A stretch of DNA of 64,000 nt from Prostheceraeus crozeri (Eukaryota; Platyhelminthes; Polycladida; Euryleptidae), in contig CAJQUW010007128.1 in NCBI GenBank assembly GCA_907163375.1, forward strand, positions 42,761 to 106,760. Direction: 5' to 3'. Positions 1-64,000 of the stretch are shown in pieces (position 1 is the stretch's first letter; every line of letters begins with the position of its first letter). Under the pieces are notes generated by a model. The model saw only the letters and a program-made list of their open reading frames with translations. It was not told where the DNA came from and did no database searches. A program made the translations under genes and the position numbers.

Positions 1-140
1 CTTTCGCTAGTTCAATCTCTTTCAGTTCATTCTCTTTCGCTTCACGATCTTTTATTTCTCCTTCGCTTGCTTTAATTTCTTTTATGTCTGTTATCATACG
101 TGGTACCTGAACTTTGCATCCGGCTAAGTCGTTCCCAACA
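1..140 (-). pseudogene. LTR retrotransposon protease end and following linker (fragment)
   Basis: Read on the minus strand from 146 to 1, the frame gives the end of a retropepsin-like domain with a GNDLAG motif, then a charged Lys/Glu-rich stretch. It is the direct continuation of the frame that stops at 19,205 on the far side of element 1. The 6-bp target duplication falls inside the conserved GID-type motif before GNDLAG. The fragment leaves the window at base 1, so reverse transcriptase, integrase and the 3' LTR lie outside. The motif is typical of Ty3/Gypsy-group proteases by family knowledge. Confidence 0.7.
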
Positions 141-146
141 ATCAAA
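141..146. repeat. Target-site duplication of element 1, left copy (ATCAAA)
   Basis: ATCAAA directly precedes the AGTAGTATAGGG terminus. The same six bases follow the right terminus at 19,199-19,204. Six-base duplications and AG...CT ends are hallmarks of Polinton integration. Confidence 0.9.
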
Positions 147-156
147 AGTAGTATAG

Positions 157-204
157 GGTATGAGATCCGGTGCCAACGCTTCGCTCGCCACCGGATCTCA
201 TACC
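157..204. repeat. Terminal hairpin of element 1
   Basis: The arms 157-172 and 189-204 are exactly complementary (GGTATGAGATCCGGTG and its reverse complement), separated by a 16-base loop containing CGCTTCGCTCGC. The right end carries the same structure at 19,140-19,187 with a slightly changed stem base. Element 3 keeps an imperfect version at 48,108-48,153. A role in replication initiation or end recognition is inference. Confidence 0.75.
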
Positions 205-229
205 TAGGTAGATACAAAAATGAAAAATG

Positions 230-520
230 CAAAAATAGGGTCCTCCTGAAATTTATAAAAAAATCCAAAATTAACATACCTGCAAAATCAGCCCCAAAAT
301 GCCCAAAATTAACTACCCTAGCTGCAAAATCAGCTCCAAAATGCTAAAATAGGGACCTCTTGAAATTTAGCAAATTCAAATGCAAAATAGGGTCCTCTTG
401 AAATTTATAAAAAACAGCTAAAATAGACCCCCTTGAAATTTAACAAATCAAAAATGCAAAATAGGGTCCTCTTGAAATTAGCAAATCAAAAATGCAAATA
501 GGGGCCTTCTGAAATTTAGG
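230..520. repeat. Iteron-like repeats in element 1 left TIR
   Basis: At least six imperfect copies of ATAGGGTCCTCTTGAAATTT, each followed by A/T-rich spacer with AAATGC words, occur near 234, 349, 386, 421, 462 and 499. The mirror set lies at about 18,830-19,120. They precede the membrane-protein gene and could be protein-binding sites for replication or transcription. Confidence 0.65.
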
Positions 521-531
521 AAAAAACAAAA

Positions 532-843
532 ATGAATATGAACAAAAATATTCATTTAAAAATGGAAGATGTAAAAACAAAAGAACCATCAGCCCCTTTA
601 TATCCTTCATTATCATATGAAATGGATATAGCAAAACACAAAGATAGAGTCAGATACATGAAAGATAAGGAAGCGCAATTATTACTTAAACTAGAACATT
701 ATAATAAATTAAGAAAAAGATGGACGATAGCTAAGAATGTGACACAAGGCGTTGGAGCATGTTTAACAATTTCTTTAGGCGCTCTCACTATTGTCATTTC
801 ATCTGGCGTTCTTGCAATTCCTGTTGTTGCTACAGCTTTGTGA
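532..843 (+). pseudogene. Truncated TIR copy of the terminal membrane-protein gene
   Basis: The 103-codon frame is almost identical to the first 102 codons of the minus-strand gene at 18,193-18,813. The match ends exactly where the inverted repeat ends (839), and a TGA follows at 841-843. The two hydrophobic segments are only partly kept. It looks like a by-product of TIR extension into the neighbouring gene, not a separate gene. Whether it is expressed as a short protein is unknown. Confidence 0.75.
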
Positions 844-1708
844 TACAATTAGATTTTAGTTGTACGTTAGGCAAGTTGTTTTAATTCTTACCAGCGCGTC
901 AGCACAACCGCATGACGTCAAAGCATCTGGCAGCTGTATTGTTACATTTCTCTCTCTTTTGTCATTTTATCGTGTGCGCCGCTGTGTTCAGTCATGACAC
1001 AAGAAGTTATCGAAGAGCAGTCAAACATTATTGCTGTGTTTCTGGAGTTATTTGCAGAAATTTCAAAACGATATATTTGCAATGACAAGAAGGCAGAATA
1101 TATCATTTTTATCATTGAACAAATGAATAAATTTCCTATTATTTTTGGCCCTGCATTTTTGGAGAAGGAGAGAAAACGGAGAAGAAAAGGCAAACGCTTA
1201 CTCGTGGAAGAAACAAAAGAAAGAGAAAGGGGCGAAAAGATTGACAACCTTCATCATCAATTACCGACGTGTTTATCTACCCGACATGAATTTGTGAATT
1301 CCTTAAAACACTCATTGTTAGAAGATTGTCTTCGGAAATATGAAAGCTTTTGTTAGAATCATTTTCATTTTGTCGTTATATGACGTCATTTTTCTCTCGT
1401 CCAATGAAACCTCGTCCACGCGTGGACATATGTTTCATGCAATTTGTAATATTATAGTTAGTAGATGATGGTTGACAACTACATCTGAAAAGCAAGCAAG
1501 CAAGCAGTGATTCAAGAACTATCTAAAACTCAGTTTTTCCTAAATCATTTTGAGAAGTTCACGAAAAAGGAATTCTGTTAAGCAATGTAACTTTTTAATT
1601 TAGATTACATTAAATCATTTCAAAATCGAATAGGTGGTAAGGAAAGCCATCATTATGAGGCAGTTTTTAAATCTAGGGGGCCCTTATAAGAAATTTTTTT
1701 ATTATAAA
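844..1708. other. Element 1 stretch without a recognised gene
   Basis: This lies between the left TIR and the protease relic. It holds one open frame of unknown meaning (994-1356) and a short GCAAGCAAGCAAGCAG tract near 1,491. It may include inserted non-Polinton DNA. I see no RNA gene or clear repeat. Confidence 0.5.
994..1356 (+). CDS. Hypothetical protein, 120 aa, doubtful
   Basis: Unrecognised. An ATG-started frame with a hydrophobic-acidic N-terminal half and a central basic run (KERKRRRKGKR). No family motif is visible and the base composition does not separate it from surrounding spacer. A chance frame is a real possibility. Confidence 0.2.
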   Translation: MTQEVIEEQSNIIAVFLELFAEISKRYICNDKKAEYIIFIIEQMNKFPIIFGPAFLEKERKRRRKGKRLLVEETKERERGEKIDNLHHQLPTCLSTRHEFVNSLKHSLLEDCLRKYESFC

Positions 1709-2168
1709 ATGAAAAACATAAAAGAGTTTCTAAAACAATACGGCAAACAAACCACGAGAAATTTCGATTTAAATAAGATCGCTAATCGATTAGGAATAGA
1801 GAATTTTCATGTCCTAATGAGAGACGAATTATAATTGATCAAAAATAAGCCAACTGTAAATTTCATAACAAAATCTTCACACTTCAGACCAAAAAGGCGT
1901 ACATTGGTCAGCGGGACATAGAAATAAAAATGGGGTTAATTACTATTTCGACCGCCCAGAGGCTGAGAACTATTGGTTCGACTCTTATGGATTGCCTCCA
2001 ACAAATGAAGTCAAAAAATTACTCGGAAATGGAATTTATAATACATTTCAAATTCAAAAACCAGGAACAACTTACTGTGGTCAATTATGTTTATATGTTT
2101 TGTATAAATTACAAAAAGGAGTACCATTTCTTGATATTATGTTAGAATTGAATAAAGGAATTGATTAA
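1709..2168 (+). pseudogene. Adenain-like cysteine protease (PRO), broken
   Basis: Virion-maturation protease of Polintons and adenoviruses. The N-terminal ~41 codons run from ATG 1,709 to a TAA at 1,832-1,834. After a frameshift the catalytic region resumes and runs to TAA 2,166-2,168. Catalytic signatures are visible in order: a His in a VHW motif, an Asp in FDSYG, and a Cys in YCGQLCLYVL. At least one stop and one frameshift make it non-functional. It lies on the opposite strand to the capsid block. Confidence 0.8.
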
Positions 2169-2250
2169 GGGAATTTAATTCCCGAAAAACGTTAGTATCA
2201 ATTAGTGTAATTAAAGTTCCAGCGAAGCTAGCTAAAGCGCGACCTAAAGG

Positions 2251-2670
2251 TTAAAGCTGGGTTAATTGTAATTCGTTTTCATAAAATCGGCCTCTGATAT
2301 CCTCATTATCTAAATCTTTAATTTCATAAGTAATCGGATAAGTTTGGTTTATTTTACAAACTTCAAATATCTCTTTAGTCCAATAGCCTGTGAAACCTTT
2401 TTCCAATTTATTCTTTTACTTAAATATTCTAACTCTATCTCCAATTTTAAATTTCGGCTTACGTTTCTGTAAATTCGGATTACTCTCATTCGAATAATTA
2501 TTTTCGAATATTTTCTTTCGTATTAAATCAGGGTCGTCAGAAGCATTCTTTGGAGTTTCTTCAATACCTGAATGAATCTTATTGTTATACTCTTCTACAA
2601 CTCCTGGTAATATCTTCAACCATTTCTGATTTTCTATATTCTTTATGAATTTCGGACGCCTAGGTTTCAT
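2251..2670 (-). pseudogene. Retrovirus-type integrase, C-terminal fragment
   Basis: The frame from ATG 2,670 gives the end of an rve integrase: a YN...H...TP segment after the catalytic core, a GDRVRI segment, an in-frame TAA at 2,416-2,418, then the typical GYWTKEIFEV / FYENEL tail ending at TAA 2,251-2,253. The zinc-binding and D,D-35-E parts are absent and the phospholipase gene lies immediately upstream. An internal deletion or recombination is therefore likely. Its ATG overlaps the stop of that upstream gene. Confidence 0.75.
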
Positions 2671-2894
2671 CTATCCCCTGGCCAAAAAGCATTTTTGCTT
2701 GTAAAGCTTTCTTAACAAACATTCTTTCAATTCTTTCTCTAAAAGAAGGATTCTGAATACTATCTAATTCTTGTATCATTTTCTTATCTGCTTCATGTTG
2801 AGAACTTAGGTCATGATTTCGATAAGATAAATCATGTCTGTAAGCGGCGGCGTCTACTCTATTTATTGGTTTACTATTTTCTCTAGGTGTATTA

Positions 2895-4640
2895 CAGTCT
2901 GCGACATTTTATTAGGACCACCCATATTTTTTTAGTTTTTTACAACTAGCTACTTGTTGATGTCATATTATCTTTCACCCTTGTCAATACATTAAATAGG
3001 CATGTATGCCAACAATATACCACAACATAGCCATCTACTGATTAATAACACAGACACCGGACACTCAAGCATAAAAATTGACCGCGACATATTATTAGGA
3101 CCACCTTCGACATTTACATAAAAAGTTTTCCTTTGGACATGACAACGCTGCGTTTTTGTTTTGTAATTGGCATCCCAAACATCTTATGTAAATCTTATGT
3201 AGCCGATGCTTCATGATAGCGCATTAATGTTCTGAATGATTTACATCGGAGATGGTCCTTCCAACAAAGTGGCGCTGATGTCATCAAAATGTCGCTTCAC
3301 AATACTGACAGTGTGGCAGGGAGCTCCCTCTTGCATAAACAGTCCGTTGTTTTCCGGAAACCAGCAGTCACGAACTATGGAATCACCCTTCTCTGAAGCA
3401 CTTGTAAGGATGAAGTCGAATCGAGCTAATAGAGCACTCACAAACATGAAGCCTACCAGTTTCCTCGCAAGAAAACAGGCCTACAGCATGTCCTTTGCTT
3501 GGTGTTTGACGGGCTGAAACGCAGGAGCAAGTGATCCACGTGACTGCCACATTCGCTGACGAGTAGTCTGGTCTCAAGGCTCGGCTCTACGCAGAATGCC
3601 ACCATTCACCAGTCATTGACGCTCCAATTGACATGGCTAGTGGCAAAATTAAGCCTATTAGATCTTCATGCATGGGGTCAGTTACGACACTTTCCTTGAC
3701 CGCAATCCCGCTGGCAATCATTTTATGCATCCCTCGTTGAACAGTGTGTGCCACTTCGTTGATGTAACGCTTCTACCATGGTCTTCGTAGCTGGGACGAC
3801 GTTATTAGCCACCCTTTTCAAACAGTAGGCCTGCGCTCTTGGAATCGGCCATCTTGTGTCGTAGATTTTCATCATGCTCCACAACGTCATCGTCGGTTTG
3901 CTGCATAAGGATTTCCAGAAGTCACATTCCGTTGAACAAGTAGTGCCGACGACTTTGAAACATAACAACGAGTAGCGATTTCACGCTGAGAAAACTCTTC
4001 GCTAGACAAAGCTTCCATCTACGAGGCACTTATGCTTGTTGTTAGATCCGTTTTTACTCATGAGTAAGATTTAGACTTTCCACGTTAGACCTAAACATGA
4101 ATCGTATTGGTAGATATCCATGTTATCTCAATAGTTCAGATATCTGGTCTCGATGATGCAAAGCAAATCAAGGATCGATTTCATAATGAATATTAATATC
4201 TTTATTGTTGACAGACAACAGTGTGCGTGCGCAGGCGACGACACACACCACACATTAATGATAGTTTCTCACATGCGGCTTTCTCACAGCAAGCTGACAA
4301 TGCACAAATAAGGCAAACAGAACACACAATTTGTATTGCTAAGAAATCGACATATAAGTAAATAACTGAAAACTGATCTTTATCTAGCGTTGTCATGTCT
4401 AAAAGAAAGCTTCTTATCTAAATGTCGAAGGTGGTCCTAATAATATGTCGCGGTCAATTTTTATGTTTGAGTGTCTGGTGTCTGTGTTATTAATCAGTAG
4501 ATGGCTATGTTGTGGTATATTGTTGGCATACATGCCTATTTAATGTATTGACAAGGGTGAAAGATAATATGACATCAACAAGTAGCTAGTTGTAAAAAAC
4601 TAAAAAAATATGGGTGGTCCTAATAAAATGTCGCAGACTG
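2895..4640. mobile_element. Tc1/mariner-type transposon with ~210-bp inverted repeats
   Basis: A 1,746-bp element beginning CAGTCTGCGACATTTTATTA and ending in the reverse complement, flanked by TA (2,893-2,894 and 4,641-4,642). The inverted repeats extend about 210 bp. The interior encodes a decayed DDE transposase on the minus strand. It lies in the phospholipase gene of element 1. Confidence 0.88.
3241..3968 (-). pseudogene. Decayed Tc1/mariner transposase
   Basis: Minus-strand frames at 3,241-3,447 and 3,723-3,968 are remnants. The first keeps an FMQEGAPCHT motif, which carries the second catalytic region of Tc1-type DDE transposases (usually DGAPCH). No continuous transposase frame remains. 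Confidence 0.6.
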
Positions 4641-4892
4641 TATCATCGTTTTTAATCTTAAATCTAATCTTTTGCCGGGGCCAGTAAAATTATGCCGAGG
4701 TAAATGTTTCTCTTTTGAATATTTACTCCAAATAAAGCCAGGAAAGTTTTCTAATGCTTTTTGTATGTCACCTCCGGTGTGGTGACAATTTGAGGTTCTA
4801 TGTACTTTTTACAGATAATCCATGAGATCTGGATTTGAAATCCTTAAGTTATTCAAATTCATTTTTTAAAGATTAAATCTTATCGCACCATA

Positions 4893-5348
4893 CTAGGATT
4901 TAGATATATGCCATTCTTTTGTTTCTTTGATTTCAATTAAATCATTAATATTATGTAATAAATTTTTAAGAACTCGTTTCCCTTCATCAACTAAATTTAA
5001 TTTACTAATAAAATTATCTACTATTCCCTCACCTCCAGCAGCTTTCTCTAACTCCGTATTATGGCGTTTTTGTTCTTCTAATGCTGCCTTCTCTGATTTA
5101 TTTTTATTTACTGCTTGGACAATACCAGCTGTCCCGCCTGCAACACTTCCTGCTGCTACTATAACACATATGATTAGTGGAATTAATGGGAGAATCCCTC
5201 CATTCTTTTCTTCTTGAAATTTGATATTCTCTATCATTGGTTTACTTATGTAATATTTCTTTTTGTCAATCCTAATAGTTTTAGGTGTATTTTTGTCAAT
5301 GATGTTACGTAGTTTTAATTCAACCGTTTTATTATTCACTTGCGCCAT
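4893..5348 (-). CDS. Virion core/membrane-like protein with GG-LPLIPLI motif
   Basis: The 151-aa frame starts at ATG 5,348 and is intact. It has a basic N-terminal half, one hydrophobic segment around residues 51-79 (GGILPLIPLI, then a Gly/Ala-rich stretch with AGGTAGI) and a charged helical tail with RHN. This pattern matches a small protein common in Polintons and adintoviruses and compared with adenovirus core protein X. It sits just downstream of the capsid gene. The role in DNA condensation or membrane interaction is inferred from the family. Confidence 0.6.
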   Translation of the reverse strand: MAQVNNKTVELKLRNIIDKNTPKTIRIDKKKYYISKPMIENIKFQEEKNGGILPLIPLIICVIVAAGSVAGGTAGIVQAVNKNKSEKAALEEQKRHNTELEKAAGGEGIVDNFISKLNLVDEGKRVLKNLLHNINDLIEIKETKEWHISKS

Positions 5349-5492
5349 TTTTTAATATGAAACTTATAGTCTTGGGCTTAGCCGATCACTTTTGTTCAGA
5401 GGCTTTAGCCTATCACTTTTTGTTCAGGTTACTAACCGATCGGAGCGAAGCTCCTCTGGCTTTAGCCGATCGGGCCAAAGGTCCTAAGGTTA
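5349..5492. repeat. Short direct repeats between core-like and capsid genes
   Basis: Words such as TTAGCCGATC, CTTAGCCGATCACTTTTG and TTACTAACCGATC recur within 140 bases. They are a candidate regulatory spacer. No gene. Confidence 0.4.
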
Positions 5493-6826
5493 CTAACCTA
5501 TCCTAGCCATTTTTCCATTAAGAATTTCAATAGTATATTCGGCGTCTTCTAGCAATAAACCATAAGCCATCAATGAGGTTGTGGAATTTGTCTTCTCAAT
5601 ATTGCTTGTCAAATCACAACCATTCTTAATAATATCTTCCGATTGTGCACTTAAATCAAAGCATAAGACAGGATATAAATTCTTCCAATCTACAGGAGCT
5701 AATTGTGCTTCTACTCCAAATTCTCGGCACAAATTTCTATAAGCGTCATATCCTTCCATAAACTGATTATTGGTGTTATCAAATCTTAATGGGTCAATAG
5801 GATAACGTGTTTTATTCAAAGAAATTTGTAAACTTCGAATTGAATTAACATGGAAAAGACTAGTGTTCTTATCAAAACTAGGTGTTTCATTCTTTTGAAA
5901 AGTGAGTAAAAAATATCTTGGAGTATTTGATGTTCTAGTGAAATGCCAGTTAAATCTTTGTTCAGTAAAAGTGACAGAGCTCGCAGTACGCTTCATAAAA
6001 CTTACTGGAATTGGTTTGTTCGTATTTAATCTTTTCGTAATAGTTGTTCCAACCTCTAAACTAGGAGTAATATGTTTTACCCACCATTCAAGTCTATCAA
6101 TTTTTAGGTATGCTTTCTTCCCAGCCTTTCCATAAAATATTGATTCATTATTTACAGTGCGATGAACTATGAGTTTGAACTTTAATTGATATGATATTTT
6201 ATTGTAATCTAAATACCCAAATAATGGAGACAATGACCAATGAACAGTTTGTTTTTTTTATTATTGAAATTACGTCTTTTCTGATATGAGCTATTTTGTG
6301 TACTGTTTAACTGTTTCACTATGTTTTCTACATCTTTCGCAATTCCTGCTGAATCTGTTCCAGTGTGAGTTAAATCATCTTTAAGTATGCCGGTATGGTT
6401 ATCAGGTAGCCATCCTTCGATTTCATGCATTTTAGTATTTTCACCTATTGTAACAAATCGAAGCATCGAATCAATAATACCAGGTGAATCACTTATGGTT
6501 TCTATATTTTGTGTTGCAACATCTAAACGCATTTGTGTGAATAATCTTGGGAAGAAATTGTTTTCTAATGTAATATTATCCGTAGCAGGTAATGGTGTTG
6601 TAAAATCAGCATCAGAATAGAGAGAATATTCACAGTGTAAAAATGAATCGGGTAAATATAAATAACTTTCTTGATTGTCAACTTCAAAAATTAAATCACC
6701 TCCTGTATTCACTCTAACTGAAGAACCGGAGTTCATAGCAATTCTTATATAGTCATTCTTTTTTTGATTGTAACTAACGAACGGGGGATCATCTAATCTA
6801 AATTTGCTTTCAATCAGAGTTGCCAT
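5493..6826 (-). pseudogene. Major capsid protein (double jelly-roll), one frameshift
   Basis: Minus strand from ATG 6,826 to the stop at 5,493. The N-terminal ~200 codons continue after a one-base shift in an A-run near 6,250 into the C-terminal ~245 codons. The C-terminus has the PVLCFDL...E......GCDL segment followed by an acidic YxxEI tail, the usual ending of Polinton hexon-like capsid proteins. Length after allowing for the frameshift (about 445 aa) is normal. Apart from the homopolymer shift the frame is open, so decay is slight. Confidence 0.78.
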
Positions 6827-6906
6827 TATATTTTTTATTAGAAAAAATCAGTTTGGTACTAGAATTTTGCTACTAGAATTTTGCAAGACCATTTCCTCTC
6901 ATTTCT

Positions 6907-7313
6907 TCAATTGTTTTTTTCATCATGTTTACTTTCCATCTTCGCTAATTGTGCAATTTTGTTTTTTGTTTCCTCTGAGAGCTTTTTGTCTTTTTGCATT
7001 TCTTTTGCATCATTTCTAAGTTTGCGAATAGCTTCTAGTTGCTTTAATTGCTTTCGTTTTGTGACTTAACAGCATTCGATATTGCACTAGCTGTACTGCC
7101 TATAGCAGCTGCTCCTTTAGCAGCAGATGAAATCAAATCTTTATTATTTTTAATCAAGTTAACGATACTTCCGATACCAGAAAAGATGCCAGCTCCTTCT
7201 GTTTGAACAGTTTCTACACTATCATAATGGTTCACAGGTTTCATAGATGGTTCATGAGCAATTTTATTATTTGAAGCAAAATGTTTAAGATTGTATTTAT
7301 AAATTATAGGCAT
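6907..7313 (-). pseudogene. Minor capsid / pVI-like protein, one frameshift
   Basis: The intact first 89 codons from ATG 7,313 hold a Tyr/Asn-rich N-terminus and a Gly/Ala-rich hydrophobic segment (residues ~41-81). A one-base shift near 7,058 leads into a Lys/Glu-rich helical tail ending at TGA 6,907-6,909. The layout resembles the small Gly/Ala-hydrophobic protein beside the capsid gene in many Polintons. Its function as an internal capsid protein is inferred from position and composition. Confidence 0.55.
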
Positions 7314-7399
7314 TTTTTAAGCTTAAATGTGACTTTTGGGAAAAATATTTACGTTTGTGTTTGGTTAGAAACCTGAACAAAGTGGCCGGCTAAATTCTA

Positions 7400-8158
7400 T
7401 TAAGATTTACGTTTGTGAATGGACAACAGCTTCGTGATAACTTTATTAATTTTCCGCTGCACGTTATCTATTGCGTCAAGCAGCGTGTGATGTACTTTAA
7501 TTTCTTTTTCATTTACTTCTAATTTTTTCTCACTTTTCTTTACTTCTGTTTTAAGAGCAGCCAACTGAACTTTAATAGCATTCAACTGTTCCTTATTTCC
7601 TTTAGAATTTTTCTTTACTTCATTTTCTAAATTCGTTTTACGGGTCTTCAATTCGCTAACCTTTTGTTTAAGTGCTTTAACTTCATTTATCATTCTGTTC
7701 ATGTGCTTTACTTGTTGTGTGATTCGGCTACTTAATTCATCAACACTTTTTTGGAATGTGGATTGCAGCTGTTGTAAGTGTTGTAATAATTTTCGATTCT
7801 TTTCGCTTAATTTTTCTAACTCTTCTTTCAGTTGTTTATTTTGATTTGTATTCTTTGCAATGGCAGACTTTAAATTTAGTGATAACAGGATTACAAGTTT
7901 TGAATGTTCCGTTATTTTTTTATGAAGTTTTGATATATCTGCTTCTATATTTCCATGTTTGCTACTTAGATCTGTTAGCTTTTCTCGCAGTCTTTCATCA
8001 TTCTGCTTTAGAAGCTTGGTTTCTTTCATTAGTGGAGACAGCAGTGACACAATTCTATCGAACTGTTTATCAACATATTCTTTATTTACCAACTCAGTAT
8101 TTTGTTGTGGAAGAATAGAAAGATTCAATGGTCCTGTTAAAACGTCTCCAGTTTTCAT
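7400..8158 (-). CDS. Fibre-like long coiled-coil protein with tail-fibre-type N-terminus
   Basis: The intact 252-aa frame starts at ATG 8,158. Residues 1-30 read as MKTGDVLTGPLNL... then NTELVNKEYVD, which resembles the repeat found in phage tail-fibre shafts (T/SGPLxL ... A/VNKxYVD). Residues ~35-245 are almost unbroken heptads rich in Leu, Lys and Glu, predicting a long parallel coiled coil. It lies upstream of the minor capsid gene on the same strand. A trimeric vertex fibre is the best inference. No receptor-binding knob is visible. Confidence 0.55.
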   Translation of the reverse strand: MKTGDVLTGPLNLSILPQQNTELVNKEYVDKQFDRIVSLLSPLMKETKLLKQNDERLREKLTDLSSKHGNIEADISKLHKKITEHSKLVILLSLNLKSAIAKNTNQNKQLKEELEKLSEKNRKLLQHLQQLQSTFQKSVDELSSRITQQVKHMNRMINEVKALKQKVSELKTRKTNLENEVKKNSKGNKEQLNAIKVQLAALKTEVKKSEKKLEVNEKEIKVHHTLLDAIDNVQRKINKVITKLLSIHKRKS

Positions 8159-8267
8159 GATATAGTTGTCTAGTTCTATTTATGATTCTTGATTATTCGG
8201 AATGTAAGCACACCCGCCAACATTTGTTAACATCATTTTTTCTAGATTATTTTTTTCTGCTAAAAAT

Positions 8268-9095
8268 ATGTTATCCAACAAAGACAATGGAACCAAGGTT
8301 CTATGCGAAATCTGTAATTTATCTTTTCGTAATAAAGCATTATTAAATAAACATATGAATGTAGTTCATGCGACAGTGCACCCCCTACATGAACAGGCAG
8401 TACAGCAAGCACACCCAGTCCATGAACAGCTGGGACATGAACAGGCAGTACACTCAATACAGCAAGCACACCCAGTCCATGAACAGCCGGGGCATGAACA
8501 GGCAGTACACTCAGTACAGCAAGTGCACCCCCTACATGGACAGCCAGTGCTCCCCCTACATGGCCAGCCAGTGCACCCTGGACAGCAAGCACACCCCCTA
8601 CATGGACAGCCAGTGCACCCCCCACATGAACAGCAAGCACACCCCCTACATGAACAGCCAGTGCAACAGAATGTAACACAAGCCAAGAAGAAAAAGACAT
8701 GTAATGACTGTGGAAAAAGTATAACCTCAAACAATTTCGCTCGGCACCTAAGAACATGCCAATTACCACCACGGCCTATAATAAAAGATAGACAATGTAC
8801 GTGTTGTGACAAATTTTTCACTAGTCAGGGGTTCAAAAATCATTACAATGCATGTTCTGTTAACACACGAAAGTGTAATAAGTGTGGGGAGATCAAACTG
8901 AAATCAGAATTTTATGAAAGTAAGTACCAATGTAAAGATTGTTTAAAGGTACAAGTAAGATGTGCCAACTGTAACAAAGTTTTATTGAAGAAAAGCTACC
9001 AACGACATTCAGTCACTTGTGTGGGAAAAGTAACTTTGGCTGTGGGAAAAGTAACTTTGGGTGCGGGAAAAGTAACTTTGGGTGCGGGAAAGTAA
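8268..9095 (+). CDS. Multi zinc-finger protein with His/Pro/Gln repeat linker
   Basis: The 275-aa frame is intact. Residues 13-34 form a C2H2 finger (CEICNLSFRNKALLNKHMNVVH). Residues ~38-135 are a low-complexity linker of HP-x-HEQ / HPLHGQ units. Residues ~144-255 hold four more Cys/His clusters: CNDCG...H...C, CTCCDKFF...H...C, CNKCG...CKDC and CANCN...H...C. The tail is a VGKVTLG repeat. No enzyme domain is seen. It is probably a nucleic-acid-binding regulatory protein. It is divergent from the capsid block and starts 109 bases from the fibre gene. Confidence 0.6.
   Translation: MLSNKDNGTKVLCEICNLSFRNKALLNKHMNVVHATVHPLHEQAVQQAHPVHEQLGHEQAVHSIQQAHPVHEQPGHEQAVHSVQQVHPLHGQPVLPLHGQPVHPGQQAHPLHGQPVHPPHEQQAHPLHEQPVQQNVTQAKKKKTCNDCGKSITSNNFARHLRTCQLPPRPIIKDRQCTCCDKFFTSQGFKNHYNACSVNTRKCNKCGEIKLKSEFYESKYQCKDCLKVQVRCANCNKVLLKKSYQRHSVTCVGKVTLAVGKVTLGAGKVTLGAGK
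8370..8675 (+). repeat. Coding minisatellite in zinc-finger gene
   Basis: Imperfect units of the type CACCCAGTCCATGAACAGC / CACCCCCTACATGGACAGC repeat about 15 times and encode the His-Pro/Gln-rich linker. Copy-number variation is expected between individuals. Confidence 0.75.
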
Positions 9096-9096
9096 C
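9023..9096 (+). repeat. Short tandem repeat GTGGGAAAAGTAACTTTGG x4
   Basis: Four near-identical ~19-18 bp units at the end of the zinc-finger gene. The last has a one-base deletion which brings the stop codon into frame. Confidence 0.75.
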
Positions 9097-9097
9097 T

Positions 9098-9405
9098 TTG
9101 TGTCTGTAGTAGTTTAGAGCCCCCCATACGCCCGGGTGAGTGGATACGCCTTCGTTTTGGGCCCCGGACGTGGGTGTCCGTGCGGGTCTAGAGCTCCTAG
9201 AGAGGGATTAATCGCCCAAAGGAGTGAAGGGGTGCACGTTGCCCGAAGTACTTTTCTCACTCTAAAAAATGGAAAATCCACCGGTAAATTATATGAACCT
9301 TCGAGACAATGCGTACACTGTGTTGCCCAAGCCACTGCCTTTAGTTAATCAGTGCCATCCATCTAATGAAAAAACTTTATTTTCAGAGAATTCAGATCTT
9401 GGAAG
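9098..9405. other. GC-rich island of unknown origin
   Basis: About 9,115-9,345 is strikingly GC-rich within an AT-rich element (for example CCCCCCATACGCCCGGGTG, GGGCCCCGGACGTGGG). Both strands are open for ~70 codons, but no family is recognised. It could be an inserted repeat or captured non-coding DNA. A splice-acceptor-like TTTATTTTCAG precedes the next gene. Confidence 0.4.
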
Positions 9406-9579
9406 ATGTTTCTAAAATTTCATTGTGTTAAAATCATTATCATATGTATCATAATTTATCTTGCTTATCGTTTTGTAAATTGGTTAGGGTTCTTACAAAC
9501 TCCAGAACAAATGAAGGTTGCGTTCTATAAAGACCAAACTAAAACTTTTAAAGGTTTAAATCACCTGGACGCCAAATGA
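9406..9579 (+). CDS. Small single-pass membrane protein, 57 aa
   Basis: ATG 9,406-9,408 to TGA 9,577-9,579. Residues ~8-26 are strongly hydrophobic, followed by a short polar tail. The last codons overlap the ATG of the ATPase-like gene (ATGA arrangement at 9,576-9,579), which suggests co-expression. No family recognised. It is too short to be sure. Confidence 0.45.
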   Translation: MFLKFHCVKIIIICIIIYLAYRFVNWLGFLQTPEQMKVAFYKDQTKTFKGLNHLDAK

Positions 9580-10490
9580 ATAAACAGAAAGGACGTACTA
9601 CACAAGAGAACTTACATTTCATAGTCTATGGCAAGACTGCAAGTGGAAAGACTACGTTTCTTAGAAAGTATATAAATGAACATTAGCCTGATGAAACAAA
9701 CGTACATGTGTTTTGTCTACAGGAAGATGAATGGCCAGAGTTTTCTAATGTTTATAACGAACATGATTTATGTATGTTAGAAGATATGGAAACTTTTGCT
9801 GGAACATATACACAAAAGTCTTTACTAGTATTAGATGACGTAGCTAGTTTAGTGAAACAAAAAGACATATCAGAAATATTTACAAAAGGACGACACCATA
9901 ATATACAAATAATAGTATTAGCTCATAAAGCTTGTGATGTAGATAATAAGATTAGAGAAAATGTAGAAAGCTTTTATACAACTACACAAAATAATACTGC
10001 ATTCTTTGAGGACATCAAGAAAAATTATAAACTCACGTTACCTTTAGCAAAATATGCACATGTTAAGTACGGTATAATACGTGTTGATACAATTTTGAAT
10101 CAAATGCAAGTATATGATAAAGATCTAAATGTTCTATTGGATACAGAACATGACTTATGTAACAATGCAACCGATTTCAATATAAGTCTTTATGTAGGAG
10201 CTAAGAATTTATCACCACATAACATAGAAGAAATAATCATCTTTCTAGAAAACGAATCACTTGGGCCACTAACTATCATACCTGAAACATTTTATTTCTA
10301 TTTCGATCATTATTTAAATAATGTATTACAAATAGCCACTCCTAAACGATTAGAAAATAGAGATACTCTAGATGTTATCAGGGCAGGCATTAATGATATC
10401 CGTGATGTACTAAAAAGTGTGCAATCTCTAGTCTCTGATGCCAAAAATACATTAAGTGCTATGCGTCCAATAATACAGTCCGTTTCATAA
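9576..10490 (+). pseudogene. Second P-loop packaging-type ATPase, one in-frame stop
   Basis: The frame from ATG 9,576 carries a Walker A motif GKTASGKTT (residues ~18-26), an in-frame TAG at 9,684-9,686, a Walker B LLVLDD (residues ~85-90) and a GRHHNIQIIVLAHK segment, the arrangement of HerA/FtsK-like DNA-packaging ATPases. The C-terminal ~120 residues are unlike the other ATPase of this element (15,669-16,403) and end in a helical tail. It is either a duplicated packaging enzyme or a repurposed P-loop protein. Apart from the single stop the frame is open. Confidence 0.65.
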
Positions 10491-10724
10491 AAAGTGGATC
10501 ATCCTAAAATTTGACTAAATAAAACATAAGTATGATACAGAAAGCATTTTTCATGTTATTTCATGTCCTTTATATATTTAAATGTCCTTATATAATCTGA
10601 TAAGCTATGATACAGTAACGGTTCTTAAGAAGCTAATATTTTGTGGCCCTACCCTTATTGTCAATGACATTACAAATTCGTCTAGGCATTGATTCGATGA
10701 TATCGTTGATTTTTGAATGATCTA

Positions 10725-11118
10725 ACTTTCTCCACTCTCTAACAGTGACGTAAGTTGTGATACGCCATCTGTAGGTAGCAGTGAACGACGAACGTTACGT
10801 TTTAGAATACTCCATACATTTTCTATGGGATTCAGATCAGGAGAACGAGCTGGCCAAGATAATGTCCTAAGCCCTAATTGAGACTTGCATAAGTTGACTC
10901 TACTACTCCTGTGACACGTAGCATTATCATCCATAAATAACCAAGTCGATGGATCACCAAGTTAATCTGTCATTTGGCCAATGTTCATTCGTAAAACATT
11001 CACATAGCGTTCAGAATTCATGGTTCCTTGCTGTATGTGAAGTTCAGAGAGGCCATTGGTCCAAATGCCAGCTGACACTTTGCCTTTTGTGAATGCGATC
11101 TCGTTATTGTTCATTTGT
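10725..11118 (-). pseudogene. Tc1-like transposase remnant
   Basis: Minus-strand frame with a DDNATCHRS segment and WPARSPDLNPIENVW, the classical C-terminal motif of Tc1 transposases, plus an upstream GTMNSERYVNVL-type segment with an in-frame stop. Terminal repeats are not obvious, so the transposon is truncated. It lies between the second ATPase and the polymerase region of element 1. Confidence 0.75.
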
Positions 11119-11654
11119 GCTTTGTATTGTTTCAACCGGTAAGAGATAGATTTCTAGCTGAAAGCAATCAGGAGTGCTGCCAACACCACCGCAACGAAGT
11201 CAGGAAGCTATGGAACATGAAGTCCAGTTAATCACATGTAGCAGTTACATTATTGTTGATGAATAATGGTGCTATACTGGCTCTGATTGACCGATTTTCT
11301 TTATTTTTGTTTTGCTTGATAGCTTTTGGCTTGTAGAACAACATATTACATAACAAAGGAAACAAATGTAATTTTATAAGAGTGAGGTATGATTTTGTGT
11401 AACATTGCTAAATGAAGATCAAATTATCTACTACTTTTTTTATCTATAACAGGAAAACAACTCAATATTCATGCTTGAAATTTCCAACAATGATATTAGT
11501 AAGCACAACTGACTTATCTTCCAAATTTCAGAGAAATTCGTTCAAGTTTGGCGGAGTTAGACAAAGTTGAAGTTAAGGCGATGTTTAAGGGTGATCCATT
11601 TTTTATGAAACAATCTGGAGGAAGTACATAAAATGTAATTTTTGTTTTAAAAAA
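11119..11654. other. Element 1 spacer without gene
   Basis: AT-rich sequence after the transposase remnant. It probably contains the rest of the decayed Tc1 copy. No open frame or motif I can support. Confidence 0.5.
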
Positions 11655-12020
11655 ATGATTAATGAGGTGAGTGAAACTCAGAGGACAAAGGCCTATAAAA
11701 TAGAACACGTACCAGTTTTAAAAAATTATCGTCATCCTACAAACCCTCTCACCCCGAAACATGAAGTTAAATTTCATTACCATCGTCAATATATGCAATT
11801 CGTGAAAGACTATAAAATAAAACACGGTATAAGAAGTTACGCGAAAACAAAAGACTTCCCCCTTTGTCTGCGAAGTTTCAGAGTATTTTTAGCGTATAAT
11901 AATTGATGGTGGTTGGTTAATAAAGAACATTTAACTGTTTATGATTTAGAAACATTAGCACAACTAAATATTCCTGTATACGTGAAAAACATAAATTATT
12001 TATTAAAAAGTAAAACATAA
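11655..12020 (+). pseudogene. Conserved Polinton protein of unknown function, premature stop
   Basis: The frame runs from ATG 11,655 to TAA 12,018-12,020 with one in-frame TGA at 11,904-11,906. The homologue in element 3 (44,101-44,406) has a leucine codon there, so the stop is a point change in this copy. The shared core is Y-x-IEHVPVLK, a HPTNP segment and PLCLRSFRVFLAYNN. No catalytic motif is recognised. It is 24 bases upstream of the polymerase ATG. Confidence 0.65.
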
Positions 12021-12044
12021 ATTTTTTATTAAAAAACGTAAATA

Positions 12045-15000
12045 ATGGAAAATGTTAAAGGACCAGAACACGCGATTGATGAATTCATCAAGAAACAATT
12101 TGATGAATTTGATGCACAAATTAAACGTAGTAGACGTATTAAAAAACAGAAACGTACTAGGCGTAGTATTAGACGTAATATTAAAAAACAGAACCGTAGA
12201 ACAAAGGAAACATCAGTCACACCAATTACTGATATATTCTCTGATGATAGACTTGGTGATGATCTATTGAATCTGTTTAATCCGAACGTTATCACGTATG
12301 AAAATGAACTTTTTACTAATGTAGTAAATGATATACGTGCTCTTTTAAGAAATGGGAAAGTTTTAAATTTATTGGGTGTAATAAACAAAGAAGATGGAAC
12401 CACAATACCAAACTTTTACGCTACATTTTATAATAAAAATTCATTTGAAACATGGCTTCGTAATCTAGATCACAAATCAGATACTAATGAATGGGTTTTT
12501 ACAGGTAGTATCAAATACGAAGATTTTGGTATGAAACTAGTACAAAGATCACATAGAGGCGCTGGTATTAACATGAAATATAGAATCAAAGAATACATCG
12601 GCCAATATTGTTACATTCCTTCTGAAGATTTCTGCTTTATAAAATGTTGCAACGCCTTACGTGGGTTCAATCAAGAACAAGCTAATATTATGTTCGAAAG
12701 GTTTAATGACTTTTTATATAAAGAGAAAGCTACCTCTAGAACAGGAGTAATGTCAAACTGCAAGTTTTCTCAATTCAATAAATACTTTGGAGAATGTGTT
12801 CAGTATTTCAGCCCTACTAATCGTCATTTAAATCCTAGAGGTATTACAACGTCGCATAATTACGTTTATTACAATTATTCTCACGAAGGTTCATCAATAG
12901 GATACTACTGTTTAATAAATAAGTTCTACAAAACAGAAGCTATTAGAGAAATTAAAAATAATTTCAAACCAATATATAAAACTGTTACTGATGAAAATCT
13001 AACAACACTTCCGTATAAGACCATAACAAAGAAACCAATTGACTATGGTTCAACATATATATGGGATCTCGGAACTTATCCAGATCCTCGTTGTGCAACA
13101 GCCCATCCTATTCCTTATGCTTTAGGTGCTATCAATTTCAATAAATTCATGTGTTGCTTACCGAAGCGGAGATTGTCAGAAGTGGACAAACGTTTATTAT
13201 GTGACATGATGAAACTAAAAAAGAGTCAAGATCCAGCGGAAATTAAAGAACTTAAGAAACAGATAAGTGAATACAATAACTTAACTGAACCAGAACATAA
13301 CAAACTGCAACGTTGTGTGAAAATCTTTATTAGGAAACAAGATGAATGTCCGTTCGGGGGAAAACCAGAGGACGTATGTCCGATACATCAATTTTTCAAA
13401 AACCTTGGCTCTTTTAATCATTCAAAATTAACTTTAATAGCGCACAATTCATCAGGATTCGATGCATATTTTCCGATAAAATCTAATTTTAAATTAACTA
13501 AACCAGCGCTTAAAACATCAAGAGGAATACTCACTGCTTCTTTACAAAATCCTTATACAACTGAAAGTGTTAGTAAGTATATCCAACGTTCCTCTAGATC
13601 TAAGCAACTAGGTGACTCTACAAAACGTAACATAAAACCAAGCAAACCTTTACAAACCATTGTAATGAAATGTAGCTATCAACACGTGAAAACGAGTCTT
13701 TCCAAATGGTGCGAGAATTTTAAAACCCCTAGCAATATGTGTAAATTAAATTATGAAATTGGCGAAATTACACATGACAATTATCAGGAAAAAGAACATG
13801 AGTGGAAACCGTATTTAATTAACGATGTTCTTTCATTAGCATTTTGTATCTACAAGTATAATCAAGTAATGCAAGAATTAATTGGCGAAGATATAACTAC
13901 TAATTTAACATCTTCTGCTTTAACATTTAACGGTTGGATGAAGAACGTACAAGATGACAATATAAGTATACACTCACATACTGATTTATGGACTAGAAAC
14001 TATGTTAGAAAATCTGTTAAAGGTGGAAGAGTTTCAGCCAATATAAGTCATTATGAATCTCCATTTTGTAACATCGTGATACCAATATTACAGAGGTATT
14101 TACCTGGTAATAATTTAATAGATTTAATGAAGCAGTATAATCAGTTGCAAGACAAGAATGCTCTTTGTAAAGAAATTGAACATTAACTACTCGAACAACG
14201 AAATGAATTCTTAATGGCTTTTGATGCAACATCTTTATATCCATCAGCTATGTATGACGAACATTCAGAATACCCTAAAGCTGAATCCGCTAGAAAATTT
14301 AGACAAGAAGAAGAACAAGCAGTATTATATCAATTTAACACTCAATCATTTCGTCCTAAAACTGGAATATTCACAGTTGTATTTCATTATCCTGATGAGA
14401 TGTTTTTTCAACCAGTTCCTGCGAAAGATAAGGTAAAGAATGAAAACAATTGTAACCAAGAAATAATAAGGTTTAGGAATGGAATGTGTTATGATGTATT
14501 AACTTCTGTAGACATACAGGAAATTGTTAGATGTGGCGGGAAAATATTATCTATTACAGATGGTATAATTTATGAAGAAAATTATCACGTTTCACCATTT
14601 CGCAAATACATTGAAAAGCTCTTCAATTTAAGAAAAAAATATAAAATAGAAGGAAACACTGTAGGCGATGAGTTAATTAAATTATTAATGAATTCACTAT
14701 ATGGAAAAACCGTGCAAAAAGACATAACCACTAAATATCATTTATGGAATGAGAATACATTGAGAAAAAATTTCACTCAAGAAGTAAAAGATTTTGAAAA
14801 AGTAAATGATGAACAATTCTTAGTGAAAGTAGAAATGGAAGATGATGAATTTCTTAAAGCTAATATTACAGACACTGAAAAGACATCATTCATGCCATCA
14901 CATTTAGGTTCTTTTATTCTTGCTCACTCTAGACGAATCATGAACAACTTTATTTTAGAAATTAATGGTTTTAAAGAAAAACACATACATTACACAGATA

Positions 15001-15509
15001 CTGATTCCATATACATTTCCAATGAACTCTTCAATAAATTAGATGCGGCTGGATATGTTGGCGGGGAATTTAGCCAAGGGAAAAATGATTATGGTAATGG
15101 GGGAATTATATATGGATTGTTTATCGCTCCCAAAATAAAATATTGTATTACTGTAGATGAACAAGGGAGACTTAGTGAAAAGAAAACATTTAAGGGTTAT
15201 ACAAAAACTAAAGTAAAAGTAGAAGATTTCATTCAATTATACCATGGCGAAACATTGACAACAATTGTTAATAAACCATGGAAAAGATCTTTAGAAACTG
15301 GTATTAGTATTCCTGATAAAAATAATAACACTGAAGAAAAAAGTTTCACTGGTAAAATAAATATTCTTAAACGTCAAGCGCCTAATGCAAATGGTATTAT
15401 GCTACCTTATAGCGGAGAAGATGTTCAAGACGAAATATTTCAACGAATAAAAAAAGAATGTAATATAATTGAATACACTGATAGTGAAGACTGGGAAGAG
15501 GAATCTTAA
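12045..15509 (+). pseudogene. polB: Protein-primed DNA polymerase B, one in-frame stop
   Basis: Replicative polymerase that starts synthesis from a terminal protein. The frame from ATG 12,045 to TAA 15,507-15,509 covers ~1,154 codons with a single TAA at 14,184-14,186. Motifs: Exo I region WDLGTYPDP (~residue 341), Exo II AHNSSGFDAYF (~466), Exo III YLINDV (~590), polymerase A DATSLYPS (~727), B LLMNSLYGK (~883) and C YTDTDS (~984). The Exo I acidic pair is broken: Gly at 13,071-13,073 sits where Glu is usual, one base from a Glu codon. The N-terminal ~50 residues are very basic. It is transcribed toward the structural block on the other strand. Confidence 0.88.
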
Positions 15510-15668
15510 TGCACAAGATGTTCGGTTCAGAGTTTCAGTCGGGACAAAGCCAAGAAATCCCCCCTTCCGATAGAGGGTCCCTCGAGCCGAAGGCTAGACA
15601 GTGAACAATTGTTCGGTACAGAGTTTCACTCTATGAACAAATCCTCTATAACTCTATCATGTACTTTT

Positions 15669-16403
15669 TTAATCAATATTGATTGTGATAAAACCATAGT
15701 CGTTTGCCCAAGCATTGTTACACGATTGTTTAAAATCATCTTTATCTCTTATACATAAGTCTCTTAACAAATCACTTAGGTTTCTTGGATTGATTTCGAA
15801 AAGCATAAAAATATTAGCATTCTTTCTAATAACGCCGCCATCTAGTGAATACATACTTTGTGTCAAATAAAAGACACTACAGTTATTGTGTCGTCCTCTT
15901 GTAAAATAATTTCTCTGAACTGCCTGATCTCTGTTATTAACACAATCATCAAACACCACACAATGTTTTTTCGTTTTATTTAGTTTACTAGGATCTTGCA
16001 TATTCCCACTATCATCTATTAATTGCATCGATATGTGTTTATTTTTATTGGGTTCTACTAGTTGTTTATTTTTCGCTGCTTCTTCACACCAGGAACTTAT
16101 TTCCTCTTCATACTCCGATTTTTCATATTCTTCAAACAGTGAAGCTATAGCTGATTTTGTAAGATTATTTTCCAAACCATATTTCAAAAATTGATAAATA
16201 GGTTGTTCTGCTGTTGTTGTATAAATGATAAGATTGTTATAATCCAAAAAGTTGGGTGTCGTGAGAATTTTAAATAATAGATACGTTTTTCCACAACCTG
16301 ATCTTCCACAGATAACTGATAAAACTTTATTTGACAAGTTGTGATGATGATTGAATTTCACTTTCTTGTTTAGTGGATATTTTACAGAACTGCTTTCACT
16401 CAT
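15669..16403 (-). CDS. DNA-packaging ATPase (A32/FtsK-HerA type)
   Basis: The intact 244-aa frame starts at ATG 16,403. Walker A is CGRSGCGKTYL (residues ~32-42), Walker B is CVVFDDCV (~147-154), then a TRGRHNNCSVFYLTQS segment (~168-183) with the conserved Gln of packaging ATPases. The size is normal for Polinton ATPases. A closely similar but broken copy lies at 44,477-45,222 in element 3. It converges on the polymerase gene and belongs to the right-hand minus-strand block. Confidence 0.85.
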   Translation of the reverse strand: MSESSSVKYPLNKKVKFNHHHNLSNKVLSVICGRSGCGKTYLLFKILTTPNFLDYNNLIIYTTTAEQPIYQFLKYGLENNLTKSAIASLFEEYEKSEYEEEISSWCEEAAKNKQLVEPNKNKHISMQLIDDSGNMQDPSKLNKTKKHCVVFDDCVNNRDQAVQRNYFTRGRHNNCSVFYLTQSMYSLDGGVIRKNANIFMLFEINPRNLSDLLRDLCIRDKDDFKQSCNNAWANDYGFITINID

Positions 16404-16424
16404 TTTTAAGACAATATTTTTTAA

Positions 16425-17209
16425 TTACACCTCTCGTAATAATAGATCTATCACAATCTCTTCACCTCCAAAATTTATTGCGTTTCCTTTCTCATCTGTT
16501 ATTCTAATGGTAATTGAATTAATTGTTTTTCGTGTCACGGGAAAATATATTAATGATTTTGGGATTACATTTAAACTGTAACCAATCGGAATTGTAAATG
16601 CTGGATAACTGAAGATATTATTTGTTAGCTTTCCATTAACATAACCACCTTCTATAATATCACATTGAACGTTGATTGAATTTATTTCAGTTATTTTAGG
16701 TATATTTTCACTGATATGAAAACCTTGTGCATAGAGTTTCTTTTTAAATCCTAATAGTCTTGATAAAGATTTGTCAATATCAAAATCAACTTGATGATTT
16801 TCATCTAAAGTAAGAGAAAATTTATTTACTGCTGGCTCAACTGCGAAATGTAATTGTTTCTTGTCTTTAAATTGAATGCCTAAATGTCTTTTTATTTCAT
16901 TGGAAATCGATTCAACTTCATAAGATCCAGGAAGAAAAGTGAATTCTTTCCAAGTTTTACCTTTTTCATTTGAATATTTAAATCGATCATTTACATCTTT
17001 GATAATATTTTGTATCGTGTTAAATGTTGAAAAACTAGTTAATGCTACTTCATAATGTTTGTCTTGTTCTAAGTGAATAATAGGGTCTAAATTACAAGTA
17101 TGCGAGGACGTAGTTGCTATAAATTATAATGACGTACTAAATTTTGATGAGGACAAAATCTCGGTTAAATTTTTTCTAGTTCTCCCGATGATAATTCTCT
17201 CGAAGACAT
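16425..17209 (-). pseudogene. Penton / minor capsid jelly-roll protein, frameshifted near N-terminus
   Basis: From ATG 17,209 the frame is lost within ~40 codons by a stop and shifts, then continues open for ~220 codons to TAA 16,425-16,427. The C-terminal region has CDIIEGGYVNGK, FPVTRKTINSITIRITD and FGGEEI segments typical of the single jelly-roll vertex protein of Polintons. The element 3 homologue at 45,261-46,080 has an intact N-terminus. It is 3 bases from the neighbouring minus-strand gene, so the block is probably co-transcribed. Confidence 0.75.
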
Positions 17210-17212
17210 TTT

Positions 17213-17797
17213 TTAACCAAAAAATTTAGATAAGCTTTTGTAGTCTTTTTCACTAATAATTTTCTTTTCTAATAGTCTTTTTAAGATTGCATGTATTTCG
17301 TTAAAACTAGAGTTATGTCCTTCTTTTGTTGCAGCTAATAAAATCTCTAATCTGTTTATTAATTCCTGTGGATCATCGGACAGGAAAACCGTTGTCTCTT
17401 TTAGTCCTGTTCCTGTTTTTGGGTAACTAGCCGGTGTTGAATAACCAGTTCTTGCTGGAGAAGCAGTTCTTGCTGGCGAAGCAGCTGTTAGTATTGGTAT
17501 CTTTGTTCTTGTTTTACTGGTACTAGACGTTTTGAATAATAAGCCATTCAAATTTTTATAACGCTTAAGAGTTTTTACAGTTCCAACCTTATCTAACAGA
17601 GTTTTGTATTTCAGTAGATCATCAGTATGATATTTATATAAATCCGCTCCTCTTAATAAATCCACGAAATTTCTGTCTAAACTGAAAGCTGTTTTGTCTG
17701 GTGTGAAAATTAAGCTTTCTTTAGTATTAATAAATAATTCTTCACCACCTAAGTAAAATCTAAGAAATGGCTTACCATCTATAAAATTGTAGAATGT
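17213..17797 (-). CDS. Conserved Polinton structural-block protein, unknown function
   Basis: Open frame ending at TAA 17,213 and open upstream to 17,797. The first in-frame ATG is at 17,665, but homology with the element 3 gene extends upstream through an RFYLGG...LIFTPDK...LDRNFVDLLRGADL region, so translation must begin before that ATG by an unclear start or splice. The C-terminal half has GHNSSFNEIHAILKRLLEKK. A Ser/Pro/Thr/Ala repeat linker (SPARTASPARTG) is present here and absent in element 3. No enzymatic motif. Confidence 0.6.
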   Translation of the reverse strand, partial: TFYNFIDGKPFLRFYLGGEELFINTKESLIFTPDKTAFSLDRNFVDLLRGADLYKYHTDDLLKYKTLLDKVGTVKTLKRYKNLNGLLFKTSSTSKTRTKIPILTAASPARTASPARTGYSTPASYPKTGTGLKETTVFLSDDPQELINRLEILLAATKEGHNSSFNEIHAILKRLLEKKIISEKDYKSLSKFFG

Positions 17798-18123
17798 TCA
17801 AATAGCATAGATTTTGGTAATTTCTTGTCTATGTTTGCTTCTAACAAACCATAATCATCCATGATGGTTTTCTGCACGGGATCAGATATATCAATTCGTT
17901 TATCATGAACTGCGAGTTCTTTCTCAAGAATTTTGAGTGGTGCAATAGTTTTTTCAAAATCAGTTTTCACTTGTTCAGTTAGGTGCATTTTTTCTAACAT
18001 ATCAGATTGAACGCCAGCTTGTAGCATTCGATATTGTCTATGTCTTTTCTTCATAATATTTTTCTGTTTTATTAATTCTTCTAGTTGTTTTATTTTTGCC
18101 TCATTTGTCTCATTTGTATTCAT
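17779..18123 (-). CDS. Small coiled-coil protein, 114 aa
   Basis: An intact frame from ATG 18,123 rich in Lys, Glu and Gln with heptad-like spacing. The C-terminal DDYGLLEANIDKKLPKS is shared with element 3 (46,584-46,931). Its end overlaps the next frame. Function unknown. Position within the right-hand block suggests a virion or assembly role. Confidence 0.6.
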   Translation of the reverse strand: MNTNETNEAKIKQLEELIKQKNIMKKRHRQYRMLQAGVQSDMLEKMHLTEQVKTDFEKTIAPLKILEKELAVHDKRIDISDPVQKTIMDDYGLLEANIDKKLPKSMLFEHSTIL

Positions 18124-18192
18124 TATTTTATAAGATAATATTTGAATTTTGTGGTATCATTGTCACACAGCATAAACACTTTACTGAACAAC

Positions 18193-18813
18193 TTATTTTT
18201 GTCCTATGGAACTTTGTTCTAACGTTTTTAATAAAGTTCTTATGTCTTCTAAAAAAGCCGCATTGTCTACTTTGTCTTGAGATTTAATAGGTATTTTAGT
18301 TGCTTCTCTAGCTATTTGATCAAATTTTTCAATCTCATCTAACGTAATAACATTGTCATCACACACTCTCTGGAAGTAGTAATGTAGTTTATCATATACT
18401 TCTTTGACATGTGCATGTTTCTTACTTAAGGATTTTCGTTTCTTAGACATTACAGATTTATCTATCACTGTTGCAAGTGACGTTGTGAAAACACCTGTAC
18501 CTGTTAAAGCTGTAGCAACAACAGGAATTGCAAGAACGCCAGATGAAATGACAATAGTGAGAGCGCCTAAAGAAATTGTTAAACATGCTCCAACGCCTTT
18601 TGTCACATTCTTAGCTATCGTCCATCTTTTTCTTAATTTATTATAATGTTCTAGTTTAAATAATAATTGCGCTTCCTTATCTTTCATGTATCTGACTCTA
18701 TCTTTATTTTTTCCTATATCCATTTCATATGATAATGAAGGATATAAAGGGGCTGATGGTTCTTTTGTTTTTACATCTTCCATTTTTAAATGAATATTTT
18801 TGTTCATATTCAT
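18193..18813 (-). CDS. TIR-proximal membrane protein, 206 aa
   Basis: The intact frame starts at ATG 18,813, inside the right TIR. A Lys/Arg-rich N-terminal helix (RYMKDKEAQLL...LRKRW) precedes two hydrophobic segments at ~residues 76-105 (GACLTISLGALTIVISSG, VLAIPVVATAL), then a basic stretch and a C-terminal helix ending in an LDEIEKF motif. Proteins of this shape are common at Polinton ends, function unknown. Its first 102 codons are duplicated at 532-843. Element 3 has a shortened homologue at 47,269-47,787. Confidence 0.7.
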   Translation of the reverse strand: MNMNKNIHLKMEDVKTKEPSAPLYPSLSYEMDIGKNKDRVRYMKDKEAQLLFKLEHYNKLRKRWTIAKNVTKGVGACLTISLGALTIVISSGVLAIPVVATALTGTGVFTTSLATVIDKSVMSKKRKSLSKKHAHVKEVYDKLHYYFQRVCDDNVITLDEIEKFDQIAREATKIPIKSQDKVDNAAFLEDIRTLLKTLEQSSIGQK

Positions 18814-19198
18814 TTTTGTTTTTTGCTAAATTTCAGAAGGCCCCTATTTGCATTTTTGATTTGCTAATTTCAAGAGGACCCTATTTTGCATTTTTGATTT
18901 GTTAAATTTCAAGGGGGTCTATTTTAGCTGTTTTTTATAAATTTCAAGAGGACCCTATTTTGCATTTGAATTTGCTAAATTTCAAGAGGTCCCTATTTTA
19001 GCATTTTGGAGCTGATTTTGCAGCTAGGGTAGTTAATTTTGGGCATTTTGGGGCTGATTTTGCAGGTATGTTAATTTTGGATTTTTTTATAAATTTCAGG
19101 AGGACCCTATTTTTGCATTTTTCATTTTTGTATCTACCTAGGTATGAGATCCGGTGGCGAGCGAAGCGATGGCGCCGGATCTCATACCCTATACTACT
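18506..19198 (-). repeat. Element 1 right terminal inverted repeat
   Basis: Reverse complement of 147-839, same length, a few substitutions. It carries the iteron block (about 18,830-19,120) and the terminal hairpin (19,140-19,187). It covers the promoter region and first half of the membrane-protein gene. Confidence 0.92.
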
Positions 19199-19204
19199 AT
19201 CAAA
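19199..19204. repeat. Target-site duplication of element 1, right copy (ATCAAA)
   Basis: Identical to 141-146. Directly follows ...ATACTACT. Confidence 0.9.
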
Positions 19205-20562
19205 TCGATCCCTTCAATAGGAATTTCTTCTCGATCGACTAAACCAATTATGAAGGTACCTTCGACTATCTCGGTTTTTACGTACAACTTATGCAGTGGA
19301 GCTGAGATACATCCTCCGACGCCGCGGAGTGGAACACATAATCCCGTGTATGTGGCATGTGACACTGGAACTATGTCTTTCACTATGATTGAAATGCTCC
19401 GGCATCTCGCCATACTGTAACTGGATATAAATCATCTTTATCGTTACCAGCTAGACCGTCTTTCGTGAAAGCTTGCTTCCCTTATTCAATTAGTTGTTCA
19501 CTTTCGTCGACTGAAGTATACCTATCATGCTCATTGACCTGAACACCATAAAAACTAGTAGGAAAGGATTTTTCCTGCTCAGTCTCAAGATGGCAGTTCG
19601 TTTCACGAACAAGCGTTGCGGGCTTTCTATCGTACTTTTCTGGTCGTCCATGCAATTGCCAACATTCTGTTTTTGCATGTCCCTTTCTCTTACAGTGTTC
19701 ACATTCTATTTTCCATCTTGGCGTTTCTCGTTTTCTCATATCTTCTGGCTGTTTGTTTTTATTGTCATATTGCCTGTTGTCTTCATAATATTTTTCCTGT
19801 CTTTTGTCTTAATGATATTTTTCTGCACTTCTTGTGTAATAGTTTCTTGGCTTTTCATAATGGTAATACGACCGTGGCTTTTTATGCGTCAATTCGTATT
19901 GATCGGCGATTCTTGCTGCTTCGGTTATGTTTTGTGGCATTCTCTCATCTAAATATACTTTGATTTGTGGGCTCAAACAGTTCTTAAATTCTTCGATGAG
20001 GATGACATTTCGTAGTTTCTCAAACGTATCGGCGTTTTCGGCTTTCGTCCACTTATCAAATAAGACTTCTTTATCTTTGGCAAATTGTAAATGATTTTGC
20101 TCTTTCATTCTTTTCCATGAACGGAATTTCTGTCGGTAGGCTTCTGGCACCAACTCATATGCTTCAAGGATTACTTGTTTTACCTTTTCATAATCTTTGG
20201 CATCGCCATTAGGTAAGGCTGCATACGCCTTTTGCGCTTTACCAGTTAAAACTGTCTGCATCAGGAAGGTCCATTTTTCTTTTGGCCAGTTTGCCGTTTC
20301 AGCAACCCTCTCAAAACACAGGAAAAATTGTTCCACGTCTCTTTCGGAAAACTTTGGAACTATAGATGCATTTTCTTTTAATGATGCCTCTGATTTTCTT
20401 TTTCAGTTTCTGCTTTTGTTCTTATTCTCTCTAGTTCAATTTCTCTTTGCATATTCATCTCTTTTTCTCTGAGTTCTCTTTCGGCCTCCCTTTGTTCTCT
20501 TCGTTCTTCTCGTTCTAATCGCTTTTCTTCTCGTTCTCGTTCTAATCGCTTTTCTTCCAATT
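19205..20562 (-). pseudogene. LTR retrotransposon gag middle/C-terminus and protease start
   Basis: Read on the minus strand from 20,562: a Glu/Arg coiled coil, a one-base shift near 20,385, a capsid-like domain (20,336-19,809), an in-frame stop, a CCHC zinc knuckle CEHCKRKGHAKTEC at ~19,700-19,655, another stop, then the retropepsin region (19,413-19,205) broken at the element 1 insertion. This is the order of Ty3/Gypsy gag-pol. Element 2 separates it from its N-terminus at 42,837-43,110. Confidence 0.8.
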
Positions 20563-20568
20563 CTCGTT
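20563..20568. repeat. Target-site duplication of element 2, left copy (CTCGTT)
   Basis: CTCGTT precedes AGTAGTAAGGAAG. CTCGTT also follows the right end at 42,831-42,836. Six bases, as for other Polintons. The right terminal base pair pattern differs by one substitution (…ACTATT against expected …ACTACT). The target itself is repetitive, so a slightly different boundary is possible. Confidence 0.75.
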
Positions 20569-22210
20569 AGTAGTAAGGAAGTGACAAACACCAGATAGCG
20601 CAAGATGGCCGCCATCGCTGACGTCCCCCCCCCTCTGGAACGACAGAGGTTGTAGTCTGTCGTGGTGTGCCGGCCAGGTTGGTTCACGTTCGCAAAATGT
20701 TCGCTGACGTCCCCCCCCTCTGGAACGACAGAGTGTCGTGGTGGACTTGGGCGACCGCCAGGATTAGTCTTGAGGCTATAGTGTGTGATGTTTTTCGTGC
20801 AATCTGCTGAATGTTGGGTTGTAAAATGGGCTGTTTCGAGTGGAAGGAGTGCTCGGATGGGAAAACGGAGGCCAGATTCGGATTCGGCGTGAAATTCTGC
20901 ATCGGTATGGTGAGTTTCAAGTCAATCGGAGAGAAAAATTTTCGCTGACGTCCCCCCCCCCTCTGGACAGCTCGCTTCGATTTTGGCTTCCACTGGACGG
21001 ATTTTGTCGTGCGATAGCTCGTTTGAAAGCTAAGAGTGAGACAAATTCAGTGAAAGAATCGGCTTGTTCCTATCTGTCTTTGTTTAGATGTGAGACGCCA
21101 TTTAAGATTTTGGGACATTGGCGAAAAACGACAGAGTTAGAATTTGGGACGTTTTGGGCTCTAGCTTCAAAACGAAGCATCGGATTGGAAAACGGATTTC
21201 AGATTTGGAATCAGCGTGAAATTCTTTATCTGTATGGTGAGTTTCAAGTCAATCGGCGACAAAAAATTTTCAACATTTTTCGAAAAAACGACAGAGTTAG
21301 AATTTGGGACGTTTTGGTGTGTGGCGCCCAAACGAACCATCGGATGAGAAAACGGAGGCCAGATTCGGATTCAGCGTGAAATTCTGCATCGGTATGGTGA
21401 GTTTCAAGTCAATCGGAGAGAAAAATTTTCGCTGACGTCCCCCCCCCTCTGGACAGCTCGCTTCAATTTTGGCTTCCAGTGGACGGATTTAGTCGTGCCA
21501 TAGCTCGTTTGAAAGCTAAGAGTGAGACAAATTCACTGAAAGAATCGGCTTGTTCCTATCTGTCTTTGTTTAGATGTGAGACGCCATTTAAGATTTTGGG
21601 ACATTGGCGAAAAACGACAGAGTTAGAATTTGGGACGTTTTGGGCTCTAGCTTCAAAACGAAGCATCGGATTGGAAAACGGATTTCAGATTTGGAATCAG
21701 CGTGAAATTCTTTATCTGTATGGTGAGTTTCATGTCAATCGGAGAGTTTCAAGTCAATCGGCGAGAAAAATTTTCAACATTTTTCGGAAAAACGACAGAG
21801 TTAGAATTTTTGCGATGGCTGCCTACTGTAGAGCCAAAACGAAGCATCGGATGGGAAAACGGAGGCCAGATTCGAATTCAGCGTCAAATTCTACATGGAA
21901 ATGGTGTATTTCCAGCTCAATCGGAGAGAAAAAATTTTCGCTGACGTCCCCCCCCTCTGGACAGCTCGCTACGATTTTGGCTTCCAGTGGACGGATTTTG
22001 TCGTGCCATAGCTCGTTTGAAAGCTAAGAGTGAGAAAAATTCATTGAAAGAATCGGCTTGTTCCTATCTGTCTTCGTTTAGATGTGAGACGCCATTTAAG
22101 ATTTTGGGACATTGGCGAAAAACGACAGAGTTAGAATTTGGGACGTTTTGGGCTGTAGCACCTAAACGAAGGCTGGGATGGGTAAACGGAGGCCAGATTT
22201 GGAATCAGCT
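20569..22210 (+). repeat. Element 2 left TIR and ~500-bp subrepeats
   Basis: The outer ~810 bp mirrors the right end. From about 20,940 a ~490-510 bp unit is repeated about 2.5 times (starts near 20,940, 21,430, 21,940), each opening with a GCTGACGTCCCCCCC..CTCTGG motif. The right end has only one unit, so the two TIRs differ in length. Open frames in this region are by-products of the repeat, not genes. Confidence 0.85.
20617..20745 (+). promoter_or_regulatory. Repeated TGACGTCC + poly-C motif in TIR
   Basis: The motif GCTGACGTCCCCCCC..CTCTGG occurs at about 20,618, 20,704, 20,944, 21,431 and 21,940. Inverted copies lie near 42,430, 42,680 and 42,765. The two outermost are followed by AACGACAGAG. 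TGACGTC is the core of CREB/ATF sites. The poly-C run beside it could form unusual structure. Enhancer or origin function is inference. Confidence 0.5.
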
Positions 22211-22222
22211 TGATGTTATTGT

Positions 22223-22270
22223 CCAATGAGGATCATCATCCAATGAGAATCAAGCATTTCTTTATAAATA
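22223..22270 (+). promoter_or_regulatory. Pol II promoter: two CCAAT boxes and TATA box
   Basis: CCAAT at 22,223-22,227 and 22,240-22,244, both followed by GAG/GAGAA, and TATAAATA at 22,263-22,270. The ATG of the spliced gene is ~105 bases downstream. The arrangement is a textbook strong Pol II promoter just inside the left TIR. Confidence 0.75.
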
Positions 22271-22372
22271 GCGAGCCTTCCACAGTGAGAATCATTCCAT
22301 CGTTGAATCACACGAGTGACGGACGCACATTTTCTCTCTCTCTCTAGTTCCCTGTTCTATTATCCAACTAAA

Positions 22373-23148
22373 ATGGTAAGTCGCTACTTCCCTCCCTCTC
22401 GTCCCTTGAACGTAAACTTAATACAATCTTTTTTCATTTTCAGGCATCTACTCCATCTGCTGCACTAGTAGGACAAAATGGCGCTCAAACGTTACAAGGT
22501 TCGCTACGGTCAGATCATCTACAACTGAGGCCAGTGGAAGAAACATCCAAGGTACATAATCCTACACCGCTACAGCGTAAATTTAAACAAGCCTTGCGTT
22601 ATGATGATCATAGCGTAGTACTCCAAACGGGAATGCTCCCTTCCACGGATGTCAAGATAATGCACAATCAGTATGGGGACTACATACTGATCCCCGTGAG
22701 TCCGTACATTCGCCACCAACTTGATATTATTGAGGAGTACGTGACATTAAATATGGACATTCCTACTCCTCTTGCTCAAGAGTGGAAGGCGAGAGATGAC
22801 AAGGATACTCCCTATAGAAAGATTTGGGATGGTAATCACATTTGCCTACCGGTATCACATTGGTGTACTTACTATAAGAAGGATGGAGATCATTCAATAC
22901 CCATCAGATGTGATGAGCTCGGAGAAGGTACTTGGGATATCCTTTTCAAAGTGAATGGGCTATATTATGGTCGACACAAGGATAATAAAATAGCCTCTCT
23001 CTCCATGCATATGGAATCCATCCTATATATTCCAAAACCACCCAACGTGGACGACATAATTGATCAAATCCTTAACAGCAGTGGTACGAAGCGCAAGTCG
23101 GAGAAGAATGCTGCATCAAAACGCAAATCAAAGAAGGAGAATTACTAG
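22373..23148 (+). CDS. Spliced TIR-proximal early-type protein, 235 aa
   Basis: Exon 1 contributes only the ATG (22,373-22,375). A 68-bp intron runs from GTAAGT at 22,376 to CAG at 22,443, and exon 2 runs 22,444-23,148 and is open throughout in the joined phase. The N-terminal ~30 residues are Ser/Ala/Gln-rich. The centre is a mixed alpha/beta domain of unknown family with Trp/Tyr/His-rich segments. The C-terminal ~25 residues are a Lys-rich nuclear-localisation-like tail (KRKSEKNAASKRKSKK). Promoter position suggests an early gene. A DNA-binding role is a guess from the basic tail. Confidence 0.7.
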
Positions 23149-23308
23149 TCCTTTCCTAACTCTACCCTATGACAATTCGCTTATGTGCTTTGAGTGTCGT
23201 AGACGTGGTCTTATTAGATACATTTTACTTCTTCGTTGCCATCATATCATTTGTGTATTTTGTCGTGAAAAGCATCGATGTAATTCTTCATTTTGTAATA
23301 TGTTATAG
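23060..23308 (+). CDS. Small RING-finger-like protein
   Basis: The C-terminal 40 residues read CFECRRRG...RCHHIICVFC...C....C, that is C-x2-C...C-x-H-x2-C-x2-C, a RING pattern. The 5' part overlaps the preceding gene in another frame, so the true start is probably a later Met (near 23,105 or 23,183) or a spliced exon. RING proteins act as ubiquitin ligases. A viral modulator of host proteins is inference. Confidence 0.4.
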   Translation: MIKSLTAVVRSASRRRMLHQNANQRRRITSPFLTLPYDNSLMCFECRRRGLIRYILLLRCHHIICVFCREKHRCNSSFCNML

Positions 23309-23360
23309 AACGTTTCCTTAGATGTGTAAATTTCCGTTTTAGGCTTCTATCATCATTTTT

Positions 23361-23891
23361 ATGGATTGTGAGGGTGAACCTGTACAGGAGCTCAGTGCTA
23401 TTGCTATGAACAATTGGACATATCAGATTGTTAGTGTCTATCATCAACATGCCAACTGCGATCCCAATGTTGATCAATGGGCGAGAAAACACATTCATGG
23501 ACTTAATCTGAAATATTTGCAAGACTATGGCTTTTCTTGTGAAAGTGCTCTTCTTATTGACTTTAAACGATGGTTAGCTGCTTTCAATGTTATACGCATC
23601 TTTTGTAATAATCCTGGTAAGGAGAGGAAAGTATTTCCCAATCTAATCATTGATGATATTTTGCTCCCGCCTTGGGATAGTAGAGTGAATCAACACTACC
23701 ATGAAGTCACGAAACGTTTTAAGGATTTGTGTGTTCCTATTTTGTCTGTTCCTTGTAGTAGCTACGTTCATAACCAATGCTTCTTTCCTCCTTACCTCAA
23801 CACTGCCAAAGTCCTGTATGGTTATCATTGCTCGCTGTATGATAGTTATCAGCTGTATCTATTTTATCTCTTTCAAACCATTGATTTATAA
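23361..23891 (+). CDS. DEDD (DnaQ-like) 3'-5' exonuclease-like protein, 176 aa
   Basis: From ATG 23,361 the protein opens with MDCEGEPVQELSAI, a D-x-E Exo I-type motif right at the N-terminus, followed by an IVSVYHQH strand, an WARKHIHGLN segment and a later FKRWL...FCNNP segment that fits Exo II. A candidate Exo III (H..C.PYLNT region) is weaker. A splice acceptor-like TTTTAG lies 18 bases before the ATG. It may be proofreading or RNA/DNA processing, separate from the polymerase's own exonuclease. Confidence 0.5.
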   Translation: MDCEGEPVQELSAIAMNNWTYQIVSVYHQHANCDPNVDQWARKHIHGLNLKYLQDYGFSCESALLIDFKRWLAAFNVIRIFCNNPGKERKVFPNLIIDDILLPPWDSRVNQHYHEVTKRFKDLCVPILSVPCSSYVHNQCFFPPYLNTAKVLYGYHCSLYDSYQLYLFYLFQTIDL

Positions 23892-23978
23892 TGCATGCTT
23901 GTTACCGTTATTCAATAAATGTTACTATGAGAAGAGTTGTTGTTTTCATGCAATGGATGGGTTAGATAAAGGGCGATC

Positions 23979-24388
23979 ATGTCTTTCTCAAACGACTGCG
24001 GAACATTACGTTTTCATAGGCAAAGTTTAAAAGGAGCTGTTCAAGATTATGTGATAAAATTTCATAAAGATGAGACCGACATCGAAGCAGTGGTCGATGA
24101 TGCTAGCACTCTATTTCTAGAATTAATGAATACATTCTCTGATAGCATTATCATGGCGCGATTAGTTGCGAAAATTAAGTTTAGTCATTTTGGAAAGGAA
24201 GAGGTGGAAAGTCGCTCTTTCCATTTTGCTTCTTACTCAATGGAAGTGGTAGATCACCCGAAGAATTTTTTAAAAGACATATGATAAAAATTGCTGAACG
24301 TCTTAACGCATTTAACCATCATGGTAGCAGTCTAGTGATTGAAGCGATTTCAGATATTCACATTCAACTTTCCATAAAGAAAAATTGA
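23979..24388 (+). pseudogene. Stand-alone copy of the polymerase N-terminal domain, one frameshift
   Basis: The frame from ATG 23,979 is shifted by one base near 24,260 and continues open to TGA 24,386-24,388. The full region contains a segment of the type KIKFSHF ... SYSMEVVDHP ... FNHHGSSLVIEAI. The polymerase of the same element has the matching KIKYVKI ... ATEVVDYES ... FNERDSGLIFHGIE series about residues 165-235. So the two are paralogous domains. The function is unknown. Terminal-protein or primer handling is a speculative idea. A programmed frameshift is not excluded. Confidence 0.5.
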
Positions 24389-24390
24389 AA

Positions 24391-24714
24391 ATGCAGTGGT
24401 ACTTGATTGTAGCACAACTGGTTTTCGAGCTATGTCTGCTCACTCTCGAAGTATATTCCTTCTGTACATGCGTCTATTATTTAGAAAAGGCTAGCAAATT
24501 CATATCTTCAAAAAGACTTGCTATAGACATCAGTAACGGTGAAACTATGTGTTGCGATGTATGTAAGCGAAAGGATGGAAATGAAAAGCGCATCTTCAAG
24601 AGATGTAAGCATGCCTTTTGTCAACGCTGTTTCATACGTAATTGCATTCAACTTTGCCAATGTAACCACTGTGACATTGCTCATTTCGAGTGTCACTTAT
24701 GTCGCAATAGTTAG
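24391..24714 (+). CDS. Membrane-anchored RING-finger protein, 107 aa
   Basis: ATG 24,391. Residues ~3-28 are hydrophobic (one membrane segment), then a RING-HC domain: CCDVC ... CKHAFCQRC ... C...CNHC ... CHLC. The spacing of Cys/His is complete for two zinc ions. The topology suggests a membrane-bound ubiquitin ligase able to act on host membrane or immune proteins. The target is unknown. It is separated by only a few bases from neighbouring genes. Confidence 0.6.
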   Translation: MQWYLIVAQLVFELCLLTLEVYSFCTCVYYLEKASKFISSKRLAIDISNGETMCCDVCKRKDGNEKRIFKRCKHAFCQRCFIRNCIQLCQCNHCDIAHFECHLCRNS

Positions 24715-24765
24715 TACCTATGCAAATGTGGTAAAGATAGGTTTTAGCAAAGACTAACACGGAAA

Positions 24766-25122
24766 ATGGCGAAACGTAAAATGACGAAACGTAAAAGTCA
24801 AAAGTTTTCTTCAGCCATTCAAGCTCTCCGACGAATGAAAGCAAATCAGCGATACAATGCTATACGACATGCTAACGATAAATTCATTTGTGAAATTATT
24901 TCTCATGTGAGGAAGTTGAGGACGAAGAAATTAGCGCCAAAACAACGAAAGTTACTTAAGCGATATGCTACGAAATTGCGTTTCATCTCCAATCCTAAAG
25001 TCACCCTTCAAAGAAAGAGGAAAACTCTAACACAAAAGGGCGGTTTCCTTTCAGCAATACTTCCAATGATAGCTCCTGCCGTGGGCAACCTATTGGGTAA
25101 TATCTTTGGCTCTAAGCGTTAA
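24766..25122 (+). CDS. Basic virion core-like protein with hydrophobic C-terminus, 118 aa
   Basis: A strongly basic N-terminal two thirds (Lys/Arg > 30%) is followed by a GG-FLSAILPMIAPAVGNLLG segment. This basic plus Gly/Pro-hydrophobic plan is shared with adenovirus core protein X-like proteins of adintoviruses and with the element 1 protein at 4,893-5,348. A role in DNA condensation is inferred. Confidence 0.55.
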   Translation: MAKRKMTKRKSQKFSSAIQALRRMKANQRYNAIRHANDKFICEIISHVRKLRTKKLAPKQRKLLKRYATKLRFISNPKVTLQRKRKTLTQKGGFLSAILPMIAPAVGNLLGNIFGSKR

Positions 25123-25153
25123 TTATGCAAATGTTGAATCTCAAAGTAATAAA

Positions 25154-25771
25154 ATGGATTTCAGACTTCAATGTGATAAAGTTCTGACTGTATCAGGTCC
25201 ATCTCATGCAGGTAAAACTGTTTTCACGCTGAATTTATTGGATAAAAGAAGGGAGTTGTTTAAGGAACCTATCAATCGAGTGATTTGGTGTTATGGTATT
25301 TATCAACCGTCGCTGTTTCAGGAATTGCAAAGTCGCAACTTTATTCGACATGAAGGAATTATTCCAGTGGATAAACTTCAATCTAATGATGTTGTTGTAT
25401 TGGATGATTTATTAAAAGAAAGTAAGAATTCAAAAGATGTTACAGATATGTTCACTCGCGCAGCACACCATAAAAGGTGCTTTATCATCTATATCACACA
25501 AAATTTGTTTCCTGATGGAAAAGAAGCTCGTACACGAAACCTGAATACACACTATTATGCTATTTTCAAGAATCCGCGAGATAAAAGTCAATTTGAAATT
25601 TTAGCGCGACAAGTTGCACCCAGAGGATCAAAAGCCTTAATTGAAATTTTTCAAGCAGCTACTGAAAAACCATACGGTTACTTATTCATTGACTTTACGC
25701 AAGAGTGTCCGGAAGAATTTAGATTTCGAAGTGATATTTTGAAAACTCCCATGATTATCTACAAACTATGA
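25154..25771 (+). CDS. DNA-packaging ATPase
   Basis: Walker A GPSHAGKT at residues 15-22, Walker B DVVVLDD at ~79-85, then a TRAAHHKRCFIIYITQNLF segment with the sensor Gln. Start chosen at ATG 25,154. An upstream ATG at 25,106 would add 16 residues but overlaps the preceding gene. The length (205 aa) is normal for Polinton/adintovirus packaging ATPases. The stop overlaps the next ATG (ATGA-type at 25,768-25,771). Confidence 0.85.
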   Translation: MDFRLQCDKVLTVSGPSHAGKTVFTLNLLDKRRELFKEPINRVIWCYGIYQPSLFQELQSRNFIRHEGIIPVDKLQSNDVVVLDDLLKESKNSKDVTDMFTRAAHHKRCFIIYITQNLFPDGKEARTRNLNTHYYAIFKNPRDKSQFEILARQVAPRGSKALIEIFQAATEKPYGYLFIDFTQECPEEFRFRSDILKTPMIIYKL

Positions 25772-26460
25772 GTTCTTATTCTCGCATGATTGTTATTCCT
25801 CAGGATGAATATGTACAATTGACTGCCATGCAGCAAGTAAAGCAACCTCTTGCAAATCAAATGTATAGGAAAGAAATAGATTATCAGCAAAATGTTCACA
25901 TCAAAGATCCACATCGTGCTGTATTATTACAATCGGAAACTGTTGAGCAATTGAAAAACTTGAAGAATAAGATGCGTGACTCTGTATCGACTGCTACACC
26001 TTTAGCATCTCGCGCACATGCCATATCTCTTTTCAACAGTATTGAACCCCATCTCAATGTAAATGATAGAGGAGAAATCATTACAGATGAAAATAAAGTG
26101 ATTGATGCTTCACGTTATGAAGACTTGATTCAGTATGCGACACGTAGAAAGCGCCGTCAGGGCTATGTTCCACCTGGTTGGTCATACTTTCTTAAACTAT
26201 TGAAAAAGCATAATGTACCAAAATTTGCTTTAAATAATGAGACATTGAAAGAACTTGATTCAACAGTGGCTACTACTCCAATGCTTCAGGCGATGAAAAT
26301 GCCAACAAATTGGTTTAAGACGTCACCTGCTACATCCCCTCCCACACTCACTAAGCAAACAAGAGGAAGAACTCGACGTAGATCTACATCGCCACTAAAA
26401 CTGGTAAAAGGAAAACGTAAAACAGCTCCTCCTAGGAAATACATGTTCTCAGACTATTAA
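25768..26460 (+). CDS. Conserved structural-block protein, 230 aa, unknown function
   Basis: It overlaps the ATPase stop by 4 bases. The N-terminal half is helical with an IP..EY..L start. The middle has DASRYEDLIQYATRRKRR and PGWSYFLKLLKKHNVP. The C-terminal ~50 residues are Pro/Thr/Arg-rich and very basic (TRGRTRRRSTSP...KGKRK). No enzyme motif. Position between ATPase and integrase and the basic tail suggest a virion DNA-contacting protein. Not recognised with certainty. Confidence 0.55.
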   Translation: MSSYSRMIVIPQDEYVQLTAMQQVKQPLANQMYRKEIDYQQNVHIKDPHRAVLLQSETVEQLKNLKNKMRDSVSTATPLASRAHAISLFNSIEPHLNVNDRGEIITDENKVIDASRYEDLIQYATRRKRRQGYVPPGWSYFLKLLKKHNVPKFALNNETLKELDSTVATTPMLQAMKMPTNWFKTSPATSPPTLTKQTRGRTRRRSTSPLKLVKGKRKTAPPRKYMFSDY

Positions 26461-26461
26461 T

Positions 26462-26677
26462 ATGAAGCAGATGTGTTGCTTGCCATGTAATGAGCCGCCA
26501 GAGGTGAATGTCGTTGTCACTTGCACTTGCTGCGCCAGCTCTCATAATGAAACCCCTAAGCAATGTGAACACGATCGCAAAACCGCTAAAGCTAAATGCT
26601 GCAGTTGTTGTAAATGTAGAAAGGCAAGAAAACAAAAAGATGAGAAGGAGGAAAAAGAGTCAGTCGTCTTCGACTGA
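26462..26677 (+). CDS. Cys-rich microprotein, 71 aa
   Basis: Begins 2 bases after the preceding stop. It contains 14 cysteines in pairs (CC, CTCC, CCSCCKC) in the first 58 residues, then a Lys/Glu tail. It overlaps the start of integrase by 38 bases in another frame. No hydrophobic signal. The clusters could bind zinc or form disulfides. Its placement without a gap supports it being real. Family unknown. Confidence 0.4.
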   Translation: MKQMCCLPCNEPPEVNVVVTCTCCASSHNETPKQCEHDRKTAKAKCCSCCKCRKARKQKDEKEEKESVVFD

Positions 26678-27728
26678 ACGTTTGAAGTCAATCTATTATG
26701 ATGTAAAACATCCGGCAGGATTTGCATCTATCAAGAAATTATCAAAAGCGAGTGGTCTTCCACAATCACAAGTGAAACGATGGTTAAAGGGTCAGGCTAC
26801 CTATACACTCCACAAACAAGCGAAAAAGAAGTACCGCACCCGCCATTATATTGTTCATGACATCGATGAACAGTGGCAAGCAGATTTGTGTGATGTTGCC
26901 TCCATTTCAAAACATAACTCGGGCAATAATTTTATTTTAACCGTCATTGATATTTTCTCGCGTTATGCGTGGGCTCAACCTTTAAAAACTAAAGAAGGGA
27001 AAGGAGTAGCAAAAGCATTCCAAACAATTTTTCGAGAAGGTCGCATTCCAAAAAGAATTCAGAGTGATCAAGGAAAAGAGTTTGAAAATCAGCATGTGAC
27101 AAGATTATTTGAGAGGCATGACATTGAGTTGTTTAGTGTAAAGAGTGCTTATAAAGCTGCACTCGTTGAACGTTTTAATCGCACATTAAAAAATCGCTTG
27201 TGGCGACATTTTACTGCCAACTTGACACAAAATTGGACAAAGGTTCTACAAGATACACTCCATGCCTACAATCACTCTATCCATCGTTCTATTGGACTTA
27301 GACCAGTAGATGTAAATGCTGACAATGTAGATAAAGTGCGCGAATCATTCCAACGTAAACGCGCTCATGTGAAAAGTGATGTGAAAATTGGTGCTAAAGT
27401 TCGTATCTCAAAAGTGAAAAGTGTTTTTGCTAAAGGGTACCTTCCGAATTGGACAGAGGAGGTATTTACAGTATCAAGGATTAATCAAAAAGACTCTCCG
27501 ACCTCCTACAAGTTGAAAGATTACGATAATGAAGAAATTGAGGGTAGCTTTTACCGCGATGAGATTGAGGTAGTCACTGAAAGTGAAACATATTTGGTAG
27601 AGAAAATCATTCGATGTAAAAAACGGCAAGGTGAAGAATGGTGTCTTGTTAAATGGACTGGTTATCCTTCAAGTATGAACTCTTGGATGCGTCGTGCCGA
27701 CATCTTTCATCTAAGTGATCGACAGTGA
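26640..27728 (+). CDS. Retrovirus-like integrase with C-terminal chromodomain, 362 aa
   Basis: Inserts the element into host DNA. Start taken at ATG 26,640, since upstream sequence is occupied by the Cys-rich frame. The N-terminal helix-turn-helix-like region (~residues 25-50) replaces the usual HHCC. Catalytic residues D82 (QADLCD), D143 (QSDQGKEFEN) and E177 (AALVERFN) have D,D-33-E spacing. An SH3-like KIGAKVRI...WTEEVFTV segment is at ~257-290. A chromodomain (YLVEKIIRCKK...WCLVKWTGYP..MNSWM) ends the protein. All key residues are present. The chromodomain may steer integration to marked chromatin. Confidence 0.88.
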   Translation: MRRRKKSQSSSTERLKSIYYDVKHPAGFASIKKLSKASGLPQSQVKRWLKGQATYTLHKQAKKKYRTRHYIVHDIDEQWQADLCDVASISKHNSGNNFILTVIDIFSRYAWAQPLKTKEGKGVAKAFQTIFREGRIPKRIQSDQGKEFENQHVTRLFERHDIELFSVKSAYKAALVERFNRTLKNRLWRHFTANLTQNWTKVLQDTLHAYNHSIHRSIGLRPVDVNADNVDKVRESFQRKRAHVKSDVKIGAKVRISKVKSVFAKGYLPNWTEEVFTVSRINQKDSPTSYKLKDYDNEEIEGSFYRDEIEVVTESETYLVEKIIRCKKRQGEEWCLVKWTGYPSSMNSWMRRADIFHLSDRQ

Positions 27729-27769
27729 TTCATGCAAAGTTGTAACTAACAATGTTTAGGGTTTGAGCT

Positions 27770-28225
27770 ATGAATCCAACTGCCTCATTTTATTCACGAC
27801 CCTCCTATGTAAGTGGTGGAGGACAAATTTACATCGGCGCTCGCCGCCAACGTGGAGGTAGCATACTTGGTGCACTGAAATCTGTTGTAGCACCTCTCAT
27901 ATCCAATGTCGGTAGATCTTTAAAACGAAATGTTTTAAGTAATGCCGTTGGCTTTGCTGGTGATGTTGCTAGTGATCTTTCCAGAGGTAGAAGTTTTAAG
28001 AGCAGTTTGTTGAATCGTGGGAAGGAACGCGGTTTAAAAACATTGAAGAAGACCTTTGCTGGTGTTACTCAAGGAAAGAAATCACCTAAACGAATGAAAA
28101 AAGGAAGGAGGAAACATCGCGGAGCTGGTAAGGTGCGATCTTCAGTCAAAAGGCATTCACGCAAACGTCGTAGAGGCTCTAATCATTCATCAGGCGCTAA
28201 ACGACGACGCTGCTATAACTTCTAA
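27770..28225 (+). CDS. Basic core protein (adenovirus X/mu-like), 151 aa
   Basis: The N-terminal ~30 residues are Gly/Tyr-rich. A RQRGGSILGALKSVVAPLI segment starts an amphipathic region, and the last ~50 residues are extremely basic (KRMKKGRRKHRGAG, SRKRRRG). It directly precedes the capsid gene. The composition fits a protein that packs DNA in the virion. Family by analogy. Confidence 0.6.
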   Translation: MNPTASFYSRPSYVSGGGQIYIGARRQRGGSILGALKSVVAPLISNVGRSLKRNVLSNAVGFAGDVASDLSRGRSFKSSLLNRGKERGLKTLKKTFAGVTQGKKSPKRMKKGRRKHRGAGKVRSSVKRHSRKRRRGSNHSSGAKRRRCYNF

Positions 28226-28227
28226 TC

Positions 28228-29505
28228 ATGGAGTGTAAAACTTCCGGTTTTTGTTTGTTTGATCAACAAGCCATACAGACAGATATTCTTAGTTCAAGTA
28301 TTGTAGATTATCATCCTCGAACAGCTGAGAATGCTGGCCCCATTGAATTTGTTATTCCTGGTGGTAGTGATGACTACATAGATTTGAGTTATGCGATGCT
28401 TGATTTGAGGTTTAGAATTCAGCAAGCAGATGGAACTGCTATTGACGATGCACATAAAGTTGGACTGAACAATTTACCATTGACTACATTACTTCGCGAT
28501 GTTTCTCTAACGATTGGAGAGCAGCAGGTGGAAGGTGGTCAAAGCGATTATCCCTATAAATCATATTTCAATCATGTATCACAGTTTCATCCAGCAGCAC
28601 AAAAAAGTCATATGGAAGCCATGGGATGGTATAGAGATGAAGCAGGAAAATTTGATGTTGAAACAAACAGTGGCTTTGTAAAGCGATCTGCTATGATTAA
28701 AGATAGTAAAGTATGTCAGCTATATGGTCCGCTGAATTTAGACTTCTTTAGACAGTCAAAGTTTTTACTGTGTAATACCAGCATGCGACTCAAGCTGACA
28801 TTGAATAAGCCTGAATTTGCGCTGAATGCATTTGCTAAAGTTGACAATTTTAGAATTCATGTGGAAGATATTGCACTTTACATTCGTCGAGTAGTACCGA
28901 ATCCAAGTGTCATTAGAGGGCATGCTGAAGGCCTTAACCGCCAAAATGCCATTTACCCCGTTCAGCATACAAAGCTTCTCACCTTTACAATTCCGAAAGA
29001 TCAAAAGAGTTTCATGAAAGATGGCCTCTTTCCATCGGAAGCACCGAAGCTCCTCATGGTGGCAATGGTTGAAAATGATGCATTTAATGGTAATATAAAG
29101 AAGAATCCTTTCAATTTTAAACACAATCAGTTAAGTGAAATTGCTTTACGTGTAAATGGTGTGAGTCATCCTGGTCCACCCTACAAACCAGATTTTGCTG
29201 CGGATCAATTTATGCGCAGTTATGTTGATTTTATGGATGTCTTTGGCTTTTACAATACGGATGACACCAACGGACTTACTATGAAAGAGTTTAAGAGTGG
29301 ATATACTATTTATGCATTTGATTTGACTGCTGACAGCGATATTAGTGCACCCTATCGTCAAGCGAACGTGCCTCATAATATTCGTTTGGATTTGACGTTC
29401 AAAAGAACACTACCTGAGACGATCAATGTATTAATTTATGCAGTCTTCGATTCAAATATTGAAATTACAAAGTATCGTGACGTGATTCTTCAGTATAATC
29501 GTTAA
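28228..29505 (+). CDS. Major capsid protein (double jelly-roll; F54H12.2-like), 425 aa
   Basis: Intact from ATG 28,228. It starts with a DQQAIQTDILSS-type segment, has the IPGGSDDYIDLS core, a TTLLRDVSLTIGEQQV...YPYKSYF segment, and ends in the IYAVFDSNIEITKYRDV strand. These match the family long annotated as F54H12.2-like in nematodes and other animals, now regarded as hexon-like capsid proteins of Polinton relatives. It is distinct from the capsid of element 1. The protease begins at its stop codon. Confidence 0.82.
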   Translation: MECKTSGFCLFDQQAIQTDILSSSIVDYHPRTAENAGPIEFVIPGGSDDYIDLSYAMLDLRFRIQQADGTAIDDAHKVGLNNLPLTTLLRDVSLTIGEQQVEGGQSDYPYKSYFNHVSQFHPAAQKSHMEAMGWYRDEAGKFDVETNSGFVKRSAMIKDSKVCQLYGPLNLDFFRQSKFLLCNTSMRLKLTLNKPEFALNAFAKVDNFRIHVEDIALYIRRVVPNPSVIRGHAEGLNRQNAIYPVQHTKLLTFTIPKDQKSFMKDGLFPSEAPKLLMVAMVENDAFNGNIKKNPFNFKHNQLSEIALRVNGVSHPGPPYKPDFAADQFMRSYVDFMDVFGFYNTDDTNGLTMKEFKSGYTIYAFDLTADSDISAPYRQANVPHNIRLDLTFKRTLPETINVLIYAVFDSNIEITKYRDVILQYNR

Positions 29506-29915
29506 TGAGTTGGTTGACTGCTGACGATATTAAGACTAAAGTGCAGCGTAATGCAGACGAAGCGACGTTGAAAGCTTTCGATAATGTCTATTCACTCGAT
29601 ACCTTACCACCTGCAGTAAATCACTATCCCATCTTTATTGTGCTAAACACTCATTCGCAGAATTTAGGCGGTGAGCATTGGAAAGCGATCTTTATTGGAG
29701 AATACCGACGTGGTGAACTATTTGACTCTCTTGCTCAACCTCCAAATATACCAAAACAGCAGTGGTTGAGAAAACATACGCGTCAATATCAGCGAAATGA
29801 ACGCATACTACAACATCCACTTTCATCAACGTGTGGTGCTTTTGTACTGTACTTCATCTTAAAACGTTTACATGTATCTCGATTTGCATCTGTTATTCAA
29901 AACTTTTCAACATGA
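29505..29915 (+). CDS. Adenain-like cysteine protease, 136 aa
   Basis: The catalytic triad is visible: His58 in GEHWKAIF, Asp74 in ELFDSL, Cys110 in SSTCGAFVLYF. It is shorter than adenovirus protease but normal for this group. The ATG overlaps the capsid stop (TAATG), implying linked expression. It would cleave capsid and core precursors. Confidence 0.82.
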   Translation: MSWLTADDIKTKVQRNADEATLKAFDNVYSLDTLPPAVNHYPIFIVLNTHSQNLGGEHWKAIFIGEYRRGELFDSLAQPPNIPKQQWLRKHTRQYQRNERILQHPLSSTCGAFVLYFILKRLHVSRFASVIQNFST

Positions 29916-29921
29916 TGTTTT

Positions 29922-30467
29922 TTATTTTACAATCCGCTGGGTACGTACATACTCAATGAGATAGTCTAGGACCACATTTGCTTGTACATGAGATTTTAGT
30001 CCAGTAATGATCACTTTACTATTATGAAAGATTGCCACATGCACAGGTAACCAACAACTAATGAGAGCTGCAGGAAAAAGTTCGGGTTCATAACACAAAC
30101 TGTAACTGCTGGTACGAATCTTCAAAAATGATAGACTGTCACTCAATTGAGTAGAGATCACCATATTGTCCACAGTCAGATTCGACATCACACACCTCTC
30201 CCTCTTCCATATCCGACGTAGTAGTCTTTGTAGCTCTAAGCGCATTGACTGCGCCGATAAATGAGAAAGGGCGCCGAGAATCTGTACAGTCCCATTTGGG
30301 AAGAGTTGAAGATTCCGTGAATTGTTCATCTTCACCACTAACATTTGAGGTCGGCCCGGGTAATACTTGCTGTTTGGAAGGTGTTGGTGTAATGTTGTGA
30401 GATCGATTTTGGTGTAGAGTCTGAAGCGACGGAGAATGTTGACGATGGTGTAGCGATGGCGCTTCAT
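29922..30467 (-). CDS. TATA-binding protein (TBP) homologue, 181 aa
   Basis: Two-repeat TBP fold read from ATG 30,467. Repeat 1 (residues ~7-86) runs from TIVNIL through KIDLTTL and LFPNGTVQILGA. Repeat 2 (~99-178) has DNMV, CYEPELFPAALI and IFHNSKVIITG. By knowledge of cellular TBP, four Phe residues intercalate DNA. Here F131 and F147 of repeat 2 and F56 of repeat 1 are kept and the fourth position is Pro40. No N-terminal extension. It was assigned on motifs only. The start was chosen because homology begins there. It would bind promoters and recruit or compete with host TFIID/TFIIB. It sits on the minus strand between protease and penton genes. Confidence 0.75.
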   Translation of the reverse strand: MKRHRYTIVNILRRFRLYTKIDLTTLHQHLPNSKYYPGRPQMLVVKMNNSRNLQLFPNGTVQILGALSHLSAQSMRLELQRLLRRIWKRERCVMSNLTVDNMVISTQLSDSLSFLKIRTSSYSLCYEPELFPAALISCWLPVHVAIFHNSKVIITGLKSHVQANVVLDYLIEYVRTQRIVK

Positions 30468-30789
30468 GATGAAAGAATGAGTAAATTGAGCGATGTACCT
30501 TCCTTTTATACTTTTCCCAACTACCTTGATGAAATGTGAAGTTAGTATGAAGTTGGGAATGATAGAGTTGAATTCGCCGATTGTTGACGCGCAGCCAGAT
30601 GCGATTTCCAATACGTGAATGTCTTTTCATATAGAAGTATTTCAAGTCCTTCATGATATGATGTAGAGATTGAAAATGACGATAAGATAAAGCAAACTCT
30701 CTTCTCACATTTCCAGTTGAATCTTTGAAATAGACGTTTCGATCATGATCCGTTTCAATACGTTGTAGGGAATCTAATTTCCAACTCAT
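30139..30789 (-). CDS. Small paralogous protein A with acidic C-terminal tail; overlaps TBP
   Basis: From ATG 30,789 the first ~108 residues match the neighbouring 30,812-31,168 gene (W-x-LDSLQ-I, GNV-FK, R-F--L--IM-DL-YF, WEKY-R--HRSI). After that the frame stays open for another ~109 codons over the TBP gene in a different frame, ending in an acidic EEGEVCDVESDCG tail. The tail may be real overprinting or chance. The fold might be PC4/p15-like (beta strands then an amphipathic helix), which would fit a transcription cofactor beside TBP, but this is a weak inference. Confidence 0.5.
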   Translation of the reverse strand: MSWKLDSLQRIETDHDRNVYFKDSTGNVRREFALSYRHFQSLHHIMKDLKYFYMKRHSRIGNRIWLRVNNRRIQLYHSQLHTNFTFHQGSWEKYKRKVHRSIYSFFHHEAPSLHHRQHSPSLQTLHQNRSHNITPTPSKQQVLPGPTSNVSGEDEQFTESSTLPKWDCTDSRRPFSFIGAVNALRATKTTTSDMEEGEVCDVESDCGQYGDLYSIE

Positions 30790-30811
30790 GATGTGTGGTA
30801 GTCATGTCTGA

Positions 30812-31168
30812 TTAAGATTTGCATAGTAGGGCGATGAACTCACGACGAATAAATGTCATGATGGAGCGATGTATATATCTTCTATACTTCTCCCAATTGT
30901 ATTTGCGAAATGAGAAACAGTTTGCGGAATGAGAATGGTAGATTTGAATTTCATTTCTGTAATGTTGAAGCCAAACTTGATCACCCAAGGAGATGAATCT
31001 TAATGTTTCAAAATATTCCAAATCCCTCATGATATCATTGAGGTTGACAAATTGTCGCCATGTTAATGTAATTCCTCTTGATGTATGACCATGAGAATTT
31101 TTGAAATGTACGTTTCCATCACGATCAACTCTGATATATTGTAGAGAGTCCAAAATCCAAGTCTTCAT
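30812..31168 (-). CDS. Small paralogous protein B, 118 aa
   Basis: Tandem paralogue of the preceding gene. ATG 31,168 is preferred to 31,180 because the paralogue aligns there. Pattern: W-x-LDSLQYI, GNVHFKNSHG, LTWRQFVNLNDIMRDLEYF, WLQHY, YNWEKYRR. No membrane segment or enzyme motif. Duplication and position suggest DNA- or RNA-binding partners of the TBP homologue; PC4-like fold is possible but unproven. Confidence 0.5.
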   Translation of the reverse strand: MKTWILDSLQYIRVDRDGNVHFKNSHGHTSRGITLTWRQFVNLNDIMRDLEYFETLRFISLGDQVWLQHYRNEIQIYHSHSANCFSFRKYNWEKYRRYIHRSIMTFIRREFIALLCKS

Positions 31169-31203
31169 GATGTTATGCAAAGCCGCAGATCAGCAATATA
31201 AAA

Positions 31204-32601
31204 ATGTCGTTTTATCATATTTTGCTTAGCAATGCGGCTACAAAGAGATTTACTAGTAATCGAGCCGCACTCTTTTCTACTCCCATTGATCATGCACAAC
31301 AGCTAAATGGAAATTGGGAAGTGGGTGTCACTCAACTTGTTTATAGCAACTGTGTCTATACTTTTGATCATGAGGTGATGACTATTAATATGAGACGTAC
31401 AGCTGCTTATCAATGTGAAAAGGGGTGCCGAGTATACATTCCACAGTGGCCAAAGAAAGATCTCTTATCATGCAAAAGGTTTATATATGATTTCTTGAAT
31501 AAAGCGTGTAAACATATTGTCCAATTTACTCCGCACAATGATGATTATAATTATGTACATCATGTAGTTGAGAAAGATTGGATTGTTGGTTTAAGTCCAA
31601 GTTTAAGAAATGATTTAGGTTACCTCGCTAGCGCCTTAACAAGCTATGATAATTTTAACGTTAATTACCACATAAGTGGTCATAAACAGTTAATATATCG
31701 AGAGGAAGCTTATTATGTAGATCTTATTCCAAGAAATGAAAAGACGTTGGTGAAGAAGATTGTGATTAAGCCAAGAAAGACAAACATGACTCCTGAAACA
31801 TTATTGAAGAAATTTAATTATCTCCTTCGAGTTGATGGCAAACAAGTGGCAACATTGACTTATATCAAATCATCTAATCATATTGCAATAAGCAAATTAA
31901 ATGATGATGATCTAGTATTAGTTTGTTCAAAAGATTTTCATCAGTTCTTACGACATCGTTCTGCAGCTGTTCATGGAAAATCTGATATGCAACATTTACC
32001 ATGTGAAAGGTCAAATCAATTTGATACAGAATGGACCGTATCTTTATACAGAAAGTGTGTAGAGCCTTTAGGTGGTATCTTACATGAAACAAGAGTGTTG
32101 ATGCCTCGCATTATTACTTCGGTTAAATTGGTTGTAGATTATTTAAATGAAGTGATTAATGAGCAAAATATTTCATTTTCTGAAAAAGAAGGTACTTTGT
32201 CTCTCACTATAAGTGGAAAAGGTATTGAACTAATTATGGATAAAACTCTAATGGACATTTTGGGTTTTGATCAAAATATCTTTAAAAGTGGCACTGTAAC
32301 CAAAGCTAGCGCAGACATGTCGCTATCGCGTCGTATTAACTATTTTCAGATATATTCCAATATTGGTGAAGATGTACGTGTGGGAGATGTTGAAGCTCCA
32401 TTGCTAGCAATGATACCATACCAGCCAAAAAGCTGCAGTATTTTATCTGAGCATACTTTCAAGAAAGTGCATTATACAAAGCTGAAATCAAACTACATCC
32501 CACAAATTGATATTGCCATTTATGACGATGCTGGTGCGTTGATTCCTTTTCATAAAGATGCTGTGACAAGTATCACACTCCATTTCCGAATGAAGAGTTA
32601 A
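31204..32601 (+). CDS. Penton-like minor capsid protein 1, 465 aa
   Basis: The N-terminus FYHILLSNAAT...FTSNRAALFSTPI...LNGNWEVGVTQLVY and the C-terminus YFQIYSNIGEDVRVGDVEAPLL ... IDIAIYDDAGALIPF...ITLHFR are hallmarks of the vertex protein family of Polintons. The middle ~200 residues add two extra copies of a strand-rich region. It is paralogous to the next gene. Intact. It starts 36 bases after the divergent gene's ATG at 31,168, so a compact bidirectional promoter lies between. Confidence 0.7.
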   Translation: MSFYHILLSNAATKRFTSNRAALFSTPIDHAQQLNGNWEVGVTQLVYSNCVYTFDHEVMTINMRRTAAYQCEKGCRVYIPQWPKKDLLSCKRFIYDFLNKACKHIVQFTPHNDDYNYVHHVVEKDWIVGLSPSLRNDLGYLASALTSYDNFNVNYHISGHKQLIYREEAYYVDLIPRNEKTLVKKIVIKPRKTNMTPETLLKKFNYLLRVDGKQVATLTYIKSSNHIAISKLNDDDLVLVCSKDFHQFLRHRSAAVHGKSDMQHLPCERSNQFDTEWTVSLYRKCVEPLGGILHETRVLMPRIITSVKLVVDYLNEVINEQNISFSEKEGTLSLTISGKGIELIMDKTLMDILGFDQNIFKSGTVTKASADMSLSRRINYFQIYSNIGEDVRVGDVEAPLLAMIPYQPKSCSILSEHTFKKVHYTKLKSNYIPQIDIAIYDDAGALIPFHKDAVTSITLHFRMKS

Positions 32602-32640
32602 TGCAAACGTATGCTAATATATTTTTCCAATGTGAATAAT

Positions 32641-34161
32641 ATGGAAAGTGAAAATAAGGACTCGTTTCTAATCTACTTGCCCAGTAATGCTTCTATGAAT
32701 AAATTTCCCAAAAATAAACCATCAGACTATCGAGTAGAATTAAATCGCCCACTGCATTTAGAAGGTGAATGGGAGGTTGGCGTTTCTAGTATTTGCTATG
32801 ATAGCAATATTCAGAATGTGAATGATTTGGAAGAAATGATATTGACTCCTCGCACCCATGATGGAATAACGATGAATAATGCATTTCACTTCCCATACAA
32901 TTTAACATCAGATGGAAAGTGGAAATATGAATGGATTCAGATAAAATCAGATTCTTATGAACCATTTTGGAATGAGAAAATTATTAAGGCATTCAACAGT
33001 GGTAATACTTCCATCATGAAGAATAAAAATCAGAAAGCTTATGAGTTTACTATCTATCATTGGAGTGGGAGACAGTTCCTCCGCTTTCATTCTTTTACTA
33101 AAGGTCTTACGCTGAGGTTGGATAATGAATTCTATCCACATCTTGGTTTTGGTCATGGACTACATCTAACATCAATTGCTATTGCAAATGTTAAAAAAGT
33201 TTATTCAAATCGAATCAACAAATTTCATTATAGATTTAAAATATTTGATGAAGATGTTGTAGAATGCGAAGAACGCATCATTTTGAAAAAGCGTCGTGTT
33301 CAACCTTTATCACTTATTGAGTTAGTAAAACGATGGAGTGAGACTGTGGGTAAGAAGTATGGAGAGAAAATTATGGCGAACAAAAATAAGTTGGTTATTC
33401 AGAAATATAATGACAAACTTACAGTTTATTTCTCTCCAACCTTGCGTCATTTTGTAAGACATTATACACCTATTATTGGAAGCGGTGTGGTGTATGGTTC
33501 TCATGAATATCACACTAAAGCTGATTCAGTTAATGATGAATGGTGGGTGGACATCTATGGCGATCGCATCAAGAAAATTTACCAGTCTTATGAAGAATCT
33601 AAAGTTGCTATCAATATAATGCCGCGTCTATATCATACAGTTGAAAGCTTCATTCATGTAGTAAATCCTTATATACAACAGAAGTTGAAGCATGTGATGA
33701 AAAGTAAATATGATGTAAAGACACACCACATTTCGTTTTCAATTGAAAATCAACGCGTTGTTCTGAGACTGGGTGATGACATTCAATGTCAATTGAGTAA
33801 AAATTTGAAAAAACTCTTTGGTTTTTCAATGCTACAAACTGTGTTTACTGCTGCGCATACGATTGGTATAGAAACACCAATGACACTTGATAAACATGAA
33901 CAGCACCTTTACATTCAAAGGGATTTGATTCTACCTATTTCTGTTGGTGAGAAAAAAGAATATATTTTACGCGATTTCATTCATGATCAAGACGCTTCAT
34001 ATGGAATAGTCGAGAAGATGTTTGAATCTATTTTCTATCATCCCGTCGTCAAACAAACTATACCCTCTATTGCTATCAAAATTACCAATGGTTTACAAGA
34101 GTGCATCCATGTGAAAGATACTAAATCCCTCGTAACTTTAGTGTTTCGGAAAACAAAGTGA
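32641..34161 (+). CDS. Penton-like minor capsid protein 2, 506 aa
   Basis: ATG 32,641 preferred: the family pattern (DSFLIYLPSNASMNKFP...LHLEGEWEVGVSSICYD) begins there. The same plan as the previous gene, with a matching C-terminal LYIQRDLI...V and LVTLVFRKTK ending. The two probably make different vertices or a hetero-oligomer, or one carries the receptor-binding role. Intact. A polyadenylation signal AATAAA is at 34,256-34,261. Confidence 0.68.
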   Translation: MESENKDSFLIYLPSNASMNKFPKNKPSDYRVELNRPLHLEGEWEVGVSSICYDSNIQNVNDLEEMILTPRTHDGITMNNAFHFPYNLTSDGKWKYEWIQIKSDSYEPFWNEKIIKAFNSGNTSIMKNKNQKAYEFTIYHWSGRQFLRFHSFTKGLTLRLDNEFYPHLGFGHGLHLTSIAIANVKKVYSNRINKFHYRFKIFDEDVVECEERIILKKRRVQPLSLIELVKRWSETVGKKYGEKIMANKNKLVIQKYNDKLTVYFSPTLRHFVRHYTPIIGSGVVYGSHEYHTKADSVNDEWWVDIYGDRIKKIYQSYEESKVAINIMPRLYHTVESFIHVVNPYIQQKLKHVMKSKYDVKTHHISFSIENQRVVLRLGDDIQCQLSKNLKKLFGFSMLQTVFTAAHTIGIETPMTLDKHEQHLYIQRDLILPISVGEKKEYILRDFIHDQDASYGIVEKMFESIFYHPVVKQTIPSIAIKITNGLQECIHVKDTKSLVTLVFRKTK

Positions 34162-34324
34162 AGTCTTTATACAACATTTATTGAAATATGTGCATGAATG
34201 TGAAGCAATAGACTTTATACAACATCCACTGAAAATATATACATGAGCACACTTCAATAAACATTGCTATATACAAAAAGTCTTTTTACTTCGTGAAGGG
34301 TGGAAATATACAGGGATAGGAAAA
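34162..34324. terminator. 3' region with duplicated segment and poly-A signal
   Basis: Two imperfect copies of a ~50-base segment beginning AGTCTTTATACAACAT (34,164) and AGACTTTATACAACAT (34,211), each with nearby ATATATACATGA-type words, then AATAAA at 34,256. It separates the convergent penton and polymerase genes. Confidence 0.45.
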
Positions 34325-34459
34325 ATGTCTTTCAGTGGAAAAGTCATCACATGGGGAATGTACAGATGTGGACACATATTCACAAGGAAAAACAATCTCA
34401 TGCGATACATAAAACAACAATGTTTATCTACAGAAATCAACATCAAAATACTAAGTTAA
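34325..34459 (+). pseudogene. Isolated degenerate zinc finger resembling the polymerase N-terminal finger
   Basis: A 44-codon ATG frame containing CGHIFTRKNNLMRYIKQQC. The polymerase on the other strand begins with CGHIFTRKWDLTRHIKRGVC in its first finger. The first Cys of the CxxC pair is missing and the zinc His is Tyr here, so zinc binding is doubtful. It sits just after the polymerase's 3' end. A relic of duplication or a small decoy protein. Confidence 0.5.
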
Positions 34460-34465
34460 GGATGA

Positions 34466-37400
34466 TTATGCAAAGACGTCTCCTGAATGTGGTAGTGTGG
34501 GTTTAATTCTTTTGGGTGGTGGTATGCCTGTATCAGGATGTCCATGTGGAAGAGATATGTTGTGTTCTAACCAGCACCTCTTATCCTCCCATGCTGAAAG
34601 CGCCCGTTTCCTAAAAGTATGAGTTTTGATCTCATGCGACTTAGATTTTAAGATTGTCATATTGACAAACGTTATATTTTTATTTCTATAGGCTTTCCTG
34701 AAATTCTTATGTTTCATGTTAGAGACCAATGATCTTGATATGCCTTTAGCGCGCTTAATGCTATCATCGCTATCCTTTAATTTCATACTGTACATTTTTG
34801 GACGGAGGAGAATCATTTCAGCTATCTCCTTCCCTGCTGTCTCATCCTTAAAGCAGCCAAGTTTGGCCTTATTTTTGATGGAGTAGAGTGGGTGATCAGT
34901 AGGATAATTTGATGTATCAAAATATCTTTCTAAAGATTTTCCTACTTCATTAAAATTTAAATCTTTTTGAGTGGTAATACCTAAGAAGAAACTATCTGTG
35001 TCACCACCCAACAAACGAACCTCTTTTACGAGAGGACACGGTTTTAGTATTTTATAGAAGAGTTGATACATTTCAAGCTTGGAGTAATCTAGTACAGCTT
35101 GACCAATATAGATGGGTTTGCACAACTCAACTTCAGATTTTATCATTTTAACACCTATAAGGTCCTCATCGATAATGTCTCTATCGATGAATAGAGGTGA
35201 TGAGATCAATTTGTGATACTTTTGATCATCATTAACTAGTTTGTAGTTTACGCGCCTTCTAACATCCTCCATCGTCTTACCAAATAGACTGTTGTTCTTA
35301 TATTTATAAAAATCTTTTTCAAAATTATTTTGGGCCAGTGCACGTTTCTGGCTGTTGCTATCAATATATGGTTTGAGGAAGGCTTTCTGTCTAAATTTAA
35401 TAATGCGGTGAACTCTTTTTAAAATCATGCCCATTTCTAAATAAAATTTTAAGATGCTAAAGTGGACTAGATAGTTTTCCTTATCATACTGGATGAGTAA
35501 AAGTTTGCGGCAAGGCTTATAGTCGGGTTGACCGCATGATTCTAAATCTTTATGAAATTGTTTCATAAAGTCGGAAAACATATCTTTACTCACTTCACCT
35601 GATTCGGGTGCGAGTGGAAAATCTACGGTTTTATGTTTAATATTATTTGGATAGATTAGATCTATCTCAAAATAATATCCCCAATCACCTTCATCTGGAA
35701 TTGCTAGTATGTTAGAAGGGTTGGAGAGATGCTGAATTTCACTATCATCTAACCAGCTAAACTCAGAGTGAGGGAGTGGTTTGGATAGTGAACTACCATA
35801 TAAATTATTTTGGTCATAATACTTAAGATGAGTCTGATCATTACCTACTGTTTCAGATTTTAACCTATGTTTATTTACAAATGTGAGACCACCGCGAATT
35901 CCTCGCTCAAATAAATTATACATCTCTGGATCTTGTAAGAGATGAATGGTCTCACCAGTCATTTTAAAAGCAGACTTAAATGACATGGCTGGCAGACTGA
36001 CAAAGTGGACGGGATCTAACTTATCTTCTTCTAATGCCACTCGTCGAAACTCCTGAAATACATCAGCCAGCAAAAATACATCTAACTTAAGGTAGGCAAT
36101 CATATATTCGCCAAATGTATGGCAGTCAAATTTTATCCATGCATCTTGTGCATGATCATAATCTTCGATCTTACATTCTGCGCCGGTCAAATCATTTTTA
36201 AATTTATCTATGGGCGGAAGAGAAGTCTCGCCGAGTTTACTAATCGCATCAAAATATGCATATGGAAAGACTCCTTTCCGTGTGATGACTTCATCGGTTA
36301 GATTTGGATATTGTTTCTTAAGATTTTGTGTTAGTGGAAGAGACTTTAGATTTTGTACGAGAGAGGCCAGTGATGCAGTCATAAATTGGTAGGAATCTAA
36401 AAATTTTATATCAAAATAGACCGTCTTATTTTCTTTAGTTTTATCGACATGCACTTTTGCTGTCATGGCCATAAACTTCTCTCTCGTTTGTGCTATTACA
36501 TCAAGCTTCCACTCTTTCATTTGACCTAAACCTCCTTTTATTATCATATGGCTGTCGTAGCCCTTGAAATTATGGAAAATGACGGGTAAAGTACGCCGTT
36601 TCATCCTAAGTGAAAAATTGCATTTTGAACATAGTGCGTTTCTAAATTTACCATTGATGTGATCATGGTCGCGCACTTTCTTAATCTTATCATCGTCAAA
36701 TGTTTTACTACATTTGGGGCAAACGTTGCAACTATCAAATTTTGCTTGATCATCTGCTGTCATATGCAATGATCTGCGATAGAGTTCACCATCATACTTT
36801 TGTTGAAATTTTACAGCCTGTTCGAGGAATTGTAGGAATTGGTAAATACAATCCTCACCTTGCCAGACGCGCATTTTATTTTGCCTACTCCTAAAGTGAT
36901 CATGCCATACTTCATAGCAGGAAATGGCTGCTGGTCGATGGATGTTATCATCGATATAACATTCGATGTCAGCATAGATGACACGAAGAGGACTTAGTTC
37001 ATCACCATTCTCTCTATATGAAAACTCCTTATCTTTGGGCATGCGCTCCATTTGTAGTTTACCTCGCTTACACCATTCGTAATGAGTTTCAAATTTAGTT
37101 TTCCTCCTAAAGTGGCGAATACATCTGTCGCAGTAATATAACTCTCTCCTAGAGTTTTCTAAGTGGTGGTATAAGCGAGAGATTTTGGGAATACCGCAGT
37201 AGTGCCATTCCTCACTATCATCCTGTTTTACTAATAACAGGTTTACTGTACGTTCATAACAACTCGAACGCGAGTTGTAGCGCACACCCTTCAATCCCTT
37301 TTCCCAAACATGGAGAACTATTTTAATATTGTTCAATTTTTCAAATTTTTCTATATCTTTAATTTTCATATCGTCACTATTACAGTCATCGAAGTTTAAT

Positions 37401-38437
37401 TCATTCTCCCACTGCCTATAGCTATATGTGCGATTTCGATTCGCATTGATGTCATTATAGTGGAGAATGGAGAGGACAGCATATTTAAAACATTGCGATT
37501 CGCAATCGACATTGATGACTGCTGTTTTGTTTTTTAAATTTTTTGGAAGTTTAAAGGAGCCTCGACCACTATGATTTCCTAATAAACTGATTTTAAATAA
37601 GGCGGACTCAATGCCGTGAAAAATGAGACCGCTATCGCGCTCGTTAAATTTATCAATATTTAATTTTAATCCTTGGATGTGAAAATTTATCCAAGACTCA
37701 TAGTCTACAACCTCGGTTGCAGGAGAGGAGGGTATGTGAAACTCCAACCTCTCTATTATTTGTCCGGTATGGTGGTCGATTTTTACATATTTTATTTTAA
37801 GATAGATGAGCGCCTTCATCCTAAAATTGTCTAAATTGTTGAAGAGCGCTTCTATCAATGATGAATTTTGATGAAACCATTCCTCAAAGTTAGCAATGGT
37901 TTCTGAGGAGTCCATCTGGTAGTTCCTCACTAAATTATTTATGGACACTTCAGTGAGTCGGATAGAGGAGGTACCGTTGGTGTAGGCATCGTTCGTGTGT
38001 GTATGTTGAAGTCTGTGCGGAGATAGTTCAAAACGTGTCTCGAAAGACTGAGCGCACAAGTCGCAAGAAAAGGAGACGACGTTAACAGAATCATCCCCAC
38101 CTTCGGAGATTGATGCCGGCTTAGGTCGACAAACACCTCGCTTGATGTGTCGGGTGAGATCCCATTTCCTCGTGAAGATGTGCCCACAGTCAGCACATTC
38201 CCACTCGTTGCCATGCCGCGACAGTTCTGAGGTGGAACTCACATCACCTGAAAGAGAAATCATTCTATCATCTCTGTTCAAGCCTCAGTGTATTGTTACA
38301 ACCTACCTTGACTCAATAACTCTAAACTTTCCTCGAGAAGGGAGGGCGTTGGTGATGAAGTTGATGCCTGAAATTGAGGAAGATGCTATTAACCACACGT
38401 TTGAGGGAGATGAGAGAGGAAATCTTCAACTTACCAT
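34466..38437 (-). CDS. polB: DNA polymerase B with N-terminal zinc fingers and HNH/EndoVII insert, spliced, ~1,281 aa
   Basis: Three exons on the minus strand: ATG only (38,435-38,437), intron 38,434-38,368, exon 38,367-38,307, intron 38,306-38,248, exon 38,247-34,466. All junctions are GT...AG and the joined frame is open. Order: C2HC finger (~residue 39-61), C2H2 finger (~84), a domain shared with the gene at 23,979 (~140-240), Exo I YADIE (~447), a Cys4/HDH EndoVII-HNH-like insert (CPKC...VRDHDHINGKFRNALCSKC, ~527-563), Exo II FHNFKGYDSH (~580), Exo III LKLDVF (~742), A DQNNLYG (~832), B NNSLFGK (~1007), C GDTDS (~1103). All catalytic residues are present. Confidence 0.85.
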
Positions 38438-38562
38438 TTCAACGAAATCAAGTTTAAGGTTGATACTTCAACAAGATAGAGACTTCACTCAAATTTGGAA
38501 TTCACGAGATAGCAGTTCACTTGTACACCTCAAATAATAACAGAATTCGCTAGAGAACACTT

Positions 38563-38658
38563 CACTTATACGTCACAAAGACAGAGTGAAATGATACGGA
38601 TGTCACTTTACATATATACTTTCATATTCATCATTCATTGGCTGCTCATTCTGATTGG
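38563..38658 (-). promoter_or_regulatory. Polymerase promoter: TATA box and two CCAAT boxes
   Basis: On the minus strand TATAAGTG (38,570-38,563) lies ~125 bases before the polymerase ATG, immediately preceded by a TGACGT core. Two ATTGG words at 38,637-38,641 and 38,654-38,658 read CCAAT on the minus strand ~70-90 bases further up. The + strand gene at 38,716 starts close by, so the region is probably bidirectional. Confidence 0.6.
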
Positions 38659-38715
38659 CTGCTTGTTGATACTTAAGAATTAGAAAACATTTCAAAGTCA
38701 TTATTCACAGTCAAC

Positions 38716-39165
38716 ATGACAAGCCCTCCGACAACACCAAATACAAAATTCTCTTCTCCATGCTCAACACCAAAGGCGCTCGTTACACCAAACGCTCCAA
38801 CGAAGGGGAAGGTAGAGAAGGTGTACCGACTGGACAATATCAGGAAGTTATCATTACCAGCGGACGAGGAAGAGGAGAGTGTATGTGAGAAGGAGTGTCC
38901 CGACTTAACAGGCGTGAGGTTGAAGTATCTGCAGTACGATACTGATGATGTGATGGAGATCACCAGTACCAAATTCCTCCACCAATTATGGGAGTGGTAC
39001 ACCCCTAACTCCCAGCCACGAACTATGGCAGAGTGGGAGTATATTGATAAAGTGAGGCTCGCAGTGGAAGAACGATTAAAGCAACTGAACTGTTTTTGTT
39101 ATCTATGTGAAGTCAGACTCTGGGACGATATTGACGATGAAGACCTTTTGAAATACATGCCATAA
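38716..39165 (+). CDS. Accessory protein with Ser/Thr-Pro N-terminus, 149 aa
   Basis: The first ~45 residues are rich in SP/TP and TPN sites (possible kinase targets), then an acidic run (DEEEES), a Trp-rich helical part (QLWEWYTP, EWEYIDKVRLAVEERL) and a C-terminal CFCYLC with acidic end. Divergent from polymerase. The stop TAA overlaps AATAAA (39,164-39,169). Unrecognised; perhaps an early regulator. Confidence 0.5.
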   Translation: MTSPPTTPNTKFSSPCSTPKALVTPNAPTKGKVEKVYRLDNIRKLSLPADEEEESVCEKECPDLTGVRLKYLQYDTDDVMEITSTKFLHQLWEWYTPNSQPRTMAEWEYIDKVRLAVEERLKQLNCFCYLCEVRLWDDIDDEDLLKYMP

Positions 39166-39312
39166 TAAATTTTTATTTCGTATTATCTTTGCTTTCATAC
39201 TGACTTACTTGAACGGGACTTCAGTGGATGATTTAACCATGTATACTTTTTCATTTGGAAATAGTAGCACGCTTAGTCTAACTTGTAAATCTTATAACAT
39301 TTCATATGGGCG

Positions 39313-39510
39313 ATGATGGTAGATGAAATAGTGTTAAATAAAATTAAGATAGCTTACACTTCTGATACAGGGATAGCAATCGACTGCGATCCATGTGTAA
39401 AGAGCTTGTTAGACTACGAAAGAGAGAAGTGTGTTATGTTGCGTGTGGTGCGTGAGTGTCCTCCCATTTCATTCCATTCATCAATTCATCTCATTGATAG
39501 AGACAGGTAG
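39313..39510 (+). CDS. Hypothetical small protein, 65 aa
   Basis: An unrecognised short ATG frame. GACAGGTAGAA at its end could be a splice donor and TTTTAG 40 bases later an acceptor, but the joined frames meet a stop soon. Low certainty. Confidence 0.25.
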   Translation: MMVDEIVLNKIKIAYTSDTGIAIDCDPCVKSLLDYEREKCVMLRVVRECPPISFHSSIHLIDRDR

Positions 39511-39531
39511 AACTCATGGTTCTCATAACGT

Positions 39532-39945
39532 ATGCAATGGAAAGTTTTAGGCAACCTTCGACAGTTGGCTAAATGTCGCCCTGGCGCGAATGCATACTAC
39601 GTTGAGACAGAGGCAATCACTTGCAAACATGACGCAGAGAGGTTTAACAAGATTGACCATTGCCGAATGTCCCTTGCGGTATACATAGCTACGGGTTTCA
39701 CCGCCGCCCTTTACAGGAACGCCCGTCGAAAGGAAGTATTACACCGAACTTCATTTGCAACGTTCAAGTTGACTGATAGCAGATTCAACTTAATGATAGT
39801 ATTCGCCAGTCCGAAGACTGCCCAGGGCAAACCGCGTGGAGGTTCTATCATGTCTTGCCCCATGGTGGCCCTTATGAGAGCCGTTGGTTCGTTCTCGTCG
39901 TATCTGAAAAATAGAAAGAAAATAGATGAAGTTATATTCAAGTGA
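39532..39945 (+). CDS. Hypothetical protein, 137 aa
   Basis: The frame is open from ATG 39,532 with mixed alpha/beta composition, several Cys/His (CKHDAERF) and a basic C-terminus (LKNRKKIDEVIFK). No family recognised. On the opposite strand a good intron (see 39,904-39,965) ends here, so the coding strand is not certain. Confidence 0.35.
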   Translation: MQWKVLGNLRQLAKCRPGANAYYVETEAITCKHDAERFNKIDHCRMSLAVYIATGFTAALYRNARRKEVLHRTSFATFKLTDSRFNLMIVFASPKTAQGKPRGGSIMSCPMVALMRAVGSFSSYLKNRKKIDEVIFK

Positions 39946-39968
39946 TAGAGATGATATTAACTTACCAT
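39904..39968 (-). other. Predicted minus-strand ATG|GTAAGT intron (62 bp)
   Basis: ATG at 39,968-39,966 is followed directly by GTAAGT and, 62 bases on, by TTCTATTTTTCAG. It has the same size and same ATG|GTAAGT layout as the introns of the 22,373 gene and the polymerase. The joined frame is only ~38 codons, so the product, or use as an untranslated exon, is unclear. Confidence 0.4.
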
Positions 39969-39977
39969 AAGAGAAAT

Positions 39978-41180
39978 TTAGCCGGTTCGTGACCCCTTCG
40001 ATGGTGGTGGCTCAGGCAAGTACTTGGCCGGCAGTTTTCGCTTCCGGTGGCGCAATTCTTTGATGTCGCCATCATGCTTGATGGAGACATGGATACAGCG
40101 CATCTCCGCCATTGCTCCCTCGTAGCATTCGAACGTGCTGTCGACATCATCACTTTGCAGCAGAATGTCATCAACAATCCTGCTGTTGATAATTGGTAGG
40201 TGGAGTGTTGTTCTTCTCTCCTTGTGCTGCTCGTTCTCAACCATTTTCATTTTTAGTTGCTCAATCTTGAGCTTAAGCACCCCTTCTTGTGATTTTAAAT
40301 TTTTAATATTTGCTGCCTGCTCTTCAACTCGCTTTTCACTTTGCAGTGCCCTATCCCGAAAAGCCTCCAAATTTATGACCTGCGTTTTGAGGTTCTTGAT
40401 TTCCTGGACTTGAGCTTTCAGGTTAAAATTTTCACCTCTCAAAGTCTCGCATTCGTTTCTAAAGCGACTCAGCTCATCTTTCAATTTATTGAGCGCAAAC
40501 TCCTGGCTAACTTTGGCAGCCTGATCGTCCTTATTCCAGGCTAAAGTTTGAGCTTTAATCCCCTTCAATTTTTTCGGGGAAGATTGGCTGATTGGCTTCG
40601 CTATTCCTTTAACGGGCACTACAACCTCCTCAGAGTCGGACTCGTCTGAGGGGTCTGAATCACTGCTTAGATCATTTCCTGTAGTCGGAACAGCAGGATC
40701 GGCTGTTATTGCATTCTGCAATTCTTCATTTCCTGTAGTCGGAACAGCAGGATCGGCTGTTATTGCATTCTGCAATTCTTCATTTCCTGTAGTCGGAACA
40801 GGAGGATCGGCTATTATTGCATTCTGCAATTCTTCATTTCCTGTAGTCGGAACAGGAGGATTTATGATATCTGCAATTGCATTCTGCAGTTCTTGATCCA
40901 AATCGACCAATTCAAAATAGGGGGCTATGATTTTGCCTATGTCCGAAGTTGTATAATTTGCGAACTTCACAACTGGACAGTTCTGATGCCTCTCATAAAA
41001 TTTTTCGTGCTGCTTGCCTCTTAAAAACTTTTGGCAATGTGTACAGCCGGAAACAACACCTTTCTCAACATGAATGTGAGGCGTGTTCTTATATTTATTC
41101 AAGTGGCGTTTAAACTCACCACCTCTCTTCACTTCACCACAAGAGCACTTTTTAAACAGAAATTTTAAGTTGCCTCCCAT
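39978..41180 (-). CDS. Zinc-finger, acidic-repeat, coiled-coil protein, 400 aa
   Basis: Start at ATG 41,180, which follows a splice acceptor CTTCTACAG, so a 5' non-coding exon is likely. Residues ~12-75 contain Cys/His clusters (KCSCGEVKRGGEFKRHLN, CTHCQKFL...H..C). Residues ~95-170 are four ~20-aa repeats (ELQNAI.AD..VPTTGN). An acidic Ser/Asp/Glu run follows, then a coiled coil (~225-310) and a basic Pro-rich end. Architecture parallels the zinc-finger/repeat gene of element 1. A regulatory DNA-binding protein is inferred. It is transcribed from the right TIR inward. Confidence 0.6.
   Translation of the reverse strand: MGGNLKFLFKKCSCGEVKRGGEFKRHLNKYKNTPHIHVEKGVVSGCTHCQKFLRGKQHEKFYERHQNCPVVKFANYTTSDIGKIIAPYFELVDLDQELQNAIADIINPPVPTTGNEELQNAIIADPPVPTTGNEELQNAITADPAVPTTGNEELQNAITADPAVPTTGNDLSSDSDPSDESDSEEVVVPVKGIAKPISQSSPKKLKGIKAQTLAWNKDDQAAKVSQEFALNKLKDELSRFRNECETLRGENFNLKAQVQEIKNLKTQVINLEAFRDRALQSEKRVEEQAANIKNLKSQEGVLKLKIEQLKMKMVENEQHKERRTTLHLPIINSRIVDDILLQSDDVDSTFECYEGAMAEMRCIHVSIKHDGDIKELRHRKRKLPAKYLPEPPPSKGSRTG
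40668..40905 (-). repeat. Coding minisatellite, ~60-bp unit x4
   Basis: Units with GTAGTCGGAACAGCAGGATC and GCATTCTGCAATTCTTCATT repeat four times with few differences and encode the 20-aa repeats of the zinc-finger protein. Confidence 0.8.
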
Positions 41181-41983
41181 ATTCTGTAGAAGGAAAGATA
41201 AAATAGAATTACTGACAAGTAACATTGACAATCATTTTAAAAATACAACTAATATGTCATTCAATACTTGAGGATAGACAAGCTAGGCTGATGAATCCGT
41301 TACAGGCATTACTCAGAGGGGATCTTATCCCGACTCCAAGGCCTCGGCCCTCAAATCCAACCTCCCGCGGACAGAGCGTGCGTCATATCACTGTGTTGGT
41401 ATTCGGACCCCAATTTTGACATGAAAACCGGTGGAGTTGTTTACATCAGGAAGCAAGTCTCGAGCCGAAGCTCGCCTCTGACAACTTTATAAAGGTCTTT
41501 ATTGAAATCAGAAGGTTTGAAAACCCCGAAAATTATCAAAAATAGCGAATTTAAATTTTTCAACTTTTTAGCACTACTTATGAAATTTTATAAGTAGTCT
41601 GTCACTTAGCGCAGGTCAATAGCGACCGAACCTTTTTTGAATAAAGTCAAACGGACTTGTAGAAGCAAAGTTACAAGCCTTTAAAGTTTTGGAGTCTTTT
41701 ATGGCCTGGAGACGAAGGCCATCTCCTGGCTAACCTCTAAGTCTGACGGCTTAGCTGATATCAGCAATGAAATTTTCTAAGTCGGTTTCTCACAGAAACT
41801 CGGAATTTGGAATGTCCGAAGCTATCATCGGAGTTCAGAGAGCCGACTTACCGTTGACAATCTCTCGTCTTAATGAAAAGTCTCCGTCGGTTCCCAGCTT
41901 ATATAGTTTGTGGCGGTCAGCTGATGACGTAATATCCATCATCCAAACACTAAAAATCCCGTCTATCTCCGGTTCTAGTGCTC
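41181..41983. promoter_or_regulatory. Right-end leader: TATA box, CRE-like site, spliced leader region
   Basis: On the minus strand CTATATAAGC (41,906-41,897) is preceded by TTACGTCA (about 41,932-41,925), and followed by AACGGTAAGTCGG (~41,850), a strong donor. The first coding ATG (41,180) follows an acceptor, so an intron of about 660 bases can be predicted. The rest holds no supported frame. It is the mirror of the left-end promoter. Confidence 0.5.
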
Positions 41984-42830
41984 CGATTGAGCTGGAAATA
42001 CACAATTTTCATGTAGAATTTGACGCTGAATCCGAATCTGGCCTCCGTTTTCCCATCCGATGGTTCGTTTGGGCGCCACACACCAAAACGTCCCAAATTC
42101 TAACTCTGTCGTTTTTTCGAAAAATGTTGAAAATTTTTTGTCGCCGATTGACTTGAAACTCACCATACAGATAAAGAATTTCACGCTGATTCCAAATCTG
42201 AAATCCGTTTTCCAATCCGATGCTTCGTTTTGAAGCTAGAGCCCAAAACGTCCCAAATTCTAACTCTGTCGTTTTTCGCCAATGTCCCAAAATCTTAAAT
42301 GGCGTCTCACATCTAAACGAAGACAGATACGAACAAGCCGATTCTTTCACTGAATTTGTCTCACTCTTAGCTTTCAAACGAGCTATCGCACGACAAAATC
42401 CGTCCACTGGAAGCCAAAATCGAAGCGAGCTGTCCAGAGGGGGGGGGACGTCAGCGAAAATTTTTCTCTCCGATTGACTTGAAACTCACCATACCGATGC
42501 AGAATTTCACGCCGAATCCGAATCTGGCCTCCGTTTTCCCATCCGAGCACTCCTTCCACTCGAAACAGCCCATTTTACAACCCAACATTCAGCAGATTGC
42601 ACGAAAAACATCACATACTATAGCCTCAAGACTAATCCTGGCGGTCGCCCAAGTCCACCACGACACTCTGTCGTTCCAGAGGGGGGGGACGTCAGCGAAC
42701 ATTTTGCGAACGTGAACCAACCTGGCCGGCACACCACGACAGACTACAACCTCTGTCGTTCCAGAGGGGGGGGGACGTCAGCGATGGCGGCCATCTTGCG
42801 CTATCTGGTGTTTGTCACTTCCTTACTATT
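41984..42830 (-). repeat. Element 2 right TIR (~847 bp)
   Basis: Inverted match to the left end from 20,569. The inner border matches a later subrepeat of the left end (near 21,880-21,930) better than the first, so one or more units were lost or gained. Contains three copies of the CCTCTGG/TGACGTC poly-C motif. Confidence 0.85.
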
Positions 42831-42836
42831 CTCGTT
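42831..42836. repeat. Target-site duplication of element 2, right copy (CTCGTT)
   Basis: Same six bases as 20,563-20,568. Confidence 0.75.
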
Positions 42837-43110
42837 CTAATCGCTTTTCTTCCAATTCTATTTTTTTCAATTCTAACAACACATTGGAATTTTCCGGCAA
42901 CTCTCCTTGGACATCCTTTTCTATCTTGCCTTCTTCGATGAAATGCCCTTTGATTATCTGGAGTATTTGCTCCTTTCGCATAGTCATCTTAACTGGCAAT
43001 TGCAACTGGATTCCAACATCGAATAGTTCCGCTTTCTTCAATTCCTTCAGCTGTTGTACATTTGGGGCTTCATTGAATTGTTTAAGAAATTCTTTAGCAT
43101 CGAAGTCCAT
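42837..43110 (-). pseudogene. LTR retrotransposon gag, N-terminal part
   Basis: From ATG 43,110 the frame gives ~94 codons: an acidic/hydrophobic first domain, then the start of a Glu/Leu/Arg coiled coil (ELKKIELEEKRLERE) that continues in 20,562 downwards on the other side of element 2. The coiled-coil DNA is itself repetitive, so the exact junction is not unique. Confidence 0.7.
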
Positions 43111-43432
43111 TTCTTACGTTCTTGGCTAATTCCTAACAATCCTTATTAAATAACCCGAGAAAATTTTATTTTATTTAGGAAGATCAAAAAAACGCGAAAA
43201 AAATCGAGAAATATATAGCTCAAAACTTGCCCACGGTTAGTTTTAGCCTTATGCTTAGGCCTACAGTTATTAAGCCTTAAGACTTAACCTAAAAAGAGTG
43301 GACCGAGGAAGCGAAAAAAGAAAAAGTTCAGAACCTTAACTGGGAAGAAGTGGTAGTTCGAAGAACCGACGGCTCTCAGGCGAGCTGTGCGTCAGTGAAA
43401 ACAAAGCTGGGTCCTGGCGTGGTCGCCAAATA
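43111..43432 (-). other. LTR retrotransposon leader with primer-binding-site candidate
   Basis: On the minus strand, TGGCGACC (about 43,428-43,421) begins 4 bases after the LTR end and looks like a tRNA primer-binding site. The remainder is a non-coding leader to the gag ATG at 43,110. Confidence 0.55.
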
Positions 43433-43931
43433 TGTTACAGGTTATTATTTTCTTAATATTCCCAAAACATATGATAGAAAAATGTAAATGAAAAATGTGG
43501 ATAAATTATATTGTGAAAATAAATAATTGGTGCAAACAGTCCTTACAAGGACAGATGGCACGTTGACAGTTATAAGACAGTCACAGCACCAACAGAGTCT
43601 CCAGATTCTTCCAGGACCACAAGCCGTGGTGATTACGTCCGCAGCAGCTCGATGATAGTTCGTACATAGAAGATAGGCTGAAACACCGTCAACGGCTCTC
43701 GCCGACAACTTCGCTTGGAGAGACAAGAATGCGTGAGCGGGCGTTGTTCATGCCGCGTTAAATACGTCTGTGAAGATTCGCTCACGGTCAGCTACGAATT
43801 GTTTGGTCATCCATTGTCTGATGACATGACATGTCTGTTGTCAGTCATATACCGTAGATAGCTGACAAGCTGGACTTTTGTATGACATTGGAACTTGAAA
43901 TGCATGCCGCGGAAAAGTTATTGCTCTAACA
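43433..43931 (-). repeat. 5' LTR of the retrotransposon (499 bp)
   Basis: Minus-strand TGTTAG...GTAACA with short inverted ends (TGTTA/TAACA). It directly precedes the primer-binding site candidate. The partner LTR lies outside the window, so length cannot be confirmed by comparison. Confidence 0.6.
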
Positions 43932-44100
43932 ATGGAATGGAGATTGCTCTCACAAAACAATAAAATGCATAATAAAGCAAGAAGACAAAGTGCCTAGCAC
44001 ACAACACTCAGCAATTTGTTTCTTGTTTAATTCATCAATCCTAGACGTTAGTCCGAGAGACATTTCACCATTCATATTTTTTAAAAGAAAAAATATATTT

Positions 44101-44406
44101 TTACATATACACAGGAATATTTAGTTGATGTAATGTTTCTAATTCATGCTTTGCTACATTTTCTTTCTTCACCAACCACCATAAATTATTGTATGCTAGA
44201 AATACTCTGAAACTTCGTAAACACAGGGGAAAGGTGTTCGATTTAACACACGGTTTAATACCATGTTTTGTTTTACAATCTGTAACGAACGCTACGTATT
44301 TATGATGGTAATAAAATCTGACTTCTTTCATCGAATTGACAGGGTTTGTAGGATGACAATAATCTTTTAAAACTGGTACATGTTCTATGTTGTACGCATT
44401 CAACAT
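44101..44406 (-). CDS. Conserved Polinton protein of unknown function (homologue of 11,655 gene)
   Basis: A 101-codon open frame from ATG 44,406. It shares IEHVPVLK, HPTNP and PLCLRSFRVFLAYNN with the element 1 copy, and has the leucine where that copy has a stop. Here it lies on the minus strand directly after the ATPase, whereas in element 1 it lies upstream of the polymerase on the plus strand, so gene order has changed. Confidence 0.55.
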   Translation of the reverse strand: MLNAYNIEHVPVLKDYCHPTNPVNSMKEVRFYYHHKYVAFVTDCKTKHGIKPCVKSNTFPLCLRSFRVFLAYNNLWWLVKKENVAKHELETLHQLNIPVYM

Positions 44407-44476
44407 ATCTTTTTTATTTTCATTAATAAAAAATTTATGTGAAAAATTATCCTATCACTGCGCGAAAAAATTTCTT

Positions 44477-45222
44477 CTATAACTCTGTCATGAATTTTTT
44501 ATCAATATTAATTGTAATGAAGCCATAATCTTTTGACCAAGCATTGTTACACGATTGTTTAAATTCATCGTTATTTCTTACGCATAAATCTCTTAACAAA
44601 TCACTTAAGTTTCTTGCATTTATTTCAAATAGTATGAATATATTTGCATTCTTTCTAATAACACTTCCATCTAATGAATTCATACTTTGTGTTAAACATA
44701 AAACACTACAGTTATTATGTCTACCTCTTGTGAAATAGTTTCTCTAAACTGACTGATTTCTATCATTAACACAATCATCAAAAATTACACAATGCTGCAT
44801 TGTTTTATCTAGTTTACTAGGATCCTGCATATTACCACTATCATCTATTAATTGCATTTTTATATGCTCATTTTAATTGGATTCTACTAACTGATTATTT
44901 TTTGCTGCTTCTTCACACCACGAACTTATTTCTTCTTCATCTTCAGATTTTTCATATTCTTTGAATAATGAAGCAATTGCTGTTTTTTAAAGATTATTTT
45001 CAAATCCATATTTTAAAAATTGATAGACGGGTTGTTCTGCTGTTGTTGTATAAATCATAAGATTGTTATAACCCAAAAAATTTGGCGTCCTTAAAATTTT
45101 AAATAATAAATATGTTTTTCCACAACCTGATCTTCCACAAATAACTGACAAAACTTTATTGGATAAATTTGGATGATGATTAAATTTGAGTTTTTTTTAT
45201 TTAAGCGGGGCACTTCACTCAT
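44477..45222 (-). pseudogene. DNA-packaging ATPase, multiply broken
   Basis: Clear homologue of the 15,669 gene from the ATG region at 45,222 to 44,477. It has stop codons and frameshifts in the middle third. The last 68 codons are open (LFEINARNLSDLLRDL). Walker A region remains recognisable near 45,120-45,150. Confidence 0.75.
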
Positions 45223-45260
45223 TTTTTAATAAAATTTTTTTATTTTTTAGAAGAAGAAAA

Positions 45261-46080
45261 TTAAACTTCTCTAACCAAAAGATCTATCATAATCTCTTCA
45301 CCTCCAAAATTTATTTCTTGTCCTTACTCATCATTGATTCTAATGTTAATGTCGTTAATAGTTTTTCTTGTAATAGTGAAATATATTAATGTTTTTGGAA
45401 ATACATTTAATCTATAACCAATGGGTACAGTAAAAGCTGGAAAACTGAATATTAAATTTGACAATTTACCTTTATATATCCTCCCTCATGTACAACGTAA
45501 ATCCTTCAATGTCACAATGTACAACAATTGAATTTATTTCAGTTATTTTTAGAATCTTCTCACCTAAATGACAACCTTGACTATAGGCTTGTTTATTAAA
45601 TGCTAATAGTTTTGACAATGATCTATCATGATTAAAATTAACTTGATGATTTTCGTCTAAAGTAAGAGAAAATTTATTAACTGCCGGTTCAACTGCAAAA
45701 TGTAATTGTTTTTTATCTTTAAATGGTATACCTAAGTGTCTCTTAATTTCATTTGATATTGATTCAACTTCGTAAGAACCAGGAAGAAAAGTTAGTATTT
45801 TCCACGTTTTACCTTTATCAGTAGAATATCTAAATTGATCATTCACATCTTTGATAACGTTTTGAATAGTGTTAAATGTGGAGAAACTAGTCAATGCAAT
45901 TTGATAATTTTTATTTTGTTCCAAATGTAGAATGGGTTCTAAATTACAAGTGTGTGATGAAGTAGTTGTTATAATTTTTAACGTCGTACTAAATTTTGAT
46001 GAACCCAAAATCTCTGTCAAATTTTCTAAATGATTATTAATTTTGTCAAAATCTACTGATGATAATTCTCTCGAAGACAT
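45261..46080 (-). pseudogene. Penton / minor capsid protein, frameshifted C-terminus
   Basis: The first 202 codons from ATG 46,080 are open and match the element 1 gene, including the N-terminus that is broken there. A shift near 45,490 and a later stop disrupt the conserved end (to TAA 45,261-45,263). Confidence 0.75.
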
Positions 46081-46120
46081 TTTTTAACTAAAAAATTTAA
46101 ATAAATATTATAGATAAAAA

Positions 46121-46606
46121 TTAGAAACAACATATTTCAGCTATACTTTTATCATCCTCTTCATTTAGAATCTTCTTTTCTAGCAGTCTTTTCAATATAG
46201 CATGAATTTCATTGAAACTAGAATTATGTCCTTCTTTTATTGCAGATATTAAAATATTTAATCTATTTAGTAATTCTTGTGGATCATCTGGTAAAAATAC
46301 AGTTGTTTCTGTTTTAAAACCTTTTCCTACTTTAACTCCCGTTGATAATAAATTTTCTAATTGTTTATAACGTCTAAGAGATTTTGCTGCACCAACTCTA
46401 TCTAACATAGCTTTATATTTTATGAGATCTTCTACAGCATAATTATTTAAATCTGCTCCTCTTAAAAGATCAACAAAATTTCTATCTAAACTAATAGGTG
46501 ATTTATCTGGCGTAAAAATTAACCGCCGTAAAGGTTGTGGAAATATTTCTTTTCCACCAAGATAAAATCTTGCAAATAATTTTTTATCTAAAAAGAAAGT
46601 TGTCAA
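46121..46606 (-). CDS. Conserved Polinton structural-block protein (homologue of 17,213 gene)
   Basis: 161 open codons: RFYLGGKEIF, SLDRNFVDLLRGADL and GHNSSFNEIHAILKRLLEKK. As in element 1 there is no in-frame ATG at the conserved N-terminus and it overlaps the preceding gene, so a non-ATG or spliced start is shared by both elements. Confidence 0.5.
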   Translation of the reverse strand: MTTFFLDKKLFARFYLGGKEIFPQPLRRLIFTPDKSPISLDRNFVDLLRGADLNNYAVEDLIKYKAMLDRVGAAKSLRRYKQLENLLSTGVKVGKGFKTETTVFLPDDPQELLNRLNILISAIKEGHNSSFNEIHAILKRLLEKKILNEEDDKSIAEICCF

Positions 46607-46931
46607 ATAACATAGATTTTGGTAATTTTTTATCTATGTTTGCTTCTAACAAACCATAATCATCTAATAATGTTTTAAGTACTGGATCTGCTATATCAAC
46701 CCGTTTATCATTATTTGTACTTTCTTTTTCAAGAGTTATAAATGGTTCAATAGTTTTTTCATAATCAGTTTTTACTTCTTCAGTTAATCTTACATTTTCA
46801 AACATATCAGATTGGACACCAGCTTTTTTCATTCTATGTTGCAGATGATTTTCTTTCATAATATTTCTTTCTTTTATTAACTCTTCTAATTGTTTAATTC
46901 TTTTAAAATCATCAGCTCTAATTTTATCCAT
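46584..46931 (-). CDS. Small coiled-coil protein (homologue of 17,779 gene), 115 aa
   Basis: Intact frame from ATG 46,931 with the same DDYGLLEANIDKKLPKS end. Kept open despite decay around it. Confidence 0.55.
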   Translation of the reverse strand: MDKIRADDFKRIKQLEELIKERNIMKENHLQHRMKKAGVQSDMFENVRLTEEVKTDYEKTIEPFITLEKESTNNDKRVDIADPVLKTLLDDYGLLEANIDKKLPKSMLFDNFLFR

Positions 46932-47268
46932 TTTTTATATTTTTTATATTATATTTTTATATTATATTATATATTTTTTTGAAATATAATATTTGAATTT
47001 TGTGGTAACATTGGAATACAACAAAAACATTTTACTGAACAAATTATTTTTTTATTGCTTTGGCGTCTGACATCTTTTCGTTTTAAGTTTTGTTTAATAA
47101 AGTTTTGCTTCAATTTTCGCTTAAAGTTTTTAGCTCTTCTCAAAAAACTTTATCATTTTCTTCATTAGAAATTTTACCATCACTAGAAATTTTGCCATCC
47201 TGTTTATATTTGTCATGAGCTTTTTCTGACTGTAATTGAAATGATATTTGATTTACTTCATTAGCTAT

Positions 47269-47787
47269 TTAATCAAATTTTTCAATCTCATCTAACGTAA
47301 TAACATTATCATCACATACCCTTTGAAAGTAGTAATGCAATTTGTCATAGACTTCTTTAATATGTAAATGCTTAGTTTTTAATGATTTTCGTTTCTTAGT
47401 AATTAAAGATTTATCTAACATTAAAACAAATGAAGTTGTAGAAACACCCGCACCTGTTAAAGCAGTAGCAACTACTGGAATTACTATAACACCTGAAGAT
47501 ATAACAATTGTTAAAGCACCTAAACTTATGGTTAAAAATATTCCAATACCTTGTGTTACATTCTTAACTTTAGACCATCTCTTTCTTAATTTATCATAAT
47601 GCTCTAATCTTAATAATAATTGAGATTCCTTATCTTTCATATACCTAACTCTATCCTTGTGTTTTTCGATGTTCAATTCAGTTATTTTTAATTGTGATAA
47701 CGAAGGATATATTCTCGTCGTAGAGGTTTCTTCCACTTTCGTCGTCGCCGTCCCCGTTGAGGTTTCTTCCACTCTTGTTTCATCCAT
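47269..47787 (-). pseudogene. Terminal membrane protein, C-terminally truncated
   Basis: Homologue of the 18,193-18,813 gene. It keeps the basic helix, two hydrophobic segments and LDEIEKFD, then a TAA at 47,269-47,271 removes the last ~35 residues, whose remains are still readable below. The N-terminus has a Val-Glu-Glu-Thr-Ser repeat not seen in element 1. Confidence 0.65.
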
Positions 47788-47809
47788 TTATTAATAAATA
47801 TTTTGAATA

Positions 47810-48107
47810 CAATCTTCTGGTATATTGAGACTACGTGAAATTCTTAGACTACCTAAATTTTCGACTACGTGAAATTTTCGACCACGTGATATTTTTTAGA
47901 TTACGTGATATTTTGATACAACTTAAATTTTCGATTACGTGATATTTTGAGACAACTTAAATTTTCGTCCACGGGATATTTTTCGACCGCCTAAATTTTC
48001 GAAATTTGGAGACTACCTAAATTTTTAAAAATTTGATTTTTCGAAAATTTGTCACTACCTAAATTTTTGAAATTTGGAGACTACCTAAATTTTTGAAAAT
48101 CTCGCAA
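47810..48107. repeat. Iteron-like repeats in element 3 terminal repeat
   Basis: Recurrent words ACTACCTAAATTTT, GATTACGTGATATTTT and ACAACTTAAATTTTCG. Same position as the iterons of element 1 but unrelated in sequence. Confidence 0.6.
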
Positions 48108-48163
48108 GGTGTGACTTCCGCTGCGAGCGAAGCGACGCGCCGGATGTCATACCCTATACTACT
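48108..48163. repeat. Terminal hairpin and end of element 3
   Basis: Imperfect inverted arms around CGAGCGAAGCGACGCG (48,108-48,153), then ATACTACT to 48,163. The loop core GCGAGCGAAGCG is the same as in element 1. Confidence 0.65.
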
Positions 48164-48490
48164 AATGCATCAGAATTTCAAGCATGTGAGTGGCTGACCG
48201 GCCGTGAGAAACGCAAGAAACTGTTGGCCTTGCCTCATTCTTTCTCGAGAAAATGTGGTCTGGACAGAGAGCGAGTGATCTCAACTCCTTGAGTAAGGCG
48301 GTTAAGCGACATGAACAATCACTTCTCATGTTCACTTTCACTTGACCTTAAAAAATGTTCGGAAAATTGTTATTAAAAATTCAGCTTTTATGAAAATTAA
48401 TGTTTTAACATAAAAGTGCTTTGTATAGAAATGGCATCCCAATGCCGAGTGAAGGCCTATGGTCTGAGAGCACGCTACACCACTGATAAT
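48164..48490 (-). repeat. Inverted copy of 50,650-50,976
   Basis: From the base after element 3 the sequence is the reverse complement of 50,976 back to about 50,650 (also 56,158 to ~55,832), with small changes. It shows the unoccupied form of the insertion site, CATTTTAATGCATCAG, and supports AATGCA as the element 3 target duplication. Confidence 0.75.
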
Positions 48491-48927
48491 TACAGTGGTC
48501 GGGATGCATTAGAATGAAGTCATGCTTTATAAATAATCATGAAAACTGACTATCGTACATACATACTCGTGAAAGATCGTAAAATGATGGCATTTCTACC
48601 TGAGCGCCTAATACGGACTTCTAAATATAGTACCCAATACAAGATTCCCGTCACAGTGCGATTAATCACTATGTTCCGAAGTCAGCTACGTTTTTCGTGT
48701 TGCCGAATTATGACGCACTCTTGCCGACATTCATAAAAATGCGTGTTTATACAAACATTTCTATTTATTTCATATCAAAATATCTTTCGGAGTTGACATC
48801 GTAATACATACAATACAAATTACGAAAGGGACTTTATTTGAATTGGATTTGCCTAAGATGGCCGAAGAGCAGCACTTTGCTGTTGTCGGCCCGGACACGG
48901 TCCGACATTTGCGCCAGTAAAGGGATT
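48491..48927. other. Unique spacer, no gene seen
   Basis: A short open frame at 48,539-48,736 has no recognisable content. No repeat or RNA gene seen. Confidence 0.4.
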
Positions 48928-51900
48928 ATATGCCAATTTAATCTAGGAAACATCAGCTTTCTCATGGTATAATGTGCACAAAACTTGAATGACAACTTCA
49001 ACAAGAATTTTGCCATTGTGATTTGAGACATTTTCTTTATGTACATCGCTCTTGCGTTGTATACTACTCATTGCCACGTTATAAGTAGCAAGATATTGAC
49101 ATTGAAAGTCAAGCTTACAATGTTGAAATCGATTATATTACACGGAGGTTTAAAAGATTTTCCAAATAAGCAATAAGTTTACAACTATAAGGAATGTGTA
49201 TTGCATACATTTGAAATTAAGCTAGGAATCAATCTGGAATGATAATACATTTTAATTCATAAAAGAAGAAAGACAATTATGTTTTAGATATATGAAGTAA
49301 TTTGGTTAGATAGTAGTTGCAGCTCAACCAAGTGAATGCAGACATTCCAGAAAATGGAATAACGGAAGTCGCATACTCCGAATTGGGTAGAAGTTAAAGA
49401 TTAGGTCTGACTTCTAATTCACACGACTTCAGAATGGTCATTCATCAATTCATGCTTCATTGAATAGAAAATACAACCGCCGCCTCAAATTATGTAGTCA
49501 CTCTACTACTGTCAATTTGTAAGTAGCAAAAGTAGTAAATGTGAGCTAAATATGAAAAGTTCCATTAAAATGTAACACCATGACTTCCAGATCATTTGGC
49601 AGCGAGTCATCATTGCCAACGTTATTAAGTTATTTTCATGACAATTCAACAGCGGTGCAGCCGTAGACATAGATCATCAACAACTAGGTCTAGACCGGAC
49701 AGCTCCTTTCCGCTTTATTGAAATTCGTGGCAAGGTCGTTTGGTCGACCAAGTGAGGCTTTAATTCAGATCTTTGTTTTAAGTCATGAAATTAGCTGTCC
49801 GCCAACTCAGGTTTTCGATGGTTCTTGGAATTGCGAATCAACCATATCTTCAAAATAATTCATAATATATTGATTATGCATGATTAAATAAGACACCTGT
49901 AGTTTTTTATGTTCTTTCTTACTCGCACAATTGGAACGTTTCTTTTAGGCGCAACTTTCCTCGGAATAATGCGTGACTGACGCTGGCTACTGCAATGAGG
50001 AATATATCAAGATAAACATATCGGAGTATAAAGATTGCAGAGTGCCAGTATTGACGTTGCTTTTTCTTGCTTAAACCTCGCTTGGTCTTGCTTCGTCTCT
50101 TTTGGTTCTTCTTGGAAATTTCTCCGAAACACCCAAACTTATGAAAAATCATTTGACTGCTTCACTATTTGCTGTGGATGATTTCTATTTTATATTTGCG
50201 AGGCAATTTTTACCGGCCCCTCCGGTGTAATAGCCACAGCCACTCTTTTGACCACTTCTTTTTGAGTTTTATGATTATCTGAAATTCCTCGGCGTAGTTC
50301 GGTCAACTTCAGAGGGGTGTTTTGTCTCTGAAAATGAAAGAATTCAACCACTACGACGATTTACTGTCACTTTCCCACTTGTCAGAGTGCTTGCAAATTC
50401 ATGTCAAGCAAAACTGAGCCTTATGAAAAGCAGAACGCCTCACACTAGACAGGAGGTTTGCTGTTGTTGGCTGATGCAGTAGCTTTGTAGCATGCAAGTA
50501 AACATATTTTTAAATGGACCAAAGGTAGGCAGAATAAAATGAATGAATAAGTCGAATAAAATGAAATGAATTCAGGATTGCCACCCAAATAAAAAATCCA
50601 GAGCCGGGAAATATTCCGCTTTCATCCCGGATTTCCCGGAGCCATACTAAATCACAGTGGCGTCTCGTGCTCCCTGACCATAGGCCTTCACTCGGCATTG
50701 GGATACTATTTCTATACAAAGCACTTTTATGTTAAAACATTAATTTTCATAAAAGCTGAATTTTTAATAACAATTTTCCGAACATTTTTTAAGGTCAAGT
50801 GAAAGTGAACATGAGAAGTGATTGTTCATGTCGCTTAACCGCCTTACTCAAGGAGTTGAGATCACTCGCTCTCTGTCCAGACCACATTTTCTCGAGAAAG
50901 AATGAGGCAAGGCCAACAGTTTCTTGCGTTTCTCACGGCCGGTCAGCCACTCACATGTTTGAAATTCTGATGCATTAAAATGTCTTGTGTATTTCTTATT
51001 TCTTTCTGTGTGAGTACTTTCAATTTCATATCAGGTGTTGGCCTACCTTGCTTGACGACTGTCATCTTTTCAGTATATTCCCTTCGGACGAAAGGCGTAG
51101 TCATGATCTCATCTGCAGTACTAAACATAGTGTCACATCAATCACGTAAAAGCAAATTACGGAATTCTACCGAATCTGGTTGTTCCAGTCAGATGCATTA
51201 CTCTGCATTCATTGGAGAACGCTCATCATCTGATCGCAGTCTTGTCTGAACGTCATCCATCTGCCACTGTTGACGTATTGGCTTCTCTCACATTAAGCGA
51301 AGCTAGGAACAATTGGGTTGCGCTTCCCTTACTATATTTAGGCACCGCGCCTCGATCAAGAATTGTGTCGAATTTCATTGCAAAAATTGGAGAAGGCAAA
51401 GCATTATGTCTATCGGGAAAGCCAATACTGGCGCGGGCTCGTGCGCTTACTGCTTCACACGCACACAACTCTCTTTCGCTGTCTGAACATCAGTGCTCCG
51501 TCTGAACACACGACTAGCTTGTGTGCCTAATTGTTCGAAGAAAACAGCTGTGATTCAAGCACGTGCTGCAAAAATTGTTCACTCTTGAGGTTGAGAGTCT
51601 GATTTTGAGACGGAAGCTATCACGAGAAGATATCGAGTTTAAATGAATGATGACACTTTTCATTTTTTATAAATGTTGGTAGATAATTTTTGAGGATGCG
51701 CCGAAGGCCTCGCAGGTACGGAGAAGACGCCAATGCTAAATCATATCCAGTACTACAAACAATAATTACAGGCTTGTATGTAACTGCACATGTGCAATTA
51801 CATTTCATTGCCTTTTCATACCAATTCATGATAGAGAGATAGCTTTCATCTCAATAGTCAACCAAAATTCTATGATGATTCTGCAATTACATTTCCATTA

Positions 51901-54106
51901 TAGGCCCAGTGCGTGTTTTATTGGAACGAAAATATTTCGTTTTTATTCTCATTTGTCCTATGATGGTGAACTAAGACTTCAAAATCTTGAAAGAATGACC
52001 CATGTTTTGGAATCTAATGCGAATTTTGTGAAGTACTAGGAAAATTCTATGAGCACTAAACAATCAGACGTATATGGGCCCCTTTTTAATTTAATTTTGC
52101 TAAAACTTGCAAATGGTCCTCATTATGTATGCGTGTCCCGTGTGTCACTATGATAGCTGTAATTGATTTTTTTAAAACCAGATCAAAACAGAAACGTTAA
52201 AGATATGGAACAAAAAATGGTGAAAGTTAAAATGACTGAATACGAGGCTAGGTCATTGCTGCACGAAACGTTGGGTTTTTAATAGGTTCTTTTTAAATGC
52301 ACACAGGCCCTACCCGGCACCCAAAACATCAATGAGGAGTTTCTCAAGCATAACAAAGCACTCTCTCTTTCTCTCTCTGAGATGCTACGGTGTCACTCGG
52401 GCGGAACTCTGGACCCACGGATGCTACGATACATCTTAGCAAGATGGGCAAGTGCAGGGTACGGAGTACCGGTATTCATTAACGGAGCACTCACTATGAG
52501 ATTCCGAATTTCTGAGGTCGCGGTTGTTGAGATTTCGTACCTTAAATTGCTCTATCATGAACTTGAATTATCTAAAGTAGGTCTACTTCTAAGGTCAGCT
52601 ATAGTATTGCTATACGTATCACAAATATACAAGAAATACGAGAAACATGCAATTACTGCAGTTGAACACTGAAGGTATTTAATTACTTGGAAAATCAAGC
52701 GTTGGATGAACTAGAGCAGCTTGGTTATCTTCACTTTCTAAATACATCAGAACAGCTATCGAACTCCCTATCCAATTAATACGTAAAAATCTCAGGTTCT
52801 GCTATCTCTAATTTGGTCCGACTGGCCTTCAGCTTTGTTTGTTTCTTTTTCTTGATTTTTTCTGTTCTTTCAGCTTGTTTTAAGTTGAATTTAAACCACA
52901 GTAAATTAGTCTGTGATTCTACTTAATTTCTGACTCAGTCTTAGATGAAGATTTTCAGTTTTCAGTGATCCTCGAAAGAGCTAAAGTCTCCTAAGTCAAA
53001 AATGCCTAAACCACAAGTTTCAACAGACTTAGTCGTTTGAAAAGATGATTTTGACTGGGTTTGCTGTTTTTGAAGATGATTGGAGCAAGAAATGATTCAA
53101 GGATCAGAAGTTTTAATACGTTTCATGTCCATATAGATATGTCTCACAATGCAAGCATTAAAATCTGAAATAAGATTTCACGGAATAAACCCTACATCAG
53201 CAAAACGCATTTTCAATGTACATATGTAAATATCTCATGAAAATGTTATTTTCATGACAATTCAACAGCAGTGGAGCCAATGACTTTTAAAGTTCAAAGT
53301 TCTTCATGCCATAAATTCGTACATATTTTTGAAATACCGTTGTATGTTGTTTCTTCAATGATACACATGACAATACGAATCATGCAATTCAAAACATTTG
53401 AGGTGCTTTTTGCAGGATATAGACACTTTCATTCCATGAATTGTATGTCATTCGATGAGTGTGACAGCCTCAAGAGTGATGCTTCCTAGCCGCATAGGCC
53501 CATATCATAGACATATAAACATTTCCAAATCAAAAGGTTGCAAAGGGAATTGTGCTTTAACGTCATCAATATATGAGTAATCACTCAATAACAGCCATTT
53601 ATGCTATACCGTGAATGAGGAAAACATGATTGTTTTAAAAATATCACTCAAATCATATTGTAGGCCTACAGAATTGTGAGTTTATTTTTCTGTGGTTAAT
53701 AAAATCTGTCACCCAATTTCACAGATTAACTCACATGGATTGCAAGCATTTTTTAGGGGAAATTTGCAATTTCTTTTGTAATTTCATCGAAAAAACATTG
53801 CTACTTGCTGAAATGTGATGTTGCTTATTCACAAATATAATGGATTTAGGACAGCAAAATGAAATGATGGCCTTCATATAGCTGAAATCAACTGATATTG
53901 AATTGTTGATAAATAACTAAATTTTCAGATGTGCTGGCAATTAATTGAAGCGGATTATCTATTTCTGTAAATTCAAAGAATCATAAAATCTTTGCATTAT
54001 GAAAAAAGATGTCGGGAAGATCACGCTGTCAATCAAAATCGATCAACTGCAATTATTTTCGTGAGGACTACTGGCCAAAGCCAACACCACTAAGGAAAGT
54101 GACATC
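48928..54106. repeat. Tandem 5.18-kb unit, copy A
   Basis: Starts at ATATGCCAATTTAATCTAGG. It is nearly identical over its length to 54,107-59,289. No frame has recognisable content; the longest repeated ones (about 97 codons) lack family motifs. A short CT-rich microsatellite is at ~52,363-52,381. Confidence 0.85.
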
Positions 54107-57100
54107 ATATGCCAATTTAATCTAGGAAACATCAGCTTTCTCATGGTATAATGTGCACAAAACTTGAATGACAACTTCAACAAGAATTTTGCCATTGTGA
54201 TTTGAGACATTTTCTTTATGTACATCGCTCTTGCGTTGTATACTACTCATTGCCACGTTATAAGTAGCAAGATATTGACATTGAACAGTCAAGCTTACAA
54301 TGTTGAAATCGATTATATTACACGGAGGTTTAAAAGATTTTCCAAATAAGCAATAAGTTTACAACTATAAGGAATGTGTATTGCATACATTTGAAATTAA
54401 GCTAGGAATCAATCTGGAATGATAATACATTTTAATTCATAAAAGAAGAAAGACAATTATGTTTTAGATATATATGAAGTAATTTGGTTAGAGAGTAGTT
54501 GCAGCTCAACCAAGTGAATGCAGACATTCCAGAAAATGGAATAACGGAAGTCGCATACTCCGAATTGGGTAGAAGTTAAAGATTAGGTCTGACTTCTAAT
54601 TCACACGACTTCAGAATGGTCATTCATCAATTCATGCTTCATTGAATAGAAAATACAACCGCCGCCTCAAATTATGTAGTCACTCTACTACTGTCAATTT
54701 GTAAGTAGCAAAAGTAGTAAATGTGAGCTAAATATGAAAAGTTCCAGTATAATGTAACACCATGACTTCCAGATCATTTGGCAGCGAGTCATCATTGCCA
54801 ACGTTATTAAGTTATTTTCATGACAATTCAACAGCGGTGCAGCCGTAGACATAGATCATCAACAACTAGGTCTAGACCGGACAGCTCCTTTCCGCTTTAT
54901 TGAAATTCGTGGCAAGGTCGTTTGGTCGACCAAGTGAGGCTTTAATTCAGATCTTTGTTTTAAGTCATGAAATTAGCTGTCCGCCAACTCAGGTTTTCGA
55001 TGGTTCTTGGAATTGCGAATCAACCATATCTTCAAAATAATTCATAATATATTGATTATGTATGATTAAATAAGACACCTGTAGTTTTTTATGTTCTTTC
55101 TTACTCGCACAATTGGAACGTTTCTTTTAGGCGCAAATTTCCTCGGAATAATGCGTGACTGACGCTGGCTACTGCAATGAGGAATATATCAAGATAAACA
55201 TATCGGAGTATAAAGATTGCAGAGTGCCAGTATTGACGTTGCTTTTTCTTGCTTAAACCTCGCTTGGTCTTGCTTCGTCTCTTTTGGTTCTTCTTGGAAA
55301 TTTCTCCGAAACACCCAAATTTATGAAAAATCATTTGACCGCTTCACTATTTGCTGTGGATGATTTCTATTTTATATTTGCGAGGCAATTTTTACCGGCC
55401 CCTCCGGTGTAATAGCCACAGCCACTCTTTTGACCACTTCTTTTTGAGTTTTATGATTATCTGAAATTCCTCGGCGTAGTTCGGTCAACTTCAGAGGGGT
55501 GTTTTGTCTCTGAAAATGAAAGAATTCAACCACTACGACGATTTACTGTCACTTTCCCACTTGTCAGAGTGCTTGCAAATTCATGTCAAGCAAAACTGAG
55601 CCTTATGAAAAGCAGAACGCCTCACACTAGACAGGAGGTTTGCTGTTGTTGGCTGATGCAGTAGCTTTGTAGCATGCAAGTAAACATATTTTTAAATGGA
55701 CCAAAGGTAGGCAGAATAAAATGAATGAATAAGTCGAATAAAATGAAATGAATTCAGGATTGCCACCCAAATAAAAAATCCAGAGCCGGGAAATATTCCG
55801 CTTTCATCCCGGATTTCCCGGAGCCATACTAAATCACAGTGGCGTCTCGTGCTCCCTGACCATAGGCCTTCACTCGGCATTGGGATACTATTTCTATACA
55901 AAGCACTTTTATGTTAAAACATTAATTTTCATAAAAGCTGAATTTTTAATAACAATTTTCCGAACATTTTTTAAGGTCAAGTGAAAGTGAACATGAGAAG
56001 TGATTGTTCATGTCGCTTAACCGCCTTACTCAAGGAGTTGAGATCACTCGCTCTCTGTCCAGACCACATTTTCTCGAGAAAGAATGAGGCAAGGCCAACA
56101 GTTTCTTGCGTTTCTCACGGCCGGTCAGCCACTCACATGTTTGAAATTCTGATGCATTAAAATGTCTTGTGTATTTCTTATTTCTTTCTGTGTGAGTACT
56201 TTCAATTTCATATCAGGTGTTGGCCTACCTTGCTTGACGACTGTCATCTTTTCAGTATATTCCCTTCGGACGAAAGGCGTAGTCATGATCTCATCTGCAG
56301 TACTAAACATAGTGTCACATCAATCACGTAAAAGCAAATTACGGAATTCTACCGAATCTGGTTGTTCCAGTCAGATGCATTACTCTGCATTCATTGGAGA
56401 ACGCTCATCATCTGATCGCAGTCTTGTCTGAACGTCATCCATCTGCCACTGTTGACGTATTGGCTTCTCTCACATTAAGCGAAGCTAGGAACAATTGGGT
56501 TGCGCTTCCCTTACTATATTTAGGCACCGCGCCTCGATCAAGAATTGTGTCGAATTTCATTGCAAAAATTGGAGAAGGCAAAGCATTATGTCTATCGGGA
56601 AAGCCAATACTGGCGCGGGCTCGTGCGCTTACTGCTTCACACGCACACAACTCTCTTTCGCTGTCTGAACATCAGTGCTCCGTCTGAACACACGACTAGC
56701 TTGTGTGCCTAATTGTTCGAAGAAAACAGCTGTGATTCAAGCACGTGCTGCAAAAATTGTTCACTCTTGAGGTTGAGAGTCTGATTTTGAGACGGAAGCT
56801 ATCACGAGAAGATATCGAGTTTAAATGAATGATGACACTTTTCATTTTTTATAAATGTTGGTAGATAATTTTTGAGGATGCGCCGAAGGCCTCGCAGGTA
56901 CGGAGAAGACGCCAATGCTAAATCATATCCAGTACTACAAACAATAATTACAGGCTTGTATGTAACTGCACATGTGCAATTACATTTCATTGCCTTTTCA
57001 TACCAATTCATGATAGAGAGATAGCTTTCATCTCAATAGTCAACCAAAATTCTATGATGATTCTGCAATTACATTTCCATTATAGGCCCAGTGCGTGTTT

Positions 57101-59289
57101 TATTGGAACGAAAATATTTCGTTTTTATTCTCATTTGTCCTATGATGGTGAACTAAGACTTCAAAATCTTGAAAGAATGACCCATGTTTTGGAATCTAAT
57201 GCGAATTTTGTGAAGTACTAGGAAAATTCTATGAGCACTAAACAATCAGACGTATATGGGCCCCTTTTTAATTTAATTTTGCTAAAACTTGCAAATGGTC
57301 CTCATTATGTATGCGTGTCCCGTGTGTCACTATGATAGCTGTAATTGATTTTTTTAAAACCAGATCAAAACAGAAACGTTAAAGATATGGAACAAAAAAT
57401 GGTGAAAGTTAAAATGACTGAATACGAGGCTAGGTCATTGCTGCACGAAACGTTGGGTTTTTAATAGGTTCTTTTTAAATGCACACAGGCCCTACCCGGC
57501 ACCCAAAACATCAATGAGGAGTTTCTCAAGCATAACAAAGCACTCTCTCTTTCTCTCTCTGAGATGCTACGGTGTCACTCGGGCGGAACTCTGGACCCAC
57601 GGATGCTACGATACATCTTAGCAAGATGGGCAAGTGCAGGGTACGGAGTACCGGTATTCATTAACGGAGCACTCACTATGAGATTCCGAATTTCTGAGGT
57701 CGCGGTTGTTGAGATTTCGTACCTTAAATTGCTCTATCATGAACTTGAATTATCTAAAGTAGGTCTACTTCTAAGGTCAGCTATAGTATTGCTATACGTA
57801 TCACAAATATACAAGAAATACGAGAAACATGCAATTACTGCAGTTGAACACTGAAGGCATTTAATTACTTGGAAAATCAAGCGTTGGATGAACTAGAGCA
57901 GCTTGGTTATCTTCACTTTCTAAATACATCAGAACAGCTATCGAACTCCCTATCCAATTAATACGTAAAAATCTCAGGTTCTGCTATCTCTAATTTGGTC
58001 CGACTGGCCTTCAGCTTTGTTTGTTTCTTTTTCTTGATTTTTTCTGTTCTTTCAGCTTGTTTTAAGTTGAATTTAAACCACAGTAAATTAGTCTGTGATT
58101 CTACTTAATTTCTGACTCAATCTTAGATGAAGATTTTCAGTTTTCAGTGATCCTCGAAAGAGCTAAAGTCTCCTAAGTCAAAAATGCCTAAACCACAAGT
58201 TTCAACAGACTTAGTCGTTTGAAAAGATGATTTTGACTGGGTTTGCTGTTTTTGAAGATGATTGGAGCAAGAAATGATTCAAGGATCAGAAGTTTTAATA
58301 CGTTTCATGTCCATATAGATATGTCTCACAATGCAAGCATTAAAATCTGAAATAAGATTTCACGGAATAAACCCTACATCAGCAAAACGCATTTTCAATG
58401 TACATATGTAAATATCTCATGAAAATGTTATTTTCATGACAATTCAACAGCAGTGGAGCCAATGACTTTTAAAGTTCAAAGTTTTTCATGCCATAAATTC
58501 GTACATATTTTTGAAATACCGTTGTATGTTGTTTCTTCAATGATACACATGACAATACGAATCATGCAATTCAAAACATTTGAGGTGCTTTTTGCAGGAT
58601 ATAGACACTTTCATTCCATGAATTGTATGTCATTCGATGAGTGTGACAGCCTCAAGAGTGATGCTTCCTAGCCGCATAGGCCCCATATCATAGACATATA
58701 AACATTTCCAAATCAAAAGGTTGCAAAGGGAATTGTGCTTTAACGTCATCAATATATGAGTAATCACTCAATAACAGCCATTTATGCTATACCGTGAATG
58801 AGGAAAACATGATTGTTTTAAAAATATCACTCAAATCATATTGTAGGCCTACAGAATTGTGAGTTTATTTTTCTGTGGTTAATAAAATCTGTCACCCAAT
58901 TTCACAGATTAACTCACATGGATTGCAAGCATTTTTTAGGGGAAATTTGCAATTTCTTTTGTAATTTCATCGAAAAAACATTGCTACTTGCTGAAATGTG
59001 ATGTTGCTTATTCACAAATATAATGGATTTAGGACAGCAAAATGAAATGATGGCCTTCATATAGCTGAAATCAACTGATATCAAAATATTGATAAATAAC
59101 TAAATTTTCAGATGTGCTGGCAATTAATTGAAGCGGATTATCTATTTCTGTAAATTCAAAGAATCGTAAAATCTTTGCATTATGAAAAAAGATGTCGGGA
59201 AGATCACGCTGTCAATCAAAATCGATCAACTGCAATTATTTTCGTGAGGACTACTGGCCAAAGCCAACACCACTAAGGAAAGTGACATC
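54107..59289. repeat. Tandem 5.18-kb unit, copy B
   Basis: Differs from copy A by only scattered substitutions and small indels (for example CCAGTATAATG against CCATTAAAATG near 54,745). Either a very recent duplication or an assembly artefact. Confidence 0.85.
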
Positions 59290-59984
59290 ATATGCCAATT
59301 TAATCTAGGAAACATCAGCTTTCTCATGGTATAATGTGCACAAAACTTGAATGACAACTTCAACAAGAATTTTGCCATTGTGATTTGAGACATTTTCTTT
59401 ATGTACATCGCTCTTGCGTTGTATACTACTCATTGCCACGTTATAAGTAGCAAGATATTGACATTGAACAGTCAAGCTTACAATGTTGAAATCGATTATA
59501 TTACACGGAGGTTTAAAAGATTTTCCAAATAAGCAATAAGTTTACAACTATAAGGAATGTGTATTGCATACATTTGAAATTAAGCTAGGAATCAATCTGG
59601 AATGATAATACATTTTAATTCATAAAAGAAGAAAGACAATTATGTTTTAGATATATATGAAGTAATTTGGTTAGAGAGTAGTTGCAGCTCAACCAAGTGA
59701 ATGCAGACATTCCAGAAAATGGAATAACGGAAGTCGCATACTCCGAATTGGGTAGAAGTTAAAGATTAGGTCTGACTTCTAATTCACACGACTTCAGAAT
59801 GGTCATTCATCAATTCATGCTTCATTGAATAGAAAATACAACCGCCGCCTCAAATTATGTAGTCACTCTACTACTGTCAATTTGTAAGTAGCAAAAGTAG
59901 TAAATGTGAGCTAAATATGAAAAGTTCCATTAAAATGTAGCACCATGTCTTCCAGATCATTTGGCAGCGAATCATCATTGCCAA
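59290..59984. repeat. Tandem 5.18-kb unit, partial copy C
   Basis: The first ~695 bp of the unit again, then unique sequence from ...CATCATTGCCAAATGAAG. At the same point copies A and B switch to CGTTATTAAG, so this is a duplication breakpoint. Confidence 0.8.
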
Positions 59985-60127
59985 ATGAAGACAATGGAAA
60001 TGAGATAGTAGCCAATAGAATTCTTGGTGATTTTTTAGCCGCATTAAAGTTTGGTGACAAATTACCCACCAGACCGTCGGAATTCACCCTGGCGGCCTCT
60101 TCTAAATGTATGCGGTCTGTTAGCTAG
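59945..60127 (+). CDS. Possible host exon or chance frame, 60 aa
   Basis: A Ser/Glu/Asn-rich ATG frame that crosses the repeat/unique border. In copies A and B the same position has no ATG (ATGAC for ATGTC is kept but the frame is lost after the breakpoint). It could be the ancestral sequence, a first exon from which the duplicated unit was copied. Weak. Confidence 0.2.
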   Translation: MSSRSFGSESSLPNEDNGNEIVANRILGDFLAALKFGDKLPTRPSEFTLAASSKCMRSVS

Positions 60128-62259
60128 AAAATACAAACCATCCTCAATTAGGAAGAGATGCTATTTTTTGATGAGGTGGTTTCGCAGCGAAATATATGTC
60201 ATTTGATTCCTGACGATTTACAGTGCATGATTCCTTTTTGTTTTCTGTTTGGATAACTAGAAAATTTGTGGAGTCACTGCTCTATGGTAATCATTCACTT
60301 TCAAATGTGAATACCGAAATCACTGATTATTACTTACCTTCGTTACAGAAACAGGAATCGTGAACAAAAAACATTTAATTATTTAATTGGAGGGTTGCAG
60401 ACAAGTTGAATTATACAATTATCATTAATAAGACACGAGAAAATTTCAGTTGAAGCAATTATCCTTAATTTAGGTTGAATGCTCAGAGCAGATGAGAGGC
60501 ATAATATTGGTATTTTTCATACCTATCACAGCGTTCATCAGGACTGCACTTTTCTTGTGTTTATGTAGAATTGTATTTGAAGTTGCTAGGCTACCCACAG
60601 TGCAATCTCGATTGAGGATAGCAAATTATGTTGATGTGTGCAAGTGATGCAGCAATTAATGGAGTGGTTCTATGAAATGCCATTAATAGGACCCACACCG
60701 TCATGCTGGCTCCTCTGATTGTTTCATTTCTTCCAAAATCTGATGGATAAACCAGAGTAAGTATAAGTAGGTAGAGTGCCGACTAAAAAAGTATCTGCAT
60801 ACATTGAAAATTATTATATGAAAATATTCAATTTTTTACGGAGATTACGTTCCTGTGGTCTAAAAAATTATTTCAGCAGTTTTTAAGAAACTAAATTTTT
60901 GCAAATTTGTATACTACCGACATGAAGCCCCTTTATAAGTAATATGAAACAAGTTGGATATCAAAAGGAATGAATATTCGCTAACAAGCATCTTCATTAA
61001 GCAGAAATTAAGCTGGTGATCTAGGAAATTTCATGAACCGTATTATAATGCAAATCCCTGCAAGTCTTCAAGGAAAAGTAGAGAGCTTCTTGACTGAGAT
61101 GTCATGTTTTTAATTCAATTTCCAGCGGCATGATTTTATGATTCATAAGTGTCGTCATTTCTTGAATCTATGAAGTAATATTGGACCCATTTGCATCTTT
61201 TAAAGTTAATTATGATCCGTTTCTTTGATTATGATGCCTTGTTCTTTCAGTGATAGGTTGCTTGTGATGTGATGACGCTTAAGAAAAAAAATCTTATAAT
61301 GAAGCTGAGCTCTAAGTAATGGTAACCCATCGAATTGCTAATTTAACAGACTATATTACCTCTCCAAGTTTTCACGACATGGAGGATTTGTGGAATAAAA
61401 TTCTTCATTCTGTATTGCTATCATGATCAGTCAAATTCGTGTACATTTCTGCAAAAGTGCAAAAACTTGCATGTGTCACAGGTGGTACATGGTCTCGACT
61501 CATGTTCATTGAATGAAATCGAAACTGTATACACATTGGGGATTTAATAAATGCTGAGTTGCTACTCTACCTAATATACCTACTCTATGGGAAAAACCAA
61601 TTGCATCGGATATAGACAAAGCGGTTTTTCCGCTGTATAAAATTTCTCTTGGAAGAAACTACCACCCTTGGTCGAGATTTCAGCACTTTACTCTCGGGAT
61701 CTGGAACGCTTAAGAAGAAGGTTGAGATCCCGATATCTGTTGTACTCCTTAACTCTTTGACCACCGTCTTTGTATTACTACTTTGCAAGTTCTTAATTGC
61801 TCATTAAGTTTTGATTCTCTGATTATGTATACAATCATTATCAAATAGTAGCATCTGTGAAATCCACAGACTTATATTTTTAGAAAAACAATGAAGAGGA
61901 AGTTTAGATAAACATTTGTATAACAGTAAAATAGGTCTACAAGTCATTTGAGGTCAAAACTTATGAGAATACGTAATTCATCCGCTATTTTTATCCTATA
62001 CGACACGATTGCTGTGGTGAACGGCGGTAGAGAACAGATATCTCATCGAACGATCAGATTGCTCACTCTCCAATTGCCTACAATCAGGTTAAAGATCATA
62101 TTTGTACAGAGCCAAAATATATAGCATTACGGAAAATTAAAACATTCAGCCAGTCTCCGGAAAAAGACAATAGAGCCAAAGTTACGCTCAACAGGTCTTC
62201 ACTCCTCTTCACACCAAGTTTCATCAAAATCTTAGAGATCATCTATAATATTGAAAAAA
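60128..62259. other. AT-rich non-coding sequence
   Basis: No supported gene, RNA or repeat on either strand. Only short unrelated open frames. Confidence 0.5.
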
Positions 62260-63150
62260 ATCTATTCAACGACAATTTCAAATGTTCAAGCACACAACCA
62301 GTCACACCGCAATAAAGCCAAGCGTATAGGCTCTACAGCAGCTCACTTACCTTCATACAAAGTTTCATCAAAATCTATGCAATAAATCCTACAGAACCTT
62401 TGCAAGTTTGAAAACATGGCCTACTCAGCGACAACTTTAAATGTTCAAACACACATCCAACCACAACTCCCACGCACCTTTGCGCAGAACACAATAGAGC
62501 CAAACTTAAGTTCTACAGTGCCTTGTTCATCATCACTGCCATTTCAGCATGATCCATGCAATGCTGTGTTCTACAGTGCCTTCACAATTTTGAAAACATA
62601 GCCTTCCCAAACCAATTAGCGCAGCTTCAAACATACTGTACAAAGAGTCATAGCTCATACGCATACTTGAAGAAGACGCAATAGAGTCAAACTTGAGATC
62701 TACAGTACCTCATTCATCACGACATAAATTACCATAAAAATCAATGCAATTACCATAAAATAAGGCTACTCTGTCCTAGAGAGCCTCCATAATATTGAAA
62801 ACATGGTCTTCTCAACAACATTTCAAATGTTCAAGCACACAACCAGCCACAACTCCTACGCACCTCTGCGGGGGAAATGCTATAGACCCAAACTCAAGCT
62901 CTACAGTGCCTCGTTCACTCACCTTTACACAGAGTTTGATAGAAATCCATGTAATAATCTGTCCTACAGATGGGTTGGGTAGGAGTTGTGGCTGGTTGTG
63001 TGCTTGAAAATTTGAAATTGTCGCTGAGTAGACCATGTATTCAAAATTTTATAGGCTCTGTGTATTGGCTGATAAGTTTGGATCCTTTGCGTCTTCTTCA
63101 AATATGCCGAGGATCTGTAGCACGTTGTGTGCTTGAACATTTGAAATTAA
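62260..63150. repeat. Degenerate repeat family, with one inverted copy
   Basis: Words such as TTTCAAATGTTCAAGCACAC, CACAACTCCTACGCACC, CTACAGTGCC and TTTCATCAAAATC recur every ~180-400 bases. 62,812-62,865 and 62,975-63,036 are in opposite orientation and form a ~225-bp imperfect palindrome. Probably an old non-autonomous repeat. Confidence 0.6.
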
Positions 63151-64000
63151 CGTTGATATTTGAAAATGTCCTGACTAAATAGTATGTTTTGTTGATAGGA
63201 AAGAGTCAAGAGTGATTTGATGTTATCTTATTTATTATATTGATGCAATCAATCTCAGTCACTCACTACTCACTGATCATCTTCAGACAAAAAGGAATTT
63301 TATCATTGACTTACACAAAAAGATTCAAATTTTTTGTGCAATGATATCATTGACACTATGACATGGACGGGATGATGCAGGAAATGGGGAATACAGATTT
63401 GTATGAGGCAGGTTGTACTGGCCTACACATGCCACTACCAGTAGCATAGAAAATAATGACTTGATTGAAAAGTTAGTGTTACATAGGTAAATTTTGGATC
63501 ATAGGCATCAGAAAGGGATACCGAAGAAAAAGAAATGAATCCCTGTAGCTGTTCAGTTCATGTTTGTCGTTGACTGTTGGTTTAAGTTGTTGATATAAAA
63601 AGCTTCTCTTAGACGAAGGTTGCTTGCATCGTCATGTGCCAGAATTGATGCCATGATGTAGTCCGTTTGACGGTTGTTCAAATGCTAATTTCTCATGGAC
63701 GAATCAACAGCTGTCATGTGCTCTTTGCGGCGAGCATGGAAATATCGGACAGTGCTGCTGATGCAAAATTGATGGCATTTAGACATGAGATTTGATTGAA
63801 AATGTTTTTCTTCTTGCACTTCCTAGAGTCAAGCACAGGGCAAATCGATAAATTGCAGTGATCTTTCTGTGAATCTATTTTAAGTGCATTTCCTAGTGTT
63901 TTACTTTTTCTTGTAAGTCGAATATTTATTATCTCGCTTCAAAAGATGCGAATTGGCGCTCCTGCGCTAAGTCGAAATCCGACCACTGCAAGAATCCTAG
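63151..64000. other. Non-coding sequence
   Basis: Nothing recognised on either strand. Confidence 0.5.

Follow-up and report, generated by a model that had tools for sequence, protein, structure and literature searches.

A conserved homologue of the TATA-binding protein encoded by a Polinton of the flatworm Prostheceraeus crozeri

Does a virus-like transposon carry a gene for a TATA-binding protein (TBP), and what might such a protein do for the element? This question is raised by a minus-strand frame in a 64-kb stretch of DNA (the window) from the polyclad flatworm Prostheceraeus crozeri, which the original prediction had read as a complete two-repeat TBP saddle encoded in a virus-like transposon. 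Profile search and structure prediction both recovered a TBP and confirmed this observation: The Pfam family PF00352 matched the 181-residue protein in two stretches with an E-value of 1.2e-19 and a score of 70.4 bits (cut-off 22.9), and the predicted structure is a saddle fold with a pLDDT of 95. No second TBP was found in the window, where the next best HMM match had an E-value of 0.33. As read from its sequence, the protein is a TBP homologue and an altered version of the cellular TBP, to which its identity is 20-26%. The features of the locus are collected in Table 1.

Table 1. Features of the TBP-bearing element, in window coordinates
Feature	Position	Strand	Remarks
Polinton/Maverick element, about 22.3 kb	20571..42828	none	between long terminal inverted repeats
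TATGCAAA motif	24719..24726	+	upstream of ORF24766
Putative packaging ATPase	25106..25771	+	PF04665 (A32) E 0.022, below cut-off; P-loop GPSHAGKT visible
TATGCAAA motif	25124..25131	+	upstream of ATPase ATG
Integrase with chromodomain	26508..27728	+	PF00665 (rve) 1.2e-10, PF00385 6.2e-07
CATGCAAA motif	27731..27738	+	upstream of ORF27770/MCP/protease
Putative major capsid protein (MCP), 425 aa	28228..29505	+	from sequence features and position; named by no database
Ulp1/adenovirus-type cysteine protease, weak match	29505..29915	+	PF02902 E 0.0045, PF00770 E 0.04, both below cut-off
TBP gene, 181 aa	29922..30467	-	two TBP repeats, saddle fold
PUR2, C-terminal tail, about 108 codons	30139..30467	-	other frame within TBP gene; open in both families
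PUR2, N-terminal PUR/PC4-like part of 216-aa ORF	30466..30789	-	ends at TBP start; 44% identical to PUR1
Initiator-like TCATTC	30475..30480	-	spacing to TATA box equals that of TCATTT at family-2 locus
TATA box TATAAAAG of TBP gene	30503..30510	-	same place in family 2
PUR1, tandem PUR/PC4-like protein, 118 aa	30815..31168	-
TATGCAAA motif	30818..30825	-	upstream of PUR2
TATGCAAA motif	31174..31181	+	in 35-nt gap PUR1/ORF31204
AATGCAAA motif	32600..32607	+	upstream of ORF32611
Family B DNA polymerase (PolB), by motifs	34466..38281	-	DQNNLYG, NSLFGK, GGDTDSF

The host element of the TBP gene is, in line with its proposed virus-like nature, a Polinton/Maverick: It has long terminal inverted repeats (TIRs), a retroviral-type integrase with a chromodomain, the motifs of PolB, a gene for a putative capsid protein, and low-scoring matches to a protease and an ATPase. 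The two TIR arms (20571-20960 and 42439-42828, 390 nt each) were given as 100% complementary by the repeat search; compared base by base from the ends, their first mismatch lies at position 213. Both flanks share TTCTCGTT in a repetitive site, and no clean 6-bp target-site duplication was found there. The element apparently interrupts an ORF (19812-20336 and 42826-43110) that is gag-like and includes a SCAN domain (PF02023, 5.8e-14). The protein that is presumably the MCP, judged by sequence features and position, gave no Pfam or PDB sequence match; it has 264 homologues in the protein search, and among the best 120 of these an identical protein is present in public contigs. One capsid protein (P0064, 86% identical) is filed under the name of a Pseudomonadota MAG, which probably reflects eukaryotic contamination. 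The PolB ORF had no Pfam polymerase match, although it did match C2H2 zinc fingers and an endonuclease VII-like domain (PF02945, 4.1e-06); its hhalign comparison with the polymerase piece at 14214-15509 was weak (E 0.025, probability 1.9%). Two adjacent ORFs at 31204-34161 (465 and 516 aa, mutually 21% identical) are candidate virion proteins without a Pfam match at E <= 0.1, and a small basic ORF (24766-25122) has a weak, sub-threshold match (PF05829, E 0.0024) to the adenovirus core protein X/mu. No RNA polymerase gene was recognised in the element.

The window contains further Polinton sequence. An older Polinton (227-19118) has ends that repeat in inverted orientation, as four motif contexts of 227-492 are found again at 18853-19118; its ORF 18193-18813 has a counterpart at 520-840 (96% protein identity), the polymerase gene is broken into two ORFs (12045-15509), and 15669-16403 holds an ATPase. 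No TBP was found within 227-19118. A third, fragmented stretch (44480-47787) repeats 15666-18581 at about 75-85% DNA identity, with protein matches.

In order to see which TBP residues are kept, we compared the element protein with its relatives. A protein search returned 61 homologues, 31-76% identical over the alignment and all with a precomputed TBP domain, which fall into two visible subgroups (P0002-P0048 and P0049-P0062). The column counts given here refer to 62 aligned sequences, i.e. these homologues plus the query; where yeast positions are named, they and the contact roles are those of cellular TBP. Two repeats, the saddle, the central asparagine pair (N101 in 62/62; N10 in all 50 non-gap sequences) and the predicted YEPELFP motif are shared with cellular and archaeal TBPs. 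The expectation that three of the four DNA-intercalating phenylalanines are retained and the fourth is proline was also borne out: F56 and F147 are invariant (62/62 each) and F131 occurs in 61/62, whereas P40, the yeast F99 position and first phenylalanine of the N-terminal stirrup, is proline in 58 of the 59 non-gap sequences. The element protein further differs from cellular TBPs at the yeast T124 position (Leu in 56, Met in 4, Phe in 2 sequences), in having no N-terminal domain, and in being encoded by a transposon gene that shares bases with a PUR-like ORF. The TFIIB-contact residues, with the E-x-E-L-F motif, are kept; E129 is found in 62/62, E127 and T155 in 61/62 each. Kinship to TBP in sequence and fold stands, yet with one of the four phenylalanines replaced by proline canonical DNA binding does not follow. 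The conserved contact residues suggest that the protein may bind TATA DNA and TFIIB; the C-terminal half retains the canonical surfaces for both, and the N-terminal half is altered in one consistent way family-wide.

Pattern matches were obtained in viral contigs and in genome contigs; in neither set was a TBP or capsid relative confirmed by tblastn. Co-location of homologues judged by equal record sizes was discarded. It had paired TBP P0002 with PUR P0184 (1771) and, among the best 120 of the 264 MCP rows, PUR P0186 with MCP P0064 (11119) and PUR P0183 with MCP P0063 (12876); a TBP/MCP match at 7106 was no better than chance (1 observed, 0.48 expected).

Within the 2.05-Gb genome including the window, the TBP protein as query yielded at least 150 family-1 copies (the window's own included) among 11872 first-look candidates. 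The best 150 are 97-100% identical, and none has an internal stop; in a second family (query P0021), whose TBP is 44% identical to that of the window, 142 of the 150 best-scored copies are without stops and 8 have one. This intactness is biased upward, because the copy lists were ranked by score. Protease and PUR1 stand on either side of TBP in each of 28 family-1 loci compared, L001 being that of the window itself, and in 8/8 loci with 1.5-kb flanks the MCP is found as well; the same gene thus occupies the same locus in related elements, as anticipated. For family 2, whose copies were ordered by how closely they resemble P0021 and are less biased, piN/piS was 0.39 for TBP (30/30 ungapped, 5 with stops) and 0.53 for the PUR2-like part in 26 ungapped copies (6 with stops). 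The family-1 TBP value of 0.13 was set aside, as those 28 copies had been chosen by TBP score; for genes outside this selection in the same loci, the values were 0.44 (PRO), 0.47 (PUR1), and 0.29 (PUR2), with gapped copies in 2/28 (PRO) and 5/28 (PUR2) and a stop in one PRO copy. The open copies in both ranked lists and the family-2 ratio agree with the codon-level constraint that a maintained gene had been expected to show.

The neighbours of TBP on the same strand are two PUR/PC4-like genes. Assignment of PUR1 to the PUR or PC4 fold rests on VIA-align; PUR1 had no Pfam PC4/PUR match, no Foldseek match at E <= 0.001, and no PDB sequence match to PUR-alpha, PC4 or Whirly. In distinction from these three, the element proteins are of a 118-residue tandem form and occur as two adjacent paralogues, one of which overlaps TBP. 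Synonymous recodings kept the frame of the PUR2 tail open with a frequency of 5e-05 in family 1 and in 0/20000 cases in family 2, where the PUR-like ORF likewise overlaps TBP. A corresponding overlap was traced in 9 of 12 subgroup-1 homologues via an out-of-frame IK at -13/-14 before the start methionine. Judged by the reading frames, TBP and PUR2 are likely a dual-coding pair over about 108 codons of one strand, open in two diverged families.

The element had also been credited with TATA and CCAAT promoters. A TATA box does precede the TBP gene: TATAAAAG starts 43 nt and TCATTC 13 nt before its ATG, and at the family-2 reference locus TATAAAAG and TCATTT are found at equal spacing. The 17-base TATA context is exact in 23/28 family-1 and 22/30 family-2 loci, and the pair of TATA box and initiator, allowing a distance of 21-25 nt, occurs in 24/28 and 24/30 copies, respectively. 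This conservation is confounded, because identical bases encode PUR2; the paralogue PUR1 reads TATAGAAG at the matching bases, and therefore the TATA box is not forced by the protein. Over the element as a whole, TATAAA and CCAAT are unenriched: None of nine TATA/CCAAT-type patterns was enriched at p < 0.05 upstream of 14 genes.

The single enriched word was ATGCAAA, found at -55..-20 of 5/16 ORF starts, an equally high maximum being reached in 1/1000 random placements, with the interval picked after the sites were seen; for -90..0 the values are 6/16 and 3/1000. When 6-mers at -90..0 were assessed, the enrichment was not significant (186/1000 random placements, 0.186). The TATGCAAA-type 8-mer is intact in 124/128 copy-sites; four sites contribute 18-19 of 20 fetched copies each and two sites 27 of 28 loci each, the window's own among them, incomplete rows having been dropped. 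Counted by cells, variation amounts to 4/1024 in the 8-mer and 99/3846 in other gap bases; counted by columns (4/48 vs 30/184), the difference is not significant (p 0.25). At the single family-2 locus read, genes are preceded by neither ATGCAAA nor TATGCAAA; since TBP is present there, TATGCAAA cannot be its only target.

This locus (C2604:276600-292500) comprises a TIR-like block, 86-92% identical to the TIR region of the window, relatives of ORF22534 and ORF23361, a PUR2-like gene, TBP, and a PolB that is 57-62% identical to the window PolB and that this copy has in two separate ORFs. Among its ATG ORFs of at least 90 aa, none matched MCP, protease, integrase or ATPase at E <= 0.01, a reading which decayed genes could escape and which leaves the right end beyond the stretch covered. 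Correspondingly, 0/30 family-2 loci had an MCP or protease within 1.5 kb of TBP at E <= 1e-3. The high-copy family with TBP and PolB (L098, L071, L099) is possibly a satellite of the full element; at L098, two near-identical 140-aa ORFs stand in tandem (5549-5971 and 6106-6528). As TBP is kept where a capsid gene was not seen, it serves beyond late genes or acts in trans. Of the proposal that the protein resets transcription to the element's own late genes, the transcriptional part is in keeping with the retained DNA-bending and TFIIB-contact residues, but a purely late or capsid role is unlikely in view of this one locus.

On balance, it is probable that the Polinton-encoded TBP is an element-specific transcription initiation factor. 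Early on, host TFIID would transcribe the TBP gene from its canonical TATA box and initiator; the product would then bind TATA-like DNA of element genes via its intact C-terminal stirrup and recruit host TFIIB and RNA polymerase II. The PUR/PC4-like proteins may join it as coactivators or as partners in strand separation, so that initiation on element promoters would occur instead of, or less dependent on, host TFIID and its TAFs. Because no RNA polymerase gene was recognised in the element, the TBP would have to use the host polymerase. Several points count against the initiation-factor reading: DNA contact could suffer from the Phe-to-Pro and Thr-to-Leu exchanges, TATA/CCAAT-type patterns are unenriched before the 14 genes, and TATGCAAA is missing before genes at the family-2 locus. 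A more far-reaching version, according to which the altered TBP and the two PUR/PC4-like proteins form a self-contained initiation apparatus with its own promoter class, Pol II being used independently of host TFIID, and kept by a capsid-less satellite family, is rather doubtful.

PUR and PC4 proteins are single-strand binders, and TBP and a PUR-like gene stand beside PolB at the family-2 locus, where no capsid, protease, ATPase or integrase was found; TBP might thus bend the DNA close to the inverted repeats or to an origin and, together with the PUR/PC4-like proteins, help PolB to start replication. The invariant or nearly invariant TFIIB-contact motif would be needless for this purpose, and the window TBP lies 4 kb from PolB with a TATA box of its own, which makes a replication role unlikely. 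Alternatively, TATGCAAA might serve the capsid-side genes as a TATA variant that the protein reads, much as herpesvirus TBP-like proteins read TATT. The placement of ATGCAAA before ORF starts, the near-intact 8-mer and the altered residues central to TBP-DNA contact point in this direction; the column and 6-mer results, the post hoc choice of positions and the lack of the word at the family-2 locus do not, and POU factors would be a simpler reader of ATGCAAAT, the octamer they bind. We regard this possibility as quite unlikely.

About as unlikely is a decoy that ties up TFIIB, TFIIA or host TATA boxes and so reduces transcription of host genes. One half of the DNA-binding surface is systematically altered and identity to cellular TBPs is low, as such a function would permit; however, three phenylalanines and both central asparagines are kept across the whole range of homologues, which is needless for protein-only binding, and a persistent integrated element presumably gains little from host shut-off. 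The conserved DNA-binding face thus disfavours the pure form of the TFIID decoy that had been suggested. Finally, chance resemblance or a decayed passenger gene can be practically dismissed: The eight family-2 copies with a stop are all that favours it, against the Pfam score, the confident fold, the 61 homologues, the open copies of both families (upward bias included) and the family-2 piN/piS ratio.

For the favoured role as an initiation factor, the viral preinitiation complex of herpesviruses is the closest working model. HCMV UL87 is among the TBP-like proteins of beta- and gamma-herpesviruses, which are long proteins; the element TBP is short, plain and recognisable by sequence, and a virus-encoded TBP-like fold used with host Pol II would be common to both. 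According to the part of the source covered, the herpesvirus proteins (EBV BcRF1, MHV-68 ORF24) bind the TATA variant TATT in late promoters, are proposed to initiate a viral preinitiation complex that uses the Pol II of the host, and share about 10% identity with TBP (PMC4893493). In the viral structure search, Ranid herpesvirus 2 ORF75 (E 2.7e-6) and elephant herpesvirus U58 (1.3e-3) ranked behind TBPs of giant viruses (Nucleocytoviricota), which made up many rows. Giant viruses and mirusviruses are likewise DNA viruses encoding a TBP and usually have their own RNA polymerase, in contrast to the TBP-bearing Polinton, where no such gene was recognised. In the portion of PMC10132985 covered, a TBP gene cluster is assigned to 59% of mirusvirus genomes and 0% of Nucleocytoviricota.

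With Polintons/Mavericks and adintoviruses the element shares its TIRs, chromodomain integrase, PolB motifs, weak protease and ATPase matches and putative capsid; a TBP is absent from their descriptions in the literature covered, to which the main adintovirus paper does not belong. In the covered part of PMC10675990, TATA-binding proteins are placed in mirusvirus-like elements, not in Polinton-like ones. No Polinton TBP is described in this paper, PMC12220804, PMC10120064, PMC11071308 or PMC11071296 as far as covered, nor in the open-access literature searched, which for some queries comprised part of the matching papers; to this extent, the original prediction's remark that it knew of no described Polinton TBP was borne out. 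The Polinton TBP is real, conserved and, as far as searched, undescribed, its function being inferred.

Nearly all archaea and eukaryotes have a TBP, and its gene rarely moves. The diverged form on a high-copy transposon, with residue changes shared by two families, amounts to a natural experiment that asks which positions of TBP are needed and whether a preinitiation complex with host Pol II can be assembled by a small DNA element for itself. The finding suggests a route by which Polintons may control their silence or activation in the genome and the timing of their own genes, as well as a source of TBP genes moving between genomes.
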